This document shows, piece after piece, positions 1 to 64,000 of a stretch of DNA of 64,000 nt. How positions within the stretch are numbered: the stretch's first letter is position 1; each line of letters opens with the position of its first letter. A program made the position numbers and the translations under genes. The stretch is from Candidatus Nanohaloarchaea archaeon (GTDB lineage: Archaea; Nanohalarchaeota; Nanosalinia; Nanosalinales; Nanosalinaceae), in contig CP046106.1 in NCBI GenBank assembly GCA_013343275.1, forward strand, positions 186,001 to 250,000, read 5' to 3'. The notes below the pieces were generated by a model. That model saw only the letters and a program-made list of their open reading frames with translations. It made no database searches and had not been told where the DNA came from.

Positions 1-1269
1 GTAGTCTCTCCAGGAGAGGCCATCGAGAAATACGGTAGAGACGTACTCAGATTCTTCATCCTGTCCGGAGACCCAAGCGACGATCTTAACTTCACATGGG
101 ACAAGATGGAGGAAAACCAGGAGTTCATGAACATCCTCTGGAACACCTACAACTACAAAGAAACCTACACAGAGGAAAGAGAAAGGCCTGAGGACCTCAA
201 CATTGAGGATGAATGGATTCTATCCAGGTTGAATACTCTTATCGAGGATGTCCGAGAGTACTCAACTGAGCCAAATTATCAGGCCTTCAAGGCTGCTCAA
301 GAGGTAGAAAGGTTTACTAAAGAGGATCTCTCCCGTGGATACATCAAGATGATCCGTGACAGGCTCCGGCCTGGATACGAGGGAGATGACAGGAAGGCTG
401 CCGAATGGACTCTGCAGAAAGTCTGCGACGAGCTTCTCCAGGTTATGTCGCCTTTCCTACCTTACCTGACAGAGTACCTCTACTCTGGTGAAGCAGACTC
501 CATCCATATGCTGGATTATCCAGAGGTAGAGGAAGAGTTCATCGATGAGGCCCTTGAAAGGGAGATGGAGCTGTTCCAAGATATTGAGGAGGCCGTTGCC
601 CGGCTTCGACAGGAGAAAGGAATCAAGCTCCGTCACCCTGTCAAGAAGGTCACTGTATCAGGCAGCGAAGAAGTCAGAGAGGCCGTTGAGAGCCTGGAAG
701 AGCTTCTGGAGGAGCGATTGAATACGCGCGATGTTTCTTTCGAGAAAGTCGAGCTGGATTATGAGGTAAAGCTTGACTACGCGAAGGCCGGCCCGGAGCT
801 TGGAGGAGATGTAAAATCCGTTGAGTCTTCGCTGGCTGAGATGGATCACAACGATCTTGCTGATAAAATCGAAGACGGAGAATCAATAGAAGTCGGAGGC
901 CACGAGCTGAGCTCTGATATGTTCGAGGTCAGAAGCTTTGTTCCTGAAGGAATGGAGGGAGAAGAGTTCTCCGAGGGAACCGTCTACATCGACGACGAAA
1001 TGACAGAAGAGCTGAAAGATGAGGCCCTGGTTGCAGAAGTTCTCAGAGAGCTGCAGCAAGCCAGAAAAGAGGCCGAACTGGATGTAGAGGATACAGTCGA
1101 TGTCTCGTTCGGTGGTGACGTTGGGCCTGTACAGGATAATATCGAAACTGTCAGGGATCGTGTGAACGTGGCCTCGATTGACTTCGAGGATAGGGATCTC
1201 GAGTTCTCAGGAAGCGTCGAGTTCGAGGATAGAAAAGTTTCCTACAGCTTTTCGAGGCCTGTGGAGTAA
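1..1269 (+). CDS. ileS: Isoleucyl-tRNA synthetase, C-terminal part (5' end outside window)
   Basis: Class I aminoacyl-tRNA synthetase that charges tRNA-Ile in the cytoplasm. The reading frame is open from base 1, so only the last 422 codons are present. The first residues (VVSPGEAIEKYGRDVLRFF) are the stretch that follows the KMSKS loop in archaeal IleRS. The tRNA-binding helical domain comes next, and the archaeal C-terminal domain (about residues 300-420, FVPEGMEGEEFSEGTVYI) closes it. The HIGH and KMSKS motifs lie upstream of the window. The next gene follows after 16 nt with its own ribosome-binding site, suggesting an operon. The family assignment is firm; IleRS is preferred over ValRS or LeuRS because of the C-terminal domain. 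Confidence 0.9.
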   Translation, partial: VVSPGEAIEKYGRDVLRFFILSGDPSDDLNFTWDKMEENQEFMNILWNTYNYKETYTEERERPEDLNIEDEWILSRLNTLIEDVREYSTEPNYQAFKAAQEVERFTKEDLSRGYIKMIRDRLRPGYEGDDRKAAEWTLQKVCDELLQVMSPFLPYLTEYLYSGEADSIHMLDYPEVEEEFIDEALEREMELFQDIEEAVARLRQEKGIKLRHPVKKVTVSGSEEVREAVESLEELLEERLNTRDVSFEKVELDYEVKLDYAKAGPELGGDVKSVESSLAEMDHNDLADKIEDGESIEVGGHELSSDMFEVRSFVPEGMEGEEFSEGTVYIDDEMTEELKDEALVAEVLRELQQARKEAELDVEDTVDVSFGGDVGPVQDNIETVRDRVNVASIDFEDRDLEFSGSVEFEDRKVSYSFSRPVE

Positions 1270-1285
1270 CAGAGGTGATCCAGCA

Positions 1286-2386
1286 ATGACAGAAGAAGTA
1301 GGGCCAGCTGTAGATTTCATTAAAGGTATTGACGAAGATGACAGGGTTGTGATTATCCATCACTGGGATATGGATGGCACATCCAGCTCAGTTATCACCT
1401 CCAGGATCTTGGAAGAGGTTAGAGGCCGTCCAGCGGACGAAGTCTCTATTCCTGAGGAAAGAGCCTACCATCTAGGTGAGGACGATCACAGGAAACTGGA
1501 GGATGCTGACAAACTGATTGTTCTAGACTTCAACCTGAAGGCCGACGAACTTGAAGAGCTGAACCAGGATCAGGACGTGCTGGTAGTTGACCACCACAGC
1601 TTTGATCGTGTGCCTGATGTTCCGTTCGTCAATCCGAGAGAGTTCGATGATGAAGTCTATGTACCGTGCAGCAAGATCTGTCTCGATATTGCAGAACAGT
1701 TCGGTATAAGAGAGCAGGTTAAATGGATTGCAGGCCTCGGAGTAATACAGGATTTCGGAGTAGATTCCTGCCCGGAGCTTTTCGAGGAACTGAAACAGGA
1801 GTACAAGGAATTCTTCCCGGAAGAACTCAGTCAACAACAGCTGGCGAAAAACTGCGAATACGGCCGGTACAGTAGTGTTCTTAACATCAAACCGTACCGT
1901 GACTCCGCACACTTTGCAAAACTCGCATATGAGGCCCTGATGAAATCAGAGGACTTGAAAGAGTTAGAGGCCCAAGAGGAGTACCGTCAGGTCTATGAGG
2001 TATATCTCGAGATGCAGGACGAGTTCAACGATGTTATGGAGAACTACGAGGAGGAACGTGAGATCGACAGGGAACAGTGCATAATATTCTTCGAACTGGA
2101 CTCCGACTTCCACATCACCTCTTCGATCGCCACTAATATGTCAACGAAGACTCCGGAGTGGATCCATCTCGTTATTCAGAGAGACGACGAGGTCAATATC
2201 TCGGCAAGATGTCAGAGCGGCCGGGTAGATCTAGGAGAGCTTATGGAAGAGGCTTTGCCGGAATCCGCTGTTGAGGAAGGCGCTGAAGCAGGAGGCCACC
2301 GGAAGGCTGCAGGAGCTTCAATGCCGGACGAATACTTCGAAGATTTCAAGGGGAACTTCAAAGAACTGGTGAAGCAGAATGGATAA
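1286..2386 (+). CDS. DHH/DHHA1 phosphoesterase, RecJ-like
   Basis: Predicted Mn-dependent phosphoesterase or exonuclease of the RecJ/GAN superfamily, 366 residues. Visible motifs are HHWDMDG (residues 25-31, motif I), LDFN (80-83) and VDHH (101-104, the DHH signature). Near the C-terminus GGHRKAAGAS is the DHHA1 substrate-binding motif. The start at 1286 is chosen because GAGGTGAT at 1273-1280 is a good ribosome-binding site; the frame extends upstream inside ileS but without such support. Archaeal GAN partners of the GINS replication complex belong to this family but are usually longer. The substrate (DNA, RNA or small nucleotides) cannot be told from sequence. Confidence 0.82.
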   Translation: MTEEVGPAVDFIKGIDEDDRVVIIHHWDMDGTSSSVITSRILEEVRGRPADEVSIPEERAYHLGEDDHRKLEDADKLIVLDFNLKADELEELNQDQDVLVVDHHSFDRVPDVPFVNPREFDDEVYVPCSKICLDIAEQFGIREQVKWIAGLGVIQDFGVDSCPELFEELKQEYKEFFPEELSQQQLAKNCEYGRYSSVLNIKPYRDSAHFAKLAYEALMKSEDLKELEAQEEYRQVYEVYLEMQDEFNDVMENYEEEREIDREQCIIFFELDSDFHITSSIATNMSTKTPEWIHLVIQRDDEVNISARCQSGRVDLGELMEEALPESAVEEGAEAGGHRKAAGASMPDEYFEDFKGNFKELVKQNG

Positions 2387-2390
2387 AAAC

Positions 2391-2400
2391 TGTTTAAAAA
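2391..2400 (+). promoter_or_regulatory. TATA-like box for the 46-residue ORF at 2423
   Basis: GTTTAAAAAG is centred about 27 nt before the ATG at 2423, the spacing expected for a leaderless archaeal transcript. It lies just after the stop of the DHH gene. Confidence 0.4.
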
Positions 2401-2422
2401 GAGGAAAACTAGATAGTTTACC

Positions 2423-2563
2423 ATGAGCAGAAAAGAAGACAACGCCCGCAAGCAGTTAGACGAGGCAAAGGAAATGCTCGGAATCTCCGACGAGAGAGCA
2501 GACGAAATCTTCAACGACGAAACCAACCACAAACAGGAGAAAAGGAAAGAGAAGGAGAAGTAA
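2423..2563 (+). CDS. Small acidic/basic hypothetical protein, 46 aa
   Basis: A short gene encoding 46 residues, beginning MSRKEDNARKQLDEAKEMLG and ending in a lysine/glutamate-rich tail (KQEKRKEKEK). It reads as one amphipathic charged helix with no recognisable domain. Support comes from its position 36 nt after the DHH gene, a TATA-like box 27 nt before the ATG, and a clean stop before the convergent kinase-like gene. Function unknown. It could be a small nucleic-acid-associated protein, but nothing in the sequence proves this. Confidence 0.5.
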   Translation: MSRKEDNARKQLDEAKEMLGISDERADEIFNDETNHKQEKRKEKEK

Positions 2564-2591
2564 CGGATTAGTAAGGGTTAGCCATACTAAT

Positions 2592-3194
2592 CTATCCAAG
2601 CTTTCTTTTCCAATGTTTCTCTAAGCGTGACGCCGTTACTTTCTCACTCATTTTCTTTTTGAAAGTCTCTTTCTGACTCTGAGTCAAGTCCTCGCTGTAA
2701 CTCCATTTCTCAAGCCACTTTTCCTCTTCTACTTCTGACCTTACTCTGGCTTTGTCGAAAACTATCTCTCCGAAATCCATCTGGAACATTTTGCCATCTC
2801 TGTACCCATTGTTAACAGTAAAGTTGTAGATGGTGTCTCCAATGCCGTAGCGCCACAGTTCGTGGAGGAGATTAATGTAGTCATCAACTATCTCGGGAAA
2901 CTCTTTCCCCTCGAAATCCTCAACCGGAGTCATTAAGTTCTGGTACACTTCTGGGTCTTCTACCCTCTTTATTCCAAAAAGCTTTCTCTCAGGGATATCA
3001 GAAGAAACAATCCTTCCAACAGCTTTTTCCCTCCTATCAAGGCCTTTACTCACTAGGCTTTCCACAGACTCCTGTCTGGACTCCCAGCTCTTAATAGTCT
3101 CTACCATCTCCTCCCGAGACTTCGGAACCTTCCGTACAGTATCCTCACTGATCCTATACACTGTGTACTGAAGGCCTTCACCAATCTTCCTCAT
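2592..3194 (-). CDS. Kinase-like fold protein (function unknown)
   Basis: 200 residues beginning MRKIGEGLQYTVYRISEDTV, which resembles the glycine-rich ATP loop and first beta hairpin of the protein-kinase/aminoglycoside-phosphotransferase fold. A later MDFGEIVFDK (about residues 140-150) could be a rudimentary DFG-like segment. No HxDxxxxN catalytic loop is evident, so it may be a small or inactive kinase-like protein. It starts 7 nt after the cysS stop on the same strand, so it is probably co-transcribed with cysS. The fold call is inference from two motifs only. Confidence 0.5.
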   Translation of the reverse strand: MRKIGEGLQYTVYRISEDTVRKVPKSREEMVETIKSWESRQESVESLVSKGLDRREKAVGRIVSSDIPERKLFGIKRVEDPEVYQNLMTPVEDFEGKEFPEIVDDYINLLHELWRYGIGDTIYNFTVNNGYRDGKMFQMDFGEIVFDKARVRSEVEEEKWLEKWSYSEDLTQSQKETFKKKMSEKVTASRLEKHWKRKLG

Positions 3195-3201
3195 GTAGAA
3201 A

Positions 3202-4650
3202 TCACTTCAGCCATTTACTTCCTTCCTCAGTGTCCTCTACCTCGAAGCCGAGATCTTCCAGCCTGTCACGGATCATATCGGAAGTCTCCCAGTCCTCTTC
3301 CTCACGGGCCTCATCACGCAGTTCCATCAAGAGATCAGCAAGCTCCGATTCCTCTTCAGAGGCCTGAGGCCTGATATCAACTCCTAGAACTTGGAATAAC
3401 TTTTCCAGTGTGTCAGCATATTTTGGCTTGACGTCTCCCTCTATCGAATTTAAGTGGTTTACAACTTCCAGGAGATATTGCTTTGCTCGCGGAGTGTTGA
3501 GGTCATCATCCATTCTCTCTCTAAACTCTTTCTCAATCTCATCTGTAGAGGTATCATAATTTACCGGAGATTCTGCTGAGATACTACTATCTCTTATTTT
3601 CTTCACAGTCCTTCTCACTCGCTGAAGCTCTTTCTCGGCTTTTTCCAGGCCTTTGATCGAGAAATTGGTCTCGCTGCGGTAATGAGTGCTGATAAGGTAA
3701 AGCCTGATCGCATCGCCACTGAAATCTTTTTCCAGCAGCTCTCTTACGGTATAGAAATTGCCTTCGGACTTCGACATCTTCTCTCCTTCAACATTAATGA
3801 ACTCATTGTGAAGCCAGTAACGGGCCTGACCTTCTCCGGAAGCTGCAAAGGCCTGAGCTCTCTCATTTGGATGGTGTGGGAAGATATGGTCTTTTCCACC
3901 GGCGTGGATATCGAACTCGTCGCCCAGGTACTTCTGGGACATGACAGAACACTCGATATGCCAGCCGGGATATCCAACAGATTCGACTAATTCGCCGTCG
4001 ATCTCGAACTTGGCCGTCCATTTCATCAGATGGCCGGAGTCCTCGGCGTCCAACCAGAGGGCGAAATCAAACTGGTTCTTCTTTTTTTCGTCCGGCTCTA
4101 CACGGCTTCTGGCCTCTTCCTTCAACTGTTCCAGATCTTTGTTCGCCATCTCGCCGTACGGATAATCCTGTGCAAACTTCTCGACGTCGAAGTAGATATT
4201 GCCGTCAACCTCGTACGCGTATCCATTATCTATAATCTTCTGAACGTACTCGATCATCTCGTTGATATGGCCTGTTGCTCTCGGCACGATATCTTGACGC
4301 TTGACATTCAAGGCCTTCGTATCCTCGAAGTAGCGCTCGATCTGATCCTCTACAAGCTCCATAGGCTCAAGGCCTAGCTTTTTCGCCCGTTTCTCAACTT
4401 TATCTTCTCCCTGATCGCCATCGTCAGTTAGATGGCCTACATCTGTGATGTTCTGTACATGCCGGACCGTATATCCTTTCCACCGTAGGTATCGAGTTAG
4501 TGTATCCCAGGCTGTGTAGGCCTTGGCGTTTCCAATGTGGAGGTCGTCGTAGATTGTCTGCCCGCAGCTGTAGAAAGTAAATTTTCCTTCTTCAAGAGGT
4601 TTGAATTCTTCTTTCTCCCGTGTCAGCGTATTGAATAACTTCAGTGTCAT
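3202..4650 (-). CDS. cysS: Cysteinyl-tRNA synthetase
   Basis: Class I synthetase charging tRNA-Cys, 482 residues, the normal length. C29 (in YSCGQTIYD), C234 (WHIECS), H259 and E263 (FPHHPNE) form the usual zinc site. LHIGNAK (37-43) is the HIGH-type motif and KMSKS is at 291-295. The C-terminal DALR/anticodon region is acidic and ends in GSKWLK. It is divergent from the ComB-like gene and is followed by the kinase-like gene. The cognate tRNA-Cys(GCA) is also in this window, about 4 kb away. Confidence 0.96.
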   Translation of the reverse strand: MTLKLFNTLTREKEEFKPLEEGKFTFYSCGQTIYDDLHIGNAKAYTAWDTLTRYLRWKGYTVRHVQNITDVGHLTDDGDQGEDKVEKRAKKLGLEPMELVEDQIERYFEDTKALNVKRQDIVPRATGHINEMIEYVQKIIDNGYAYEVDGNIYFDVEKFAQDYPYGEMANKDLEQLKEEARSRVEPDEKKKNQFDFALWLDAEDSGHLMKWTAKFEIDGELVESVGYPGWHIECSVMSQKYLGDEFDIHAGGKDHIFPHHPNERAQAFAASGEGQARYWLHNEFINVEGEKMSKSEGNFYTVRELLEKDFSGDAIRLYLISTHYRSETNFSIKGLEKAEKELQRVRRTVKKIRDSSISAESPVNYDTSTDEIEKEFRERMDDDLNTPRAKQYLLEVVNHLNSIEGDVKPKYADTLEKLFQVLGVDIRPQASEEESELADLLMELRDEAREEEDWETSDMIRDRLEDLGFEVEDTEEGSKWLK

Positions 4651-4817
4651 TTTAGTTCAGCTCCGAGCAGCGCTGTAACTAGGTTTAGAAGTTCAGAATT
4701 AAAGGCCTGTCGAAACAGAGAACTGTTTCCTGAGACAAAAACGTCCACCTTTGCTGCTCATAACTGAGGTTTGCGATGTGAATAATTAAAAACTCAGGCC
4801 TTTCACTCTGGCGAAAC

Positions 4818-4825
4818 CAATTAAT
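4818..4825 (+). promoter_or_regulatory. TATA-like box for the ComB-like gene
   Basis: CAATTAAT sits about 28 nt before the ATG at 4850, in the 200-nt space between divergent cysS and the ComB-like gene. The rest of that space (4651-4817) shows nothing else that can be named. Confidence 0.35.
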
Positions 4826-4849
4826 CCCTGGGCCTCGGTAACTGGATAC

Positions 4850-5551
4850 ATGGTATTTGGAGATGTAGAGATGGTGCATAGAGTGGAGGATATTCCACAT
4901 GATCGCGGGGTATACGTGATCGTGGATGTGAAGTACTTTTCATCGACTGTAGTTGAGCTCTTCTCCCAGGGGATAGAGGAAGTGCATGTCAGCGAGGAAA
5001 GAGGAGATGAACACAGGTTCAAGGAGGAAAACCCTGGATCTGTGATCGGAGGGCCTACCCTACCAGGCTACGAAGTTGAGGAAGGCTACGACTTCTTTAA
5101 CTCTCCTGCATCCGTTCGAAAGGTAGAAGGGATAGAAGATGCGGATTCAGCAGCTCTCACCTCCTCGAATGGCGGAAGAGCGATCAACAGGCTGATGGAG
5201 AAAGATGAAGATCCGGATATATTTGTAGGTTCAACAACAAATGCCAGGCCTCTCGGAAAATACCTCAGGGAGAACATGGAACCTTCCGATATCTGTATAG
5301 TGCCATGTGGCTCAAAAGGCGTTCCTGCAGCAGAGGACTATATAGGAGCAGTCCACATCTCCGCAGCAATCAACCAGAGAGAAATTTCCGATAAAAAATA
5401 CAGAAGTCATACCAGCGTGATACGAAACGCGAAAGGGCCCTACCAGGAAAGACATGAACACCGGCAGAAAGACGCCGATATCGCCTCAAACTTCAACAGC
5501 TGTCAGGCCGTACCTAGAGCCAAGGGCCGAGTACTCGAAGATATAGAATAG
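4850..5551 (+). CDS. ComB-family 2-phosphosulfolactate phosphatase-like protein
   Basis: 233 residues matching the ComB family layout: an N-terminal VIVDVKYFSSTVVELF segment (the usual D-hydrophobic-TT pattern), GFDLGNSP-like YDFFNSPASV, TSSNGGRAI (the TNGT-like loop), a GSTTNARPLGKYL segment and VPCGSKGVPAAEDYIGA (the ED active-site region). Family members hydrolyse 2-phosphosulfolactate in coenzyme M synthesis, but homologues also occur in non-methanogens with unproven substrates. No other coenzyme M gene is seen here. A later in-frame ATG at 4871 is an alternative start. The family is fairly sure; the reaction in this organism is not. Confidence 0.7.
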   Translation: MVFGDVEMVHRVEDIPHDRGVYVIVDVKYFSSTVVELFSQGIEEVHVSEERGDEHRFKEENPGSVIGGPTLPGYEVEEGYDFFNSPASVRKVEGIEDADSAALTSSNGGRAINRLMEKDEDPDIFVGSTTNARPLGKYLRENMEPSDICIVPCGSKGVPAAEDYIGAVHISAAINQREISDKKYRSHTSVIRNAKGPYQERHEHRQKDADIASNFNSCQAVPRAKGRVLEDIE

Positions 5552-5559
5552 TGTGTGAT

Positions 5560-6015
5560 CTAGAACGGAGCTTTCTCTATTTTCTCGAGGAACTGGGCCT
5601 GATCTTCCCTGTTTTCCAGTCTTTCAGCTTCTTCTGAGTGCACGAAGTCTGTTAGTTCTCCTGGCTCAACCCATTTAACCTCTGCGAGGTCATCGAGGGC
5701 TTCTGCGTCTTTTTCTTCGGCTTCGCAGTGGAATACTATCTGCAGAGAATCTTTTTCTCCTCCGTCCCATGCAAATGTCATTACGTCGACTGTCTGATGT
5801 ACGTCTACTTCAAGGCCTGTCTCTTCCTCTACTTCTCTTTCTATTGCTTCCTCTACCTGTTCTCCATGTTCTAAATGGCCGCCGAGTAGGTGCCATTCTC
5901 CGCTGATTGGATGGCCTTCTGTTTCTTCTTTCCTGCCTATCAGGATTTCTCCTCTGTGTGTTATCAGACCTTTGACAACAGTTCTGAAATCGTGTTTTTC
6001 GCTTGATTCGCTCAT
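5560..6015 (-). CDS. Nudix hydrolase (fourth of four tandem genes)
   Basis: 151 residues with an intact Nudix box at about residues 45-69 ([14 protein letters not shown] then [10 protein letters not shown]), so it is predicted to hydrolyse a nucleoside diphosphate-X substrate with Mg2+. Its ATG overlaps the stop of the preceding Nudix gene by 4 nt (ATGA type), implying translational coupling. It is the longest and most divergent of the four, with an HLLGG entry instead of EFPGG. The substrate is unknown. Confidence 0.85.
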
Positions 6016-6398
6016 AGGTTTACTGCCTCCATGTACAGTTTGAAGCTGTCGATGGTATCAAAGTTTTCGGTTTCCTCTATCGAGGCCCATTCATGGGATT
6101 CGTGTTCATGGCTGAGATCTACTTCTGAGGAAGATACCTCTACCAGGAAAATGTGGAACCTGAAATCTCTATCGTCTATCACGACTTCTTCAACGGAGGC
6201 CTTCTCAACCTTCTCAGGTTCCAGTCCTGTCTCTTCCTGGAGCTCTCTGACAGCGGTCAGCTCTGCTGTCTCACCTTCATCTACCCCACCTCCTGGGAAC
6301 TCCCATTTCAAAGGATTGGTGTCGTCCTCCGATCTCTGTACCAGTAGAAGCTCCTCTCTTTCACTGTGAAAGGTAACGGCCTTCGCAACTTCAATCAT
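6012..6398 (-). CDS. Nudix hydrolase, MutT-like (third of four)
   Basis: 128 residues. The Nudix box lies at about residues 36-60 ([19 protein letters not shown] then EETGLE) with all metal-binding glutamates present. The EFPGG lead-in is typical of MutT/8-oxo-dGTPase-like enzymes. It overlaps both neighbours by 4 nt. The C-terminal half ([14 protein letters not shown]) closely matches that of the preceding gene, supporting origin by tandem duplication. The exact substrate is unknown. Confidence 0.85.
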
Positions 6399-6799
6399 TC
6401 TTTCTCGATCCCCACGGCTTCAAGTTCTTTCTCCAGGCCTTTAACAGTTTCAAAGCTGTCCAGTTCGTCCCGTGAAATCCACTGGTGTTCGGTGTGCTCT
6501 CTCGAAAGCTCTACCCTGGAGCTCTGGACAAGTATGAGGAACGGATGAATCTCTATATCCCCGATATCGGCCTCGATAATCCCGGAGTCACCGGTCTTCA
6601 GTATCTCTCCTTTCAGACCTGTCTCCTCATGCAGTTCCCGGATAGCAGCCTCTCGAGGTGTCTCATCTTCCTCGACAACACCGCCAGGAAACTCCCAGAG
6701 GCCCGGATTTCTGTCCTTGGAGTCCGCTCTCCTGACCAGGAGAAACTTCTGTTTCTCCGAGTTATAGACTACTGTAGTTGCTGCCTGGAAATCAGTCAT
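6395..6799 (-). CDS. Nudix hydrolase, MutT-like (second of four)
   Basis: 134 residues with a complete Nudix box at about 39-63 ([19 protein letters not shown] then EETGLK). It carries WEFPGG before the box and the shared C-terminal pattern [13 protein letters not shown]. It overlaps the upstream degenerate Nudix gene by 8 nt and the downstream one by 4 nt. It is probably an active sanitising or housekeeping pyrophosphohydrolase. Confidence 0.86.
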
Positions 6800-7163
6800 C
6801 TATCTCACCCAGTTCTTCCAGAGATTTCAGACCTCTAGCAGTATCAAGGGTTTTCAGGCCTGGAACCTGCGCCCAGGCGTAATCAGAGAATTTGCCGCTT
6901 AACTCAACTTCTCCTTTAACTTCTACAAGGAAAGGATAGATCTTCAGGCCTTCATCTTCCGATACAAACGGTTGTGCTCTCTCAACTACTTCTCCTTCCA
7001 GGGATGTATCCTCTTTCAGGCCTTCGATCGCTACCTTCTCTGGAGGTTCTTCGCCATTTATTTCCTGTGATGGGAACTTCCAGTTCTCTGCGCTGTCTTC
7101 CAGCATCAAGTACATCAGGCCTTTCTGTGGAACAACTACCGCTATCTCCTTTTCGTCTGTCAT
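6792..7163 (-). CDS. Degenerate Nudix-fold protein (first of four)
   Basis: 123 residues from the ATG at 7163. It aligns with the next three genes end to end, but the Nudix box (about residues 31-56) is broken: the GG pair is SQ and the RELxEETG core reads EGLKEDTS. Most metal ligands are therefore lost and catalysis is unlikely. It may be a non-catalytic partner or regulator of the downstream enzymes. A longer TTG start at 7190 exists, but the TATA-like box at 7189-7194 is 28 nt before the ATG and would overlap that start, so 7163 is preferred. Confidence 0.75.
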   Translation of the reverse strand: MTDEKEIAVVVPQKGLMYLMLEDSAENWKFPSQEINGEEPPEKVAIEGLKEDTSLEGEVVERAQPFVSEDEGLKIYPFLVEVKGEVELSGKFSDYAWAQVPGLKTLDTARGLKSLEELGEIDD

Positions 7164-7187
7164 ACCACCGTTACCGAACCTAAAATT

Positions 7188-7196
7188 CAATATACT
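7188..7196. promoter_or_regulatory. Bidirectional TATA-like box
   Basis: CAATATACT lies almost midway between the divergent starts at 7163 (minus) and 7218 (plus), about 27-28 nt from each. The near-symmetrical AATATA/TATATT core could serve both leaderless transcripts. Confidence 0.45.
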
Positions 7197-7217
7197 TGCC
7201 TTCCAAAACCGTACCCA

Positions 7218-7793
7218 ATGAGGTACTGGGAGAAACTGGAACAGGTACTTCTCAACAGAAAGGCCTTACTCCTGTTCGCTACCGCCAACATACTTGGCAC
7301 AGTCTTCGGATTCTACTATTACGCAGATCAGCTATCAGCCAACCCTGTCATACTATGGCCTTTCATACCTGACTCTCCCATTGCAACCTTGCTGGCAGCT
7401 GCTTCATTCCTGCTGATAGCATACAGGAGGGATAGAGAGCTTGTCAATGCTTTCGCAGTCATAGGCAACCTGAAGTACGGCCTCTGGACAGTTTTCGTGC
7501 TGACCTACTACTCGGAAATCTTCTACGCAGGCAACACGCTTCCAATGTATCTGTTCCTCCTGTTATCGCATGTAGGAATGGCAGTACAGGCCTTATTCCT
7601 GATGGAGATCTCGGAAGTCGAACTCAGGCCTTTAATCATAGCTGCAGCATGGTTCATCGTCAACGACCTGGTAGATTACAGTCTCGGAATTCACACAGAA
7701 ATCTATACCTCCCAGGTGTTTCCGGCGATGGTAGCGGCCTTCACACTTACTGCAGGCGCCATCACTCTTCTCTATCTTCGAGATTCCGGATAG
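7218..7793 (+). CDS. DUF1405 family membrane protein
   Basis: 191 residues with five or six hydrophobic segments. The N-terminal region (LLLFATANILGTVFGFYYY) and the SPIATLLAAASFLL segment match the DUF1405/YpjA family of integral membrane proteins found in Bacillus and archaea. The function of the family is unknown. It is divergent from the Nudix operon and shares its promoter. Its 3' end overlaps the convergent acyltransferase gene by 32 nt. Confidence 0.72.
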   Translation: MRYWEKLEQVLLNRKALLLFATANILGTVFGFYYYADQLSANPVILWPFIPDSPIATLLAAASFLLIAYRRDRELVNAFAVIGNLKYGLWTVFVLTYYSEIFYAGNTLPMYLFLLLSHVGMAVQALFLMEISEVELRPLIIAAAWFIVNDLVDYSLGIHTEIYTSQVFPAMVAAFTLTAGAITLLYLRDSG

Positions 7794-8253
7794 GGGTTCC
7801 ACCTACAAACTCTCCTTCCTCTACATCACGGTTAACCAGCGAACCAGCAGATATCTTCGCACCATCACCAATCTCCACGCCAGGAAGAACAATACTTCTG
7901 GTACCCAGCATAACATTTTCTCCAACCTTCACAGGCCCGGTCCTCATCTCATCCTGCAAGGCCTCATGAGTCAGTATCACAGTATCGTACCCAATAATAG
8001 TGTTGTCGCCGATAGAGATCCTGTCAGGCTGGAAGAGGTCAAGAGTGGCGGCGAAACCTATCGAAACATTCTCCCCTATATCTGCACCTGTCAACCTCAG
8101 AAGAAAGTTCTTGACCTTCAGAGGCATGTACTTCGAGAGAACGACAAGAACTATCCTCCAGATACTGCTTGTAACCCCGAAAATCTGAGGCCAGTACCTC
8201 AAAGAGTTCTTCCCCTCAAACTCGTGAATCTCCAGCCTGTCTTTACGGCCCAT
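7762..8253 (-). CDS. Hexapeptide-repeat acyltransferase (left-handed beta-helix)
   Basis: 163 residues. From about residue 55 onward the sequence shows the hexapeptide periodicity of left-handed beta-helix acyltransferases: ADIGENVSIG, DRISIGDNTIIG, VKVGENVMLGTRSIV, VEIGDGAKISAGSLV. HEA at about residue 97 may supply the catalytic histidine. The N-terminal 50 residues contain one hydrophobic stretch (IVLVVLSKYMPL) that could touch the membrane. It probably transfers an acetyl or acyl group to a sugar or amino-sugar; the acceptor is unknown. TATA-like GATTAAAT lies about 27 nt before its ATG. Confidence 0.8.
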   Translation of the reverse strand: MGRKDRLEIHEFEGKNSLRYWPQIFGVTSSIWRIVLVVLSKYMPLKVKNFLLRLTGADIGENVSIGFAATLDLFQPDRISIGDNTIIGYDTVILTHEALQDEMRTGPVKVGENVMLGTRSIVLPGVEIGDGAKISAGSLVNRDVEEGEFVGGTPIRNLEDREE

Positions 8254-8318
8254 AAAAAGAATTATCTGTCCGCATGATTAAATGTCTGAAGTCAGCTATA
8301 AGAATGTCAGTAAGAAGC

Positions 8319-8732
8319 TTATAATTTTATTTTTCTTCGTAAAAATCTGCTTATTGGAGGGATGTTAATTAGATATGCGAGACCGCCAGCCAAGAAGACT
8401 GATCCTAGTATTAATTTATTTTGAGAGCTTAAAATAGGATATGTGTTGAAAAAAGCTGTGGTGGCATATAGAATAGTAAATATAACCAGACTAAATTGCA
8501 GGAACTGATCGTTCCTCCTGCTCAATTCCTCTGAAACAATTTGGAAGCCTTCTTTCGATAAATCTATTCCATCTGGAAATTGTATGGTACTGTTGCCCTC
8601 TTCATCAACATCCGCTAGTGCAACTGCTCTGAGCAATCCGCGTTGACTTAGTCGATTAATTTCCTCTACATCTGCGTTGGGATCTCTTCCTTTATACAGA
8701 TCTATAAGTATTTCCCAGTCTCCATCGTCCAT
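8319..8732 (-). CDS. Hypothetical protein with two C-terminal TM helices
   Basis: 137 residues. The N-terminal half is soluble (MDDGDWEILIDLYKGR, then LSQRGLLRAVALADVD and a LSKEGFQIVSEELS segment) and reads like a winged-helix protein. Two predicted membrane helices follow (about residues 78-97 and 108-125). A membrane-tethered DNA-binding protein is possible but not shown. It lies alone, with an AT-rich 3' end. Confidence 0.55.
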   Translation of the reverse strand: MDDGDWEILIDLYKGRDPNADVEEINRLSQRGLLRAVALADVDEEGNSTIQFPDGIDLSKEGFQIVSEELSRRNDQFLQFSLVIFTILYATTAFFNTYPILSSQNKLILGSVFLAGGLAYLINIPPISRFLRRKIKL

Positions 8733-8860
8733 TATTCTAGACTTAGTGTTTCTTACTTTTGTATTCCTTTGATTCTAGTTCTGAAATGGTTGTTAGACTC
8801 ATCATTAAATATTCGCTTATTAATGGCCTTGAGCTATTTCTAGAATAGGGATTGGTTGAA

Positions 8861-8930
8861 GCCGGAGCAGGGATTTGCACCCTGGTAAACCGCTCTGCAG
8901 GCGGTCGCATAACTACTCTGCCACTCCGGC
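8861..8930 (-). tRNA. tRNA-Cys (GCA)
   Basis: On the minus strand a 70-nt cloverleaf can be folded. The acceptor GCCGGAG pairs with CTCCGGC. The anticodon stem ACCGC/GCGGT encloses loop CTGCAGA, giving anticodon GCA. The T-stem CAGGG/CCCTG encloses loop TGCAAAT. No CCA is encoded. The T-loop carries G where U55 (pseudouridine) is normally invariant. A 15-bp copy of the 5' end of the gene lies 58 bp upstream. Confidence 0.92.
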
Positions 8931-8932
8931 TT
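8918..8932. repeat. 15-bp direct repeat, copy 1 (within tRNA-Cys 5' end)
   Basis: CTGCCACTCCGGCTT covers the first 13 nt of tRNA-Cys plus 2 nt of leader. It is identical to 8976-8990. Confidence 0.85.
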
Positions 8933-8975
8933 TTCTGGCTGGACTGGAGTCCGAGAAAACGTGTTTGTTTTCGGC

Positions 8976-8990
8976 CTGCCACTCCGGCTT
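8976..8990. repeat. 15-bp direct repeat, copy 2 (orphan tRNA-Cys 5' fragment)
   Basis: This is an exact copy of 8918-8932, located 58 bp upstream of the real tRNA start. A TATA-like TTTATTAA (minus strand, about 9019-9026) lies roughly 30-36 nt before this fragment, and I see no clear TATA box close to the real tRNA start. Between the copies are the short inverted repeats GGACT-GG-AGTCC (8941-8952) and CCGAGAAAAC...GTTTTCGG (8951-8974). It may be a duplication scar or an attachment-site relic. The remaining sequence to 9145 holds no other recognisable feature. Confidence 0.7.
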
Positions 8991-9145
8991 GTGTAAGGTA
9001 TAGGTGGGATAGAAGTTTTTAATAAACCGGTGAGGCCTTTGTTTTCTCTGGTTTTCTGGGTGTCTGACTGCGGCCTGTTATAGTTTACTGTACCGGAGTT
9101 TCCTGTTCTATTTTTATTATTCACGGAGGAATGTGGATTTACATC

Positions 9146-9153
9146 GAGGGGAG
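9146..9153 (+). promoter_or_regulatory. Ribosome-binding site deciding a TTG start
   Basis: GAGGGGAG ends 5 nt before the TTG at 9159. No ATG or GTG in that frame precedes the conserved N-terminus of the PqqB-like protein, so this site supports TTG initiation. Confidence 0.55.
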
Positions 9154-9158
9154 AAATT

Positions 9159-9965
9159 TTGAAAGTCGAGATACTTGGAAACGTTCAGGACGCAGGAGTA
9201 CCGCATCTGGAATGCAGCTGCGATGTATGTGAAGCTGCAAGGGAGGATCCACGGAATCAGAAGCACGTAGCTTCAGTAATGCTTAAGGAAAACTCGGATA
9301 AGGACTCTGTAAGATACCTGATTGACGCAACCCCTGATGTACGATACCAGATTAGAGGAGACTATCTTGACGGAGTATTCATAAGTCATGGCCAGCTAGG
9401 CCATATCACAGGGCTTCTTGACTTTGGAGAGGAAGGGTGCGACAAGAACAGCCTCCCTGTCTATGTAACAGATAAGACAAGAGACTTCATCGAGAGAAAC
9501 GATCCTTACCGGCTGCTGATCGATAAAAACAATATAGAGCTGAACGACTTCAACGATGGAGAATCTCTGGATCTGCAGGGAGCGGAGATCGAGGCCCGTG
9601 AAGCAGAGCACAGCCGGCTAAACACAGATACTACAAGTTTCATGATCAAAGGCCCGGAGAAAAAGCTTTTCTACATGAGCGACATCCATGCATGGACTGA
9701 CGATACTTTGAAGAGCGTGAAAGAGGCCGATATCGCGATTGTTGACGGAACTTTCTGGAACGAAGAGGAAATTGATCGTTACGAGGAGGTTCCTCACCCG
9801 GTTATGAAGGAGACAATGCACAAGACCGAGGACTGGGATACTGAGATCTACTTCACACACCTCAACCACACCAACCCGGCACTGAGGTCTGACTCCGATG
9901 AGAGACAGGAAGTTGAGGAAAGAGGATTCGGTGTGGTAGAACAGGGTCAGGAGTTCGAGATTTAG
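9159..9965 (+). CDS. PqqB-like metallo-beta-lactamase fold hydrolase
   Basis: 268 residues from a TTG start. The N-terminus MKVEILGNVQDAGVPHLEC and the CSCDVCEAA cysteine cluster match PqqB. So do IDATPDVRYQIRG and the metal-site region FISHGQLGHITGLL, which replaces the classic HxHxDH. Later YMSDIHAW and a conserved HLNHTNP complete the metal ligands. PqqB works in PQQ synthesis, but no other pqq gene is present, and stand-alone relatives act on unknown phosphodiester or thioester substrates. It is convergent with orc1. Confidence 0.75.
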   Translation: MKVEILGNVQDAGVPHLECSCDVCEAAREDPRNQKHVASVMLKENSDKDSVRYLIDATPDVRYQIRGDYLDGVFISHGQLGHITGLLDFGEEGCDKNSLPVYVTDKTRDFIERNDPYRLLIDKNNIELNDFNDGESLDLQGAEIEAREAEHSRLNTDTTSFMIKGPEKKLFYMSDIHAWTDDTLKSVKEADIAIVDGTFWNEEEIDRYEEVPHPVMKETMHKTEDWDTEIYFTHLNHTNPALRSDSDERQEVEERGFGVVEQGQEFEI

Positions 9966-10196
9966 ATAACCGGAGAAGACAGCTACGTTAAAACCCCTCC
10001 CAAGGGAAAAACTTGCAGCCGCTTCTCCAGGCTCTCTGTATAGGCCTTTCCCGGGGGAAACGGGAAAGAACTTTTTCTAGGGGCAAGCAATGGGATCAAA
10101 TACTGGAGGCCTTTTTTGGCGGCCTCCTGTAAGAAGTTATTTCTCAAGACTCGTTATTTAAACCGTTTCTCAGCTGTCCGAAATGTCCGATAAATC
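9966..10196 (-). ncRNA. Structured convergent intergenic region, candidate small RNA
   Basis: This 231-nt gap between convergent genes is rich in inverted repeats. GGAGAAG (9972-9978) pairs with CTTCTCC (10022-10028). CTTTCCCG pairs with CGGGAAAG (about 10046-10067). CTTGC (10012-10016) pairs with GCAAG (10083-10087). GGAGGCC pairs with GGCCTCC (about 10105-10127). On the minus strand a TATA-like GTTTAAATAA (about 10155-10164) could start an RNA near 10133 that ends at a T-tract near 10006. It matches no RNA family I recognise: no RNase P core, no C/D boxes, no clear ACA. It may simply be terminators. Confidence 0.3.
10103..10128. terminator. Hairpin with T-run, possible terminator after the PqqB-like gene
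   Basis: GGAGGCC, a loop starting TTTTTTGGC, then GGCCTCC form a 7-bp perfect stem between convergent genes. The T-run lies in the loop rather than after the stem, so function as a terminator is uncertain. Confidence 0.3.
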
Positions 10197-11210
10197 CTAG
10201 GATGCCGGCGAGTATTTGCGGCCTCTCTTCTCTCCAGAGGCCTCTATCAGGCCGTAGTCCACCATCTTGTTCAGGTATCTTCTCAGCGTTCTGTCGTTCC
10301 TCGGATCCTCTGCCTCTGTCCGATACTTCTCGTAGAGTTCTCCAGGACTGATCTCACCTTCCTCCTTGATTATGTCGTATAGAATTCTCTGGTGGTCATG
10401 CAGTTTTTCCAGAGATACTGATTTGTTCTCCTGGACTGCGTCCGAAAAACTTTGCTCGAAAATTCTGTCGGGAATTTTCTCAAGGTCTTCTCTCTCGGCC
10501 TTCCTCGCTGCCATCCGCAAAGTCCCGATAGCTACTCTGGCGTCGCCCTGTGATTTCTCTGCCACCATCTCCAGTTGAGCTCTCGTTGCAGCTCCCGGCT
10601 TCAGTCCGTACTCTCTACGATCTGCAAGTATATCTGTAAGCTCCTTGACGGAGTAACTGCTGAAGTGAATGTCTTCACGTGTCGAGAAAGAAGACTGTAT
10701 GCGATCATCTAGCTGGCCGAAAACGTTCTCCCTGTTCGATATCATAATTATTCCAACCTTGTTAAGCCGGGAAATATCGTATAGAAAGCTTTCCTCCTTG
10801 ATCTGGTCTACCTCGTCAACTATCACAACCATAGGCCTTTTTCTCGCAGTCTCCTCCAGCTTGTCGACAAGTTCCTCCGTGGCCGTGCCTTCACGCGTAA
10901 TAAACTCTCCCATATCTGTCAGTAACTGGTAGTACGCCTCGAAACGCGACGGATTACGGAAACAGTCAATCGAACCTGATTTCAGATCTGTAGCGTGCTT
11001 ATGCAACTCTTCGACAACATAGTTCGCCATCGCAGTCTTACCGGTACCAGGAGGCCCGTGAATCAGCATATCGATCGGCTGCTCGCCCTCCAGAATAGGC
11101 CTCAAATTATCGGCAATAACCTGTCTCTCGCTGTCTCTATGCACCATTTTGTTCGGCAGATAGTCTGCGGAAAGAACACGCGCATCTTCAATTATCGAGT
11201 TATAGCTCAA
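10197..11210 (-). CDS. orc1: Orc1/Cdc6 replication initiator
   Basis: AAA+ origin-recognition and helicase-loading ATPase, 337 residues. Walker A is HGPPGTGKTA (51-60) and Walker B is VVIVDEVDQI (about 128-137). Sensor 1 is IMISN and the GDARVAIGTLR stretch is the sensor 2 region. A winged-helix DNA-binding domain fills the last 90 residues (KLHDHQRILYDIIKEEGEIS). The start is TTG at 11210; later ATGs would cut the conserved segment YLPNKMVHRD. Archaeal origins often lie beside this gene, so the 100-nt space upstream is a candidate. Confidence 0.93.
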   Translation of the reverse strand: MSYNSIIEDARVLSADYLPNKMVHRDSERQVIADNLRPILEGEQPIDMLIHGPPGTGKTAMANYVVEELHKHATDLKSGSIDCFRNPSRFEAYYQLLTDMGEFITREGTATEELVDKLEETARKRPMVVIVDEVDQIKEESFLYDISRLNKVGIIMISNRENVFGQLDDRIQSSFSTREDIHFSSYSVKELTDILADRREYGLKPGAATRAQLEMVAEKSQGDARVAIGTLRMAARKAEREDLEKIPDRIFEQSFSDAVQENKSVSLEKLHDHQRILYDIIKEEGEISPGELYEKYRTEAEDPRNDRTLRRYLNKMVDYGLIEASGEKRGRKYSPAS

Positions 11211-11313
11211 CCCCTTTACCCCCGAAAAAGAATGAAAGGCCTATACTGAAATAATTTTTCGCTAAACCTGTTTCGGTCCATTCTCTTTTAACCTTTCCAC
11301 TTACATTCTGAGA
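11211..11313. other. orc1-SRP RNA divergent intergenic region, candidate origin-proximal DNA
   Basis: This short region separates divergent orc1 and the SRP RNA. It holds an inverted repeat CGAAAAA (11223-11229) / TTTTTCG (11255-11261), a C-run (CCCCTTTACCCCC) just upstream of orc1, and the SRP promoter. The C-run recalls the G-string of archaeal ORB elements, but no full ORB can be read, so origin function is only suggested by the position next to orc1. Confidence 0.2.
11284..11290 (+). promoter_or_regulatory. TATA box of the SRP RNA gene
   Basis: CTTTTAA lies about 26-28 nt before the predicted 5' end of the SRP RNA near 11314. Confidence 0.5.
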
Positions 11314-11592
11314 TATGGGTAGGCCGGGCGGTTCGGGGTCGCCTGTAACCTGAAATCCTCTACATGCAGTGGGCCGAAAACCAGTGCGAGGAGTTTCTTC
11401 GACGGTTCCGGCCCTTTCCTGGGCTGTCGATGATCCGTCCTCCGGGATGTCGCAGGTTGTGAATCGGGTCAGGCCTTGACGGGAGCAGCCCTAAGCAGTC
11501 TGTGGCATGTTCGGAGGGTGGCGGATCTGAGGTCCGGGAAAGGATTCACCGGCCGTTGAAGAGCTTCCAGCACTGGGAACCCGCTGGTTTTT
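11314..11592 (+). ncRNA. Signal recognition particle RNA (7S RNA)
   Basis: The 5' part TAGGCCGGGCGGTTCGGGG followed by CGCCTGTAACC is the Alu-domain signature (compare GCCGGGC...CCTGTAA of 7SL). The middle holds helix 8 with GGGTCAGGCCTTGACGGG and AGCAGCCC. It is flanked by helix-5 complementarity: GATCCG pairs with CGGATC and CCTCC with GGAGG. The length of about 280 nt fits archaeal SRP RNA. It forms the scaffold for SRP54 and SRP19 and targets membrane and secreted proteins. The protein partners SRP54 and FtsY are encoded at 29 kb and 25 kb. Exact ends are approximate. Confidence 0.9.
11567..11592 (+). terminator. Stem-loop plus T5 at the SRP RNA 3' end
   Basis: CCAGC pairs with GCTGG, with an inner GGG-AA-CCC, followed by TTTTT at 11588-11592. 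It looks like an intrinsic-type transcription end, and part of it may also belong to the mature RNA. Confidence 0.5.
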
Positions 11593-11649
11593 ACATGTTG
11601 CAGGCTTTTAACATTTCGAACCTGTATTCTTCAATGTCTGAAACCTGCT

Positions 11650-12297
11650 ATGATCCATGTATACGGTACTTCACACGTTTCTCAGCAGAGTATTGAACGG
11701 ATAGACGAAGCTATAGATAAGCACGATCCGGATATAGTGGCCCTGGAACTCGACCCTATAAGACTTCAGGCCCTGAAATCCGGTGAAGAGAACAGTTCTT
11801 CAGGAGGCTCGCTTTTCATAAGATTACTTAGAAAGTTTCAGAATAGGATAGGATCGAAGACAGGGCTTATGCCTGGTCAGGAAATGCTTTACGCTTATCA
11901 CAGGGCTCTTGGAGAGGAAAGGGATGTAGTGCTTGTGGATCAGGATATAAGAGTTACAGTACAGAAACTGAAGAGAGATGTAGGCAGGAAGGAGAAAGTT
12001 AAGGCCGGTGCATCTCTTCTTGCAGGGCTTGTTCTGCCGGGAGGGATTGATGTCTCGGAGATACCGGATGAGAAGATGGTACAGCAGATGTCGGCAGAGA
12101 TGAAGCACAGCTTTCCAGGCCTTCACTCGGTGCTTCTGCAGGAGAGAAATATTGTTATGGCCGAATCCCTGAAGCAGGTGCAGAGAGAAAACCCTGACAG
12201 CGATATAGTTGCGTTCGTCGGAGCAGCACACAGAAAGTTTTTAGAGGATGAGCTAAGTGAATTCGATAGTCAAAGTACAGTGGAAGAATTCTTCTGA
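11650..12297 (+). CDS. TraB/PrgY domain protein
   Basis: 215 residues. MIHVYGTSHVSQQS carries the GTSHV motif and DIVALELDPIRL the conserved ExD segment of the TraB/PrgY (Tiki-like) family. GAAHRKFLEDEL near residue 195 is the second conserved histidine motif. Full-length archaeal members have a C-terminal membrane domain of about 150 residues, which is missing here, so this is a soluble core-only version. Metal-dependent peptidase activity has been proposed for relatives, but the substrate is unknown. Its 3' end overlaps the next gene by 41 nt. Confidence 0.78.
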   Translation: MIHVYGTSHVSQQSIERIDEAIDKHDPDIVALELDPIRLQALKSGEENSSSGGSLFIRLLRKFQNRIGSKTGLMPGQEMLYAYHRALGEERDVVLVDQDIRVTVQKLKRDVGRKEKVKAGASLLAGLVLPGGIDVSEIPDEKMVQQMSAEMKHSFPGLHSVLLQERNIVMAESLKQVQRENPDSDIVAFVGAAHRKFLEDELSEFDSQSTVEEFF

Positions 12298-13012
12298 AGG
12301 CTGTGATGGCTGGAAAGCAGAGCTACTTCTGGCAGGACCTGACGGCTTCGAGAAAAGAGGCCTCCAACCTGGCAGAAAGGTTTCTTTTGAGGTAACCGAT
12401 GAGAGAAGATGCACGGGATATGCACCAGAGCCAGGAGAAAGAGCGCCGTGCCCGGAGTTCAGAAAGCTGGAGTCCGGTTCGCAGTGCAGCGAGTGCCGTG
12501 GAAAAGACATCTACTCAGACTACGTCCGAGGAGACACCCAGACCGATCTGGACGGCGAGTTCTCGGTTTACCTAGCGCAGATAGGCCAGAGAGTAAAGGT
12601 CGGGGTAACCCGTTCCGAGAAAATACCGAAGAGATGGATAGAACAGGGTGCGGACTACGGAGCAGAAATACTTTCAGGCCTTCCCTCAAAAGTAGCGCTG
12701 GAGAATGAACATGAGATCTCCTCGAGAGGAATAAACGAAAGAATAAGGAAAGAAGAGAAAGTCGGTGCTTCCGAGAAACCGGAGGCACTGCAGAAGGTGA
12801 TGGAGGAGCATGACTACGAGGCCGATATCGTTGATGTTAACTCTCTAACAGTATACGATCATCTCTCCGGAGATTTCGCACGGAAAGGCCTGTTTGAAGG
12901 AGAGATAAAGAGTGTAGAGGGGCAGATAGTTGGGAACGGTAGAGTGGCGCTGGCGATGACCTCCGGTAAAGTACTGAAGAAGCCGGATCAGAAAGGCCTG
13001 GACAGTTTCTAA
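12257..13012 (+). CDS. DUF2797 family protein
   Basis: 251 residues starting at GTG, with GAGGATGA 5 nt upstream. The conserved pattern of DUF2797 is present: RRCTGYAPEPGERAPCPEFR, a second CSEC cysteine pair, then SVYLAQIGQRVKVGVTRSEK and RWIEQGADYGAEI. The YLA...KVGVTR...RW block resembles a GIY-YIG-type fold. The four cysteines may bind zinc. Function unknown. The start lies inside the TraB-like gene (41-nt overlap), implying coupled translation. Confidence 0.78.
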   Translation: MNSIVKVQWKNSSEGCDGWKAELLLAGPDGFEKRGLQPGRKVSFEVTDERRCTGYAPEPGERAPCPEFRKLESGSQCSECRGKDIYSDYVRGDTQTDLDGEFSVYLAQIGQRVKVGVTRSEKIPKRWIEQGADYGAEILSGLPSKVALENEHEISSRGINERIRKEEKVGASEKPEALQKVMEEHDYEADIVDVNSLTVYDHLSGDFARKGLFEGEIKSVEGQIVGNGRVALAMTSGKVLKKPDQKGLDSF

Positions 13013-13057
13013 CAGGTTTCCGGTAAAACTATATTTAACGGAGGACAAACTTGGTGT

Positions 13058-13537
13058 ATGACAGACTTTGAAAGGGCCTTAGTGAACTCCTTCAACCAGT
13101 TTTTCGATGAAGAGAAAATTGACGGAATTGCTCACAGGAAGAAGCAGCACCGTTTTTCCAGCCAGTTATGCGATGTACTGGTGGATTCAGAGCACGAAAT
13201 GTTTTACCTGGCGATTGAGAACAAGTCGGTCAAAACTAGTTCGACTAACAAGCTCTACTTCTCCCAGCATTTCTCACAGAGCGAAGGAGGTCATCAGGTG
13301 GAGAGGATCTCGGACTTCGTCGATAGATCTGGGCGCCGAGGATTCCTCGCAGTAGAATTAAAGCGGGGTAGAGGCCGTGCAAGGAAGGCCTACATGGTGC
13401 CATGGAGCGATGTAAGAGAGGCTTACGAAGCAGGTGAGACAGGTCTTCACATCGACGATATCCAGGAGTACCCGGAGATCCTGCGCGATTCCGAGAACTA
13501 TTCTGTGGCCGAGATGTGTATGGAGATGAAGATCTAG
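13058..13537 (+). CDS. PD-(D/E)XK nuclease, Hjc/RecU-type Holliday junction resolvase-like
   Basis: 159 residues. The catalytic layout E (FERALV, residue 5), D (CDVLVD, about 39) and ExK (AIENKS, about 53) is that of Hjc/RecU-like resolvases. The second half (RRGFLAVELKRGRGRARKAY then MVPWSDV) is like RecU. It probably acts on branched DNA. It sits just ahead of the HerA-like ATPase and Hef, a repair-rich context that supports the call. No family profile was run, so a different PD-(D/E)XK enzyme remains possible. Confidence 0.6.
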   Translation: MTDFERALVNSFNQFFDEEKIDGIAHRKKQHRFSSQLCDVLVDSEHEMFYLAIENKSVKTSSTNKLYFSQHFSQSEGGHQVERISDFVDRSGRRGFLAVELKRGRGRARKAYMVPWSDVREAYEAGETGLHIDDIQEYPEILRDSENYSVAEMCMEMKI

Positions 13538-13582
13538 GCCCGTTCTTATTAATCTCTTGACTTCGAAACTTCTCCTGTAATA

Positions 13583-14191
13583 ATGACTTCAAGCTACGTT
13601 CCTGATGAGGAGGATGTCAAGAACTTTGCAGTAGCTACCCTTGTTTTCGGGGTTTCGTTCGCTGCATTCTTCCAGGAACTGGATCCGAAAGGAGCGGTCT
13701 TCTACACTGCGCTTTCTGGAATCGTGCTTCTGACCAGGGAGTTCGGTTTCCGGACCTGCGCACAGTGGATGGATGCCTATGTTGACAACAATATCTCCCG
13801 GAGTGGAGCGATGACCTCGATACTTGGAGCGTTCCTCGCCGTAATAACCCAGCTACCGGTAATACTTCTCTTTCCGCTGTGGAACGAGGCCGAATCACAC
13901 AAGTACGAGCAATGGGGTAAATCAACCGATGCCGTATGGATGAAGAGAAAGTTCTGGCTCTACTCCTGCGGAATAATAGCACTGCTCGCAGGCTCAACTA
14001 TCGCAAGAACCCTTAACTTTGAACTACTCGCCCGGATGTACGCTATAACCAGTTTCTTCTTCCTGCTACCGTTTGACTACGAAGACCTTCCAGGAGAGGA
14101 ACTTGACGGCGCCTTCATCCTGCGCTGGAGCGGTTTTACCTGGCTGATCTTCATGGGGCTGACACTTGTCTTCTACTCCCTGACGTTCTAG
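13583..14191 (+). CDS. Multi-pass membrane protein, degenerate M50 (site-2 protease)-like
   Basis: 202 residues, about five membrane helices. The C-terminal block LPFDYEDLPGEELDGAFILR and the following WSGFTWLIF resemble the LDG active-site region of archaeal M50-like proteases. The place where HExxH would be expected reads TREFGFRTCAQW, so the zinc motif is lost. It is probably an inactive relative or a distant membrane protein. It precedes the HerA-like ATPase by 44 nt, suggesting a shared transcript. Confidence 0.45.
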   Translation: MTSSYVPDEEDVKNFAVATLVFGVSFAAFFQELDPKGAVFYTALSGIVLLTREFGFRTCAQWMDAYVDNNISRSGAMTSILGAFLAVITQLPVILLFPLWNEAESHKYEQWGKSTDAVWMKRKFWLYSCGIIALLAGSTIARTLNFELLARMYAITSFFFLLPFDYEDLPGEELDGAFILRWSGFTWLIFMGLTLVFYSLTF

Positions 14192-14235
14192 ACCTTGAAC
14201 TAGATTTTATATTCAAGCCTTGGTAACCAGAATCT

Positions 14236-15483
14236 ATGCCGAAGATCAGCGTCGGAAGAAATGAAGAAGATAGAGAGGAACACGGCCTGAAAGGGACAGG
14301 AATTATCGGCAAACACCTGGTAGGAGAGAACGAGGAAGCCCACAAGGCCAACCCGATATACTTCGACCTGGCTAAACCTCACGTCATGGGGGTCTTCGGT
14401 AAGAGAGGAACAGGTAAGTCCTACTCGATGGGTACGATAGCTGAAGAACTCCAGGGATCAGATATCTCAGACAATCTTTCTACAATTATAATTGACTCCA
14501 TGGGGATTTACTGGTCGATGAAGAGGCCTAACGACCGTGCAGCAGGGATGCTAGAGGATTGGGATATAAAACCTGAGGCTTTCGATGCCAAGGTCTATAT
14601 TCCGGAAGGCCGTACGGAAGAGTTCGAGGAGAAGGATATGCCGTACGACAGTACTTTCACGATCGATCCTGCAGAGCTCTCAGCCCAGGACTGGGCCATG
14701 GCCTTTGATATAGATATGAACTCTGAGATAGGTATTCTCCTGGAGAGAGCTATCTCGAAACTTGACGATAAGTTTGGGGAAAATTACGATTTGGATGATA
14801 TCAACAAGGCGATCACAAAGTTTGACTTCGATGAATCCACTGTCAAGGCCCTGGAGAACCGTTTCATGACTGCGGAGGAATGGGGTGTCTTCGGTGACGA
14901 CTCATCGCTTGACCAGTTCACGACCCGTGGAGAAATGTCGGTAGTTGATGTCTCGATGTACGACGAACTTGTACGTGGACTGATTGTCGGGCTTCTCGGA
15001 GAAAAAATACTTAGACAGAGGATGGCCGCACGCAGAATGGAGGAGCTTGACGAAATGCAGGGCCTGGATACCAACGAAATGCCTATCGTATGGATGATGA
15101 TCGACGAGGCCCACGAATTCCTGCCGAATAAAGGAGAAACTCCTGCTACCGATACACTGCTTCGCTGGGTGAAGATTGGACGTGAGCCAGGTGTTTCTCT
15201 TGTAATGGCCACACAGCAGCCTGCTAAGCTTCACCCCAACGCTCTTTCACAGTGCGATATCCTGCTCTCTCACCGTTTAACTGCCAAACAGGACATTGAT
15301 GCGCTGGGTGAGATCATGCAGACGTATATGAGACATGACCTGGAGCATTACATCGATGCATTGCCTGATAGAGCAGGTACAGGCCTTATTCTTGACGATA
15401 ACTCTGAGAGGGTTTATCCGGTTCAGATGAGGCCTAGGAAGTCCTGGCACGCAGGAGGTACGCCGGACGCATTTGAGGACTGA
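14236..15483 (+). CDS. HerA/FtsK-superfamily ATPase (DUF87-type)
   Basis: 415 residues. The Walker A loop GKRGTGKS is at 55-62, followed by a typical HerA-like segment YSMGTIAEEL. Walker B is VWMMIDEAHEFL (about 286-297). RWVKIGREPGVSLVMATQQP holds the arginine-finger/sensor region. HerA-like hexamers pump or unwind DNA together with nucleases, and VirB4-like relatives act at membranes. Two membrane proteins flank it tightly (44 nt and 5 nt), so this version may work at the membrane. No NurA partner is seen; the nearest nuclease is the Hjc-like protein. Confidence 0.8.
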   Translation: MPKISVGRNEEDREEHGLKGTGIIGKHLVGENEEAHKANPIYFDLAKPHVMGVFGKRGTGKSYSMGTIAEELQGSDISDNLSTIIIDSMGIYWSMKRPNDRAAGMLEDWDIKPEAFDAKVYIPEGRTEEFEEKDMPYDSTFTIDPAELSAQDWAMAFDIDMNSEIGILLERAISKLDDKFGENYDLDDINKAITKFDFDESTVKALENRFMTAEEWGVFGDDSSLDQFTTRGEMSVVDVSMYDELVRGLIVGLLGEKILRQRMAARRMEELDEMQGLDTNEMPIVWMMIDEAHEFLPNKGETPATDTLLRWVKIGREPGVSLVMATQQPAKLHPNALSQCDILLSHRLTAKQDIDALGEIMQTYMRHDLEHYIDALPDRAGTGLILDDNSERVYPVQMRPRKSWHAGGTPDAFED

Positions 15484-15488
15484 TAGTT

Positions 15489-16010
15489 ATGCCGATAACA
15501 GGTGGAACTTCGGTAGGAGTAGCTCTGGAAACGTTCGTTTACACGCCTATCAGGCAGCCTGGTCTACTGCCTACTCTTCTTCCGATTATTGTTGGTGGTA
15601 TTGTTATAGAGCTGTACTTCGGCCGTTTCACAAGCGAAGAGCTTGGCTGGAATACGGCAGTAGGTAACGCAGTTATATGGATTACTACAGGTGCAAACCT
15701 GCTTTTCAGCTCCGCACTGACAGCAGGGGAGAAACAGGCCGCGTATGCACTGATTGGTATAGGAGGCCTCGTCGGCTATATGGATTTCTACCATAAATGG
15801 CCGGACACCATCGCATTCCTGGTCTCATCTTCCGGAATAGTCTACACACTGGCCTATATCACAGTTATCTTCGTCAAGACTGACCTGAATGTAAATAGCC
15901 AGACCTTGAGGGCTGCCGCTGTATTCTTTGTAGCGACCCAGGTGGTGTTCAAGATTGTGCAGGGAATGGAGACTACGGCTGACGATGGAAACGACCTGGA
16001 CTTTAACTAG
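15489..16010 (+). CDS. Hypothetical membrane protein
   Basis: 173 residues with about five hydrophobic helices (for example LPTLLPIIVGGIVIELYF, AVIWITTGANLLF, GIVYTLAYITVIFV) and an acidic tail. The start is 5 nt after the stop of the HerA-like gene, so they are almost certainly co-transcribed. Function not recognised. A membrane anchor for the ATPase is a guess from position. Confidence 0.55.
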   Translation: MPITGGTSVGVALETFVYTPIRQPGLLPTLLPIIVGGIVIELYFGRFTSEELGWNTAVGNAVIWITTGANLLFSSALTAGEKQAAYALIGIGGLVGYMDFYHKWPDTIAFLVSSSGIVYTLAYITVIFVKTDLNVNSQTLRAAAVFFVATQVVFKIVQGMETTADDGNDLDFN

Positions 16011-16017
16011 AATAACC

Positions 16018-16026
16018 GGTTTATAA
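16018..16026 (+). promoter_or_regulatory. TATA box of hef, supporting leaderless GTG
   Basis: GGTTTATAA is centred 26 nt before the GTG at 16048. This spacing argues that hef begins at that GTG on a leaderless transcript. Confidence 0.5.
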
Positions 16027-16047
16027 TTTCAGGTCCAAGAACTTGAT

Positions 16048-18210
16048 GTGCAACTTCTAAATCAGGAAAAAATTGAATCAAGAACATACCAGGAAGTCAT
16101 CGCGGCCTCCGCCAAAGACCGAAACACACTAGTAGTACTGCCGACAGGCCTCGGAAAAACAGTTATCGCAGCTATGGTCTCCTCCATGAAGCTGCAGGAA
16201 GGAAAAGTACTTTTCCTCGCTCCTACAAGGCCTCTGGTTGAACAGCACAGGTCCACTTTTACTGATCTGTTGGAGCTTCCGGAAGTCGACATGCAGATGA
16301 TGACAGGTAGCACACGGCCTGACAAGAGGTACGAGCTCTGGAAGGAGAAGAGGGTTTTCTTCGGAACTCCACAGGTTGTGGAAAACGATCTTATAGCAGG
16401 AGAGGTGCCTATTGAGGATTTCTCGCTTGTTATCTTCGATGAGGCCCACCGAGCTACCGGTGACTATGCGTACAACTTCATCAGCGAAAAAATGCGCTGC
16501 CAGAGACTGGCGTTAACCGCATCTCCAGGAGGAAGCAAGGATAAAATTATGGATGTGGCAGAGAATCTGGAGATCAATAATTTCGAAGTTCGTACAGAGG
16601 ATGACCCGGATGTAGAGCCGTATATCCAGGATAAAGAGGTCAACTGGACCAAGGTCTCGCTCAACAACCGTTTTGAGAACGCGAAGGAAAAAATGGAGGA
16701 TGCCTACAGGACACAGCTCAAGAAGCTGAAGAACATGGGCCAGATAGATTCTATATCGAACGTACAGAAGACTGATCTTCTGAATCTCAGAGGACAGATC
16801 AGCTCGGAGCTCTCGCAGTCAGATGATTCGGAACTCTACGCAGCTATCTCTCATGTAGCTACAGCATTGAAGATCTCCCAGGCCATAGAGTTGCTGGAGA
16901 CGCAGGGTGTAACGCAGTGCTACGAGTACATACAGGGCCTGGAGAATGATGATTCGAAGGCTGCTGGAAGAGCTCTGAACGACGATGATTTCCAGAAAGG
17001 TAAGGCGATGGTGGAGTACCTGATGAAGAAGGAAGAGGAGCATCCGAAGGTAGAGAAGCTTGTAGATATGCTGGAGGATCTGGGTGACGACGAGAAAGCT
17101 CTTATCTTCACCGAGTACCGTAACTCAACGAACAGGATAGTTGAAGAACTGAACGATCAGGGTCATTCTGCTACGAAGTTTATAGGCCAGCAGGGGGATG
17201 AAGGAATGAGTCAGACACAGCAGATAGAAACTCTGGAGGAGTTCGAGGCCGGAGAGTATAACGTAGTTGTCTCAACAAGCATTGGAGAGGAAGGCCTGGA
17301 TATCCCGGCAGTTGACAAAGTTATATTCTATGAACCTGTACCCTCAGCTATCAGGAGTATCCAGCGCGCAGGAAGAACGGGAAGACAGGAGTCTGGAGAG
17401 GTTCACGTCCTTATCGCCGAAAATACGCGAGACGAAGGATACTACTGGAGTGCACACCACAAGAAGAAGAATATGAACAAGGTGCTGCAGGAGCTGAAGA
17501 ATGAGGATCTGGGTCAGGAACAGCAGACACTTCAGAACTTCAACGAATCCGAGGCCAAGAAGATAGAGGACAACTCTCCGGATGTCAAGGTTATTGCTGA
17601 CGACCGTGAGAACTCGATTGCCAAGGAACTCTCACGGAAGAACATTGAGGTCGAGAAGAAGAGGCTGGATGTCGCTGACTTCCTGGTTTCGGAGGATACT
17701 GCTATTGAGAGGAAGAAGGCCGAGGACTTTGTCGATTCGATGATCGATCAGAGGCTTTTCGACCAGATTCAGGATCTTCAGCAGTTTTCCAACCCGATGA
17801 TAGTTATTGAAGGCCGCAACCTGTACAACCACAGAGATGTAGATCCTGACGCCATCAGGGGAGCAATGGCCTCTGTTGCACTAGACTACGGTATGCCAAT
17901 CGTATGGACGGAGAACGAGAAGGACACTGCAGAGATGCTGGAGTCGATGGCGAAGAGAGAACAGGAGGACAACGAAAAGGATGTGGCGGTCCGCGGAACC
18001 TCTATGCAGAAGTCCAGGAAAGAGAGAATGAAGTTCGTGGTAGCAGGCCTTCCAGGTGTCAACACCAAGATTGCGGAGAGACTGCTCGAAGAATTCGATT
18101 CTATACAGAAGATTTTTACGGCTTCAGAAGATGAGCTTAAAAATGTGGAAGGTATAGGAGATAAAAAGGCGGAGAACATCCGAAAAATGATTTCACAGGG
18201 CTATGAGTAA
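16048..18210 (+). CDS. hef: Hef helicase-nuclease (FANCM/XPF family)
   Basis: 720 residues, full length. The N-terminal SF2 helicase has Walker A VLPTGLGKT (30-38), DEAH (IFDEAHRATGDY, about 130), a TASPGG motif and motif VI QRAGRTGRQ near 440. The C-terminal XPF/ERCC4 nuclease has VIADDREN (about 515) and the ERKxxxD motif ERKKAEDF (about 550). A tandem helix-hairpin-helix follows (GLPGVNTKIAERLL, VEGIGDKKAENI). Hef acts on stalled and branched replication forks. It overlaps the next gene by 8 nt. All catalytic residues appear intact. Confidence 0.95.
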   Translation: MQLLNQEKIESRTYQEVIAASAKDRNTLVVLPTGLGKTVIAAMVSSMKLQEGKVLFLAPTRPLVEQHRSTFTDLLELPEVDMQMMTGSTRPDKRYELWKEKRVFFGTPQVVENDLIAGEVPIEDFSLVIFDEAHRATGDYAYNFISEKMRCQRLALTASPGGSKDKIMDVAENLEINNFEVRTEDDPDVEPYIQDKEVNWTKVSLNNRFENAKEKMEDAYRTQLKKLKNMGQIDSISNVQKTDLLNLRGQISSELSQSDDSELYAAISHVATALKISQAIELLETQGVTQCYEYIQGLENDDSKAAGRALNDDDFQKGKAMVEYLMKKEEEHPKVEKLVDMLEDLGDDEKALIFTEYRNSTNRIVEELNDQGHSATKFIGQQGDEGMSQTQQIETLEEFEAGEYNVVVSTSIGEEGLDIPAVDKVIFYEPVPSAIRSIQRAGRTGRQESGEVHVLIAENTRDEGYYWSAHHKKKNMNKVLQELKNEDLGQEQQTLQNFNESEAKKIEDNSPDVKVIADDRENSIAKELSRKNIEVEKKRLDVADFLVSEDTAIERKKAEDFVDSMIDQRLFDQIQDLQQFSNPMIVIEGRNLYNHRDVDPDAIRGAMASVALDYGMPIVWTENEKDTAEMLESMAKREQEDNEKDVAVRGTSMQKSRKERMKFVVAGLPGVNTKIAERLLEEFDSIQKIFTASEDELKNVEGIGDKKAENIRKMISQGYE

Positions 18211-19225
18211 AAAACCACTGATAATAGGCGTAGATCCCGGAAGTACTTCTGCAGTAGCAGCTATCGACCTCGAAGGAGAAAAACATCTCCTCACCAGCGG
18301 TAAAAACTTCCCACCGCACGAGATAATCGAGGAAGTTATTCAGACAGGTAAACCGGTGGTCGTAACATCTGACAAGGCCAAGATGCCGTCAAAAGTCGAC
18401 AAGATCGCATCCTCCCTCGGCGCAGAAACATACGTACCGGACAGAGATCTCGAACAGGAGAAAAAGAAAGAACTGGGCCACGGCGATAACTCACACGAGA
18501 AAGACGCACTTGCCTCCGCAGTCAACGCATACAACAACCTTCAAAGAGAAATAAGAAAGATAGAGAGTTTTTCCAAAGAACTTGAACAGGATAAAACCAC
18601 AATAGCAGATAGATACTTCTCTGACAGGCCTATCCAGCCGCAGAATGATGAAGACGATGATTCTGATGAGAGGATTGATGTTGAGGAGTCGAGGCCTGTA
18701 GATGAAGAGGTTGATCCGGAGAAGCAGAGGATGGAGGCGAAGATAGAGAATCTGGAGGAACAGATAAACGAGCTGAAGTCCGAGATGGGCGAGATGGAGG
18801 CCGAGAACGACAGGCTTCGAGGTAAACTCGAGAAAGTAAAGGAAGAGGACCGTCAGGAAGTACTGAAGGAGAGAGAAGTAACCAGGCGAGAGGCCCTGAT
18901 AAAAGAGAAGAATGAGAGGATTGAGGAACTTGAGGAGAAACTGGAGAACGCAGAGATAAGAGAGGAACAGTACAGAGAGGCCCTGAAGAAGCTCTATGAA
19001 GGCGGTGAACTTATTGAGATAGTAACTCACAGAACTGATGAGGTGCCGGAGAAATCGCTTACCCGGTCGGAAGAACTGCAGGAGAAGCTGGAGGCCCGTG
19101 GATTCAATATACGTCATGTAGATGATGTTGAGGCCGTGGAAACAGAGCGTTTTGCCGTGGTCGATGAGTTTCCTAAAGCTAAAAACTTCCGGAAAGTAAT
19201 TGATGAATACCGGGAGTCAAGATAG
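18203..19225 (+). CDS. DUF460 RuvC-like RNase H-fold protein with coiled coil
   Basis: 340 residues. IIGVDPGSTSAVAAID (residues 7-22) is the first RuvC/RNase H strand with its metal aspartate. HEKDALASAVNAYNN is the last catalytic segment. A long Glu/Lys-rich coiled coil follows (about 170-275), then a short C-terminal domain. This is the COG2433/DUF460 archaeal family. The protein is shorter than typical members of about 600 residues. The 8-nt overlap with hef points to a joint role in DNA processing. Confidence 0.8.
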   Translation: MSKKPLIIGVDPGSTSAVAAIDLEGEKHLLTSGKNFPPHEIIEEVIQTGKPVVVTSDKAKMPSKVDKIASSLGAETYVPDRDLEQEKKKELGHGDNSHEKDALASAVNAYNNLQREIRKIESFSKELEQDKTTIADRYFSDRPIQPQNDEDDDSDERIDVEESRPVDEEVDPEKQRMEAKIENLEEQINELKSEMGEMEAENDRLRGKLEKVKEEDRQEVLKEREVTRREALIKEKNERIEELEEKLENAEIREEQYREALKKLYEGGELIEIVTHRTDEVPEKSLTRSEELQEKLEARGFNIRHVDDVEAVETERFAVVDEFPKAKNFRKVIDEYRESR

Positions 19226-19227
19226 AA

Positions 19228-19809
19228 GTGTTTACAACAGCAGACCTAACTGAGCGGCAGGAGAAACTGAACAAGACCTTCCTTTTCATGATCAAACTTC
19301 TCGCAGCAGGAGGAATCTTCCATCTAATACTTTACATCTACCCGAACACCTACTCGCTGCAGGTGGGACTGGCCCAGCAAGTAAACTATATAACTGGTTT
19401 AATAGGAATGAACCTCCACCAGCAGGGGATATACCTGATCAGCGACTCGGCACGGTACTACATAACACAGGACTGCCTCGGATGGAAATCAATGGCCATG
19501 TTCACGGGCCTCGTCTTCGCAGGTTCAACAAAGTTCAGAAACCACCTGAAATACGTTATCTCAGGAGTAGGCCTCATCTACCTGGCAAACCTGATTAGAG
19601 TGGTCTCCACGCTCTACCTCGCGGAGAAAGGAATAATATCCTTCGGAGTAATCCACGGAGTAATGTGGAAATGGGGGCTCACAGCACTGGTCCTTGTGAT
19701 GTGGGTGGCGTGGTTCAACTTCGCAGAGATAGAGGAAGAAGCACATGTACTGGAAAGAGAACTGAGAAAGGCGACGTCGAACCTCTCAGAAAATAGAGGA
19801 GAGAAGTAG
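19228..19809 (+). CDS. Archaeosortase/exosortase family protein
   Basis: 193 residues with about five membrane helices. The catalytic triad of the exosortase/archaeosortase family is visible: C83 (TQDCLGWKSM), R124 (LANLIRVVS) and H143 (FGVIHGVMW). These enzymes cleave C-terminal sorting signals and attach surface proteins to lipid. It starts at GTG 2 nt after the DUF460 gene. A possible substrate in this window is the 973-residue protein ending at 53810, whose tail has PGIG, a hydrophobic helix and a basic end. The subtype is not assigned. Confidence 0.8.
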   Translation: MFTTADLTERQEKLNKTFLFMIKLLAAGGIFHLILYIYPNTYSLQVGLAQQVNYITGLIGMNLHQQGIYLISDSARYYITQDCLGWKSMAMFTGLVFAGSTKFRNHLKYVISGVGLIYLANLIRVVSTLYLAEKGIISFGVIHGVMWKWGLTALVLVMWVAWFNFAEIEEEAHVLERELRKATSNLSENRGEK

Positions 19810-20682
19810 AAAACCTGCGCCGAAGATATCGGTAAGCAGTAGGGCCAGCACGAAAACCGGCATGAAAGGCACGCCTTCTCTTATCTCAAACTCCTCGTCT
19901 TCAATTCCCTCTATATCTTCCTCTGTCAGGCCTACAATACGGTCGTCAAAGCCCTGTCCCGGCGCCGCCACGTCTCCAGGCTCCAGATCGCTGGTGTCGA
20001 CAGTTCTGTAAAACGCCTCGTCCTGCACTACTTCAAGGAAACGGGTAAGCAAGATCATGAAGACAAAAAGCAGGGAGAAAACCAGTGCAGGAACCTTCAA
20101 AGTAGTCATAAACACGGCCAGTACAGCTACAGCAGCTAACTCAAGGCCTATACGTTTTCTATCGTTTTTCAGGCTTTCCGCAGTCTTACTCCACACTTCA
20201 GGGTTTCTGAAGCTCTTGTAGAGGGTGAATCCCATTATGTAGACGAAGCCTGCAAGAGTGATGTTCACGAACAGGTTGATAGGATCGAGCAAGGTCGCTG
20301 TTCCTACGTAAGGAGCGCCGAAACCTAGAGCGCTCATGGCGAATGCATCTGCACCCCCCCACATCCCGTTCCAGTAGGCAGCCCAGCCCATCGCCGAGAA
20401 AACCAGGCCTACCGAAAGAGAGTAGAAAAGAGGCTCCCCTAGAGCTGCCATGAGAGATGCAATCCCGGAGTAGGAGAAAATTGCTGTGAAGCCATTCGTG
20501 GCTATGAAGTCTGTCACCGCGTTCAGCTGCAGAGGGCGGGAGGCTATGAAGTGAAGGCCTATACCTCCCAGGACTGCTGATGCACAGAAGATATCGGGTA
20601 CATCGGTGGTATCCAGGTCGAAAAGTGAGGCTACGAAAAGCATTGAGAAAGTCAGTGCGTGTGACAGAACTGTGAATACCAT
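19786..20682 (-). CDS. Archaeal prepilin peptidase (A24 family)
   Basis: 298 residues, polytopic. The two catalytic aspartates of A24 aspartic peptidases are in FDLDTTDVPD (about D22) and MWGGADAFAMSALGFG (D112, the GxGD-like motif as GGAD). Helices surround both. A soluble acidic stretch (about 210-270) precedes a last helix. It cleaves class III signal peptides of pilins and archaellins. It converges with the archaeosortase gene (24-nt overlap) and is 0.6 kb from the DGR target, which carries such a signal peptide. Confidence 0.82.
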   Translation of the reverse strand: MVFTVLSHALTFSMLFVASLFDLDTTDVPDIFCASAVLGGIGLHFIASRPLQLNAVTDFIATNGFTAIFSYSGIASLMAALGEPLFYSLSVGLVFSAMGWAAYWNGMWGGADAFAMSALGFGAPYVGTATLLDPINLFVNITLAGFVYIMGFTLYKSFRNPEVWSKTAESLKNDRKRIGLELAAVAVLAVFMTTLKVPALVFSLLFVFMILLTRFLEVVQDEAFYRTVDTSDLEPGDVAAPGQGFDDRIVGLTEEDIEGIEDEEFEIREGVPFMPVFVLALLLTDIFGAGFLLLSSIF

Positions 20683-20689
20683 GACTTGA

Positions 20690-20710
20690 TTTAAATTCCG
20701 GAAGTTAAAA
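20690..20710. promoter_or_regulatory. Interlocked divergent TATA boxes
   Basis: TTAAAT at 20691-20696 is 27 nt before the plus-strand GTG (20721). TTAAAA at 20705-20710 is about 26 nt before the minus-strand ATG (20682). Only 38 bp separate the two starts, so the promoters cross over each other. Confidence 0.4.
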
Positions 20711-20720
20711 ACAACTTTGT

Positions 20721-21251
20721 GTGAGAAAGAAACAGCGACTTCTAGCTGATCCTGGCGTCAGCACCTTTTTCCAGGCTGTCATGAAGAACTCTCCTGTCGA
20801 ACTGGAGGAACTGTGCAGCAGTATAGGTGTACAGAAGCAGCGTGCCAGGAACTGGATGAATGAACTGGATGAGGAAGACTTGATAACAGTTGAGAGAACT
20901 GAAGGCAGGGTCAAGATCTCGGTAGATGAAGACAACATCGAGGCCCTGAATTCTTTCGCAGCTGATCTACAGAACGATTTCTCCTCAGAACTCCAGAAAT
21001 GGGATGAAAGATTGAGTCAGGCAGCGAACGAAATGGTGCGCATGAAAGACGTACTGGACGATGAAGACGCAGTCCAGGAGTTCAACGACAGGCTGAACGA
21101 ACTTAAGGACTCCAGCGAAGAAATCGATATCCAGGCCCTGAAATCGCTGAGCGAGGTAGAGAGCTTTCTGGGTTACAGCGAGATAGCCCGTGAAGAGATG
21201 CATAAGTTCCACAGAAAGTTCAAGGTACTGGACAGGATAAAAGGCCTTTGA
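20721..21251 (+). CDS. Winged-helix plus coiled-coil protein
   Basis: 176 residues from a GTG. Residues about 15-70 look like a winged helix-turn-helix (FFQAVMKNSPVELEELCSSI, QKQRARNWMNELDEEDLITV). The rest is helical and acidic, including an EEIDIQALKSL segment. It may be a transcription regulator or chromosome-associated protein. It sits between the prepilin peptidase and the DGR target, but nothing links it directly to either. Confidence 0.6.
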   Translation: MRKKQRLLADPGVSTFFQAVMKNSPVELEELCSSIGVQKQRARNWMNELDEEDLITVERTEGRVKISVDEDNIEALNSFAADLQNDFSSELQKWDERLSQAANEMVRMKDVLDDEDAVQEFNDRLNELKDSSEEIDIQALKSLSEVESFLGYSEIAREEMHKFHRKFKVLDRIKGL

Positions 21252-21270
21252 AAGTTAATTTTTAAGTAGG

Positions 21271-22542
21271 ATGTTTTGTAATGTGATTGTATGTATGAAC
21301 TCGGGCAGTCTTTACTCTATGATGACAACAGGTTTCTCCACACACACACACACGGATAGTAAGAAATTAATTTCTGGCTCAAGTAAAGGCCAGTCAGCGA
21401 TCGAGTACTTGACCACTTATGGCTGGATGCTCTTGGTTGTTGCAATTGTTGGAGGCAGTATTTTTACTACAGTTCAGGGTCAGGCACAGCTTGAGACCTC
21501 AGGATTTGAGAATAGCGGTGTTTCACTCGTTGATTCTGGTATGACTGGCAGTTTCTACGCAATGCAGCTACGAAACACGGAAGCTAACCAGATAGAAGTA
21601 CAGAAAATAACTTTGTCAGATAGCAACACCGAAGTTGTTAAAAGGCCTGAAGAAACTATTCCAGCAGCTGGAGAATCCACTTTTCAGTTAATCGGTTTAG
21701 CAGAGTCAAACGCTCAAAACACTGTGAACGTAAAAATAACTTATGATTCAGATGGCCTCAACAACCTGGTAGCAGAAGGTACAATCACAGGCAATCTAGA
21801 ACTCAACACAGAAAAAGCAGAGCCCGGGAACGGACAATGGGAGTTCGTAGACGTCTCCAAAGTCCCGCAGAGAACAGTCGATACCTCTGGGATGTCTGAT
21901 TTCTATATTATGAAGTATGAGGCCTCAGCAAAGTCAAATGTTTCCAATCCTCCTACTTCTGCTACTCCTGTCTCAGTTAAAGGCAATATTCCGTGGGCAC
22001 AGATCAGTCAGAACGAGGCTATACAGGTCTGCCGAGATGCTGGCTACAGTCTTCCGTCTAATAAGCAGTGGCAGGCAGCTACAATGGCAGAGATCGGCAA
22101 CGCGAGTACGCAACCGTTAGGTAATACGAACAGTGGGAGCGATGCTAATGGTAACTCCGGCACTCCCGATCCTACCCAGAATGGTCGTGTCTTGACCGGT
22201 ACTGGCCCAAGTTCCTGGGCGAACCCGATCGGAGTCTACGACCTGAACGGTAATGTCTGGGAATGGACTTCCACAGTTGTTGACCAATCGCATCCGATGC
22301 ATAAAGGAGGGAGCGATGGAAACGTGGCTTCCTGGAACAACAATGGTTATCCTGAGACTCTGGGTAGTGCTAATTCCAGTCTAGGCAGTGATTATTACTG
22401 GTCTTCATCGAACGATAACCGTGCCGTTCGGCGTGGTGGCGACTGGAACGGTGGCGCGGGGGTCGGAGTGTTCTCCATGTCCCTGGGCAACGCTCCGTCG
22501 GACTCGGGCACGGACTTCGGGTTCCGGTGTTCTCTTTCCTGA
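21271..22542 (+). CDS. DGR target: class III signal (pilin-like) protein with FGE/C-type-lectin domain
   Basis: 423 residues. KGQSAIEYLTTYGWMLLVV (residues 39-57) is an archaeal class III signal peptide with cleavage expected before Q41, as in type IV pilins. A beta-rich region follows to about 185. Then comes a formylglycine-generating-enzyme/C-type-lectin-like domain (MKYEAS, YSLPSNKQWQAA, GVYDLNGNVWEWTS, GFRCSLS). The last 37 residues or so (384-420) are the variable repeat. Alternative in-frame ATGs lie at 21295, 21319 and 21322; the last gives a 23-residue leader and may be closer to the true start. It is a predicted surface adhesin whose ligand-binding face is diversified. Confidence 0.88.
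   Translation: MFCNVIVCMNSGSLYSMMTTGFSTHTHTDSKKLISGSSKGQSAIEYLTTYGWMLLVVAIVGGSIFTTVQGQAQLETSGFENSGVSLVDSGMTGSFYAMQLRNTEANQIEVQKITLSDSNTEVVKRPEETIPAAGESTFQLIGLAESNAQNTVNVKITYDSDGLNNLVAEGTITGNLELNTEKAEPGNGQWEFVDVSKVPQRTVDTSGMSDFYIMKYEASAKSNVSNPPTSATPVSVKGNIPWAQISQNEAIQVCRDAGYSLPSNKQWQAATMAEIGNASTQPLGNTNSGSDANGNSGTPDPTQNGRVLTGTGPSSWANPIGVYDLNGNVWEWTSTVVDQSHPMHKGGSDGNVASWNNNGYPETLGSANSSLGSDYYWSSSNDNRAVRRGGDWNGGAGVGVFSMSLGNAPSDSGTDFGFRCSLS
22419..22530 (+). repeat. DGR variable repeat (VR)
   Basis: These 112 bases at the 3' end of the target gene align without gaps to the template repeat at 23373-23484 (offset 954). There are 17 mismatches, every one at a position where the template has A: 14 A-to-G, 2 A-to-T and 1 A-to-C. 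The invariant end GGGTTCCGGTGT would be the initiation-of-mutagenic-homology side. Confidence 0.95.
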
Positions 22543-22642
22543 TTGCTGGAGGCTGGTTTGCTATGAGAATTAATTGTTTTCCGGCGTTTGGAGAAGTTAA
22601 TCTGGCAAAATCTCTTATTCAGGAAGCTGAGGCCGATCTCTA

Positions 22643-23020
22643 ATGGGAGAGATGGATTTCACTGGTTTGCAGGCGTATGAGGAGGTTTCTCCAGCAGTTG
22701 TGAAAGGTCTGAAATTATTGAGAGATCTGGATGATTACGATACATACTGGGATTTTATTTTGAAGGGTTTGCGGCGTGACCTGGCTGAGTCCCTGCCCCT
22801 GCTCGCTGACGGGTATAACCGGTATCACTATGATGACAAGGCGGAGGCTTATCGGAAGGCTCGGAGCAAGATGTCGAGGTGTCAGTCCTGTTTCCTGATT
22901 TTGAAGGATGTCGGTGTTCTCAACAGTAAAGATGTTTCATCGGTCTGTGAGGGTTTGGAAGGTGGCATCGGACGCCTTAATGGTTTGATCAGTCGTATGG
23001 AGGATGATTCCGGTGCGTGA
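22643..23020 (+). CDS. Avd-like four-helix-bundle protein (first copy)
   Basis: 125 residues, all helical. The C-terminal half (KARSKMSRCQSCFLIL, VLNSKDVSSVCEGLEGGIG, RLNGLI) has the pattern of the S23/four-helix-bundle family, which contains the DGR accessory protein Avd. Avd forms a basic pentamer that binds the reverse transcriptase and template RNA. It lies 100 nt after the target gene and overlaps the second Avd-like gene. An in-frame ATG 9 nt later is also possible. Having two such genes in one DGR is unusual; the call rests on pattern and position. Confidence 0.65.
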   Translation: MGEMDFTGLQAYEEVSPAVVKGLKLLRDLDDYDTYWDFILKGLRRDLAESLPLLADGYNRYHYDDKAEAYRKARSKMSRCQSCFLILKDVGVLNSKDVSSVCEGLEGGIGRLNGLISRMEDDSGA

Positions 23021-23345
23021 TTTGAAGCTGTTTCAGAAAAGCTATGATTTTTATGAAGAAGTTTATCCAACTTTGAAGAATTTTCCCCAATCGGAGCGTT
23101 TTGTCATGGTGCAGAAAATCCAGGATTCTTTCCTTGATTTTATCTCTCATATTATTTCAGCTCGAAAAGCCAGTAACACTCTTCACTACTTGAGGAAGGC
23201 GGATAGAGAGCTTGAGAAGACGAAGATTTTCTTCCGTCTCTCCCGCGACCTTGGTTTTATTTCGGCTGGCCAGCACGAAAATATTTCTGAGGACTTGGTT
23301 GAACTAGGTAAGATGCTTGGAGGCTGGATAGACAGTGAGAAATGA
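23004..23345 (+). CDS. avd: Avd, DGR accessory protein (second copy)
   Basis: 113 residues. LKLFQKSYDFYEEVYPTLKN, FPQSERFVMVQKIQDSFLDF, a RKADRELEKTKIFFRLSRDL helix and the ending VELGKMLGGWIDSEK fit Avd of DGRs, including the common GGW tail. It should help the reverse transcriptase make mutagenised cDNA. The start may be ATG 23004 or GTG 23013; GGAGG at 22999-23003 is better spaced for the GTG. It lies directly before the template repeat, the standard DGR order. Confidence 0.8.
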   Translation: MIPVRDLKLFQKSYDFYEEVYPTLKNFPQSERFVMVQKIQDSFLDFISHIISARKASNTLHYLRKADRELEKTKIFFRLSRDLGFISAGQHENISEDLVELGKMLGGWIDSEK

Positions 23346-23372
23346 TATTAGGGCCGGTACTGTTTTCGGAGC

Positions 23373-23484
23373 CCGTGCCGTTCAACGTGGTGGCAACTGG
23401 AACAATGGCGCAAGAGTCGGAGTGTTCTCCATGAACCTGAACAACGCTCCGTCGAACTCGAACACGAACATCGGGTTCCGGTGT
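23373..23484 (+). repeat. DGR template repeat (TR)
   Basis: The 112-bp template for mutagenic retrohoming contains 27 adenines, mostly as AAC codons in the frame matching the target. 17 of the 27 are changed in the VR. It begins 28 nt after the Avd stop (TGA 23343-23345) and lies about 200 nt before the reverse transcriptase. It should be transcribed as part of a structured RNA and not translated. Confidence 0.95.
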
Positions 23485-23683
23485 CCTCCCGTCTTTTTCA
23501 GGCGAGAACCTGGTCATCCAAAGGATGCCGGGGCAAAGCCGATCATGTGGAGGGAGAACTTCGGTGCCGGCCTGCCCAACCGACGAAAAGAGCGGAGGCG
23601 AAAAATTCTCTAAAAAAGCGGATGACAGCCAGTAAACACGGCGTTGAAAGCTGAAATCCGCCACATCTCTTCTTTTCAGAAAA
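23485..23683 (+). ncRNA. TR-RT spacer, structured part of the DGR template RNA
   Basis: These 199 nt without a real gene follow the TR; together with the TR they make up the 338-nt gap 23346-23683. A strong stem-loop sits just before the RT: GCGGAT (23618-23623) pairs with ATCCGC (23656-23661), with nested CAGC (23626-23629) / GCTG (23650-23653). CAGG/CCTG around 23499-23512 forms another. In studied DGRs the RNA downstream of TR is needed to prime cDNA synthesis, so this part is the likely functional spacer. Confidence 0.6.
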
Positions 23684-24679
23684 ATGGTTGACAGTTTTTC
23701 AGGAAGTTTTGAGGAGATAGCAGGTTTTCAACCTCTCTACAAAGGTTATAGAGAAGCCAGGAAAGGAAAGCGTTACAGTGGAGAAGTCCTAAGTTTCTCC
23801 AAGGATTTAGATAAGAATCTTCACGAACTCTCCAACAGCCTTTTCGCTGGTAGTTACAGGTCTAAGGGTTTCAAGAAGTTTAAGCTGTTTGATCCGAAGG
23901 AAAGAGAGATTTCTGCTCCTTATTTTCGTGATCGTATCGTCCACCGCTCTCTCCACCGCTCTCTGGAGCCTTTCTTTGACAGGAAATTTATTGAGGATTC
24001 TTTTGCGTGTAGAAAAGGTAAAGGCACTCACGCTGGTGTTGATAAAGCACAGGAGTTTATGCGAAAACAGGATGCGGATTACTTTCTGAAATGTGATGTT
24101 AAAGGATACTTTGACAGCGTTGACCACAGTATTTTGCTGGATATGCTGAAAAGGCAGATCAGGGACGAGAAAATAATCGAATTGATACAGGCTATCTTGT
24201 CAGTTTCAGGCAGTAAAGGTATTCCGATCGGCACTCTGTACAGCCAGTTGTTCGCCAACATCTATCTTAACAGGTTCGATAATTTTGTGAAACAAGGCCT
24301 TCAGGAGGATTACTATGTGCGGTACATGGATGATTTTGTGTTTTTCAGTGATTCAAAGCAGAGACTGCACGAACTTAGAGAGGCCTGTAAAGGATACTTG
24401 GCTGATGAGTTGGATCTTGAGATCCCTTACAGCAAAACTACTTTGGAACCGGTGAACAAAGGTTTGACTTTTCTCGGGTACAGGATTTTTCCTCAGCACA
24501 GAAAATTGAGGAAGAGGAACAAGAAGAAATTCAGGCAACGACTGGAAAACCAGAAAAGGGCCTTGGAAAAAGGTGAAATTGATTTCTCCGAGTTGAAGGA
24601 TTCGATTGATTCATGGAGAGGTCATGCCAACCATGCTGATACAGAAAATTTGAGGGAGGAGGTTATTGGTGTCCTGTAA
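23684..24679 (+). CDS. DGR reverse transcriptase
   Basis: 331 residues. The RT palm motifs are clear: CDVKGYFDSVDHSILL (catalytic D138), KGIPIGTLYSQLFANIYLN with the DGR-type IGxxxSQ motif (182-188), VRYMDDFVFF (YMDD, 214-217) and LTFLGYRIF. A basic thumb follows (RKLRKRNKKKFRQRLENQKR). There is no maturase or endonuclease domain, which argues against a group II intron. It copies the TR RNA with errors at adenines and sends the cDNA to the VR. Codon use is more AT-rich than in neighbouring genes. Confidence 0.95.
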   Translation: MVDSFSGSFEEIAGFQPLYKGYREARKGKRYSGEVLSFSKDLDKNLHELSNSLFAGSYRSKGFKKFKLFDPKEREISAPYFRDRIVHRSLHRSLEPFFDRKFIEDSFACRKGKGTHAGVDKAQEFMRKQDADYFLKCDVKGYFDSVDHSILLDMLKRQIRDEKIIELIQAILSVSGSKGIPIGTLYSQLFANIYLNRFDNFVKQGLQEDYYVRYMDDFVFFSDSKQRLHELREACKGYLADELDLEIPYSKTTLEPVNKGLTFLGYRIFPQHRKLRKRNKKKFRQRLENQKRALEKGEIDFSELKDSIDSWRGHANHADTENLREEVIGVL

Positions 24680-24742
24680 TTAGGTGGTTGAAATGGTCGG
24701 TGAGATTTGAGATTTGAGGCCTCTGAGTTTCTCACCGGTATT

Positions 24743-24753
24743 AGGTTTAAAAA
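24743..24753 (+). promoter_or_regulatory. TATA box of the L18Ae-prefoldin operon
   Basis: AGGTTTAAAAA is centred about 28 nt before the ATG at 24777. It supports a leaderless start there rather than a longer protein. Confidence 0.5.
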
Positions 24754-24776
24754 GTTCGTCGGTTTCTACCTTTTGT

Positions 24777-24956
24777 ATGACTGTCTACACATTTTCAGGA
24801 GAGATAAATCTCGGGCGAAGCACTCATGGCTTTGAGAGAGAAGTCGAGGCAGAGTCCGAATCGCACGCTGAAGAGAATCTTTACGCAGAACTCGGCAGCG
24901 AGCATTCTATTCCACGAGGAAAAATCAGTATCGAAGACGTTGAAGAAAAAGAGTGA
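24777..24956 (+). CDS. rpl18a: 50S ribosomal protein L18Ae (LX)
   Basis: 59 residues: MTVYTFSGEINLGRSTHGFE, then ENLYAELGSEHSIPRGKISI. This matches archaeal LX/L18a (Rpl20A), including FxGE, AxENLYxxLGS and the R-GKI-I ending. The start at 24777 is set by the family N-terminus and the TATA spacing; the frame extends upstream without homology. It heads the conserved archaeal LX-prefoldin alpha-FtsY gene order. Confidence 0.85.
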   Translation: MTVYTFSGEINLGRSTHGFEREVEAESESHAEENLYAELGSEHSIPRGKISIEDVEEKE

Positions 24957-24961
24957 ATACT

Positions 24962-25378
24962 ATGCCAAATCAGCAAGAGCAGATGCAAAAGTATCAGCAG
25001 CTCCAGCAGCAGATGGAGCAGATTCAGGATTACATGGAAGAAGTAGAAGAGAAAACAGAAGAAATAAAACAGAGTATTGAAGGAGTAGAAGGCCTTGAAG
25101 ATGCTGAAGAAGGAAGCGAGATTCTCGCACCTGTAGGAGAGGCCGCATACGTAAAGGCCGAACTGAAGGATACTGACCATGTAATGGTCAATATCGGCGG
25201 TGGAACACATCAGGAGAAAGACCGCGAAGGAGCAGTCGAGGCACTGGAAGAGAAAAGAGAGAACCTGGAAGAGACACAGAGCCAGCTAGAGCAGAAACTG
25301 CAGCAGGTTCAGCAGCAGCTTCAGCAGATCCAGCAGCAGCTTCAGCAACAGCAGCAACAGGCCCAGCAGGAAGAATAA
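24962..25378 (+). CDS. pfdA: Prefoldin alpha subunit
   Basis: 138 residues from the ATG at 24962. Two long coiled-coil helices flank a central beta region (ILAPVGEAAYVKAEL, HVMVNIGGGTHQEKD), the layout of prefoldin alpha/GimC5, which hands unfolded proteins to the chaperonin. The C-terminal helix ends in a glutamine-rich tail (QQQLQQIQQQLQQQQQQ), an unusual composition. A GTG at 24953 overlapping the L18Ae stop is an alternative start. Confidence 0.88.
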   Translation: MPNQQEQMQKYQQLQQQMEQIQDYMEEVEEKTEEIKQSIEGVEGLEDAEEGSEILAPVGEAAYVKAELKDTDHVMVNIGGGTHQEKDREGAVEALEEKRENLEETQSQLEQKLQQVQQQLQQIQQQLQQQQQQAQQEE

Positions 25379-25500
25379 ATTCTTCCTCACATATTTCTTC
25401 TACTTTTACCTATAATTTCTCTACGAATTTGAACTGAGAAGTAACTGCTTTAGGTGTTTCCGACCTAATTTTATTCTTTGGATGTCAACTAGAACTTGTT

Positions 25501-26385
25501 ATGTTAGAAAAGTTCAAGGACTCAGTCAAGGATTTCTCATCCAGCGTAAAAAGCAAGGTCGCAGAGAAAGAACTGGATGAAGACACACTTAACCCGTTAC
25601 TGGAAGATCTCAGACTCCAACTTCTCCAGAACAATGTATCTCTGGAGGCAGCAGAGGCAATAGAGGAGGAACTACGGGAAAAGCTTCTGGGCCAGGAAGT
25701 TACACGTGGCAAGGTACAGGAGACTGTAGATGAGGCCGTTGAAGAAGTACTCCTTGAACTGCTTGACGACAGCTTCGACTTCGAACAGAGACTCGATGAG
25801 GCCGAAGATCCCCCAACAGTGTTCTTCATAGGTTTCAACGGCAGCGGAAAGACAACAACTGTTGCAAAAATGGCACGGAAACTGAAAGATCGCGGGGTAG
25901 TTATGGGCGCCGGTGATACGTTCAGAGCGGCCTCTATCGAACAGCTTGAGGAGCATGGAGAAAATCTAGATGTTAAAGTGATTTCTCACGAATACGAATC
26001 CGATCCAGCAGCTGTGGGATACGATACTGTTGAACACGCGGAGAACGAGGGTAAAGTAGCTCTCGTCGATACCGCTGGCCGTTCTCACGCAGATCAGAAC
26101 CTGATGAATGAACTGGACAAGATGATCAGAGTCAATGAACCGGACGTAACTTTTCTAGTAGTTGATGCGCTGGCAGGGAACGATGTACTGGAACAGGCAG
26201 AGGCCTACGAAGGAATGTTCGACGCAGTAATCGTCACAAAGATGGACGTGGATGAAAACGGAGGCGCAATCATCTCGATAAGCGAGAGATCAGGTAAACC
26301 GGTAGCATTTCTGGGCACAGGCCAGGACTACGACGATATCAGAGAGTTTGATAAAGAGGAGTTTATAGAAAGTATTCTTGAATAG
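25501..26385 (+). CDS. ftsY: Signal recognition particle receptor FtsY
   Basis: SRP GTPase, 294 residues. The N-domain spans 1-100. G1 is GFNGSGKTTTV (111-121), followed by the GDTFRAASIEQL substrate loop. ALVDTAGRSHADQNL is G3, VTKMDVDENGGA is G4 and FLGTGQDYDDIREF is G5. It docks the SRP-ribosome complex at the membrane. It is short, with no acidic N-terminal extension, as is common in archaea. It lies downstream of pfdA after 122 nt and has its own AT-rich upstream region. Confidence 0.95.
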   Translation: MLEKFKDSVKDFSSSVKSKVAEKELDEDTLNPLLEDLRLQLLQNNVSLEAAEAIEEELREKLLGQEVTRGKVQETVDEAVEEVLLELLDDSFDFEQRLDEAEDPPTVFFIGFNGSGKTTTVAKMARKLKDRGVVMGAGDTFRAASIEQLEEHGENLDVKVISHEYESDPAAVGYDTVEHAENEGKVALVDTAGRSHADQNLMNELDKMIRVNEPDVTFLVVDALAGNDVLEQAEAYEGMFDAVIVTKMDVDENGGAIISISERSGKPVAFLGTGQDYDDIREFDKEEFIESILE

Positions 26386-26403
26386 AAGGCCTTTTCAAAT
26401 TTA

Positions 26404-27033
26404 CTAGTGCTGCTGTAGGGTTTCTGGGCGGCCTACGTAGCACTCTATTTCTTTCAGGTCGTTGGCCATGATTCTGGCGATTGTTCTATGGTTTCCGTCA
26501 TTGATTGCGCCCCAGGTATTGTCTATCTCCCAGTCTTTTTCTCCATGTTCTCTGTTCATTCTTTCACGTTTCCTGATGACTTTTCCGGGATGTACAATCC
26601 ACGGGGCGAATTCGTCCAGAATCTCATGTACCTCCTTCAAGGCCTCTATGTACTTTACACTGCGATACTTCTCGGGGTCTGCACTTCTGACAAAATCTAT
26701 AACATCTGGAAGCGAACCTGAAATCACTTCTGGAGGCAATCCCATTGCGTGGGGAAGAGTAGTTCCCAGATCCTCCACTTTGACAGTTTCTTTACTCCAT
26801 GAACAGTCCTCAAATATCTCCGATCGATGCTCGGGGTTATCGTCCAGCTCCCACAACATCTCAATCTTTTCCGAGCGGCTGTAGTTCTTAGATCGATATT
26901 CTGCTTTAACTTCCTCTACAACCTTTCTCAACCCCTTCTCAGGACGGGCCTGAATGATCATTTCCTGAATCCCTCTCTGCTTGCATAGTTGCCACAGAAG
27001 ATAACTGTTGATGGCCTCTTCAGAATAGTCCAT
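26404..27033 (-). CDS. ParB/sulfiredoxin-like fold protein (hypothetical)
   Basis: About 209 residues from the ATG at 27033. The C-terminal part WGAINDGNHRTIARIMANDL and CYVGRP resembles the ParB/Srx motif (DGxHR...A) that binds nucleotide or DNA. The N-terminal helical half is not recognised. A TTG 9 nt upstream is possible, but the TATA-like TATTTTAG about 28 nt before the ATG favours 27033. Function unknown. Confidence 0.5.
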   Translation of the reverse strand: MDYSEEAINSYLLWQLCKQRGIQEMIIQARPEKGLRKVVEEVKAEYRSKNYSRSEKIEMLWELDDNPEHRSEIFEDCSWSKETVKVEDLGTTLPHAMGLPPEVISGSLPDVIDFVRSADPEKYRSVKYIEALKEVHEILDEFAPWIVHPGKVIRKRERMNREHGEKDWEIDNTWGAINDGNHRTIARIMANDLKEIECYVGRPETLQQH

Positions 27034-27124
27034 AGAGAACAAATGGTTGTCAAGAATCTAAAATAGTTGCTAAAAACCTACTTAACCTGAATCGAGAAGT
27101 AAGAAAAGAGTATATTTGTATATT

Positions 27125-27472
27125 TTATTGCAGGGCCTTCTGGCGTTCCATCCTGTCTTCCATTGATTTCTCCAGTTCCTGGAGCTTGGACTTTAGTGGG
27201 GCCATGTCATCTCCTACATCGTCCATCTTGATCTGTCGGCCGCTACTGCTGGAGCCTTCCTGGATTCTCTGCTTCCTCATCACGGATAGCAGGTGGTTGA
27301 CTTCGGCAACAAGCTGTTCGTACTCCTTCATCTCTGCCTCTATGTAGGAAATCTCTTCTTCGAACTCTGCTCTGAGTTCGTGAGTAACCTCTTCTTTAAG
27401 CTCGTTTTTCATCTGGTCCTTGTTGAGGCCGAACTTCCTACGCACTGTCCTGTAAAACTTTTCCATGCCCAT
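27125..27472 (-). CDS. Coiled-coil hypothetical protein
   Basis: 115 residues, nearly all helical and charged: MGMEKFYRTVRRKFGLNKDQ, then a heptad-like Glu/Lys region (about 20-70), a serine-rich break (GSSSSGRQ) and a second helix (LKSKLQELEKSMEDRMERQK). No domain recognised. It follows the RNase H-like gene at 39 nt on the same strand and may share its transcript. Confidence 0.55.
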   Translation of the reverse strand: MGMEKFYRTVRRKFGLNKDQMKNELKEEVTHELRAEFEEEISYIEAEMKEYEQLVAEVNHLLSVMRKQRIQEGSSSSGRQIKMDDVGDDMAPLKSKLQELEKSMEDRMERQKALQ

Positions 27473-27511
27473 AACTATTACCTGTATTTACTCATTGCTC
27501 GTAAAACTCTT

Positions 27512-28066
27512 TTAAGCTTTTTGAGAGTCTTCTGATTCTTCGGCTTCTTCATCCCCGTCAAGGTTCTGAGGAACTACAATACCTAGATCCTTGAACTGAC
27601 CCTGCTGGTAGAAACGGGCTGTAATAGCGCCGAGAGCTGCATCGAACTCATCGGCAGAATGAATATCTTCTGTCTCAACACCGAACGAACGCAGGCCATC
27701 ATCACTGTGGATAGCCAGTTCGTCAGCAGTAATCTGAGGCTCGAAACGGATGAACTCGGGGCAGTCCTGGCCTAGATGCTGCCTGCAACCAGCCTTCAAG
27801 GCCTCGAAGCGCTTAACTTTCTCACCTTCGTGGGATACAGGAGTGAAGATATGGCCTTCCTCCTTCAGCTCTTCTTCGTTCTTGTTGAACTCCTTCAGGC
27901 TGGTCTCATCGCTGACATCAGCGGCCAGCACTTCAGGATTCTTCTCATCCAGAAGTTCAATTATCTCTTCATTGCTTTCAACACTGTAGGTTTCAAGTTC
28001 CTCATCCAGAAAAGCCAGGCCACATTCACGGCCCGGCGTGTCTTTCAGTATCAAGCCTGCAATCAT
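27512..28066 (-). CDS. RNase H-like fold protein (DUF429-like)
   Basis: 184 residues. An N-terminal beta strand pattern (MIAGLILKDTPGRECGLAFL) with EVLAADVS and the late FDAALGAITARFYQQGQ segment recalls DUF429/COG2410 predicted nucleases of the RNase H fold. A cysteine/phenylalanine segment (GQDCPEFIRFEP) lies between. The tail is highly acidic. Catalytic acidic residues cannot be assigned with confidence, so activity is uncertain. Confidence 0.5.
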   Translation of the reverse strand: MIAGLILKDTPGRECGLAFLDEELETYSVESNEEIIELLDEKNPEVLAADVSDETSLKEFNKNEEELKEEGHIFTPVSHEGEKVKRFEALKAGCRQHLGQDCPEFIRFEPQITADELAIHSDDGLRSFGVETEDIHSADEFDAALGAITARFYQQGQFKDLGIVVPQNLDGDEEAEESEDSQKA

Positions 28067-28088
28067 TCGAAAACACCTCTTGTCTCTG

Positions 28089-28910
28089 TCATCTTTCTAC
28101 TTTCACCTTCTTCCTCATACTTCTACGTTTGTCGAAATCTTTTAACGAACGGTTCCTGCTCTTCGCCTCCGCAAGCTCTCTTTCATCGACAAACTCCTCA
28201 AGCTTCCGCAGGAAATCATGCAGGGCCTTGTTGAAGTCTCCTGGTCTCTCGTAGAAACTGAAGGTTCCTGCATCCTGAATAATACTTATCTGAGGGCCTG
28301 GCTTCAATGATCGGATGAACTCGATGTCCGAGAAGCGGTCTTCCTCGGCGTGAACCACCATGGAGTGCTTTACCGGTTTCTCAATGCTGTAGTTCTTATA
28401 GTATTCTTTGAATGTGCTGTAGTCTGGCATCTCGATATCGTTGACGAAGTTCTTCACGACCTCGTACTTTGCGTACTCCGAGAAAAGCAGTTTTTTCACG
28501 AGCTTGGGTTCGCTGCATCCCAGTCTCTTGATCATCTGGTAAACTATCTGCGGCGGTTTCTTGCTGAACTTATCTCTGTTGCCAGTGGTAACAAGACCTA
28601 CAACGTTCTCGTTGTACTCCATCTTCTGCGCTATACTGTTTCCGAGGTGGTGTGAAACAATTACTGCATTGTTAATGTCGTCCTGGTTCAGTATTTCTTT
28701 CAGACACTCTATTTCCCCTGCTCGACTTCTTTTGCTGGTTGTCGGCTGGAAAGCAATGGTCTTGAATTCTCGTGAAAAATATTTGATCTGGTGCTTCCAC
28801 AGCTCCGGGTTAAAACCGCTTGGGAGGAAAACCAGCTGGATAGAAGAGTCTTCATCTGACTCAAAATAATGCATATTCCTGTCTCCAACTCTCCTTATCG
28901 GAAAATCCAT
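28089..28910 (-). CDS. Alpha/beta-hydrolase fold protein, catalytic residues missing
   Basis: 273 residues. The fold pattern is visible: LVFLPSGFNPELWKHQIKYF, the nucleophile-elbow position VIVSHHLGNSIAQ, the acid position VVHAEEDRFSD and the last-strand region IIQDAGTFSFYERP. In active enzymes the elbow is GxSxG and the late motif GHxxxxE; here the serine is H and the histidine is T. It is therefore predicted to be a pseudo-hydrolase. A basic C-terminal tail (about residues 240-273) follows. Confidence 0.6.
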   Translation of the reverse strand: MDFPIRRVGDRNMHYFESDEDSSIQLVFLPSGFNPELWKHQIKYFSREFKTIAFQPTTSKRSRAGEIECLKEILNQDDINNAVIVSHHLGNSIAQKMEYNENVVGLVTTGNRDKFSKKPPQIVYQMIKRLGCSEPKLVKKLLFSEYAKYEVVKNFVNDIEMPDYSTFKEYYKNYSIEKPVKHSMVVHAEEDRFSDIEFIRSLKPGPQISIIQDAGTFSFYERPGDFNKALHDFLRKLEEFVDERELAEAKSRNRSLKDFDKRRSMRKKVKVER

Positions 28911-28930
28911 CGTAAGACAAGTATGACCTG

Positions 28931-28945
28931 AAAAACTTTTATTCC
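28931..28945. promoter_or_regulatory. Shared AT box between divergent genes
   Basis: AAAAACTTTTATTCC is centred about 28 nt from the minus-strand ATG (28910) and 30 nt from the plus-strand GTG (28968). It could serve as a bidirectional TATA element. Confidence 0.35.
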
Positions 28946-28967
28946 TTTAAACCATGAAACAGTTCCA

Positions 28968-29309
28968 GTGCCCAACAACAAGACGCTAGGATACACATTT
29001 ATCACAGCTCTAGCAGCAACAACAGGATACTTCGCATACCAGAGAACCAGCGCTGCATCAGCAGTATTCGTGATCTTCGCCACAGCATGGATTCTATACA
29101 GATTCACCAGCTACGAGAAAATCTGGGACTTCCTCGGCTACTTCATCAAACCACCGATGCTGGCATTCATCGCACTCCTGATCGGCACCACCTACTTCAT
29201 CTTCGAAGGCCACCTGCTCAACATCTCGCTCAAGTACGGCCTCGGCATAGCACTGCTTGGAGCAGCACTAGCAATGTGGCTCTACAAATACTGGAACATC
29301 GGAGGCTGA
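28968..29309 (+). CDS. Small four-helix membrane protein
   Basis: 113 residues starting at GTG. Four hydrophobic helices are readable (TLGYTFITALAATTGYFAY, AVFVIFATAWILY, MLAFIALLIGTTYFIF, GLGIALLGAALAMWLY). No catalytic residues or known family. It precedes srp54 by 45 nt but srp54 has its own TATA-like box, so linkage is uncertain. Confidence 0.55.
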   Translation: MPNNKTLGYTFITALAATTGYFAYQRTSAASAVFVIFATAWILYRFTSYEKIWDFLGYFIKPPMLAFIALLIGTTYFIFEGHLLNISLKYGLGIALLGAALAMWLYKYWNIGG

Positions 29310-29354
29310 CCCAAGAGGCCCAGTAATTTAATCTTTCCTAGTTAAACCTACAAC

Positions 29355-30647
29355 ATGTTCGACAGGATCAAGGAATCAGTACAGAAATTCTCCCGCAAAA
29401 GTGTAGCGGACAAGGAAGCAGTCGAAGAACTGGTTAAAGATATACAGAGAGATCTGATCCAGGCCGACGTCGATGTATCACTGGTATCAGATATCAGCGA
29501 CGACATAAGAGAAAAGGCCCTGGAAGACGAAGTACCTTCAGGCCTCACAAGGAAAGAACACGTACTCGAAATAGTATACAACAAATTAGAGGAACTTCTA
29601 GGCGACGAAGCCGAAATAGAGATCGAACCACAGACAATACTACTGGCAGGCCTCTACGGAGCAGGAAAGACAACCACTACAGGAAAGCTCGCTGATTTCT
29701 ACAGGAAGCGAGGCCTCAAGGTTGGAGTGATCGCAGCAGACACCGACAGACCTGCAGCGTACGACCAGTTGAAGCAGATAGCGGAAGACGTCGATGTAGA
29801 GTTCTACGGAGAGAAGGATGCTGAGGATCCTGTCAAAGTTGTAGAGAACGGTAAACAGGCCCTTGATGTCGATGTCTTAATCGTGGATTCTGCCGGGCGA
29901 AACTCGCTTAACGAGGAACTCAGCGAGGAACTTTCACAGATGGAGGCCTCGCTTCAACCCGATGAGAAATACTTGGTTATGCCGGCAGATATCGGTCAGT
30001 CAGCGAAGAAACAGGCCGAACAGTTCGATGATGCAGTTGGTATTACCGGTGTAATTGTTACTAAGATGGATTCCTCGGCTAAAGGTGGTGGAGCACTGGT
30101 AGCATGCGAGCACTCCGGGGCCCAGGTGAAGTTTGTCGGTACAGGAGAACAGATGCAGGACCTGGATGTCTACGATCCTGTCGAGTTCGTCTCCCAGATG
30201 ATCGGCCAACCAGACCTTGAATCGCTGCTCGAAAAGATCGAGGACCTGGATACAGATCCTGAGGCCCTTCTGGAAGGAGACTTCACACTGGAGGATTTCC
30301 AGGACCAGATGGCTCAGGTAACTGATACCGGTATGATGGAGGAGATGTTCCAGCAACTACCGATAGGAGGATCACAGATACCTGACAATATCTCGAACAT
30401 GACCGAGGGAAAGATCCAGAGCTACTCGGTTATCATGGACTCCATGACTGACGAAGAGAAAAAGGATCCATCGATTATCAAGAGGGATAGAATTGAGAGA
30501 ATTGCTGAAGGTTCCGGAAAGACTGAGAGAGATGTCCGTGACCTGTTGAAGCATTACCGGCAGACAAAGAACATGATGGATAAGTTCGACAAGAAATCTC
30601 TGAAGCGTGGAAACATGCAGGATATGATGAAAAACCTGGGCTTCTGA
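29355..30647 (+). CDS. srp54: Signal recognition particle protein SRP54
   Basis: 430 residues. N-domain 1-90. The GTPase G1 is LAGLYGAGKTTTTGKL (97-112). VDSAGRNSLNEELSEEL is G3, VTKMDSSAKGGGAL is G4 and FVGTGEQMQDL is G5. The C-terminal M domain (about 300-430) contains the GxxP-like IGGSQIPDNIS loop and the RIAEGSGKTERDV signal/RNA-binding helix. It pairs with the SRP RNA and FtsY, both encoded in this window. Confidence 0.96.
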   Translation: MFDRIKESVQKFSRKSVADKEAVEELVKDIQRDLIQADVDVSLVSDISDDIREKALEDEVPSGLTRKEHVLEIVYNKLEELLGDEAEIEIEPQTILLAGLYGAGKTTTTGKLADFYRKRGLKVGVIAADTDRPAAYDQLKQIAEDVDVEFYGEKDAEDPVKVVENGKQALDVDVLIVDSAGRNSLNEELSEELSQMEASLQPDEKYLVMPADIGQSAKKQAEQFDDAVGITGVIVTKMDSSAKGGGALVACEHSGAQVKFVGTGEQMQDLDVYDPVEFVSQMIGQPDLESLLEKIEDLDTDPEALLEGDFTLEDFQDQMAQVTDTGMMEEMFQQLPIGGSQIPDNISNMTEGKIQSYSVIMDSMTDEEKKDPSIIKRDRIERIAEGSGKTERDVRDLLKHYRQTKNMMDKFDKKSLKRGNMQDMMKNLGF

Positions 30648-30667
30648 AACTCTAGGCACTCCAGACT

Positions 30668-30973
30668 TTAAGGCTTTAACTCCTTGTTCTTGATCTCTTC
30701 ACGGATCTCATCTATATCTTCGTCGTCGTAGAACTTTCTTTTACCCAGTCGTCTCTCAATCATCTCTTCTTTCTCAAGGTATTCTTTCTGGACATCTTCA
30801 TCAAGCATTGAGAGTTTGGCGTGTGCGGTCTCAGAGGAAACCGTTAAACTATCTATTACAGAAAGCCATTTGGAGGGAATATTGTAGTCGATGCTGGAGA
30901 GGGCTCTAGTTACTCCTAGAGAGGCCATCAAAATCTTCTTTCTCAGCTCCTGCCGTAAACTTCTTTTCTTCAT
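30668..30973 (-). CDS. Hypothetical charged helical protein
   Basis: 101 residues, basic N-terminus (MKKRSLRQELRKKI) and acidic C-terminus (DDEDIDEIREEIKNKE). A central segment MASLGVTRALSSIDYNIPSK is less charged. No domain recognised. It is convergent with srp54 (20-nt gap) and divergent from the phosphoesterase gene. Confidence 0.5.
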   Translation of the reverse strand: MKKRSLRQELRKKILMASLGVTRALSSIDYNIPSKWLSVIDSLTVSSETAHAKLSMLDEDVQKEYLEKEEMIERRLGKRKFYDDEDIDEIREEIKNKELKP

Positions 30974-31078
30974 TATCGGTCATCTATTCAACCCCTCCTG
31001 CATAAACATAGCCCCCGTATTAAACCCTCTTGATCCCTGCTATATAAAATATTCCGAGGCCCAGAGTTACCTGTTACA

Positions 31079-31621
31079 ATGATCGCAGTAGTATCCGACT
31101 CACATGTTCCGACCAGGGCAGAGAAAATACCTGAAGAATACAGGGAGAAGATGAAAGAGGCAGAACTGACAGTCCACGCCGGAGACTTCGCGGAAAAACC
31201 TGTTTACAACAGTATAGATGAGTATGGAGAACTTGTAGCAGTAAAGGGCAACTGCGACTTCTTCGATCTACCTAACAGCGAAACTTTCGAGAGAAAAAGT
31301 CTAAAATTCGGAGTCTACCATGGAACCGGGATCAACCCTCGTGGAGATCAGGAAACCCTGGCAAAGATCGCGCAGGAAGACCTGGAAGCCGATGTACTTA
31401 TTCACGGCCACTCCCATCAAGAAGAAATAGCGAAGGAAGACGGTGTAATACTTCTCAACCCCGGTAGCTGCACAGGGGTAGGCGGAGGATCTGCGAGACC
31501 TTCCAACCCGACAATGATGGAAGTAGAGCTGGAAGACGGAGAACTGGAGGCCCGGATTCTGGAGAAAGATGAGGAGTCCGGAGAGATCTCCGTTAAGGAA
31601 TCCCGAACTTTCGAAATCTAG
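31079..31621 (+). CDS. Metallophosphoesterase, YfcE/MJ0936 family
   Basis: 180 residues. The dimetal site is complete: SDSHVP (D-x-H), HAGDF (GD), GNCDFF (GNxD; H replaced by F), VYHGTG, and LIHGHSHQE (GHSH). NPGSCTG near residue 127 is typical of the YfcE/MJ0936 phosphodiesterases. GNCD is common in archaeal members. It likely hydrolyses phosphodiester bonds; the natural substrate is not known. TATA-like CTATATAAAA lies about 30-35 nt upstream of the ATG. Confidence 0.88.
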   Translation: MIAVVSDSHVPTRAEKIPEEYREKMKEAELTVHAGDFAEKPVYNSIDEYGELVAVKGNCDFFDLPNSETFERKSLKFGVYHGTGINPRGDQETLAKIAQEDLEADVLIHGHSHQEEIAKEDGVILLNPGSCTGVGGGSARPSNPTMMEVELEDGELEARILEKDEESGEISVKESRTFEI

Positions 31622-31662
31622 AAGGGTTATCCCATAAAAGATTGCCTTTCTCATCCAAGTCC

Positions 31663-32931
31663 ATGAACATTCAAACAGTATTTGACAAAGCACAGGCCAT
31701 TCTCGAAGATGAAGACCTATGTGACCACTGTCTTGGCAGGCAGTTCGCACAGCTAGGCCACGGCCTTGAAAACTGGGAGCGCGGAGCTATAATCCGTGAC
31801 ACAGATTTCGGAGAACTGGATGAAGACTCCTTCGTTAGAGAAAATATTCCGGAAGACGCAGAGTATGGAAAAGGATCGGAGGAATGCGACTTGTGCGATA
31901 ATATCTTCGGAGAAGTCGACCGGTACACAGACATGGTGATCGACTCATTCGAAAGATACGAACTTGAAACCTTCCTGGTTGGCATAAGGCCTCCTGAAGA
32001 TGCATTTCAGGCTGAGGAAGATCTCTGGGAGGAGTACGGAGTAGAGTGGACGGAACCTGTCAAGACCGAGCTCTCACGACTGATCGGAAAAAGAATCGAA
32101 GACAGAACCGATCACAGCGTAGACTTTGAAAGGGCCGATATCATGGCCGTAGTCGATATGAGGGAGGGAAAGGAGCGTGTAGAGCTGCAGGTTAACTCTC
32201 TTCTCATCTACTCGCAGTACAACAAGTACTCACGTGAAATCCCGCAGACTGAATGGCACTGCAGAAACTGCAGAGGCAGCGGATGCGATGAATGCGACTG
32301 GACGGGCAAGAACTATCCTACCAGCGTACAGGAGGAAATTATGGATCCCTTCCTACGAGAATCGAAGGCTATTGAGGCCAAGTTCCATGGAAACGGCCGT
32401 GAAGACGTCGACGCTAAATGCTTCGGCCGCAGAGAGTTCGTCCTCGAATTAATTGAGCCTTTGAACCGTGATCTGGACCTCGAGGCCTTACAGGAAGAAG
32501 TAAACGAATCTACCGACAAGATAGAAATCTTTGAGACACAGTGGACACACAAGGATAAAATAGAGGAAATCAAGGAAACTCGTACAGATAAGGCCTACAG
32601 AGCAGTTATCGAGCTTTCGGAGGACGTCGATGAGGAAGATCTGGAAGTTCTTGATGATCTTGTTGGTACGATTGAGCAGAGAACGCCGGAAAGAGTCGAG
32701 CATCGCAGGGCCGATAAGGTCCGGAAGAGAGAGGTCTACGAGATAGAGTACGAGAAGACTGGCGAGAGAACGATTGAACTCGAGGTAAAGGCCGAGGCCG
32801 GTACGTACATCAAGGAGATGATCTCTTCTGATAACGGCCGGACGGAGCCAAGTGTAGCAGGCCTTCTGGGCGTTGATGCCGAGTGTACTCACCTGGATGT
32901 TTCCTGGGTTGAGAAAGTAGGCAACGAGTAA
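31663..32931 (+). CDS. pus10: tRNA pseudouridine synthase Pus10
   Basis: Makes pseudouridine 54/55 in archaeal tRNA T-loops. 422 residues from the ATG at 31663; TATA-like CCATAAAAG lies 27 nt upstream, favouring it over an in-frame TTG at 31642. The N-terminal THUMP/zinc part has LCDHCLGRQFAQLG and ECDLCDN. CRNCRGSGCDECDW is another cysteine cluster. GREDVDAKCFGRREFVLEL holds the catalytic Asp. AGTYIKEMISSDNGRTEPS is the conserved C-terminal segment. It precedes L21e, a usual archaeal order. Confidence 0.93.
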   Translation: MNIQTVFDKAQAILEDEDLCDHCLGRQFAQLGHGLENWERGAIIRDTDFGELDEDSFVRENIPEDAEYGKGSEECDLCDNIFGEVDRYTDMVIDSFERYELETFLVGIRPPEDAFQAEEDLWEEYGVEWTEPVKTELSRLIGKRIEDRTDHSVDFERADIMAVVDMREGKERVELQVNSLLIYSQYNKYSREIPQTEWHCRNCRGSGCDECDWTGKNYPTSVQEEIMDPFLRESKAIEAKFHGNGREDVDAKCFGRREFVLELIEPLNRDLDLEALQEEVNESTDKIEIFETQWTHKDKIEEIKETRTDKAYRAVIELSEDVDEEDLEVLDDLVGTIEQRTPERVEHRRADKVRKREVYEIEYEKTGERTIELEVKAEAGTYIKEMISSDNGRTEPSVAGLLGVDAECTHLDVSWVEKVGNE

Positions 32932-33001
32932 AGGCCTTTTCAGCCACTTCTTTAAAAAGTTTTAATTCCCGATCTTTCTATATAACGAGGTAAAACTTAA
33001 T

Positions 33002-33298
33002 ATGGCAGAGAAATCCAGAGGAGCACTTCATGGCTCAAGGAAGAAATTCAAGCGTGAACAGGGAGCGAAAACCAAGGTCAACGAATACCTTAAGGAGTTT
33101 GAGGAAGGCGAACAGGCCTTGATCAAGATTGACTCTTCGGTACAGGAAGGTCAGCCTCACGCACGTTTCCACGGTACAACAGTAAAAGTTACCGGTGAGA
33201 GAGGAGATGCCTACGAAGTCAAGTTCAATGATGGAGGACAGGAAAAGACGCTTTATGTCGCACCAGTACATCTCCAGAAGCTAAACGAGGAAGAATAG
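33002..33298 (+). CDS. rpl21e: 50S ribosomal protein L21e
   Basis: 98 residues. The basic N-terminus (SRGALHGSRKKFKREQGAK) and the SH3-like core (DSSVQEGQPHARFHGTTVKV, then VKFNDGGQEKTLYVAPVHLQ) are diagnostic for L21e. It lies 70 nt after pus10 and 14 nt before rpo4, within the conserved L21e-Rpo4-DUF655-KsgA run. Confidence 0.95.
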   Translation: MAEKSRGALHGSRKKFKREQGAKTKVNEYLKEFEEGEQALIKIDSSVQEGQPHARFHGTTVKVTGERGDAYEVKFNDGGQEKTLYVAPVHLQKLNEEE

Positions 33299-33312
33299 AG
33301 GTTCGATAAAAA

Positions 33313-33648
33313 ATGGAAATTAAAGAAGAGGAACATGTTTACCCGGTAGAGGCCCTCAATGCTCTCCAGGAGAGAGATGAAGAGGAGCTGACTCACGAGC
33401 AGAAGATCGCGCTTGAAAATCTTTCCCGACACGTTAAGGTTGACGACGTAGATACTCTGGAAGAACTCTACGACGAGTTCACGGAGATCGATGATCTGAA
33501 GGACAAGCATATCTTCAAGCTACTGGAAGTAGTACCGCAGCATGAGTCAACAGTTAGATCGGTTTTCTCCAAGGAGAGAATCAAGCTGGATGACTCACAG
33601 ATCGAGGACATCCTCGAAATCTGTCAGAGCATTGAAACCGTAAACTAG
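33313..33648 (+). CDS. rpoF: DNA-directed RNA polymerase subunit Rpo4 (F)
   Basis: 111 residues, acidic and helical. It begins MEIKEEEHVYPVEALNALQE and has the HRDC-like C-terminal half (KHIFKLLEVVPQHESTVRSV, then LDDSQIEDILEICQS) of archaeal Rpo4/RpoF. It forms the RNA polymerase stalk with Rpo7. Its position directly after L21e is typical of archaea. Confidence 0.92.
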   Translation: MEIKEEEHVYPVEALNALQERDEEELTHEQKIALENLSRHVKVDDVDTLEELYDEFTEIDDLKDKHIFKLLEVVPQHESTVRSVFSKERIKLDDSQIEDILEICQSIETVN

Positions 33649-33746
33649 GAGCGGGAAACCCTTTTAACTTCTTGACTCTCTTTAATACTTTACTAGAGGG
33701 CCTTATGCCTTCTGCGTAAAACCCTTTTTGGAGGATTTGATAAACA

Positions 33747-34286
33747 ATGGCAGGAAAAGACGAATACATAAGAGTACTAGATTTCCTTGAGCACGGAAAA
33801 TCAGGGCAGAAAGATGAACCAACAACTCAGGGAATAGGAAAAGAGCACTACAACCTTCTAGAGGTCGTAATGAGAGATGAAGAAAGGCCTAAAGGAGGGG
33901 AAGAGCTCTACATCGGTGAAGGAGAAAGAGACCGCGTCCAGTACATCAAAGACAAGATCTCTTACGACGATCTTACTGCCAGTGCAAAGTCCGAACTGAA
34001 ATACGTTCTCAGAGAACTGATTGAGGAGAAAGAAGACGAGTTCGTCGAATTCTTCAACGAAGCTACACCTGTCACACCGAGAAGACACGCATTCGAACTC
34101 CTTCCAGGAATCGGAAGCAAACACATGCAGAAACTTCTCGACGAAAGAGAAGAGGAAGAGTTCGAAAGCCTGGACGATGTTAAAGGGAGAGTACCTTCCA
34201 TGCCAGACCCAAGAGATACTCTTGTCAAGAGAATCAAGGAAGAGCTCAAAGGAGATGCCAAGAGAAACCTTTTCGTAAGTAAATGA
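33747..34286 (+). CDS. DUF655 RNA-binding protein
   Basis: 179 residues. N-terminal OB-like part (EYIRVLDFLEHGK, GEELYIGEGERDRVQYIKDK) and a helix-hairpin-helix (LLPGIGSKHMQKLLDERE, about 113-130) match the archaeal DUF655 (COG1491) family. It is nearly always found before ksgA; here the stop overlaps the ksgA start by 4 nt. A role in rRNA processing is suggested by context, not shown. Confidence 0.88.
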   Translation: MAGKDEYIRVLDFLEHGKSGQKDEPTTQGIGKEHYNLLEVVMRDEERPKGGEELYIGEGERDRVQYIKDKISYDDLTASAKSELKYVLRELIEEKEDEFVEFFNEATPVTPRRHAFELLPGIGSKHMQKLLDEREEEEFESLDDVKGRVPSMPDPRDTLVKRIKEELKGDAKRNLFVSK

Positions 34287-35077
34287 ACACCAGACAGGAA
34301 CTTCAGAAGCTCGGAGTAAGACCGGTAGAAGGCCAGAACTTTCTAACATCAGAAAACACTGTGGAGGCTCTCGTAGAAGCCGGCGAAGTAGAAAATAACG
34401 TAGTTCTCGAGATAGGATCCGGAACAGGGGCTATCACTGAGAAACTTGCGGAGAAGGCAGAGAAAGTCTACGCAGTAGAATCCGACACGACACTGGCCAA
34501 ACACGTTGAAAGCCTTGAACTGGAGAACGTGGAAGTCATCAACAAGAGCATACTTGAATACGAAATCCCAGAGGAAGTCGACCGCTGTGTCGGCAACATA
34601 CCTTTCCAGATTTCCTCCAAGATACTGGACAGCCTCGGAGAGAAACAGATACAGGCCTCGCTGCTGGTCCAGAAAGAGCTGGCGGAGAAAGCAGTGGCTG
34701 ATCCCGGCGACAAAAACTACGGGTTTTTCTCAGTCAGAATCAACTACTACTACGTACCTGTAAAACTCAGAACAGTACCGGCCCGCAACTTCTACCCATC
34801 ACCAGATGTAGACGGTGCAATCCTCAAACTTTATCCGAACAAAGAGCGTCACGGAATAGAGGATGAAGAGGCCTTCCTCAAAGTTGCAAAGGCTCTATTC
34901 ACCCACAAGAGAAAGAAGATCAGGAATTCCTTCGTCGATGTACGCCACATACTGGATATCGACAAGGACAGGGCTAAAGAACTGAGAGATGAGATACCGC
35001 ACTCCGAGAAACGTGTTATCAATCTGAACGTGAAGGAGATCAACGAGATAGCGGAGTTCTATCTGGACAACTTCTAG
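34283..35077 (+). CDS. ksgA: 16S rRNA (adenine-N6,N6) dimethyltransferase KsgA
   Basis: 264 residues. SAM-binding motif I is VLEIGSGTGAITEKLAEK (about 38-55), with the acidic strand-2 end VYAVESD. The catalytic NIPF motif is in RCVGNIPFQISSKIL. FYPSPDVDGAILKL and the basic LFTHKRKKIRNS segment complete the family. It dimethylates the two adenines of the 3'-terminal 16S rRNA helix. Translationally coupled to DUF655. Confidence 0.94.
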   Translation: MNTRQELQKLGVRPVEGQNFLTSENTVEALVEAGEVENNVVLEIGSGTGAITEKLAEKAEKVYAVESDTTLAKHVESLELENVEVINKSILEYEIPEEVDRCVGNIPFQISSKILDSLGEKQIQASLLVQKELAEKAVADPGDKNYGFFSVRINYYYVPVKLRTVPARNFYPSPDVDGAILKLYPNKERHGIEDEEAFLKVAKALFTHKRKKIRNSFVDVRHILDIDKDRAKELRDEIPHSEKRVINLNVKEINEIAEFYLDNF

Positions 35078-35128
35078 AACACGCCGGTGTAGAAACTTTT
35101 TAACTCAGCAAAGGCCTAAGTAGACTAT

Positions 35129-35422
35129 ATGAGGAAAATATCTCTGCTGGCAGCAATCATGATTCTCTCCGTAGGCCTATCTGCAGGAATTACAATAAAT
35201 ATCGACATATTCAACTTCGGAGGAGACAAAAATAGTCAGAACGCCAGCAACCCTGAAAACTCCACGCAGAAAGATCCTACACCTGCCAGAGATACTACTG
35301 TCGAACAGCAGGATAAGGTAAATCCTGGCGAGCAGAGGAAGATGGAGAGAAATCCCATAACACAGGAGAAAAATCCGGGCCTCGGTTCGAAGATCAAGTC
35401 GTTCATTCTCTCGCTTCTTTAA
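35129..35422 (+). CDS. Small secreted hypothetical protein
   Basis: 97 residues. The N-terminal MRKISLLAAIMILSVGLSAG is a good Sec signal peptide. The mature part is hydrophilic and rich in Asn, Gln and Pro (NSQNASNPENSTQKDPTP). The C-terminus SKIKSFILSLL is amphipathic. No family recognised. It interrupts the otherwise conserved ksgA-downstream order and lies 31 nt before pyrG. Confidence 0.6.
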   Translation: MRKISLLAAIMILSVGLSAGITINIDIFNFGGDKNSQNASNPENSTQKDPTPARDTTVEQQDKVNPGEQRKMERNPITQEKNPGLGSKIKSFILSLL

Positions 35423-35453
35423 GATATAAATTTCAGGCCTCCGCGATTATATT

Positions 35454-37028
35454 ATGCCGAAGTGGATCTTTGTTACGGGAGGAGTTCTTTCCGGACTGGG
35501 TAAAGGCCTGGTCTCTGCAAGTGTTTCCAAACTTCTACAGCAACGCGATTTAACCATCACTCCGATAAAATGTGACGGATACCTGAACGTCGATCCAGGG
35601 ACAATGAACCCGCATGAACACGGAGAGGTATTTGTTCTGGAGGACGGTACCGAGGTGGACATGGACTTCGGCCACTACGAAAGATTTCTCGGAGTAGAGA
35701 CCTCCGGCAAACAGAACCTGACATCGGGCAAAGTATTCAAACAGGTAATTGAAAAGGAAAGAGAAGGAGAATACCTCGGGAAAACAGTTCAGATGGTGCC
35801 TCACGTAACAGACCACATGAAAGACCTGATGAGAGAGGCGGGGGAGGAGAAAGACTCCGACATCAATATAGTTGAGATCGGAGGAACTGTCGGCGATATC
35901 GAAAACCAGGTATTCCTTGAGGCCGTCCGCCAGCTCAGAAGCCAGTTACCGGAAGAGGATACCTACCTGATCCACACCACGCTCGTTCCCTACCTTGATA
36001 CAGTTGGAGAGCAGAAGACCAAGCCGACACAGCACTCAGTCAAAGAGCTCCAGAGCCTTGGCCTTGAACCTGATATGATTGTCGGAAGAAGCGGAGAGGA
36101 ACTGGACGAAGAAGTTAGGAGGAAGATAGCGCTCTTCTGCGATGTGGAGGAGGAAGAGGTAATCTCAGATCCTGATCTGGAGTATATCTACCAGCTGCCG
36201 ATAGAACTGGACGAACAGAGCGTTGACAAGATCATAGCCGGAAAAATGCAGCTAGCCGAGAAAAACGGAGGCCTGAAGGAATGGAGAAGCAGGGCTGAAA
36301 ACCTGAAAAACGATACAATCTCCAGCATAGCAATCTGTGGAAAATACACGGATATAGATGATTCCTATGCATCTGTAGAGGAGGCCCTGAAGCATGCAGG
36401 AGCGGAGCTTGGTGGCCAGGTAGAGATAGAGTACATAGGAACCGAAGAATTCCATAAAGAAGACCTTGAAGGCTTTGACGGCGTGATAATTCCTGGTGGA
36501 TTCGGGTCAAGAGGTGTAGAAGGAAAGATACAGGCCATAGAATACTGCAGGGAAAACGATATTCCATTGCTGGGCCTGTGCTACGGGATGCAGTTGATGA
36601 CCGTTGAGTTCGCAAGAAATGTGCTTGGAATTGAGGACGCTGCTTCAGAGGAGTTTGCCGACGATAAAGAAGGGCAGGAGCTGGTAGTAGCGGAGATGTC
36701 AGGCCAGAAAGACATAGATGAAATGGGAGGTACGATGAGACTTGGTAGTTACACAGCAGAGGTAGAAGGCCAGGTCAAAGAAATCTACGGATCAGCAACA
36801 GCAACAGAAAGGCACCGCCACAGATACGAACTTAATCCTGATTTCCACGACAGGCTGGAGGCAGAGGGCCTGAAAATCTCAGGTAAGATGCAGGAAGGGA
36901 ACCTGGCAGAGTACATCGAACTGCCGGAGAACAACTTCTTTATAGGAACACAGGCCCACCCAGAGTTCACATCCACCTTCGAAAATCCAAACCCACTGTA
37001 CCTATCGTTCCTTGAATCCACGACATGA
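35454..37028 (+). CDS. pyrG: CTP synthase
   Basis: 524 residues. The N-terminal synthetase domain begins FVTGGVLSGLGKGLVSASV with the P-loop-like GLGKG. KCDGYLNVDPGTMNPHEHGE and EIGGTVGDIENQVFLEA are conserved. The C-terminal glutaminase has LLGLCYGMQLM (catalytic Cys) and AHPEFTSTFENPNPL (His and Glu). It converts UTP plus glutamine to CTP. It overlaps the downstream methyltransferase by 4 nt. Confidence 0.96.
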   Translation: MPKWIFVTGGVLSGLGKGLVSASVSKLLQQRDLTITPIKCDGYLNVDPGTMNPHEHGEVFVLEDGTEVDMDFGHYERFLGVETSGKQNLTSGKVFKQVIEKEREGEYLGKTVQMVPHVTDHMKDLMREAGEEKDSDINIVEIGGTVGDIENQVFLEAVRQLRSQLPEEDTYLIHTTLVPYLDTVGEQKTKPTQHSVKELQSLGLEPDMIVGRSGEELDEEVRRKIALFCDVEEEEVISDPDLEYIYQLPIELDEQSVDKIIAGKMQLAEKNGGLKEWRSRAENLKNDTISSIAICGKYTDIDDSYASVEEALKHAGAELGGQVEIEYIGTEEFHKEDLEGFDGVIIPGGFGSRGVEGKIQAIEYCRENDIPLLGLCYGMQLMTVEFARNVLGIEDAASEEFADDKEGQELVVAEMSGQKDIDEMGGTMRLGSYTAEVEGQVKEIYGSATATERHRHRYELNPDFHDRLEAEGLKISGKMQEGNLAEYIELPENNFFIGTQAHPEFTSTFENPNPLYLSFLESTT

Positions 37029-37549
37029 CAGTATACAAACCTTCCGAAGACACCTACTTTCTCAGAGACTATCTTAGAGAGAACATAGATATCGAAGGCC
37101 AGAAGTTCCTCGAAATAGGAACAGGTAACGGGGAAATAGCGCTCTACGCCGCAGAAGAAGGAGCAGAAGTAACGGCCTCCGATATAAATACTGAAGCACT
37201 TCGACAGGTAAAGGAGAAAGCTGAGAGAAAAGGCCTGGAAATAGATCTAGTTGAATCAGAGCTTTTCGAGAATATAGAAGGCCTTTACGATGTTATAGTG
37301 TTTAACCCTCCGTACCTGCCAGGTGAGGAAGGTCTGGGGGATGAAGAGATATGGCGCGGCGGGGAAAAAGGTATAGAGGTCAGCAGAAAGTTTCTTGAGA
37401 ATGTTGAAAATTATCTCTCTGAAGATGGTTCTTTCTACTTTGTGGCAAGTTCTCTTGCCGAGTATAAGGAGCTAGTCGATGAGTTCAATCTGGAAATCCT
37501 GGGTGAAAAGGAGCTGTGGTTTGAAACTCTGTATATTCTCGGTAAATAG
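37025..37549 (+). CDS. HemK/PrmC-like N5-glutamine methyltransferase
   Basis: 174 residues. FLEIGTGNGEIALYAAEEGA (about 28-47) is SAM motif I and VIVFNPPYLPGEEG holds the NPPY catalytic motif. It begins with YKPSEDTYFLRDYL, the usual start of the archaeal/eukaryotic Mtq2 branch, which methylates the GGQ motif of release factor aRF1. There is no N-terminal helical domain, consistent with that branch. Confidence 0.88.
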   Translation: MTVYKPSEDTYFLRDYLRENIDIEGQKFLEIGTGNGEIALYAAEEGAEVTASDINTEALRQVKEKAERKGLEIDLVESELFENIEGLYDVIVFNPPYLPGEEGLGDEEIWRGGEKGIEVSRKFLENVENYLSEDGSFYFVASSLAEYKELVDEFNLEILGEKELWFETLYILGK

Positions 37550-37580
37550 ATTTTTTAACACCGTTTGATAAAGAATTGAT

Positions 37581-40391
37581 ATGTCTGCAGGCAGAAATCT
37601 AGCTAAGTCACTTGCCCTGATTTCAACCCTTCTAGTTACAGTCTCTCTTGCCGCTTCTGCATCAGCTTGGCAGATAAACCTGCTTGGAACTCCAAGCAGC
37701 TACCAGCAAATCTCGCCCTACGGAGGGACAGTTCAGTATATCGAGATAGTGGATAGAGATACTGGCACACCTATCACCAAAAGCATTCTAGAAGACAGCG
37801 GCGGAAGAGCAGAATGGATTTACAAGGAGAACGGAACCTTTCAGGCTGAAGGCGATCTCAACTACCTCAAAGATGGAATCTGGTACGTGAGGCATACAGT
37901 AGGTAATAAATCCGGTAGTTTCAGGTTTGAAGTACAGCAAGATAATCTAGATCCTGAAGCCAACAAGACAAAGGCCATTACTGTAACAAATACTTCTGTA
38001 GAAATACTAACGGACATGTCGGATCCTTATCTTCCAGGGAGAGAGGACGCAAGGATAGAAGTAAACGTAACGAATAATACGAACGGAGAATATCTCTCCG
38101 GAGCAACCGTGGAAATCAAGATTACCAATACTACTTACATCAGCACACAGAACCTTAACGAGGATACCGACAATAAGCGATATGAGCTTTACGCCATGGA
38201 TATACCGGATGCAGTACAGCAGCAGTATGCTCTACATGTAATAGCTAATGTGGGAGGACAGACATCAGTTACAACACAGTTCATCAGCACAATGGACTAC
38301 CTGAACACATCAGTGGACAAGGTGCAGGCAGGAGAGGCCTGTGGCCAGCAGAGCATGCCTACAAGCTGTGAGCCTGGGGCAACTCTTGATCTAGGCCTCA
38401 ACGTAACATCGGCTTACGCTGAGAATGTAACTCTTCAAGTTCTGAAGGATAGTGTTGAAGGAGGCATGACTCAGGTGCAGGAGTTGGAGCTGACTGAAAA
38501 CCAGGAGACAGGCCTTTATGAAGGACAGATAACCTATCCGCAGATCGATACCAGCAGTTATGAGGATAAACTGGTTCTGAAGTTTATCTCGGAGAATAAC
38601 TACAGTCAGCATGTTTCCTACTACAATATCAGCAAGGCCAGTTTCGAGGTCTCAGAGGATATGAATCAGAAAGCATATCAGGGATCGCAGTATGGTATCA
38701 AGTTCAGCTTGATGACTCCTTACACAGGGAATCCTTACAATGCAAGCAAGTTTGCCTCTGCCGATCTAAGCTTCAAGTATCCTAATGGCACCACTTACAG
38801 GACGCTCAGTAAATCCAACCTCAGTTACGATAGCGAGACCGGCTGGGTGACAGGAGACGTACTTATTGAGCAGGGAGCGCCTAACGGTAGCTACACGCTG
38901 GATGCTCAGGTCTCAAATATGTACGGCACGACGAAGTCGTTTACTCACAGCTTCGAGGTACTGACTACCTCCCAGATCTTTTCAGCGACCGACCAGATAA
39001 CTGTCGATCTGCAGAAGCAGAAAAATTACACGAAGAACTTCACTATAACGAATAAACTCTCAAGCAGCATAACAGTGAATCCTGAAGTAAACGGAGATAT
39101 ACAGGGTATAGCAAACGTAAATTCAGGCCAGAACATCGATATAGCAGCAGGGAATAGCACGAACGTAACTGTAGAGTTCGATATCGATGAAGTACAGGAC
39201 TACTCTGGAGAAATAGTTCTTCACGATACTGCCTCCGATTACAATGAGACAGTGGATGTCGAGCTTAATGCTCCAGACTGCGGTACGAGGAACGCTACTA
39301 TCTGTGTAAGCAGAGACGGATGGATTAACGTGACACGTGTAGGAAGAGGCCAGTCAAGCGAGACATTTACACTGAACTACCTTGGACCGGAAGAAGATGT
39401 AGCAGTTGAAATAGGGAAGAGAGGCGAAGCTGCCAGCCATATTTCGATATCTAACACCAGTTTCAATCTGTCCGACTCACGAGAGATAACATTGAACTAC
39501 ACAATCAACGAACCGGTAAACGTTACAGGAGAAATATTCGTCAACTCAACCTACGACATCACAATACCTACTGAGGTCGTAGGCGACTTCGCACAGCCAC
39601 AGGTAAATATGAGTGTAGTGAAAGACACTGTGGACTTAGGAGTAATACAGGCCCTGCAGACAGACTTCAAGGTAGAGGTGCAGAACAATGGAACAACAGC
39701 AATAGACTACTTCGAATCAACAGACCAAGTAACTATAGAAGACTATAACTCAATCGATCCATCCTCTACAGGCAATATCACCCTTAATATTTCCAGAGAG
39801 GATTACGGACTTACTGATCAGGCTATCACATTAACGGCCTACAGAGCAAACCCTGCAAACACTCAGGAAGAGCTATCCGGATCCTCAGATGCCTTCCAGC
39901 TGGTAGCAAGGTTTATGCCTGAAACTGAGGCCGCAGCCCAGAACATAACATCATGGGCAGACGAGCTAATGGGTAAGACTTTCAGTTCATCGATGATCAG
40001 CCGACTAGAACAGGCGAAGACCAACGCAACGATTATGAGGGACGAATTTAGCAAAGGGAACGACAAGAAGGCCTTCAGAATATACCAGACGACGATGGAC
40101 AACCTCGCAAGCATGGAGGAGGAAATAAACAGCAATACAAATACGGGAGGCCAGAACGGTGGAACTGGCCAAGATGATGCAACTGATGATCAGCAGGGCC
40201 AGAGCGGTGACTCTTCTGATAGTCCTACAGGCAATCCGTCTGGAGATGCTCAGAAGAAAAGCGGCGGTGCTGGAATACTACCTATTATTCTTGTGGTATT
40301 GATACTGGTTGTAGCAGGATTTATCTTCTACACCAGTTACATCCCCGAACCCGGAGACCCACTCTACGAATACCTGGGTGAACAACAGTAA
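37581..40391 (+). CDS. Large surface protein with signal peptide and C-terminal anchor
   Basis: 936 residues. The N-terminus LAKSLALISTLLVTVSLAAS is a Sec signal peptide (cleavage likely near residue 30). The ectodomain of about 830 residues is beta-rich and rich in Thr, Ser and Asn-X-Ser/Thr sites, consistent with tandem Ig/CARDB-like domains and N-glycosylation. A Gly/Asp/Gln-rich linker (about 850-890) leads to a membrane helix GILPIILVVLILVVAGFIFY and a short inner tail. The function is likely cell-envelope structure or adhesion. The TAATG overlap with the next gene suggests they act together. Confidence 0.7.
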   Translation: MSAGRNLAKSLALISTLLVTVSLAASASAWQINLLGTPSSYQQISPYGGTVQYIEIVDRDTGTPITKSILEDSGGRAEWIYKENGTFQAEGDLNYLKDGIWYVRHTVGNKSGSFRFEVQQDNLDPEANKTKAITVTNTSVEILTDMSDPYLPGREDARIEVNVTNNTNGEYLSGATVEIKITNTTYISTQNLNEDTDNKRYELYAMDIPDAVQQQYALHVIANVGGQTSVTTQFISTMDYLNTSVDKVQAGEACGQQSMPTSCEPGATLDLGLNVTSAYAENVTLQVLKDSVEGGMTQVQELELTENQETGLYEGQITYPQIDTSSYEDKLVLKFISENNYSQHVSYYNISKASFEVSEDMNQKAYQGSQYGIKFSLMTPYTGNPYNASKFASADLSFKYPNGTTYRTLSKSNLSYDSETGWVTGDVLIEQGAPNGSYTLDAQVSNMYGTTKSFTHSFEVLTTSQIFSATDQITVDLQKQKNYTKNFTITNKLSSSITVNPEVNGDIQGIANVNSGQNIDIAAGNSTNVTVEFDIDEVQDYSGEIVLHDTASDYNETVDVELNAPDCGTRNATICVSRDGWINVTRVGRGQSSETFTLNYLGPEEDVAVEIGKRGEAASHISISNTSFNLSDSREITLNYTINEPVNVTGEIFVNSTYDITIPTEVVGDFAQPQVNMSVVKDTVDLGVIQALQTDFKVEVQNNGTTAIDYFESTDQVTIEDYNSIDPSSTGNITLNISREDYGLTDQAITLTAYRANPANTQEELSGSSDAFQLVARFMPETEAAAQNITSWADELMGKTFSSSMISRLEQAKTNATIMRDEFSKGNDKKAFRIYQTTMDNLASMEEEINSNTNTGGQNGGTGQDDATDDQQGQSGDSSDSPTGNPSGDAQKKSGGAGILPIILVVLILVVAGFIFYTSYIPEPGDPLYEYLGEQQ

Positions 40392-40855
40392 TGGTACTAG
40401 GATTCCTGAGTTCGCTTCCTCAGCAATACAGCACAGTAATACTTCTGGTGCTGCTGCTTGCAGCATTCATTGCTGCTTTCAAACTTATGGAAATGGTATT
40501 CGAGACAATAATGGTGTCGGTGCTCTCAGCAGGAGCATACATAGCATTCACCAGACTGGTATACAACTCAATGCCAGGCCTCAATAATATCCTTCTATTT
40601 GCATTTGCAGGAGCATCACTCTACCTAGGATACACCTTACTGGCATCGGCCTACGGCCTCGCAGCAACTGTAATCAGTATACCTTACAGGATAATCAAGT
40701 TTGCCTTCAAAGGCCTGAGGAAAGCTTTCAGCTCTCTAATGAGCCAGGCAGAGGAGAAGAAAAAGTCGAGGAAACAGACAGAAAACGAGAAAGAAGTAAA
40801 GGAAGTAGTGCTTGACAAGATGAAAGGGGATAAGGACAAAGAGGAAGAAAACTAG
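40391..40855 (+). CDS. Membrane protein with charged cytoplasmic tail
   Basis: 154 residues. Three to four hydrophobic helices (TVILLVLLLAAFIAAFKLME, AGAYIAFTRLVYNS, ILLFAFAGASLYLGYTLL) are followed by a highly charged Lys/Glu tail from about residue 115. Its ATG overlaps the stop of the surface protein by one base, a strong sign of coupled expression. It could anchor or assemble that protein. Family not recognised. Confidence 0.6.
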   Translation: MVLGFLSSLPQQYSTVILLVLLLAAFIAAFKLMEMVFETIMVSVLSAGAYIAFTRLVYNSMPGLNNILLFAFAGASLYLGYTLLASAYGLAATVISIPYRIIKFAFKGLRKAFSSLMSQAEEKKKSRKQTENEKEVKEVVLDKMKGDKDKEEEN

Positions 40856-41526
40856 TTCTCCTCAGCCTTCAAAGTCAGGCTTCCTGCATTCAACTCATTT
40901 ATCTTGCCTTCGAAAACAAATCTCTCCTGCTCAGGGTAGACAGTTATATTGCCTGAGAAAGAGTCAATTTTCAGGTTGCTGTTGTTAATACTCGTGGAAC
41001 TTGAAGCAGTCTCCACAACACCGGAAACTCCATCAAAACTGACTTTAACTCTTCTGGCACCGGTGATCGAGATCCTGCTTGTATCAAGCTCTTTCTCGAA
41101 ACTGAAACTTCTGGAAGAGTTCACGCCGCTGCTGATGTAACCAGAGGCCCTACCCTTGACATCTGTGCTGTTGGTATCGAAAACCATCTTTCCGTTGAAC
41201 CCTGTCAATGTAACTTCGGAATCAGAACTTATCGAGAACCTTTCCGCGCTGTAGGAGGTCATGTTCTTCGCAGTGAAGGAGGCCTCTGAGAACTTCAGGG
41301 TTTCCTCTCCCTCAGCAGTTATGTTAATACTTACAGATTTTGTAGGCTCAGGCCTGTTCGAAAGCATGGAGAAAATATCTATAGACTTGGGAAATATCCC
41401 TTCAAGAATGTTCTTCTGCTGGGAGTTAATATTCTGTACATCTGCTTGATTAAGCGAGCCTCCGTTGATCCCTACTGCAAGGGCCATTATAGAGGCAAAT
41501 ACCGCGGCTAGAATTCTGGCTTCCAT
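40852..41526 (-). CDS. Secreted beta-rich hypothetical protein
   Basis: 224 residues from the ATG at 41526. MEARILAAVFASIMALAVGI is a signal peptide or N-terminal anchor. The mature part is a repeating beta pattern rich in Ser, Thr and Asn (SEVTLTGFNGKMVFDTNSTD, ISITGARRVKVSFDGVSG), perhaps a beta solenoid or lipid-carrier-like fold. The start is favoured by a TATA-like TTTTATA on the minus strand about 28 nt upstream; the frame runs 36 codons further but without support. Confidence 0.6.
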   Translation of the reverse strand: MEARILAAVFASIMALAVGINGGSLNQADVQNINSQQKNILEGIFPKSIDIFSMLSNRPEPTKSVSINITAEGEETLKFSEASFTAKNMTSYSAERFSISSDSEVTLTGFNGKMVFDTNSTDVKGRASGYISSGVNSSRSFSFEKELDTSRISITGARRVKVSFDGVSGVVETASSSTSINNSNLKIDSFSGNITVYPEQERFVFEGKINELNAGSLTLKAEEN

Positions 41527-41532
41527 AAAAGG

Positions 41533-41560
41533 AATGTAAAGTCTTGCCTCGATATAAAAC
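41533..41560. promoter_or_regulatory. Interlocked divergent promoters
   Basis: Only 37 bp separate the minus-strand ATG (41526) from the plus-strand GTG (41564). GATATAAAAC at 41551-41560 is correctly spaced for the minus gene. AATGTAAAGT at 41533-41542 is a weaker box for the plus gene. Confidence 0.4.
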
Positions 41561-41563
41561 CAT

Positions 41564-42130
41564 GTGAAAGCAGTAATCCTAGTCGAACCAGAAATACCGG
41601 AGAACACCGGCTCAATCGCCCGCCTAGCCCACAACTACGACTACCAGATACGGATAGTCAATCCGGAATTCAACCTGGAAAAAGCCCGGAAGACAGCGAA
41701 AAACGGCCAGGAAAAACTGAGAAACGCAAAAATATACGATAATGTAGAGGAAGCAGTTGACGGACTGGACTTCGTTGTCGGAACCAAGCCAGGTAAAGGA
41801 GTGGGCCTGAAAGAGTTCACGCCGAGAGACAATACTTCTATCATGATCGGCCGGGAGAGTTCGGGCCTTTCCAATGAGGAACTTGAAATGTGTGATGCAG
41901 TTGTCCATATCGAGACCGAAGACTACCGGTCAATCAACCAGAGTCACGCAACGGCCATAGTAATGCACAGTTTTGCTGAAACGGAAGGAGAAGGCCTTGA
42001 TCTGGACAAGAAAGAATATATTTCCAGTATAGTTGATTCAGAGGTTTTAGAAAAACTTATTTTCAGGGCCAATCCGTCGGAAAGTGAGGCCAATCGCCTG
42101 ATCGGTGATCTCAAGGATATGTCTGACTGA
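41564..42130 (+). CDS. TrmJ-like SpoU (SPOUT) RNA methyltransferase
   Basis: 188 residues from a GTG. MKAVILVEPEIPENTGSIAR is the N-terminal SPOUT motif 1. IMIGRESSGLSNEELEMCD and the SINQSHATAIVMHSF stretch are motifs 2 and 3 of the TrmH/TrmJ family with the knot-forming SAM site. TrmJ methylates the 2'-O of nucleotide 32 in tRNA; that target is inferred from family only. The archaeal C-terminal extension is short here. Confidence 0.82.
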   Translation: MKAVILVEPEIPENTGSIARLAHNYDYQIRIVNPEFNLEKARKTAKNGQEKLRNAKIYDNVEEAVDGLDFVVGTKPGKGVGLKEFTPRDNTSIMIGRESSGLSNEELEMCDAVVHIETEDYRSINQSHATAIVMHSFAETEGEGLDLDKKEYISSIVDSEVLEKLIFRANPSESEANRLIGDLKDMSD

Positions 42131-42181
42131 GTTCGAACCATTGGTTTCAGAGTTAAAAAGATGGTAAATTAATTCTGTTTC

Positions 42182-43459
42182 ATGCCTCTAGGAATACTTG
42201 CAGCAGGCGGAAACGACTTACTAACTCAGATATACCAAATCCTGATGATAATATCCTTCCTGATATTCCCTGCCCTGATAATCTTCGGACCGAGACTTAT
42301 GGTCTGGCAGGTAGACAGGAAGATGAAAGATGTACTTTTCGACCTCGAGGCCTACAAGGAATCTACAGAGGCCATGTTCCTCGACAAGCTTACGTCCGAT
42401 CCAAACCCCGGACTTAAGGACAAGATGAACTCTCTGAAGAACTTCCAGATGTCCGCACCAACAAATCTGGACCCGGCAGGAATGGTTCAGAGACTTGAAC
42501 ACGTACTTGACACATCAGAGAGCAAGTTCAGAAGATTCGTAGAGAACCAGGCAGATACAGAAGACGAAGAAGAACTGGCAGACCTGACAATGGCCTTCAA
42601 GGGAGTAATGGGTACCAACCAGATCTACAAGGTAATGAACCACTTCAGACAGCTTATCAAGAAAACACAGAACTTTCAGATGGTAGGTCTCGTCAACATG
42701 ATGATGCCTATCTACAAGGAGATCGCAGAAGCTCAGAAAGAAGCAACACGGGCCTTCGTCAACCAGGCACCGACCGGCGACGGAATCGGCCCGCTTGTCG
42801 CAGCTAAGCTCATAGAATCAGACGAAGAACCGGAAGAAGTAGCAGAAGACATCATCAAGTCAGAGGAAGAAATTGACGGCAACAAGGTCCACGTAGTCAA
42901 AAGCAGAGGCCCAGGAGCCCGCCTGGGTAAATACGGCGACGCAATTGACACACTCGCCGAAGAAAACGATCTGGAAGCCATCATTACAGTTGATGCAGCC
43001 GGAAAGTTCGAGGGAGAAGACACTGGAGCAGTCTACGAAGGCGTAGGCGTCATGATGGGAGGCCCCGGCGTAGAGAAATCGAAGATTGAGGAAGCAGCAA
43101 CTGACCACGACGTACCGCTTGAAGGAGTAGTAATCAAACAGTCGCCGCCAGAAGCCTCCAAGCCTATGAAGAAAGAGATCTACGAGGCCTACCACGAAGC
43201 AGTCGACAAAGTAAACGAAATAGTCGGCGAATACGACGGTGAAGTAGCAGTAGTAGGAGTAGGAAACACCTGCGGAGTAGGCAACACTCGCTCACAGGTA
43301 GCTGGAGTCCATAACAGGCTCAGGAAGTTCTGGAAAGAGTACGAAGAAAAGGAAGAGGAAGAAGTCAGCTACCAGGGCATGATGGGAATCCTGCCAGGAG
43401 GAGACCAGGCCCAGCTAGAAGAAGTCAAATCCAGCATCCTCTGGAAACTACCAAGATAA
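42182..43459 (+). CDS. DUF1512 membrane-anchored protein
   Basis: 425 residues. One N-terminal membrane segment (IYQILMIISFLIFPALIIFG) is followed by GPRLMVWQVDRKMKDVLFDL and a large cytoplasmic domain with DGIGPLVAAKLI, VGVGNTCGVGNTRSQV and GMMGILPGGDQAQ. This is the archaeal DUF1512 family of unknown function, conserved in many euryarchaea. The glycine-rich motifs could bind nucleotide, but this is unproven. Confidence 0.85.
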   Translation: MPLGILAAGGNDLLTQIYQILMIISFLIFPALIIFGPRLMVWQVDRKMKDVLFDLEAYKESTEAMFLDKLTSDPNPGLKDKMNSLKNFQMSAPTNLDPAGMVQRLEHVLDTSESKFRRFVENQADTEDEEELADLTMAFKGVMGTNQIYKVMNHFRQLIKKTQNFQMVGLVNMMMPIYKEIAEAQKEATRAFVNQAPTGDGIGPLVAAKLIESDEEPEEVAEDIIKSEEEIDGNKVHVVKSRGPGARLGKYGDAIDTLAEENDLEAIITVDAAGKFEGEDTGAVYEGVGVMMGGPGVEKSKIEEAATDHDVPLEGVVIKQSPPEASKPMKKEIYEAYHEAVDKVNEIVGEYDGEVAVVGVGNTCGVGNTRSQVAGVHNRLRKFWKEYEEKEEEEVSYQGMMGILPGGDQAQLEEVKSSILWKLPR

Positions 43460-43538
43460 GGCCTCTCCTCACTTCTCATTTTTCATTTCTTCTCTTACTC
43501 TTCACAGCCATTATTTTTTATACCACTCCAGCCAATCA

Positions 43539-46067
43539 ATGTGTATGTATAAGAAGCTGCTACTAGCCCTACTGTTCTTTACATTCTTCCTGACTCAAGC
43601 TAACGCTGTTAGCTGGGACTGGACTCCCGCCACATCAGATCCGGCAGAAGGAGATGACTATGAAAACGGAGTTGAGAACTTTGAATATGGGGACACGGTT
43701 AGAAATGCGTTTAGGGGCTCGATAGGTAAGGAGTTTGTTCTCTCATGTAATGATGGTGTTGGATATTCAGGTAGTTGCCCTGCTAAGGATTTGACTCTAA
43801 ATATTTGCGGTAAATCGATAAATCTTAATCACAAAGGTACTACTGAGGGCAATCCCGGTGAACATGTGTGGGGGATGTCAACCCATAGGGTATATGGTAG
43901 TGAAAATTACGGAGGAAATATCCCTTGTTATCTAGGATCTCATAGTATTACCATTACAAATGATGGCTCGCCAGTAGGTATTCCAGATGACGAGGACGAC
44001 TTCAATGTAGTGCCGGAAGACATGCCGCCTAATAGAGGGAAATACCTTATCATGGCTATGGACCAGGCTGGCTCCACTGCAGAGGGATCTTCTCTTGACA
44101 ATATTCATGGCTTCTTCCTCTCAAATGATCCAAGCTGGAAGAGCTTCAGTCTTTCTAAGACTGATGTTGTAGCAGCTGAGATGGATGCAGGGTGTCCTGA
44201 CATGCTGAAAGTACAGTCAAAAGCTGTAGGCACTGTAATACCTATGGAGGATGGCTTCAAGATGAGGAGAGCTGTTAAAATGGATACGATAAACTATCAC
44301 ACGTCTTGGACTTGCACAGATGCGCAGATGGATGCATGGGAATTACTTGATTCTCCTCTAAATAAGAACCTCGGCAGAAAGTTTGGAGTAAAGGAAAGGT
44401 TGTATCCCGGCAGTATTTCACCTGTCTGGGACCGTAACTCTGAAGGATACTACCCTGATGGAGAAATAATCAAGGCCAAGACTACATCTGGACAGGGGCC
44501 TTTCTGGTTTATCTGCAGAGGAAGTATGGATGGCCAGAGAGTAAATGTAGACGGTCAAACCTACCGGTGCGATGTCAAAGGTAACGGTGTTGACTGGAGA
44601 GGAAATGAGCCAAAGACATGGATTATACCAGATGATGGGCCAACCTGTCAGTCACCGGTAGTAGGGCTTAAACCTGATGGAACAAAGGCAGTATTTTGGG
44701 ATGTTAACGAAGATGCTGCACCTACCGATGCACGTACCGGCTGCAACTACACGAATATCGATACCACTATAGAGACAGGTCAGCCCGATCTCTTCCTGTG
44801 TAGCAAGTCAGATGGCCCTAGAGAAACCTCTGCAACCGGTGGAGACACTTTGACAACCGGTGAAGAAAACTACTGCCAGTTTAATATGGACTCAACAGGA
44901 AGCTTATCTCTGGGAGACTACCACAATGGGAGCGCTCTTGCGGTAAGATACTTCGTTCCTAAGGAAGCAATACCTGTAGGAGAAGAAGGTTCGGAATATG
45001 CAACTACCTCAGGGTTCAAGAATACAAGATACGATCACATACACCGTGCTGAGCTAGATGCAATACCCTGCAACTATGAGGACTATAACTACTATCCTTG
45101 CAGAACAGCTCACAACCAGAGCAAATACCAAGGAATTAACGTTTCAACAGGAACAGCCTACAACAACTCATTTACCAACTTGGACGAAGACGCAGTAAGA
45201 AACATGTGGAAAGTAAGCAACGCAACAGGCCAGTACACATCAGATATTGATGGAATAGATAGTTCCCGACTGAACCAGATAGACGTTGGTAGAAACAACT
45301 CCGAAGTATTCAATGGAGGATTCTACCCTAAATGCTTAGGAGGCCAGCAGTGGACATATACTCCTACTCAAGAAACAGTTTCGGGATGGGAGTGTTCCGG
45401 TGCGCTAGATTTCAAAATACCAGTTTACTCCTTTGATACCAGCCAGTTCTATGGAGAAACTACAACTGGTTTCTGGATTAAGCCATATGTTTTCAGAGAA
45501 GTTACTGCAGACCCTCAATTTACAAGTTACCGACAGGCAAGGTTAGATGAAGATAAATCTGCTGCGACTCTTGAGCAGATTAGATCGGTTTGCTGGGAGG
45601 GAACTGCCTCTGAGAAGCCAAGTGAGTTTAATTCCAGTAACTCCGGCGACTGGTTTGCTAAAGAAGTAACTGGAATAGGTACCAGTCCAAGCGTGCCTGT
45701 TCCTGTAGTAGGTAACTTCAGTGCTTCTTCAAGCTCTGTTGGAGACTATACCTGCAAGTTTGAGTTTATCAACTCTAATGGTAACCCTGTTAGAGTTCAG
45801 GGTAACTTGGTAGCTATCTCTCATGAGGCTGCTGCCAAACAGCACCGTTCTCTGGCCATCCTTACGGGAGAGTACTCTACATGGATTAACCCGGACTGGT
45901 TCGCTGAATCAACTATCTGTGGCGGGAGTTGCAGTCTGCTGATAGAGAAAGAGGACCTGAACGGTACAGTACCTCAGTCACAGGTTAGAAGACTAACCAG
46001 TCAGTGGAAAGATAATCTGGGATACAGCTACAGCAGCTTTACTCCAAACGGATACCTAGCACAATAA
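43539..46067 (+). CDS. Large cysteine-containing secreted surface protein
   Basis: 842 residues. KKLLLALLFFTFFLTQANAV is a Sec signal peptide. The mature protein is acidic and has many Cys (for example CNDGVGYSGSC, SWTCTDAQ, CGGSCSLLI), so disulfides are likely. Trp/Gly/Asn-rich patterns dominate. It has no C-terminal membrane helix, so it may be released or held by partners. It shares style with the two giant genes at 47.9-53.8 kb, suggesting a paralogous surface set. I recognise no catalytic motif. AGGCCT sites are absent from this gene. Confidence 0.65.
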   Translation: MCMYKKLLLALLFFTFFLTQANAVSWDWTPATSDPAEGDDYENGVENFEYGDTVRNAFRGSIGKEFVLSCNDGVGYSGSCPAKDLTLNICGKSINLNHKGTTEGNPGEHVWGMSTHRVYGSENYGGNIPCYLGSHSITITNDGSPVGIPDDEDDFNVVPEDMPPNRGKYLIMAMDQAGSTAEGSSLDNIHGFFLSNDPSWKSFSLSKTDVVAAEMDAGCPDMLKVQSKAVGTVIPMEDGFKMRRAVKMDTINYHTSWTCTDAQMDAWELLDSPLNKNLGRKFGVKERLYPGSISPVWDRNSEGYYPDGEIIKAKTTSGQGPFWFICRGSMDGQRVNVDGQTYRCDVKGNGVDWRGNEPKTWIIPDDGPTCQSPVVGLKPDGTKAVFWDVNEDAAPTDARTGCNYTNIDTTIETGQPDLFLCSKSDGPRETSATGGDTLTTGEENYCQFNMDSTGSLSLGDYHNGSALAVRYFVPKEAIPVGEEGSEYATTSGFKNTRYDHIHRAELDAIPCNYEDYNYYPCRTAHNQSKYQGINVSTGTAYNNSFTNLDEDAVRNMWKVSNATGQYTSDIDGIDSSRLNQIDVGRNNSEVFNGGFYPKCLGGQQWTYTPTQETVSGWECSGALDFKIPVYSFDTSQFYGETTTGFWIKPYVFREVTADPQFTSYRQARLDEDKSAATLEQIRSVCWEGTASEKPSEFNSSNSGDWFAKEVTGIGTSPSVPVPVVGNFSASSSSVGDYTCKFEFINSNGNPVRVQGNLVAISHEAAAKQHRSLAILTGEYSTWINPDWFAESTICGGSCSLLIEKEDLNGTVPQSQVRRLTSQWKDNLGYSYSSFTPNGYLAQ

Positions 46068-46071
46068 AGAA

Positions 46072-47766
46072 CTATGCGCCGGCCAGTGTTTGCTGGCCCA
46101 TGTCTCCTTCTATTTCTTCTCCCTCCAGTGTTGCGTCGATTTCTTCCGCGCTCATCGAGTAGGAAGGATTGTCTCGGAGGAACTGGTTGAAATCATCGTA
46201 ATGGCCTTGTTCATCCTGCCATACATCTTCGACAACAGATTCGTCTTCTACAACTGCGTACTGTGGGTTCCCGGTGTCTCCGTAGATTATGTGGTTGGTG
46301 TCCTTGTCTTTTAGCAGTTCGTTCATCACTTTAGCTTGGTTATGTAGTTCTTGGAAGTCAGCGTCATTTTGATTGTAGGTTCTTAGTTTTTCCGTGAAGT
46401 CTTGGAGGTACTCTGTTGTTGGGGCAACTTTTTCTGCTCGAGCCATGGAGGCTTTATTACCCTCTACTTCGGCCGTGATAGGGGAGCTTGCTATATTCTT
46501 GACTAAAGACGATGCTTTTCTTTTGTTTGACTCAAAATTTGAGTTGTATTGGTTGTTACTGTGTCCTTCCCATCCAAACCGTAGTGGGTGCCAGAACTGC
46601 TGGTAGCCATCGTTTCCTGGTTCTAAGTACCCTGAGTTCTCTACTAATGGATGCATCTGAGGGTCTTCTGACGTGGCTGTTACTGGTCCCTTTATGGTCT
46701 CCATTATCCGGAGTTCGTCGGTTCCATCGGCGTTTTTTCCGTAGATTAGGCCATTGCCGTGTCCGCCGTCTAACTGGAATTCCCATGCATGTAGTTCCAG
46801 GTCTCTGTTATTCTTCTGTTCAACTGCCTGTTCCAGAACGGGGGCGTAGACATTGTTCTCGCTGCTTATTGGGCCTTCGTTGGTCATTGTGCGTTGCCAG
46901 TTGAAGTAGTAGCTGTGTATCCAGTCGAGTGCTTCTTCTACTGTTTCTGCATTTGAGAACTTTTCGGCGTTGAAGTGGCCGAAGCTCTCTCCCCACTCTC
47001 CGTTTGGATAGACAAAGCCGTAACCCTGTTTTGCTTGCTCTATCTGTGGATTGCCTGTATCTGTTCCTATGCTTTGTATGAACTGACTGGTTTCTGATGA
47101 CGGGTCTGTCTGTGGGCTCGGTGCTAGTTCTTCGTAGTCGTTGTCGTGGTACCATTCGAGTGCGGCGAGATCGACTCCTAGTTTGTCGAATCCTAGGGCC
47201 TCGTGACTGCTGTAGGTGTCGAGTGTTGGATCTGTGGTGATGAATCCGCCTTTTTCCTGCAAGTAGTTTTCCTCGTCGCTTTTCTGCTGTATTGTGTTCC
47301 TCAGTTCTTCATTTCTCTCTGGTACTACATCCAGTTTGTAGTTTCCTGGTGTAGGTTTGGAGGCCTGTGCTGTGTCTTCTGCTGTCGCTCCGTTTCTACT
47401 TGCTGTTGCCTTGAATTCCTGTTGGCCCTTCTTCATTTGGCCTGGCTGTACTGTTAAACTGTTTTCCTGCCACTGTTCTGACTCTCTGTTAATCTGTACT
47501 TTACCGTTGCTTACAGTTACTTGAGTGGGTTGGCCGCTGCTCTGAACTGAGAATTGGGCCTGGTAGTCCTCAATACTCTGAGAATCTGTCCAGATTGAAG
47601 GCAGTTGAGAAGGTTGGGCCTCTGTAGAAATACTTACAGAAATATCTTGGCTAGGGTTGTTATCGTTACTGTTGTTACTTTCATCTCCACCTGTAACTGT
47701 GTTGCACCCTGCAAGGCCTGTTAAGGTTGCAGCGCCGGCGGCCTTCATGAAGTCTCGTCGTTTCAA
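46072..47766 (-). CDS. TAT-exported lipoprotein, function unknown
   Basis: 564 residues from a TTG. MKRRDFMKAAGAATLTGLAG then C21 combines a twin-arginine signal with a lipobox, so the protein should be exported folded and lipid-anchored. A Ser/Asn/Asp linker follows. The large folded domain holds LHAWEFQLDGGHGNGLIYGK and FGWEGHSNNQYN. HAW recalls transglutaminase-like folds, but no matching Cys is visible. It sits inside the surface-protein block on the opposite strand, only 4 nt from its convergent neighbour. Confidence 0.65.
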   Translation of the reverse strand: MKRRDFMKAAGAATLTGLAGCNTVTGGDESNNSNDNNPSQDISVSISTEAQPSQLPSIWTDSQSIEDYQAQFSVQSSGQPTQVTVSNGKVQINRESEQWQENSLTVQPGQMKKGQQEFKATASRNGATAEDTAQASKPTPGNYKLDVVPERNEELRNTIQQKSDEENYLQEKGGFITTDPTLDTYSSHEALGFDKLGVDLAALEWYHDNDYEELAPSPQTDPSSETSQFIQSIGTDTGNPQIEQAKQGYGFVYPNGEWGESFGHFNAEKFSNAETVEEALDWIHSYYFNWQRTMTNEGPISSENNVYAPVLEQAVEQKNNRDLELHAWEFQLDGGHGNGLIYGKNADGTDELRIMETIKGPVTATSEDPQMHPLVENSGYLEPGNDGYQQFWHPLRFGWEGHSNNQYNSNFESNKRKASSLVKNIASSPITAEVEGNKASMARAEKVAPTTEYLQDFTEKLRTYNQNDADFQELHNQAKVMNELLKDKDTNHIIYGDTGNPQYAVVEDESVVEDVWQDEQGHYDDFNQFLRDNPSYSMSAEEIDATLEGEEIEGDMGQQTLAGA

Positions 47767-47783
47767 AGACAGAACCCTCGTTG

Positions 47784-47794
47784 TTACTAAGTAA
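47784..47794 (-). promoter_or_regulatory. Palindrome overlapping the TATA position of the TAT lipoprotein gene
   Basis: TTACTAAGTAA is a perfect 5-bp inverted repeat with one central base, 18-28 nt upstream of the TTG start. This is where TBP should bind, so it may be an operator. Nothing else supports this. Confidence 0.25.
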
Positions 47795-47889
47795 TAACGT
47801 CATGCTCGTTTATATATCTTTTCTACAATGGAGGTGCCGACCTATACTCTTTGAGAGGTTTTTTATTCACGGCCTCACCTTTAGAACTT

Positions 47890-50800
47890 ATGAGTATTAG
47901 AAAAGCTCTAGCCATAGCTTTACTTCTCTCAGTACTGGCTGGAACTATCTCTGCCTACCAGTTTACAGGGGGTTCTGAAGACACAGGCACCGGGCCTCCT
48001 GAGCGACCTCCTCAACCATCTGCATGCTTGGATAGTAGCGATAATGATGGTGATGGCTTGGTGGATGGAAAAGATTCGGACAGCGATAATGATGGAACTC
48101 CTAACTGGCAAGAGGTAAATGCTGATGGCCCTGATCCTGGCTGCTCGAAACCATATGATTACGATGACAGCGAGGCAAATATGTACGATCTCGATGCATC
48201 TTGGATCTTCGGCACGAGATTCTCGGCCCCTACTCCGCAAGATTCATCTGTATTCTATGGTTCGGAACTCATAACAAATGGATCATCTACTACTGTCCAT
48301 CCAGATACTGTATCTACTTCTAACTCTATAATTGAGTATTATGTTGAAGGATCCTCTGATAACTGGGGTGGAGGCGACAAAAAGTCGGTTGAGATCTCTA
48401 ACTCTGAGAACAGGCCACAGGGCACAATGACTGGCACAACAACTACCGGTGTTGAAGGATCTGCTGAACTAATAGATGCACCTTATAATTCTAGTAGCGA
48501 TGGCCAGTGTGGGGATGGTATAGAGAACTCAGATGAGAACAACCTTGACTGTCCGGAGGATTATGGCCTTCCGGATGATGCAGGCACCACAAAAAGTACT
48601 TCATCTGAAACTCTTTCCGACAGGTTTAATGCCAAAGTCAGTCAGTGGAATGTGAACAATGCTAACGGTGTCTCTGTAGGCGATCCCAACAATCAGGCTA
48701 ACAACGGCGAGTATCTGACTTCAAAGAATAATAATGATGATCTGGCTGATAATATCGAGTACAGGTTCAGTAACTCTGGTCAAGGCCTTGTAGCTCCTGA
48801 AGCGGAAGGCCAGAAAACTGATGATATAAGCGGATCCTTCCCTTACACCAGCGACCTGCAGAGTGGAACGCAGGCTAACGCTGGAGAGACTACTGATCAG
48901 GTTGTTCAGGATCAACAGTGGACTGATGTTCCCGACTACTATCTGAAGGATGCTGATGGAGATGGTGCTCCGGACGAGCTCTGGATGGTTTACCCTGAGA
49001 AAGTTGGAGAAACAAAGATGGGATCGGTAACTGACTATGACCTTACCGGTGATAAAAATGTTGAGACATGGGAGGTCACCGGTAGCGAGGGTACCTGCTC
49101 TGGGGCTAATTGCTCTACTTCCGGCAGTGTCTGTAGCAGTGTTGATCAGGGTACAGATACAAAATATACTCTTGAAAGTGAGACCACGACTACTGTCTCC
49201 GATAGTGGTAATGAACAGTACTACGCTGATAGCAGCGGGAGCTACCAGCACAGTAAAGAAAATACCAATCTCAATCAGGTTTCAGTTGAAGTAACACATC
49301 ATCCTGGCTACAATACAGAGACTGTTGATGATGACGGCTGTGGAGGGTATACTACTACTGGTTCCTGTACCTCAAGCCAGGGGTGTAGCTCAGGTTCAAC
49401 TCCTGTCGCCAGCGAAGTTTCCGACCAGGATATTGCTACAGGCCAGACCAGTAACACGATTACTTACAGGTACGAAGATATCGAACTTCATACAGCAAAA
49501 GTCTTTGATTTGAATCCGGCGGAAAATCCTTCTTACTCGCCGGCATTTCCTACAAATGCTCTTTTCGAGGGAGATACTTTCAAGTACGGAACTGAGGCAT
49601 ATTCTCGTTCCAATATCAAGTACAATGCGTTTAACGGGGATGCCTACTTTGCTTATACTGTAGATAAAGATAGTAAGACTCTGGGCAATGATGAGGCCTT
49701 GACTTCCAGCAGTTACCATATCCAGGTTGATGGGACGGCATTTGAGTCCGTAAGAGATTATGAGAAGACCTGGGATGTAGATGGGCCTGAAGGCCAGTCA
49801 GACGGGTATATTGCGGTGCTTCACCGTAAGGGTTACCTTGGTTCGGGACAGGTTGAGCTACAGGGTAAGAGCAACAGGTTGATGGCGACGGAGATTACTG
49901 ATGGGAACTCTGCAGTAGATATTGTTCAGCCATCAGATGCTCTAGGAGAGGTAGGTCTTGCCGGCGGTTGTAATGATCCTTTCACTCACTGTATTGCGGC
50001 TGTAGATGTAATGTTCCGTAACATTAACAACTGGCGTAATCCGAAAGATCCTTCTGTCCAGACTGGTAGTGAGGCCTATCCTACAGCTGTGACTTACAGG
50101 CATGATATAGAGAATACTAATCGCTCTCTCGGAGTTTGTAAGATGTATCAGGAGCTCGACCCTGATGCAGCGATTGGTTCTAACTACGGTTCAAATACTG
50201 ATAGCCCCACCCAGAGTTCTGATAAAAGGTGTGCCGGCGATACGGCCACTGAGTTCTGGGTTACTATGGAAGGCCCAGAGATTGATGAAAGCGCTATCTC
50301 TACCCACCACCTTGAAGGAACCGCGGACAGAATTACTGACTGTCTATGGTATGGTGTAGATGTTCCGGAGGGAACAGTCAGGACATCAGGAACTCAGGAG
50401 TACTCTCAGTATGAACTGGGAGGTTACTCTCCTGACGGTGAGGTGTGCTTAGCTATAGATAGCAGCGGAGAGTCATTTACTCAGAATGGAAAGACCTACG
50501 AGGAAACTCTCCCTTCCAATGATCCTGGAGATGACGTCCCTTATGATAACTACGACTACGACGATGATGGAACTGTTGAAGAGGTAGGCGGAGAATGGTA
50601 TGATCTAGATAATAAGAGGATAAACCAGTACCTCAGAAACAACGGGAATATACTGGTAACAAATGGAGATCCAGATAACGCATCGCAGATAGCCTATTAC
50701 TGGCGTCAAAATGAGAACCCGTCACATCCCGACTTCAATCCGAAAGGCCTTGGATCAGGGGATAATATCGGCGTAACGCTCGAAGACGACTGCGGCCCTC

Positions 50801-50892
50801 TGCTTATCGGCTGCGATGAGTCAAAATCAAAGACTGAAGGGAAGGAGCCTGTGTTCTTCAGCTTCTTCTGGCAGCTGGTGGGCTTCCAGTGA
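47890..50892 (+). CDS. Giant secreted protein with Ca-binding-type Asp repeats
   Basis: 1000 residues from the ATG at 47890, which places a signal peptide (SIRKALAIALLLSVLAGTIS) at the N-terminus; an AT-rich TTTTTTATTC is 28 nt upstream. Soon after come aspartate-rich repeats (SSDNDGDGLVDGKDSDSDND) of the thrombospondin-3/EF-hand-like calcium type, with another at KDADGDGAPDE. The body is Ser/Thr/Gly-rich with paired cysteines (GCGGYTTTGSCTSSQGCSSG). There is no C-terminal anchor, but its 4-nt overlap with the next gene suggests a joint complex. Confidence 0.68.
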   Translation: MSIRKALAIALLLSVLAGTISAYQFTGGSEDTGTGPPERPPQPSACLDSSDNDGDGLVDGKDSDSDNDGTPNWQEVNADGPDPGCSKPYDYDDSEANMYDLDASWIFGTRFSAPTPQDSSVFYGSELITNGSSTTVHPDTVSTSNSIIEYYVEGSSDNWGGGDKKSVEISNSENRPQGTMTGTTTTGVEGSAELIDAPYNSSSDGQCGDGIENSDENNLDCPEDYGLPDDAGTTKSTSSETLSDRFNAKVSQWNVNNANGVSVGDPNNQANNGEYLTSKNNNDDLADNIEYRFSNSGQGLVAPEAEGQKTDDISGSFPYTSDLQSGTQANAGETTDQVVQDQQWTDVPDYYLKDADGDGAPDELWMVYPEKVGETKMGSVTDYDLTGDKNVETWEVTGSEGTCSGANCSTSGSVCSSVDQGTDTKYTLESETTTTVSDSGNEQYYADSSGSYQHSKENTNLNQVSVEVTHHPGYNTETVDDDGCGGYTTTGSCTSSQGCSSGSTPVASEVSDQDIATGQTSNTITYRYEDIELHTAKVFDLNPAENPSYSPAFPTNALFEGDTFKYGTEAYSRSNIKYNAFNGDAYFAYTVDKDSKTLGNDEALTSSSYHIQVDGTAFESVRDYEKTWDVDGPEGQSDGYIAVLHRKGYLGSGQVELQGKSNRLMATEITDGNSAVDIVQPSDALGEVGLAGGCNDPFTHCIAAVDVMFRNINNWRNPKDPSVQTGSEAYPTAVTYRHDIENTNRSLGVCKMYQELDPDAAIGSNYGSNTDSPTQSSDKRCAGDTATEFWVTMEGPEIDESAISTHHLEGTADRITDCLWYGVDVPEGTVRTSGTQEYSQYELGGYSPDGEVCLAIDSSGESFTQNGKTYEETLPSNDPGDDVPYDNYDYDDDGTVEEVGGEWYDLDNKRINQYLRNNGNILVTNGDPDNASQIAYYWRQNENPSHPDFNPKGLGSGDNIGVTLEDDCGPLLIGCDESKSKTEGKEPVFFSFFWQLVGFQ

Positions 50893-53810
50893 GAAAAGCA
50901 GTTCTTGTAGCTTCCCTACTGCTTTCCCTGTTCGTAGCTCCTGCTTCAGGTCAGATGTATATGGAGGACATGTCAGGAACGCAGAGCGACTGGAGTTGCT
51001 ATACTACAGGAAGATCGCTGGATAAATGTACTACAGATGCTACCGGAAGTTACTCCACTCCAGAACAGTCGGCAAAGGCCACGGGGAGATACGAGATCTG
51101 TGGTAAAGGAGGCATAACGAAATCTTTCAATTTCTCTCGGCAGCCAAAGTATCTGAGCTTTGACTACAGAATAAGTCTAGACAGCTGGGGCAAGGGAACT
51201 ATATACATCAACGACTCCTCCGGAGTCACAGAGCTTATTGACAAGAAAAGAACAGGTTCAACCTATGATTCTGGCTGGAGAAGCGAAACATTTGTAGTCA
51301 GCTCACAGGACAAAGACTTCTCTCTCACCGCAGGAAGTATAAGCAGCTCCAGCTTCTGCGACAGCAAGCCGGAAGATAGATCATGGAAAGTATGGGTAGA
51401 CGATATCAAGGTAACATCCAGCGCAGACAAACCAAATGAACCTTCCTTCCGACAGCCAGAGGATGGAGCAACGGCAACACGCACAACAGTAGAACTCTCA
51501 ACAAGGATAACAGATCCTAACGACGACACTATGAACGTAAGTTTCCACAGAGCCGATGGCACACTGATAGAGAACGAAACGGCTCCCAGTGGAGCAACAG
51601 TCTCAGTATACTGGGGAGGTCTAAGTGATGGAGGGAGTTACAGTTGGTACATCAAAGCCTGTGATGGAACCGGCCAGTGCAGAATTACCGATACCTGGAG
51701 TTTTACTGTAGATAAGGCTGCAGAGAAAACATATACTGGAGGAGGCCTGATGGATGAAGACTATACAAAGATCGGTGAGAACAGGAGCGTAGGAAACTAC
51801 TACTTTGAGGGCTATGTTAACAAGCTGGAGGAGGCTACCAACCAGCTGGAGGATGGAATGGATACAAGTTACTACAGTCCAAGCGATTACGGTATCTGGT
51901 CGGACTCCGATGGCTCTCAGGGGAGTGCAGATCAATGGGCCATCACAAAGTACCAGAACTGGTCGATATCGAACAGAGGGATTCCATATCCTCCAGGCCC
52001 AACAGTAATCTCTCCGCAGATAAGACAGGGGGGTCTTTACCATCCAAGCTACAGCAGCGAGGGAGGAACATATTATCACAAGACCTACGGCGGGCCATAT
52101 CGAAGCGTTCCTACTAATCTAGGCGCCTTCACCTCTCCAAGTGTTTCCAAGAAGGACAAGGTAATGGGCAACTCGTTCGCTGCTGTAGCTGCACAGAACT
52201 TTACAGGTGCTTTCGGGCCTGTTCGAGAAGGTGATGGAGTATGGGTAGATCCTGATGATATACGGTCAATGAATGAATTATTGGAGGGGCCTTGGCTACA
52301 GAAACTTGTATACAATACTGACCTTACCGGTCCTGACATGGGTCTCGGCTTCAATCTTGGAGATAACCGAGGAATAAGCTATCGTTCAGGATTTGGCTCT
52401 CCAAGATCCTACGTTATGTACGGTAATGTCTACTTTGAAGGAGAAGCGGATAAAGTTGATAATGACGGAGATGGAGTTGTAGACGAGGAATGGAACAGCA
52501 ATGGAACAGTCGGTGAATCCAAGCCTTATATAGAGGCCCCGATGTGTGGTGATGATCAATACGAATACCTGCTTGAAGAGCTAGGAGAGTCAAAGAGATC
52601 GGTAGCAGGAGATGGAAAGTATGCCTGTACTGATTCACAGAACGTCTGTATAGATATGAGTGCGGAAGGAAGTAAGGTATTCGGCCTAGGAGTTTACCGG
52701 CAGACAGATGAGCCTGATGAAGCCTTCGGGAGATCCAAGCTTGATAAGGAGGCCTGTGCAGTGATAGGCACCGATACAGTTGCTAAGTGGTATGATCAGG
52801 ACTTCAAACAGAGGCTGTGCCGCGACAACACTCTCTACGGTAATAGCGGCGTAAGATGGTTCTCGGAAAGTGAGATCGCACAGCACCCAGCAGCGTTCAA
52901 AGGAGGAATAGACGACGACTTCAACGAATTTATAGAGGAAAACAGGGCGCTGGAAGGAACAACCTCGCAAAACCTCCAGTCAGATCCTACAAGAACCTAC
53001 ACATCTTCCAGCAGCCTGGGCCAGTACAGTCCCGTACCGACAGGTAATGCGGATCAGAGAAACGGTGTCTCAAATACTACAATAGCAACACCTGGCTTCT
53101 GTGGTGGAGATGACTCATCAGAATACCTGGTAACGCAGGAAGGCGTAACGAGTCTCATTCAGACCAACAACTCCATCATAGGAGTTGCTTCACAGCCGGG
53201 CGCATGTATACTTGATGGAGCCAAGTATCCTGAAGTTTCCAGCGACAAAAGGGAGCTTTACAGTCCTGGAGCGCAGATAGAGTTCGATCTCGGAAGCGAT
53301 ACCAAGATGATATCATGTTACGGCGGAGCCTGGTACCAGAAATGGCCTGTAGTATTCAGAAAAGATACTGTAGATGTGCCTCTAGGAACCTCTCGACTAG
53401 CACAGTTCAAGGTAATCAACGTGGAGACAGAGGCAAAAACCTTCAATATCGAGCTTAAGGACGACAGCTCCAGTAACTGGAACAACGCATGGTCATACCT
53501 ATCCCAGGAAGATGCCACAAGATCCGATACAGTAACAGCGACTATAGGCGCTCAGTCATCCAGGACATACACAGTTAAACTCTACGGAGGGAACTCAAAC
53601 GTAGACAACGCACAGATCACGGTAAGAGCTGCCTCAGCAGATGGCACAATATCCGGTGACGACAGCATCCGAATTGATGTAACAAAGGCCCCTAACTCCA
53701 CGCAGACCGGAGCGACTTCCAGCAACGCAGTACCCGGAATAGGCCTACCACAGATAGTAGTGCTGCTTATGCTATCCTCAACAATGTTCCTCTACTGGAA
53801 CAAACCGTAA
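50889..53810 (+). CDS. Giant surface protein with C-terminal sorting-like helix
   Basis: 973 residues. RKAVLVASLLLSLFVAPASG is a signal peptide. The region about 170-270 looks like a fibronectin/Ig-type domain (NEPSFRQPEDGATATRTTVE, SYSWYIKACDGTGQC). A calcium-type DNDGDGVVDEE repeat is near residue 525. A beta domain close to the C-terminus precedes the tail VPGIGLPQIVVLLMLSSTMF then LYWNKP: a PG-containing motif, a hydrophobic helix and a Lys. That tail resembles archaeosortase substrates (PGF-CTERM-like). It overlaps the preceding giant gene by 4 nt. Confidence 0.68.
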   Translation: MRKAVLVASLLLSLFVAPASGQMYMEDMSGTQSDWSCYTTGRSLDKCTTDATGSYSTPEQSAKATGRYEICGKGGITKSFNFSRQPKYLSFDYRISLDSWGKGTIYINDSSGVTELIDKKRTGSTYDSGWRSETFVVSSQDKDFSLTAGSISSSSFCDSKPEDRSWKVWVDDIKVTSSADKPNEPSFRQPEDGATATRTTVELSTRITDPNDDTMNVSFHRADGTLIENETAPSGATVSVYWGGLSDGGSYSWYIKACDGTGQCRITDTWSFTVDKAAEKTYTGGGLMDEDYTKIGENRSVGNYYFEGYVNKLEEATNQLEDGMDTSYYSPSDYGIWSDSDGSQGSADQWAITKYQNWSISNRGIPYPPGPTVISPQIRQGGLYHPSYSSEGGTYYHKTYGGPYRSVPTNLGAFTSPSVSKKDKVMGNSFAAVAAQNFTGAFGPVREGDGVWVDPDDIRSMNELLEGPWLQKLVYNTDLTGPDMGLGFNLGDNRGISYRSGFGSPRSYVMYGNVYFEGEADKVDNDGDGVVDEEWNSNGTVGESKPYIEAPMCGDDQYEYLLEELGESKRSVAGDGKYACTDSQNVCIDMSAEGSKVFGLGVYRQTDEPDEAFGRSKLDKEACAVIGTDTVAKWYDQDFKQRLCRDNTLYGNSGVRWFSESEIAQHPAAFKGGIDDDFNEFIEENRALEGTTSQNLQSDPTRTYTSSSSLGQYSPVPTGNADQRNGVSNTTIATPGFCGGDDSSEYLVTQEGVTSLIQTNNSIIGVASQPGACILDGAKYPEVSSDKRELYSPGAQIEFDLGSDTKMISCYGGAWYQKWPVVFRKDTVDVPLGTSRLAQFKVINVETEAKTFNIELKDDSSSNWNNAWSYLSQEDATRSDTVTATIGAQSSRTYTVKLYGGNSNVDNAQITVRAASADGTISGDDSIRIDVTKAPNSTQTGATSSNAVPGIGLPQIVVLLMLSSTMFLYWNKP

Positions 53811-54086
53811 ACTATTTCAAAATTCTCTTTCTCTTTTACTGTATGAACGGTGGCTACGTTCCGCAGCTTCCTCAACAAAGCTGCATTGCAGGATAAACAG
53901 TATTCTCAACATTTCCTTAGCCACTGCTCTACCCATTCTAACGTGATTTCTATGACACAATCAACCAAAGGTGGATATGTTCCACACGACTGGTTACGCT
54001 CAGTCGACACGCAATAATGCGTTCAGAAGAACGCATTCAAACACAACTCAAAACCTTTCAACAGAAAAATTCTCAGGCCGGTCGCT
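53811..54086 (+). other. Intergenic region with two degenerate copies of a coding-like segment
   Basis: This 276-nt gap carries two similar 18-base segments (GGTGGCTACGTTCCGCAG and GGTGGATATGTTCCACAC, 14 of 18 identical). Each comes shortly after an ATG and reads GGYVP in that frame. The first frame (MNGGYVPQLPQQSCIAG) stops after 17 codons and the second (MTQSTKGGYVPHDWLRSVDT) after about 21. They may be decayed N-termini of a duplicated gene or a mobile-element relic. No intact gene is visible. Confidence 0.35.
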
Positions 54087-55313
54087 ATGAAACGTAGCGA
54101 ACTATTTGCCACAACCTCCAAGGAATCGGAGGCTGAGTTCGACTGCCGCAGTGCAGAACTTGCCGTAAAGGCCGGGCTGGTCCACAACTATGGTTCCGGA
54201 ACTTTCGGATTCACACACCTGGGCCGGAAAGTACTGGACAATATAGAAGAAGTAATCAGGGATGAGATGGACGAGATAGGCCAGGAAGTGACGATGAACA
54301 TCCTGCAGAACTCGGAGATGTGGGAGAAGTCCGGGAGGTGGAAGAACTTTGAGGGAGACGAGTTCTTCACACTGAAGAACCGTGACAACAGAGATTTCAC
54401 GATCGCGGCGACGCATGAAGAAGCCTCTGTCGAACTTGTCCGGAAGAAGATTCGATCCTACAGAGACCTGGACTTCATCATCTACCAGATAGGTCGAAAG
54501 TTCAGAGACGACAGAGCCAGGAAAGGCCTTCTGCGTGGGAAAGAGTTCTTCATGAAGGATGCCTACAGCTTCCACGCCGACAGAGAGCAACTTCAGGAAA
54601 CCTACCATGAAATGATTGAGGCCTACACCACGATCTTCGAGAAACTAGGCCTTGAATTTTCCAGAGTCTCCGCTGAAAACGGTTCAATGGGAGGCAGTCA
54701 GAGCCATGAGTTCATGGCTGAATCAGAGATCGGTAGCGACACATACCTCAAATGCGTGGATTCGGAGTGCAGATACGGCGCCAAAGATCTGGGTGAAGAG
54801 AAATGCCGTGAATGTGGCTCTGAACTTCAGGATGTCAGCGGCATCGAGATAGGCCATCTGTTCAAGCTTGGCAAAAGATACAGCTCCAAAATGGATCTGA
54901 CATTTACCGATGAAGATGGAGAGGAGAAAGATGTCATCATGGCCTCCTACGGAATCGGTGTATCAAGGCTGATCGCAGCAATAATCGAGCAGAACAACGA
55001 TGAAAACGGCATCACCTGGAACAGTAAGGTGTCTGCCTTTGACTGCTCGATCATCATTGCAAGACATGAAGATGCGGCAGTTGAAAAGGCGGAAGAGCTG
55101 CACGATAAACTTTCCGAAAGAGGCCTTGAAGTCCTGCTCTTCGATGAAGGATCTGTCGGTGAGAAGTTCGCTGAGTCCGATCTAATGGGGATCAAACGGA
55201 AGGTCATATTGGGGAATAACTACCTGGAGAACGATGTGATTGAGGTAGAGAAGAGGGATGGACGAACCTTCCAGGCCGACTTTGAGGAGATTAAGGAGGT
55301 GGTATCCTCCTGA
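54087..55313 (+). CDS. proS: Prolyl-tRNA synthetase, bacterial/mitochondrial-like, no editing domain
   Basis: 408 residues. Bacterial-type class II ProRS motifs are clear: HLGRKVLDNIEEVIRDEM, AATHEEASVELVRKKIRSY, the motif 2 run KFRDDRARKGLLRGKEFFMK then DAYSFH, GSQSHEFMAESEIG and motif 3 ASYGIGVSRLIAAIIEQ, then the anticodon domain. The INS editing domain of bacterial ProRS (about 180 residues) is absent, as in mitochondrial forms. A four-cysteine knuckle (CVDSEC...CREC) sits where it would be. A separate archaeal-type ProRS follows 0.9 kb away, so this is probably an acquired second copy. Confidence 0.85.
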   Translation: MKRSELFATTSKESEAEFDCRSAELAVKAGLVHNYGSGTFGFTHLGRKVLDNIEEVIRDEMDEIGQEVTMNILQNSEMWEKSGRWKNFEGDEFFTLKNRDNRDFTIAATHEEASVELVRKKIRSYRDLDFIIYQIGRKFRDDRARKGLLRGKEFFMKDAYSFHADREQLQETYHEMIEAYTTIFEKLGLEFSRVSAENGSMGGSQSHEFMAESEIGSDTYLKCVDSECRYGAKDLGEEKCRECGSELQDVSGIEIGHLFKLGKRYSSKMDLTFTDEDGEEKDVIMASYGIGVSRLIAAIIEQNNDENGITWNSKVSAFDCSIIIARHEDAAVEKAEELHDKLSERGLEVLLFDEGSVGEKFAESDLMGIKRKVILGNNYLENDVIEVEKRDGRTFQADFEEIKEVVSS

Positions 55314-55316
55314 AAT

Positions 55317-56051
55317 TTATTCAATTTCTATATGCCTGGTATGGTTACATTCCTCGCATTGGACCTCTATTTTACCGTACCTAGTTTTAGATCCGATCGT
55401 GGTCAGACCTGAGTATTTGAACTTGCTGTTGTGCCTGTCGTTTTTGAAGTACCACTCGTTTCCACAGGCCGGGCAGTTCATCTCGACTTCTGTCGCCCTT
55501 CTCTCCGTTCTTTCCTTGTGCCTTTTCTTTTCCTCTTTTTTCTTCTCCTTTCTTTTCTTTTCCTTGAACTCTTCGGTTTTGTTTATGGATTCGCCTTTAC
55601 TGAAGCTGGAGGGATACTTTTTCTGGGCTTTTTTACTGTGTTTTCTCCCGTTTCCATAGACTAGGAAACCTAAGAGTCCACTTGCTCCTGCTATAGGTAT
55701 CCAGAGTATCCACATCAGGATAGGGTGAAGGCCGCTTAACGCGAATCCTGAAAGTACAGGTCCTCCGATACCGATTCCGGCTGCCTGTTTCTTTCTTTTC
55801 TCGCCGTGTTCTCTTTTCTCCTTTCCAGGATCCGAACCGCATTCAGGACATTCATTCAGGTCTGCATCAATAATTTCGCCACATTCCTCACATGCTGCTT
55901 TCCTTACTGTCCCGCATGAACTGCATTTTCTATCTCCATCATCGAACCGTTCGCTGCATTCCGGGCAGAAAAGCCGTTTCTGACCGCAGAAAGAACAGAA
56001 CCATTCATCGTCTCCTATCTCTTCATCGCAGTTACTTGATCCATAACACAT
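55317..56051 (-). CDS. Zinc-ribbon membrane protein
   Basis: 244 residues. The N-terminus has a run of zinc-ribbon cysteine pairs (CSFCGQKRLFCPEC, CSSCGTV, CEECGEII, CPECGSDP). One or two membrane helices follow (LMWILWIPIAGASGLLGFLV), then a very basic Lys/Glu linker (about 155-185). A C-terminal zinc ribbon closes it (CPACGNEWYF...CEEC). Double zinc ribbons with a membrane segment are common in archaea; function unknown. It is convergent with the bacterial-type proS (3-nt gap). Confidence 0.65.
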   Translation of the reverse strand: MCYGSSNCDEEIGDDEWFCSFCGQKRLFCPECSERFDDGDRKCSSCGTVRKAACEECGEIIDADLNECPECGSDPGKEKREHGEKRKKQAAGIGIGGPVLSGFALSGLHPILMWILWIPIAGASGLLGFLVYGNGRKHSKKAQKKYPSSFSKGESINKTEEFKEKKRKEKKKEEKKRHKERTERRATEVEMNCPACGNEWYFKNDRHNSKFKYSGLTTIGSKTRYGKIEVQCEECNHTRHIEIE

Positions 56052-56169
56052 ATTCAGGTTAATTTTTCCTCAGCCTTATGTAGTTTTTTCAATCTAGCTG
56101 GATTTTTCAGGGAAAAAGTAACTTCCAGGCAGGCAAGAAAATTAAGAATTACTCCTCAGAACTTATTGT

Positions 56170-57648
56170 ATGAGCCAGGAACTCGGTATCACGGTAAAGA
56201 AAGATCAGAACCCTTCAGAATGGTATACGCAGGTAGTCCAGAAAGCAGAGCTAGCGGATTACGCACCTGTCAAGGGCTGCATGATAATCAAGCCGTACGG
56301 CAACAAGCTATGGGAATCAATCAAGGAAGACTTCAACTCCAAGATCACAGATACCGGGGTAGAAAACGCATACTTCCCACTATTCATACCGGAGAGCTAC
56401 CTGGAAAAAGAAGAAGATATTGTAGAAGGGTTTGATCCTGAAGTCGCATGGGTAACACATGGAGGCGACAAAGAACTGGAGGAAAGACTTGCAGTAAGGC
56501 CTACATCTGAAAGCATAATCGCACCATACATGGCTGACGAAGTAAGAAGCCACAGAGACCTGCCTCTAAGACTCAATCAGTGGGCCAACGTTGTACGCTG
56601 GGAAGCCACAGACACAAGGCCTTTCCTGAGGACCAGAGAGTTCCTCTGGCAGGAAGGACACACAGCACATGCAACAGAGGAAAGTGCTGACGAAGAGACT
56701 ATGTTGAGGCTGGAGCAGTATCAGGAAGTAATCGAAGATCACCTTGCCATTCCTTCGATCCTGGGTTACAAGCCGGAGCATGATAAGTTCCCGGGCGCCA
56801 AATACACTACAACAATCGAAACCTTGATGCCGGATGGAAAAAGTATTCAGTCGGGAACATCTCACCAGCTGGGCCAGCACTTTGCCGAGGCCTTCGAGAT
56901 AGAGTTCGAGGATGAGGACTCGGATACTCAGACTGCGTGGACGACGTCCTGGGGCCTCTCAACAAGGACGATCGGTGCTTTGATCATGGCACACGGTGAC
57001 GATGATGGCCTTAGATTGCCTCCTCGTGTTGCACCGACACAAGTGGTCGTCGTACCTATCTATCAGGAGGACAATCAGGAAGAAGTAGTTGAATACGCAG
57101 AAAAAGTGACGGAAGAGCTCGAAGCTGAAGGCCTGAGAGTAGACCTCGATGACAGAGATCACAGAACTCCTGGCTACAAGTTCAACGAATGGGAGTTGAA
57201 AGGAGTACCTCTCAGAGTAGAGATAGGGCCTAACGAAGTAGAAGACGATGCAGTTACACCTGTTAGAAGAGACAGCGGCGAGAAAAACATGGGCCAGGAC
57301 AGAGAAGAGTTCGTGGAGGAAGCCGAAGAAGTACTGGAAAACATCCAGGAATCACTTTACAACGAGTTAGAAGAGTATCTGCATGAAAATATCAGAGAGG
57401 CCGACTCGAAGAACGAGATTCTGGCGACAATAGGCAAGAACCGTGGATACGTCAAGGCCCGATGGTGCGGAAAAGAGGAATGCGAGGCCGAAGTGAAGGA
57501 CGAAGTCTCTGCCGAGATCGTAGTGCTACCGTTCCGAGAGGACTCCAAGCCTGCTACTATCCAGGCCTCCGAAGAACACATCGACGGAGAATGCGCAGTC
57601 TGCGGTGAAGAAGCCGAGAGATGGGCCTACTTTGCGAAAAATTACTGA
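56170..57648 (+). CDS. proS: Prolyl-tRNA synthetase, archaeal/eukaryotic type
   Basis: 492 residues. Archaeal ProRS motifs: LAVRPTSESIIAPYMA, LRLNQWANVVRWEATDTRPF then LRTREFLWQEGHTAHAT (motif 2), TSHQLGQHFAEAF, TTSWGLSTRTIGALIMAHGD (motif 3), the anticodon domain and a C-terminal zinc domain with CGKEEC...CAVC ending in the conserved WAYFAKNY. ATTAAG about 27 nt before the ATG supports a leaderless start at 56170. This is presumably the vertically inherited housekeeping enzyme. Confidence 0.95.
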   Translation: MSQELGITVKKDQNPSEWYTQVVQKAELADYAPVKGCMIIKPYGNKLWESIKEDFNSKITDTGVENAYFPLFIPESYLEKEEDIVEGFDPEVAWVTHGGDKELEERLAVRPTSESIIAPYMADEVRSHRDLPLRLNQWANVVRWEATDTRPFLRTREFLWQEGHTAHATEESADEETMLRLEQYQEVIEDHLAIPSILGYKPEHDKFPGAKYTTTIETLMPDGKSIQSGTSHQLGQHFAEAFEIEFEDEDSDTQTAWTTSWGLSTRTIGALIMAHGDDDGLRLPPRVAPTQVVVVPIYQEDNQEEVVEYAEKVTEELEAEGLRVDLDDRDHRTPGYKFNEWELKGVPLRVEIGPNEVEDDAVTPVRRDSGEKNMGQDREEFVEEAEEVLENIQESLYNELEEYLHENIREADSKNEILATIGKNRGYVKARWCGKEECEAEVKDEVSAEIVVLPFREDSKPATIQASEEHIDGECAVCGEEAERWAYFAKNY

Positions 57649-57715
57649 GGGAGTAATTTTTCTCTCTTTTCTCTTGCTTACGTTTTCTTAAGCTTCAGGC
57701 CCGACTAACTGCTTT

Positions 57716-58987
57716 ATGATCCTCAAAAACATTCGATACCTGGTAACTCAGAACGATGATCGGCAGATTATAGAGGATGTTGATCTGTTGATTCATGGTG
57801 ACAGGATTGCTGGTATAGGCCATCAGATACCTGCTGGGAACCACAGGATAATTGACTGCAGCAACAAGGTGGTGATGCCGGGCCTGATAAATGCTCATAC
57901 TCATGTTTCGATGACTCTTCTGCGTGGGATTTCTGATAACAAGGAGTTGCAGGACTGGCTTGAGGAAGATATATTTCCCGCCGAGGAGAAGCTGGAAGAG
58001 GAGGATGCCTACATAGGTGCTCTTCTGGGATGTATGGAGATGCTGACAACCGGTACAACTACATTCAACGATATGTATGATCATATGGATCAGGTCGCCG
58101 AGGCCGTAGATCAGACAGGTATCCGTGCTATGCTTGGAAGAGGCCTTCTGGATGTTGATGGTGAGAGAGACAGGAGAGTGGATGAAGCGATTGAACTGGT
58201 TGAGAGCTGCCGTGGCCATGGTAGGATCTCTACCTGTTTCGCCCCTCACGGAGTTTACACTGCTTCGGAACAGCTTCTACTAGAGGCCAAGGACTGTGCA
58301 GAGATCTTCAACACCTCATATCACATTCATGTCTCGGAAACCGAGAAAGAAGTAAATGACTCGATAGATGAAAACGAGAAACCGCCGCTGGAATACCTCA
58401 ACGAACTGGGACTTGTAAACAACGATTTGATAGCAGCACATGGAGTCTGGCTGACGGATAAGGAAAAGCAGATCATGGCAGAAAAAGGAGGAAATGTGAT
58501 CCACAACCCTGCAGCAAACCTGAAACTAGGTTCGGGGATCGCAGACATACCGGAAATAATGGAGAAGGAGATCAACGTAGCTCTCGGAACCGATGGCGTA
58601 GCATCCAACAACAACCTCAACCTGTTCGAAGAGGCAAAACTTGCATCAATACTTCACAAGAGGAACAACCCGGAAAAGATCAATGAACAGCAGATACTCG
58701 ATATGGCCACGATAAACGGTGCGAAAGCACTGGGGCTGGAAGATGAGATAGGATCTATAGAGCTCGGGAAGAAAGCCGACCTGATAACGATAGACCTTGA
58801 CTCGCCGGATATGACTCCTGTACACGGCAAGAAAGGCCTGATATCCAATATAGTGTACTCGTTCTCAGGGAAGGTTGACGATGTAGTAGTCGATGGCGAA
58901 CCCGTTGTTCAGGGTGGAGAGGTCGTTAAAGTAGGTAGAGAGAAAATTTTGAAGTACGCAGCAGATCTATCGGAAAAGTTCGAATAA
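57716..58987 (+). CDS. MTA/SAH deaminase-type amidohydrolase
   Basis: 423 residues. The amidohydrolase metal motif is NAHTHVSMTLLRG (H61, H63). FAPHGVYTASEQLL, YHIHVSETEKEV (H), IAAHGVWLT (H) and ALGTDGVASNNNLNLFEE (D) complete the site. The GTDG-ASNN-LNLFEE pattern is typical of 5-methylthioadenosine/S-adenosylhomocysteine deaminases (MtaD/DadD), which open SAH recycling through inosyl derivatives. Guanine deaminase or chlorohydrolase relatives are less likely. Confidence 0.85.
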   Translation: MILKNIRYLVTQNDDRQIIEDVDLLIHGDRIAGIGHQIPAGNHRIIDCSNKVVMPGLINAHTHVSMTLLRGISDNKELQDWLEEDIFPAEEKLEEEDAYIGALLGCMEMLTTGTTTFNDMYDHMDQVAEAVDQTGIRAMLGRGLLDVDGERDRRVDEAIELVESCRGHGRISTCFAPHGVYTASEQLLLEAKDCAEIFNTSYHIHVSETEKEVNDSIDENEKPPLEYLNELGLVNNDLIAAHGVWLTDKEKQIMAEKGGNVIHNPAANLKLGSGIADIPEIMEKEINVALGTDGVASNNNLNLFEEAKLASILHKRNNPEKINEQQILDMATINGAKALGLEDEIGSIELGKKADLITIDLDSPDMTPVHGKKGLISNIVYSFSGKVDDVVVDGEPVVQGGEVVKVGREKILKYAADLSEKFE

Positions 58988-59038
58988 GAAGTAGAGAGTA
59001 AAAAGATTTTTACAAGCCAGGTCAGCTTTACAGATGAC

Positions 59039-59275
59039 ATGGACGAAGTACTGGATATCCTGACAGAGTTTGCGCCTATCGAAACCCTGATATCCATAAT
59101 CGCCGGCCTGATGATGGTAGCAGGCCTTATCGTAACGGTTGGAGGCTACTTCCTCAACCTTAACCTCTTCGACGAACTAGGGATTGCGGTAGGAGTAGTA
59201 CTGATAATCGCTGGAGTACTGCTATACGTCTTCAGCTCTGTAGCAGGAGAGGCCCTGGAGCTAGTCCTCGGCTAG
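59039..59275 (+). CDS. Small two-helix membrane protein
   Basis: 78 residues. Two hydrophobic helices (TLISIIAGLMMVAGLIVTVG and ELGIAVGVVLIIAGVLLYVF) are preceded by a short acidic N-terminus MDEVLDILTEFAPI. It resembles many archaeal hypothetical proteins, with no informative motif. It follows the amidohydrolase by 51 nt. Confidence 0.55.
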   Translation: MDEVLDILTEFAPIETLISIIAGLMMVAGLIVTVGGYFLNLNLFDELGIAVGVVLIIAGVLLYVFSSVAGEALELVLG

Positions 59276-59306
59276 AAAAGAAGAAAAAAGGCCTTCTTTT
59301 CTTTTT
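59276..59306. terminator. T/A-tract region between convergent genes
   Basis: Purine-rich AAAAGAAGAAAAAAGG is followed by pyrimidine-rich CCTTCTTTTCTTTTTC, partly self-complementary around a central GGCC. On either strand it gives a T-rich tract just after a stop codon, so it may end both transcripts. Confidence 0.4.
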
Positions 59307-60415
59307 CTATACTTTTGCGTCTTTCAACTCTGGTTTCTCATCGATGCTCGGGATAGTTTTCTTCTGCTTGATCCTGCGGAACTTATCATGATCTTTAGGT
59401 TCTAGCAGGGTAATAGCTTCTCCTTCACGACCCTGGCGTCCTGCACGGCCGATCTGTGAGTGTAGGTGTCTGCTGTATCCGGTACGTCATAGTTGAAAAC
59501 ATGTGTTACCCGGTCTACATCGATTCCACGTGCTGCGACATCAGTCGCGACTACGACTTTGATCTCGCCGTTTGCGAACTTCTCCAGAGTGTCTTCTCTC
59601 TGGTTCTGGTTCATATCGCCGTTAAGCTCCTGTGCATCGATACCGTTTTTCCTCAGCTTGTCTGCAAGCCAGCGGGTAGTAGCCTTTGTCTGGCAGAAAA
59701 CAACGGATAGATCTCTATCCTTCTTCTCTAGGAAGGTGTACAGAAGCGAGAGCTTCTTGTCGGACTTTGCGTTAACGTATTTCTCATCGAGATTTCGTGT
59801 CTGCTTGCTTTTCTTGATCCTTATAGTCTCCGGATCAATATCGTATCGGTCGCACATCTTCTTCAGTGAACGTGGAATCGTGGCGCCGAAAAGAAGGTTC
59901 TGACGTTCATCTGGAAGATAGCTGATAATATCCTCCAGTTCGTCCTGGAAACCCATGTCAAGCATGCGGTCTGCCTCATCCAGAACAAAGAAATCCAGAT
60001 TATCGACTTTAAGCTGGCCTTTGCCCAGTAGATCGAGAACTCTTCCCGGTGTACCGACCACTATATTGGCCTTTTTCGCTCCCTCGATCTGAGGCTCGTA
60101 ACTTACTCCACCGTAGATAGTAACTGTTTCGACAGGCTTGCCGGCAGCTGTATCAATCTCTTTCGTAATTTGCTTCGCCAGTTCCCTTGTAGGCGATAGA
60201 ATCAAGGCCTGTGTATCGCTTCCGTGGACCTGCTCCATTATAGGTAGGGAGAATGCCAGTGTCTTACCGGATCCTGTCTCGGACTCGACCATGAGGTCTT
60301 TGCCCTCGAAAACTTTAGGTATAGCTTTTTCCTGTACTTCTGTAGGTTCTGTAATACCGTGTTTCTCCAGTTTCTCAACTGTCCTGTCTGAAATATTAAG
60401 CTCTGAAAAATTCAT
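59307..60415 (-). pseudogene. DEAD-box RNA helicase with a one-base frameshift in motif VI
   Basis: The intact frame runs from the ATG at 60415 to a premature stop at 59402 (337 aa). It has SETGSGKT (Walker A), LDEADRMLDMG (DEAD), GAT in place of SAT, and ATDVAARGIDVDRV (motif V). It should continue YTHRIGRAGR, but reads YTHRSAVQDARVV. Adding one A near 59453-59454 restores HRIGRAGRQGREGEAITLLE and an acidic/basic tail to a stop at 59307-59309 (about 369 aa). It is either a sequencing error or a recent inactivating mutation. Intact, it would be a cytoplasmic RNA helicase. Confidence 0.85.
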
Positions 60416-60475
60416 CTTACTAAATCAAATCCTCGTATTATACCAAAGTATTGGCCCTCTGTCTTTTTAGGTATA

Positions 60476-61420
60476 TTACTTTTCCAGGAACACAGGTTTT
60501 CCTCTGTCCAGCATCTTTTCTTCTCCAAGCCAGACGGTAGGGCTCTCGCAGACAGCATCCCAGTGTACACTGCAAGGGTTGTATCTTTCGTGATCTTCCG
60601 GGAAGTAGTGGGTATTGTCGCCGAACGCTATGTGGACTGTTCCAAGCACTTTCTCGTCCTGCAGAGTTTTACCTATCAATGTGGCCTCAGGATTTGTCCC
60701 GAAACCGAACTCAGCTATATTCCTCACGCATTCATCTTCCATTGCATCCTTCAGCTTGGATTCTCCCTTCACCTCTACAACCTGCGAGTTCTCTATTACT
60801 ACTTCAGTTCCTGAATCCGCATGAGGGAAGTGATCTATAACCAGAGTACCATTCATCTCTATCACTCCTCCATGAACCTCTCCAGCCGGAAGATTACCGA
60901 AGTCTCCCGGCTCATGTATTATCCCGGTATCTGTAAAGAAGGAGTCCATACGAACCTTGAACTCAAGATCTGTGCCTGAAGGAGTCTCAATTCTTATTTT
61001 CTGGCCTTCTTCAAGAAATGAGAAAGCTTTCTGTGAAATTTCCTCTATCCTGCTGTAGTCGGCCTGCAAGGAGCCTGTCCAGATCTCCTTGTTAACTCCA
61101 GGAAGCGTAGCTCCTCTTGCACCTGCTTTATTGGCATCTACACGGGCCTGTGTATGGCTTATAGACTTGACTGTAGGAGCAATAAACACATCTGAGCTCT
61201 TCATAGCCTCTGCAACATCCTCCGGTGGCTCGGTTCCAGAGGTATCAGGCTCAGGGTATTCTCTGTACTCCAGACTTCCAGCTTTCCTTTCCGTAACTGA
61301 ACGTAAGGCCTCTATGATGTCTGGGTCGTTCCCATCATCAACTATCACAACAGACTCATCGCTACCGATATCCAGACACTGGTTCACAATTCTTTCAGCA
61401 CCTTTCTCCAGATCCATCAT
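60476..61420 (-). CDS. M29-like aminopeptidase (aminopeptidase T family)
   Basis: 314 residues. GNLPAGEVHGGVIEMNGTLV, a metal-ligand stretch AEFGFGTNPEATLIG and DEKVLGTVHIAFGDNTHYF match the leucyl aminopeptidase (aminopeptidase T)-like M29 metallopeptidases, with two Co/Zn ions expected. SVHWDAVCESPTVWL is the usual end. It overlaps the upstream M20 peptidase gene by 4 nt, so the two are coupled and probably both recycle peptides. Confidence 0.82.
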   Translation of the reverse strand: MMDLEKGAERIVNQCLDIGSDESVVIVDDGNDPDIIEALRSVTERKAGSLEYREYPEPDTSGTEPPEDVAEAMKSSDVFIAPTVKSISHTQARVDANKAGARGATLPGVNKEIWTGSLQADYSRIEEISQKAFSFLEEGQKIRIETPSGTDLEFKVRMDSFFTDTGIIHEPGDFGNLPAGEVHGGVIEMNGTLVIDHFPHADSGTEVVIENSQVVEVKGESKLKDAMEDECVRNIAEFGFGTNPEATLIGKTLQDEKVLGTVHIAFGDNTHYFPEDHERYNPCSVHWDAVCESPTVWLGEEKMLDRGKPVFLEK

Positions 61421-62508
61421 CTATCCACCTCGAAATCCGATACAAAGTCCATCATGATGCTGTAGTAATCACCGAGACTGTCGATCACTGCGTACTCGTT
61501 CGGAGCGTGAGCATTGTAGCCCTCAGGTCCGAAGACGACGGCAGGGATACCGTGCTCTGTCAGAAACCTCATATCACTGCCTGGCTCCTTACGGGAGATC
61601 TTGCATTCCTCCTCAAATTTTTCAGCTGAACTCTTCAAGGTCTGAACATGTCTATTGTCGTGATCGGTCGAGAGCATCGACTCATTTAGCGACGCCTCAA
61701 CTTCAAGCCCTTCTATACTCCGGATATCCTCCAGTACTTCCTCGTTAGGGTACTCTCTGGCAGTCCTGATATCCAGCCAGGCCTCTGTTATTTCCGGCAC
61801 TTTGTTGGTTGATTCCCCGCTTTCCAACTTTCCAAGGTTTACTGTTGTAACCCATTTTTCGCCATCCTTGTGGTCAGCAAATAGATCTCTGATATCGGGC
61901 CATTTATCCATGAACTTTTTCGCTGCGTTCTCACCGTTCCACGGCCTCGATCCATGCGCCGAGAGGCCTTTTGCAGTTACTTTCAGCCATAGAATTCCTT
62001 TCTGATCTGTAATTATGTCCATATAGCCTTCCTGGTTATTCGGTTCCGCTGATACCGCGAACTCTGGAGAGTAATGTTCTTCGAAGAGGTAGCCAGCGCC
62101 GTTGAACCCGCCTTTTTCCTCGTCTGAGACTATCATCAGGCCTACGCTTGGTTGCTTATCTTTCAGATCCTTCATTACCTGCATGAGTGCGGCGACTCCT
62201 GCCTTCATGTCGCCTGTTCCTCTACCATAAAGCTTTCCATCTTCTCTTTCTGGCTGGAACATTTCATCTGGTGCCTCTATTACGTCGATATGGCCGTGCA
62301 GCATCAGATCAGGATTGTCATCGCCGAAAGTGATAACCATGGAAGGGATGCCCTCATTTTCATGTCTGTTGACCTCGAACTCTGGTTCGGAGAAGTAGTC
62401 CTCGATAAAGTCCAGGCACCTGTTTATCTCCTTCAGGTCGTCGTTTGTGGATTTGAACTTCACAAGTTCCTCGGTAAGTTCCAGTATCTGGTCCTGTTTA
62501 TCGGCCAT
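61417..62508 (-). CDS. M20 family metallopeptidase (ArgE/DapE/CPG2-like)
   Basis: 363 residues. LMLHGHIDVIEAP (metal His and catalytic Asp), YGRGTGDMKAGVAALMQ (bridging Asp), IVSDEEKGGFNGAGYL (catalytic and metal Glu) and AEPNNQEG are the M20 sites. The dimerisation domain contains GLSAHGSRPWNGENA. A final His is in YNAHAPNEY. It may be a deacetylase, desuccinylase or dipeptidase; pairing with an M29 peptidase favours peptide degradation. Confidence 0.9.
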   Translation of the reverse strand: MADKQDQILELTEELVKFKSTNDDLKEINRCLDFIEDYFSEPEFEVNRHENEGIPSMVITFGDDNPDLMLHGHIDVIEAPDEMFQPEREDGKLYGRGTGDMKAGVAALMQVMKDLKDKQPSVGLMIVSDEEKGGFNGAGYLFEEHYSPEFAVSAEPNNQEGYMDIITDQKGILWLKVTAKGLSAHGSRPWNGENAAKKFMDKWPDIRDLFADHKDGEKWVTTVNLGKLESGESTNKVPEITEAWLDIRTAREYPNEEVLEDIRSIEGLEVEASLNESMLSTDHDNRHVQTLKSSAEKFEEECKISRKEPGSDMRFLTEHGIPAVVFGPEGYNAHAPNEYAVIDSLGDYYSIMMDFVSDFEVDR

Positions 62509-62532
62509 ACCCAGTTATTACCGGAGAATTGT

Positions 62533-62541
62533 CTTAAATTT
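62533..62541. promoter_or_regulatory. Shared AT box between divergent M20 and small ORF
   Basis: CTTAAATTT lies between the minus-strand ATG (62508) and plus-strand ATG (62561), about 24-29 nt from each. It can act as a TATA box in both directions. Confidence 0.4.
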
Positions 62542-62560
62542 TCAGGAACAAACATGTAGT

Positions 62561-62821
62561 ATGGAATTTGACTGGTTTGACCAAGCAGTTGACTATGCGG
62601 AAGAAGAGTACGGAGAGCTCGAGGGCCGTGAGTTCGAGGCATCTGTCAGAAAATCTCTTTCAGCACTAGGTTTCGACACAACCTTTGTCCAGGATGTAGA
62701 ACTTGATGAAGGTGTTGTCAACAGTTACCGGGTTGAAACCGATGAAGGAGATTACAGGATCGCAGTTCACAGAGATCAGTCTGAAATAGAGATCTATGAT
62801 AGGCCTGACCATCTGGCGTAA
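62561..62821 (+). CDS. Small acidic hypothetical protein
   Basis: 86 residues from the ATG at 62561, chosen for its TATA spacing; the frame continues upstream without support. The sequence MEFDWFDQAVDYAEEEYGEL, then SVRKSLSALGFDTTFVQDVE and a beta-like VETDEGDYRIAVH end, reads as an alpha-beta fold. Very acidic, no known family. Confidence 0.6.
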   Translation: MEFDWFDQAVDYAEEEYGELEGREFEASVRKSLSALGFDTTFVQDVELDEGVVNSYRVETDEGDYRIAVHRDQSEIEIYDRPDHLA

Positions 62822-62853
62822 AAGATAAATTTCTCATTCCTTCATTATTCTGC

Positions 62854-63231
62854 ATGAGCTCTCAAAAAGAAGCCGGAAATACTTTTGAAAGAGTTATAGA
62901 TGCCGCACCAGACACGCTCTACGGCGATTACTCTGATGTAAGTGATCTTGAGGACAGGTACGTGATTTTCGAATATAAGGATATTGATGAAGGCATCAAT
63001 GTAATTTCCTCCGAGGAGATTGGAATGATTCTCGAGGCCGGAGCTGCGAATGACCAAGAATTTCCTCTTTTCAGAGGTATCGAGGCCAGCGAAGGATATG
63101 TCAGAAATGCCCTGGAGAATGGAGAGGGACTGATGGCTGCAAGAATAAGAGAAGGAGAAATTGATGATGCAGGTTACATGATTGAAGAAGGAGAGCTGAA
63201 AGGCCTCATGACCTTCGAATCAACTAACTGA
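62854..63231 (+). CDS. Acidic hypothetical protein
   Basis: 125 residues, strongly acidic. Beta and helix patterns (RYVIFEYKDIDEGINVISSE, EIGMILEAGAANDQEFPLFR) suggest a compact alpha-beta protein. No motif recognised. It starts 32 nt after the previous small gene, probably on the same transcript, and converges with the right-edge gene by a 12-nt overlap. Confidence 0.55.
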   Translation: MSSQKEAGNTFERVIDAAPDTLYGDYSDVSDLEDRYVIFEYKDIDEGINVISSEEIGMILEAGAANDQEFPLFRGIEASEGYVRNALENGEGLMAARIREGEIDDAGYMIEEGELKGLMTFESTN

Positions 63232-64000
63232 AACATTTCTCACCCCTTCTACCGGTCCCTGCCCATGATCGCTGTATTCGGTGCCTGTGGCTTCAAGTGC
63301 TTCCTCAGCGGAATCGATTAACTGGATCTCACCGGTTCCGTCTTTATGGAACTGATAACCCATTGCATCGCTGACCTCATCACCGTAGTTAATGGCCTCT
63401 GGGCTGTATCTTTCTGGGTTAAATCCGGCATCGGAAAGCCTGTCTGCGACATCCCATGCTGACTGATGGTTGGCATCGAACTCTACGCCAACCCAGCGAA
63501 TGCTGTCGTCTTCAAGGGCCTGTTCAATGCTGTAGGCCTCGTCCTCCTCGCTTTCTTCAACCTGCTTTTCTGGGTCAAGTGCCGACATGACATCGTCAAG
63601 CGAATGTTCTCCTCCGTGGAGGATGCGGAAGCTGGCCATCTCACCGGTTTCATCGTCGTAGGTCTTCTGCTCAACTCGGTAACCCGTATCGGTAGAGCCT
63701 CCGGAACCCACTTCAAACTCTCTGGCCACACGCTCATCACGCTCCTCGTTTAAACTGGAGTGCACGTGATCCACTAGGCCTATATTCTCGTCAGTTACGT
63801 AGACCTCTCTGGAGTTCTCACCGGTGTACTCAAAGTTGCCGTCAGGATAAACCATAGGAACAACTGTCTCACGGCCTTCTCCAGCGAATACCTCAGGGTA
63901 CTTGTTCAGGCTGACTCCTTCAGGTACTGCTCCCTTCTTTTCATGGCCGTGCTGAGTCTTCGCATGAACAGAGGAGACAGGATGGGTAACATACCTGTCG
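63220..64000 (-). CDS. Acidic hypothetical protein, N-terminus beyond the window
   Basis: The minus-strand frame stays open from the stop at 63220 to the right edge, giving at least 259 residues. The internal ATG at 63855 is therefore probably not the start. The visible part includes HAKTQHGHEKKGAVPEGVSL, DENIGLVDHVHSSLNEERDE and a stretch near the C-terminus (HQSAWDVADRLSDAGFNPER). Several histidines are present, but no family is recognised. Confidence 0.6.
   Translation of the reverse strand, partial: DRYVTHPVSSVHAKTQHGHEKKGAVPEGVSLNKYPEVFAGEGRETVVPMVYPDGNFEYTGENSREVYVTDENIGLVDHVHSSLNEERDERVAREFEVGSGGSTDTGYRVEQKTYDDETGEMASFRILHGGEHSLDDVMSALDPEKQVEESEEDEAYSIEQALEDDSIRWVGVEFDANHQSAWDVADRLSDAGFNPERYSPEAINYGDEVSDAMGYQFHKDGTGEIQLIDSAEEALEATGTEYSDHGQGPVEGVRNVSVS

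Follow-up and report, generated by a model that had tools for sequence, protein, structure and literature searches.

A chromosomal diversity-generating retroelement in a nanohaloarchaeon whose target appears to join a type IV pilin to a C-type lectin

The diversity-generating retroelement (DGR) of Bordetella phage BPP-1 consists, in order, of mtd with its variable repeat (VR), avd, the template repeat (TR), and brt, and its target is a phage tail protein. DGRs in archaea are also already on record (PMC4372165, PMC8144416). Those of DPANN and other archaea (Paul 2015, PMC4372165; Roux 2021, PMC8144416) likewise occur in reduced DPANN genomes and sometimes have extra remote targets, and most of these targets are without recognizable transmembrane or conserved domains. 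A global survey reported that the targets of archaeal clade 5 usually have no recognizable anchoring domain and raised the question of whether anchors had simply escaped recognition (PMC8144416). Nanohaloarchaea have been characterized as obligate associates of haloarchaeal hosts, and members of the group, including one species of the genus studied here, are already in co-culture with such hosts (PMC10266531).

Results revealed that the locus at 21271-24679 of the window (the whole 64,000-nucleotide stretch of DNA analyzed) holds a DGR that is complete in nearly every component open to testing. On the plus strand, to which all coordinates below refer, it comprises a target gene with a VR (21271..22542, 423 aa), avd1 (22643..23020), avd2 (23004..23345), the TR (23374..23484), a TR-RT spacer (23485..23683), and a reverse transcriptase (RT) gene (23684..24679, 331 aa), with the reading frames of the RT, both avd genes, and the target intact. 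A sequence-only reading had proposed this complete layout, and each element that it named was recovered in its place. The locus resembles that of BPP-1 in gene order, adenine-directed TR/VR differences, the presence of Avd, the RT family (8ub7), and the position of the VR at the C terminus of an FGE-type lectin, whereas it differs in being chromosomal and archaeal, in having two Avd genes, and in its apparently pilin-fused target. It also differs downstream of the VR, where BPP-1 has a hairpin, a feature reported as typical of DGRs: no arm of ≥6 nt was found in the corresponding place within the window. Since loss of the BPP-1 hairpin impairs repair without abolishing it (PMC12875486), we take this element as not essential.

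The TR and the VR (22420..22530) differ at 17 of 111 nt, and all 17 differences fall on the 27 adenines of the TR, which is adenine rich at AAY codon positions (14 A>G, 2 A>T, and 1 A>C; hypergeometric p = 1.9e-13 for the adenine-only placing). Across all 915,886 bp of the genome, the repeat pattern was found at two sites and no others, the VR and the TR. A candidate IMH (22518..22531) is formed by the common 3' end of the VRs, whose final T is C in the TR; this difference, at 22531 just beyond the VR core, recurs in every comparison of the three VRs with the two TRs, which come from two genera. Moreover, the spacer contains blocks conserved between these genera, and the TR plus spacer has a fold z-score of -2.5, pointing to a conserved noncoding RNA region.

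Both Avd-like genes anticipated by the sequence-only reading were confirmed. The product of avd2, an accessory variability determinant, scored 100.6 bits with NF033474 (DivGenRetAVD; cutoff, 80) and exceeded the Pfam cutoff for bAvd (PF22296). That of avd1 gave weak sequence matches only (TIGR02436 and PF05635); by predicted structure (pLDDT 85), it matches both BPP-1 Avd (4dwl) and the four-helix bundle of S23/Avd proteins, and its homologs include the equivalent genes of other two-avd cassettes, in a second genus (G010) and in a genome of another DPANN phylum (G127). Structure prediction relied on three-sequence alignments.

The RT carries the IGxxxSQ (IGTLYSQ) and YMDD motifs, as had been read from the sequence, and its best PDB match is the BPP-1 DGR RT (8ub7; E 1.1e-55). 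The phylogenetic check proposed earlier placed it among DGR RTs and not with group II introns or retrons, in trees with L006 as the only non-DGR outgroup row. The quick tree did not settle its position among DGR RTs, and it was joined to the G127 RT only in the careful trees; in the trees built here, it falls outside the main archaeal DGR group. A single-sequence RT query matched nothing in the viral and genome contigs, unlike an alignment query, with which the RT relatives were found.

From sequence and predicted fold, the target appears to join a type IV pilin to a C-type lectin of the FGE type. The lectin domain (21919..22530) was assigned to the Pfam FGE-sulfatase family (PF03781, E 2.8e-15) up to residue 420 of 423, so the earlier description of a C-type-lectin-like protein ending in a VR holds. 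The best solved relative of this domain is the DGR variable protein TaqVP of Thermus aquaticus (5vf4), which shares the FGE subtype and the C-terminal VR but is a prophage protein of one domain only and has no pilin part. Upstream, a putative class III signal, SKGQSAIEYLTTYGWMLLVV, was picked by eye from a charged stretch, a G cleavage site, QSAIEY, and a hydrophobic helix. Pfam left the pilin end of the target unscored, PF04021 included, whereas PF04021 was scored in the analogous G433 target. The predicted pilin domain (21385..21819), made up of the KGQSAIEYLTTYGWMLLVVAIVGG helix and a beta domain, is 45% identical over 146 aa (E 5e-39) to a stand-alone pilin of the same genome (G000:C1:620369-620839), which adjoins a T2SSE/T2SSF (PilB/PilC-type) pilus-assembly operon. 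The full-length target model was poor (pLDDT 40); the pilin half alone was usable, with the archaeal pilin 8fk7 as top fold match (probability 1.00, E 1.4e-3). The target thus shares an N-terminal helix and beta domain with archaeal type IV pilins, such as those of Pyrobaculum calidifontis (8fk7) and the resident G000 pilin, and ends, at the C terminus, in a hypervariable lectin some 240 residues long.

An (AC)7 tract (21340..21353) follows the start codons and precedes the putative class III signal; neither this tract nor the pilin domain figured in the sequence-only reading. No other dinucleotide tract of ≥5 units turned up in the 212 kb of genome sequence that was sampled, the chance expectation for the (AC)7 tract being 0.01 per window, and the length of the tract differs between the two genera, at (AC)7 versus (AC)6. 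As computed, this length sets the reading frame of the target, and the tract, a candidate for phase variation, may switch the target on and off.

Targets of the same pilin-lectin design, built on other pilin types, were found in G127, G398, and G433; these pilin-lectin DGR targets of another DPANN phylum belong to two separate RT lineages, one of which (G127/G398, with two avd genes) is probably sister to the window RT (91/81). The two-avd DGRs of G127 and the partial ones of G398 share with the window the order target-avd1-avd2-TR-RT, homologous Avd1 and Avd2, and an FGE-type lectin on a pilin, but their pilin is of a Pilin_N-like type, and G127 has two full DGRs. The scan gave no TR/VR pair at loci L265 to L267. 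Since the targets of three other DPANN DGRs (L268 to L270) are without pilin ends, pilin anchoring is not universal in DPANN DGRs.

Several other explanations of the locus were weighed. That the RT belongs to a group II intron or a retron, with the repeats unrelated to it, might be read from its best NCBIfam RT model, group_II_RT_mat, but the score of 161 bits lies below the cutoff of 300, RVT_1 is the only Pfam match, a maturase domain is absent, the IGxxxSQ motif and Avd are present, the TR/VR mismatches fall at adenines only, and the BPP-1 RT, at 193 bits, outscored the best group II RT, at 89; scores and motifs thus led us to reject this identity, whose probability we regard as negligible. 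Hardly less improbable is a prophage or provirus in which the lectin would be a viral receptor-binding protein. Viral-contig RTs are indeed among the nearest by path length when the archaeal cassettes are set aside, but the flanks (an HTH-like gene on the left and L18Ae-prefoldin-FtsY-SRP54 on the right) are housekeeping genes collinear with a genome of the same genus that lacks the cassette (G001), so the locus is chromosomal. No viral genes were found between the flanks, and the target is apparently a fusion whose pilin part is homologous to the pilin of the cell itself. Synteny and gene content therefore reject a prophage origin, in agreement with the earlier claim that the system belongs to the cell itself; its absence from G001 indicates that the DGR is dispensable. 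The claim that the hypermutation system is working stood in part. In the second genus, the same cassette is accompanied by another, remote target, and the two VRs there have independent adenine-directed outcomes; at all eight inter-genus TR differences not involving adenine, every VR agrees with the TR of its own genus. Because the G010 VRs follow G010's own diverged TR, VR copying continued after the genera split. This evolutionary evidence, with adenine-directed changes in three VRs, upholds past operation, while present-day activity is our inference from sequence. An intact-looking but now silent DGR, its VR diversified in the past, would fit a phylum in which most genomes are without a DGR RT, and one sequence per species is the basis of the comparison; we nevertheless consider it rather improbable, given that the RT, both avd genes, and the target are all open, that the VRs track their own diverged TR, and that the avd-TR region is the best-conserved part of the cassette between genera.

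Somewhat more plausible, although still unlikely, is that the DGR is real and its target is a membrane-anchored surface lectin, the pilin-like N terminus serving merely as a signal anchor and never entering a pilus. Cellular DGR targets are mostly membrane anchored (PMC8144416), the bulky lectin could obstruct filament assembly, and the stand-alone resident pilin could build the filament by itself. However, the target and the operon pilin are almost identical in the assembly helix, the homology extends beyond the helix into the beta domain, and the three different pilin types across DPANN targets exceed what a generic anchor needs, which disfavors such a role. Taking all lines together, the best explanation, and a probable one, is in our view a chromosomal nanohaloarchaeal DGR acting on a type IV pilin, the lectin end of which it diversifies. 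The cassette parts, adenine-directed divergence, post-split copying, chromosomal setting, and pilin and lectin homology belong to what can be read from the DNA itself. By analogy with BPP-1, the RT and Avd proteins would bind the TR RNA via the spacer, and the RNA would be reverse transcribed with errors at adenines; the cDNA would then replace the VR of the target gene, anchored at the common 3' end (IMH). The product, with its putative class III signal, would be cut by prepilin peptidase and built into the pilus of the cell or next to it, and a clonal population would thus show lectins of differing specificity, likely used to recognize haloarchaeal hosts by their changing S-layers or surface glycans.

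What is new here is the apparent pilin fusion of the target, archaeal DGRs as such being already known (PMC4372165, PMC8144416). The anchor, a putative type IV pilin that Pfam leaves unscored and that has a homolog encoded in the same genome, gives a concrete, testable role, that of variable host attachment by an obligate ectosymbiont, and suggests that a probably host-dependent archaeon hypermutates the grip with which it holds on to its host. We further offer, tentatively, and as somewhat doubtful in its full extent, the reading that DPANN repeatedly wired hypermutation to pili: a distinct DGR lineage with two Avds, spanning at least two phyla, and an independent lineage would rewrite lectins on different type IV pilins, with the nanohaloarchaeal target also an AC-tract on/off contingency gene, the whole amounting to a hypermutable pilus with which an ectosymbiont recognizes its host.

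In addition, fourfold-site identity between the window and the second genus varied along the cassette, being about 67% for avd1 and avd2, 45% for the RT, and 35% for the target, compared with 35% for ftsY. For the RT and the target, these values give no support to the entire cassette having recently been transferred from one genus to the other, and recombination and RNA-level constraint are candidate readings of the high identity of the two avd genes.

The window holds a complete chromosomal diversity-generating retroelement (DGR), as all five parts claimed by the sequence-only reading were found at 21271-24679 of the forward strand, namely, a target gene (21271-22542, 423 aa) with its variable repeat (VR), avd1 (22643-23020), avd2 (23004-23345), a template repeat (TR), and a reverse transcriptase (RT) gene (23684-24679). 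Over 111 aligned nucleotides, the VR (22420-22530) and the TR (23374-23484) differed at 17 positions, all of which sit on TR adenines (27 in total; p = 1.9e-13), revealing adenine-directed divergence. These changes comprised 14 A>G, 2 A>T, and 1 A>C, and the A>G dominance is consistent with the preference for cytosine misincorporation measured for the enzyme of Bordetella phage BPP-1 in Escherichia coli (PMC12875486). AAC/AAT codon positions are abundant in the TR, from which about 10^13.7 protein variants were computed to be possible, with a stop codon reachable by mutation from just one TR codon. Scanning of the whole 915,886-bp genome recovered the repeat pattern at the VR and TR only, indicating a single target. 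Moreover, a T-versus-C difference immediately 3' of GGGTTCCGGTGT sets all three VRs apart from both TRs in this genome and G010 (another genus of the same family), as would an IMH/IMH* pair, making this site a candidate IMH. A BPP-1-like hairpin was searched for downstream of the window VR and none was found, whereas in BPP-1 a hairpin follows the VR.

The RT had Pfam RVT_1 as its sole match and carried IGTLYSQ and YMDD, bearing out the earlier description of a YMDD- and IGxxxSQ-containing enzyme with no maturase domain. Its closest solved structure was the BPP-1 DGR RT (8ub7, 193 bits), with the top group II RT at 89 bits. The avd2 product matched a curated Avd family, while that of avd1 matched Avd-type families weakly in sequence, and its model (pLDDT 85) resembled the S23/Avd bundle, with 4dwl among the matches. 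By analogy, the RT/Avd biochemistry would probably be that of BPP-1. The RNA segment spanning TR to RT contained blocks conserved between the window and G010 and folded somewhat better than shuffled sequences. Between these genera, fourfold-degenerate-site identity was about 67% for avd1 plus avd2 (window 22643-23345 versus L004:412-1115 of G010) but 35% for both ftsY and the target, with the RT at 45%; the high avd value may reflect recent exchange or RNA-level constraint.

G010 possesses all five parts at a different locus, together with a second, remote target bearing its own VR. Against its TR, one of its VRs shows 16 differences and the other 20, of which 15 and 18, respectively, lie at adenines, and the two differ in outcome. 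The TRs of the two genera have diverged at 11 positions, 8 of which involve no adenine, and at all eight each VR agrees with the TR of its own genome; thus, TR-to-VR copying went on past the split between the genera. Such copying might also arise by ordinary gene conversion, which, however, leaves the adenine-directed changes unexplained. The window DGR is probably active at present. The remote target (L064:9163-10413) appears to have arisen by segmental duplication of the cassette, because a partial copy of the avd1 start follows it (about 10540-10600); several hairpins occur 3' of its VR. Just 3' of the G010 RT, a possible toxin-antitoxin pair (L004:2496-3152; RelE-like and ribbon-helix-helix-like by eye) was noticed.

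The genes flanking the cassette were collinear with those of G001, a same-genus genome lacking the DGR, in agreement with the view that the flanks are cellular. Between the same neighbours, G001 carries a 474-aa Laminin-G lectin-type gene (L065:7520-8944), so that both species have a lectin-type gene in this slot. LamG proteins have been proposed as host-binding proteins in nanohaloarchaea, and the DGR target may bind a host. DGR RTs were detected in only 2 of 28 genomes of the phylum. Beside the cassette lie an exosortase/archaeosortase-family gene (19228-19809, forward strand) and a membrane protein gene (19786-20682, reverse strand) that is conserved in 19 of the 20 related genomes and shows prepilin-peptidase-like motifs on visual inspection only; family-model searches, including Pfam, gave no match for its product. 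Further along, 37581-53810 encodes a succession of large products, ranging from 564 to 1013 aa, on which Pfam was nearly silent (one weak MG2).

By sequence comparison, the target is homologous to both a pilin and a lectin. Residues 39 to about 181 shared 45% identity (E = 5e-39), including an almost identical hydrophobic segment, with a stand-alone 156-aa pilin-like protein of the same genome, encoded directly 3' of a T2SSE-T2SSF-T2SSF operon; similar copies were present in 13 of the 20 genomes compared. The target model combined a long N-terminal helix with a beta domain, with a Pyrobaculum type IV pilin (8fk7) as the best fold match, while the lectin half matched TaqVP, an FGE-type DGR variable protein of Thermus aquaticus. 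The target would thus presumably assemble into pili. Between its start codons and class III signal lies (AC)7 (0.01 expected per window), and no other dinucleotide tract reached five units across 212 kb of this genome. G010 has (AC)6 at the corresponding site, again the sole such tract in 178 kb, and its remote target has none. Computationally, seven units place four ATG starts of the window target in frame and six place none. This tract, seen in one sequence per species, looks like a contingency tract, and the target may be switched on and off.

Archaeal DGRs as such are already known. The arrangement of two Avd genes with a pilin-lectin target was not found in the literature searched, in which a 2017 survey devoted to DGRs of CPR and DPANN genomes was not included; according to a secondary source, that survey recorded putative pilin structures for a subset of DUF1566 targets. 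Two DGRs ordered target-avd1-avd2-TR-RT were found in G127, a DPANN genome listed under a different phylum, with targets combining an N-terminal pilin of a different type (Pilin_N-like, under the Pfam cutoff) and a terminal FGE-type lectin; targets of the same kind occurred in G398, of the same genus. Each of the two Avd types had a homologue in the window cassette (E = 3e-15 and 2e-22), and the RTs of the window, G127, and G398 formed one group in the trees with moderate support (82/87 and 91/81). Pilin anchoring was absent from the targets of the other archaeal DGRs examined, apart from G433 of another DPANN family, whose DGR (L286:1620-4717) has a target that combines an Lcl_C lectin with a curated Class III signal. 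The G433 RT fell elsewhere, near CPR RTs (96/89), and this DGR is independent of the window's lineage; hence, at least two RT lineages have pilin-anchored targets.
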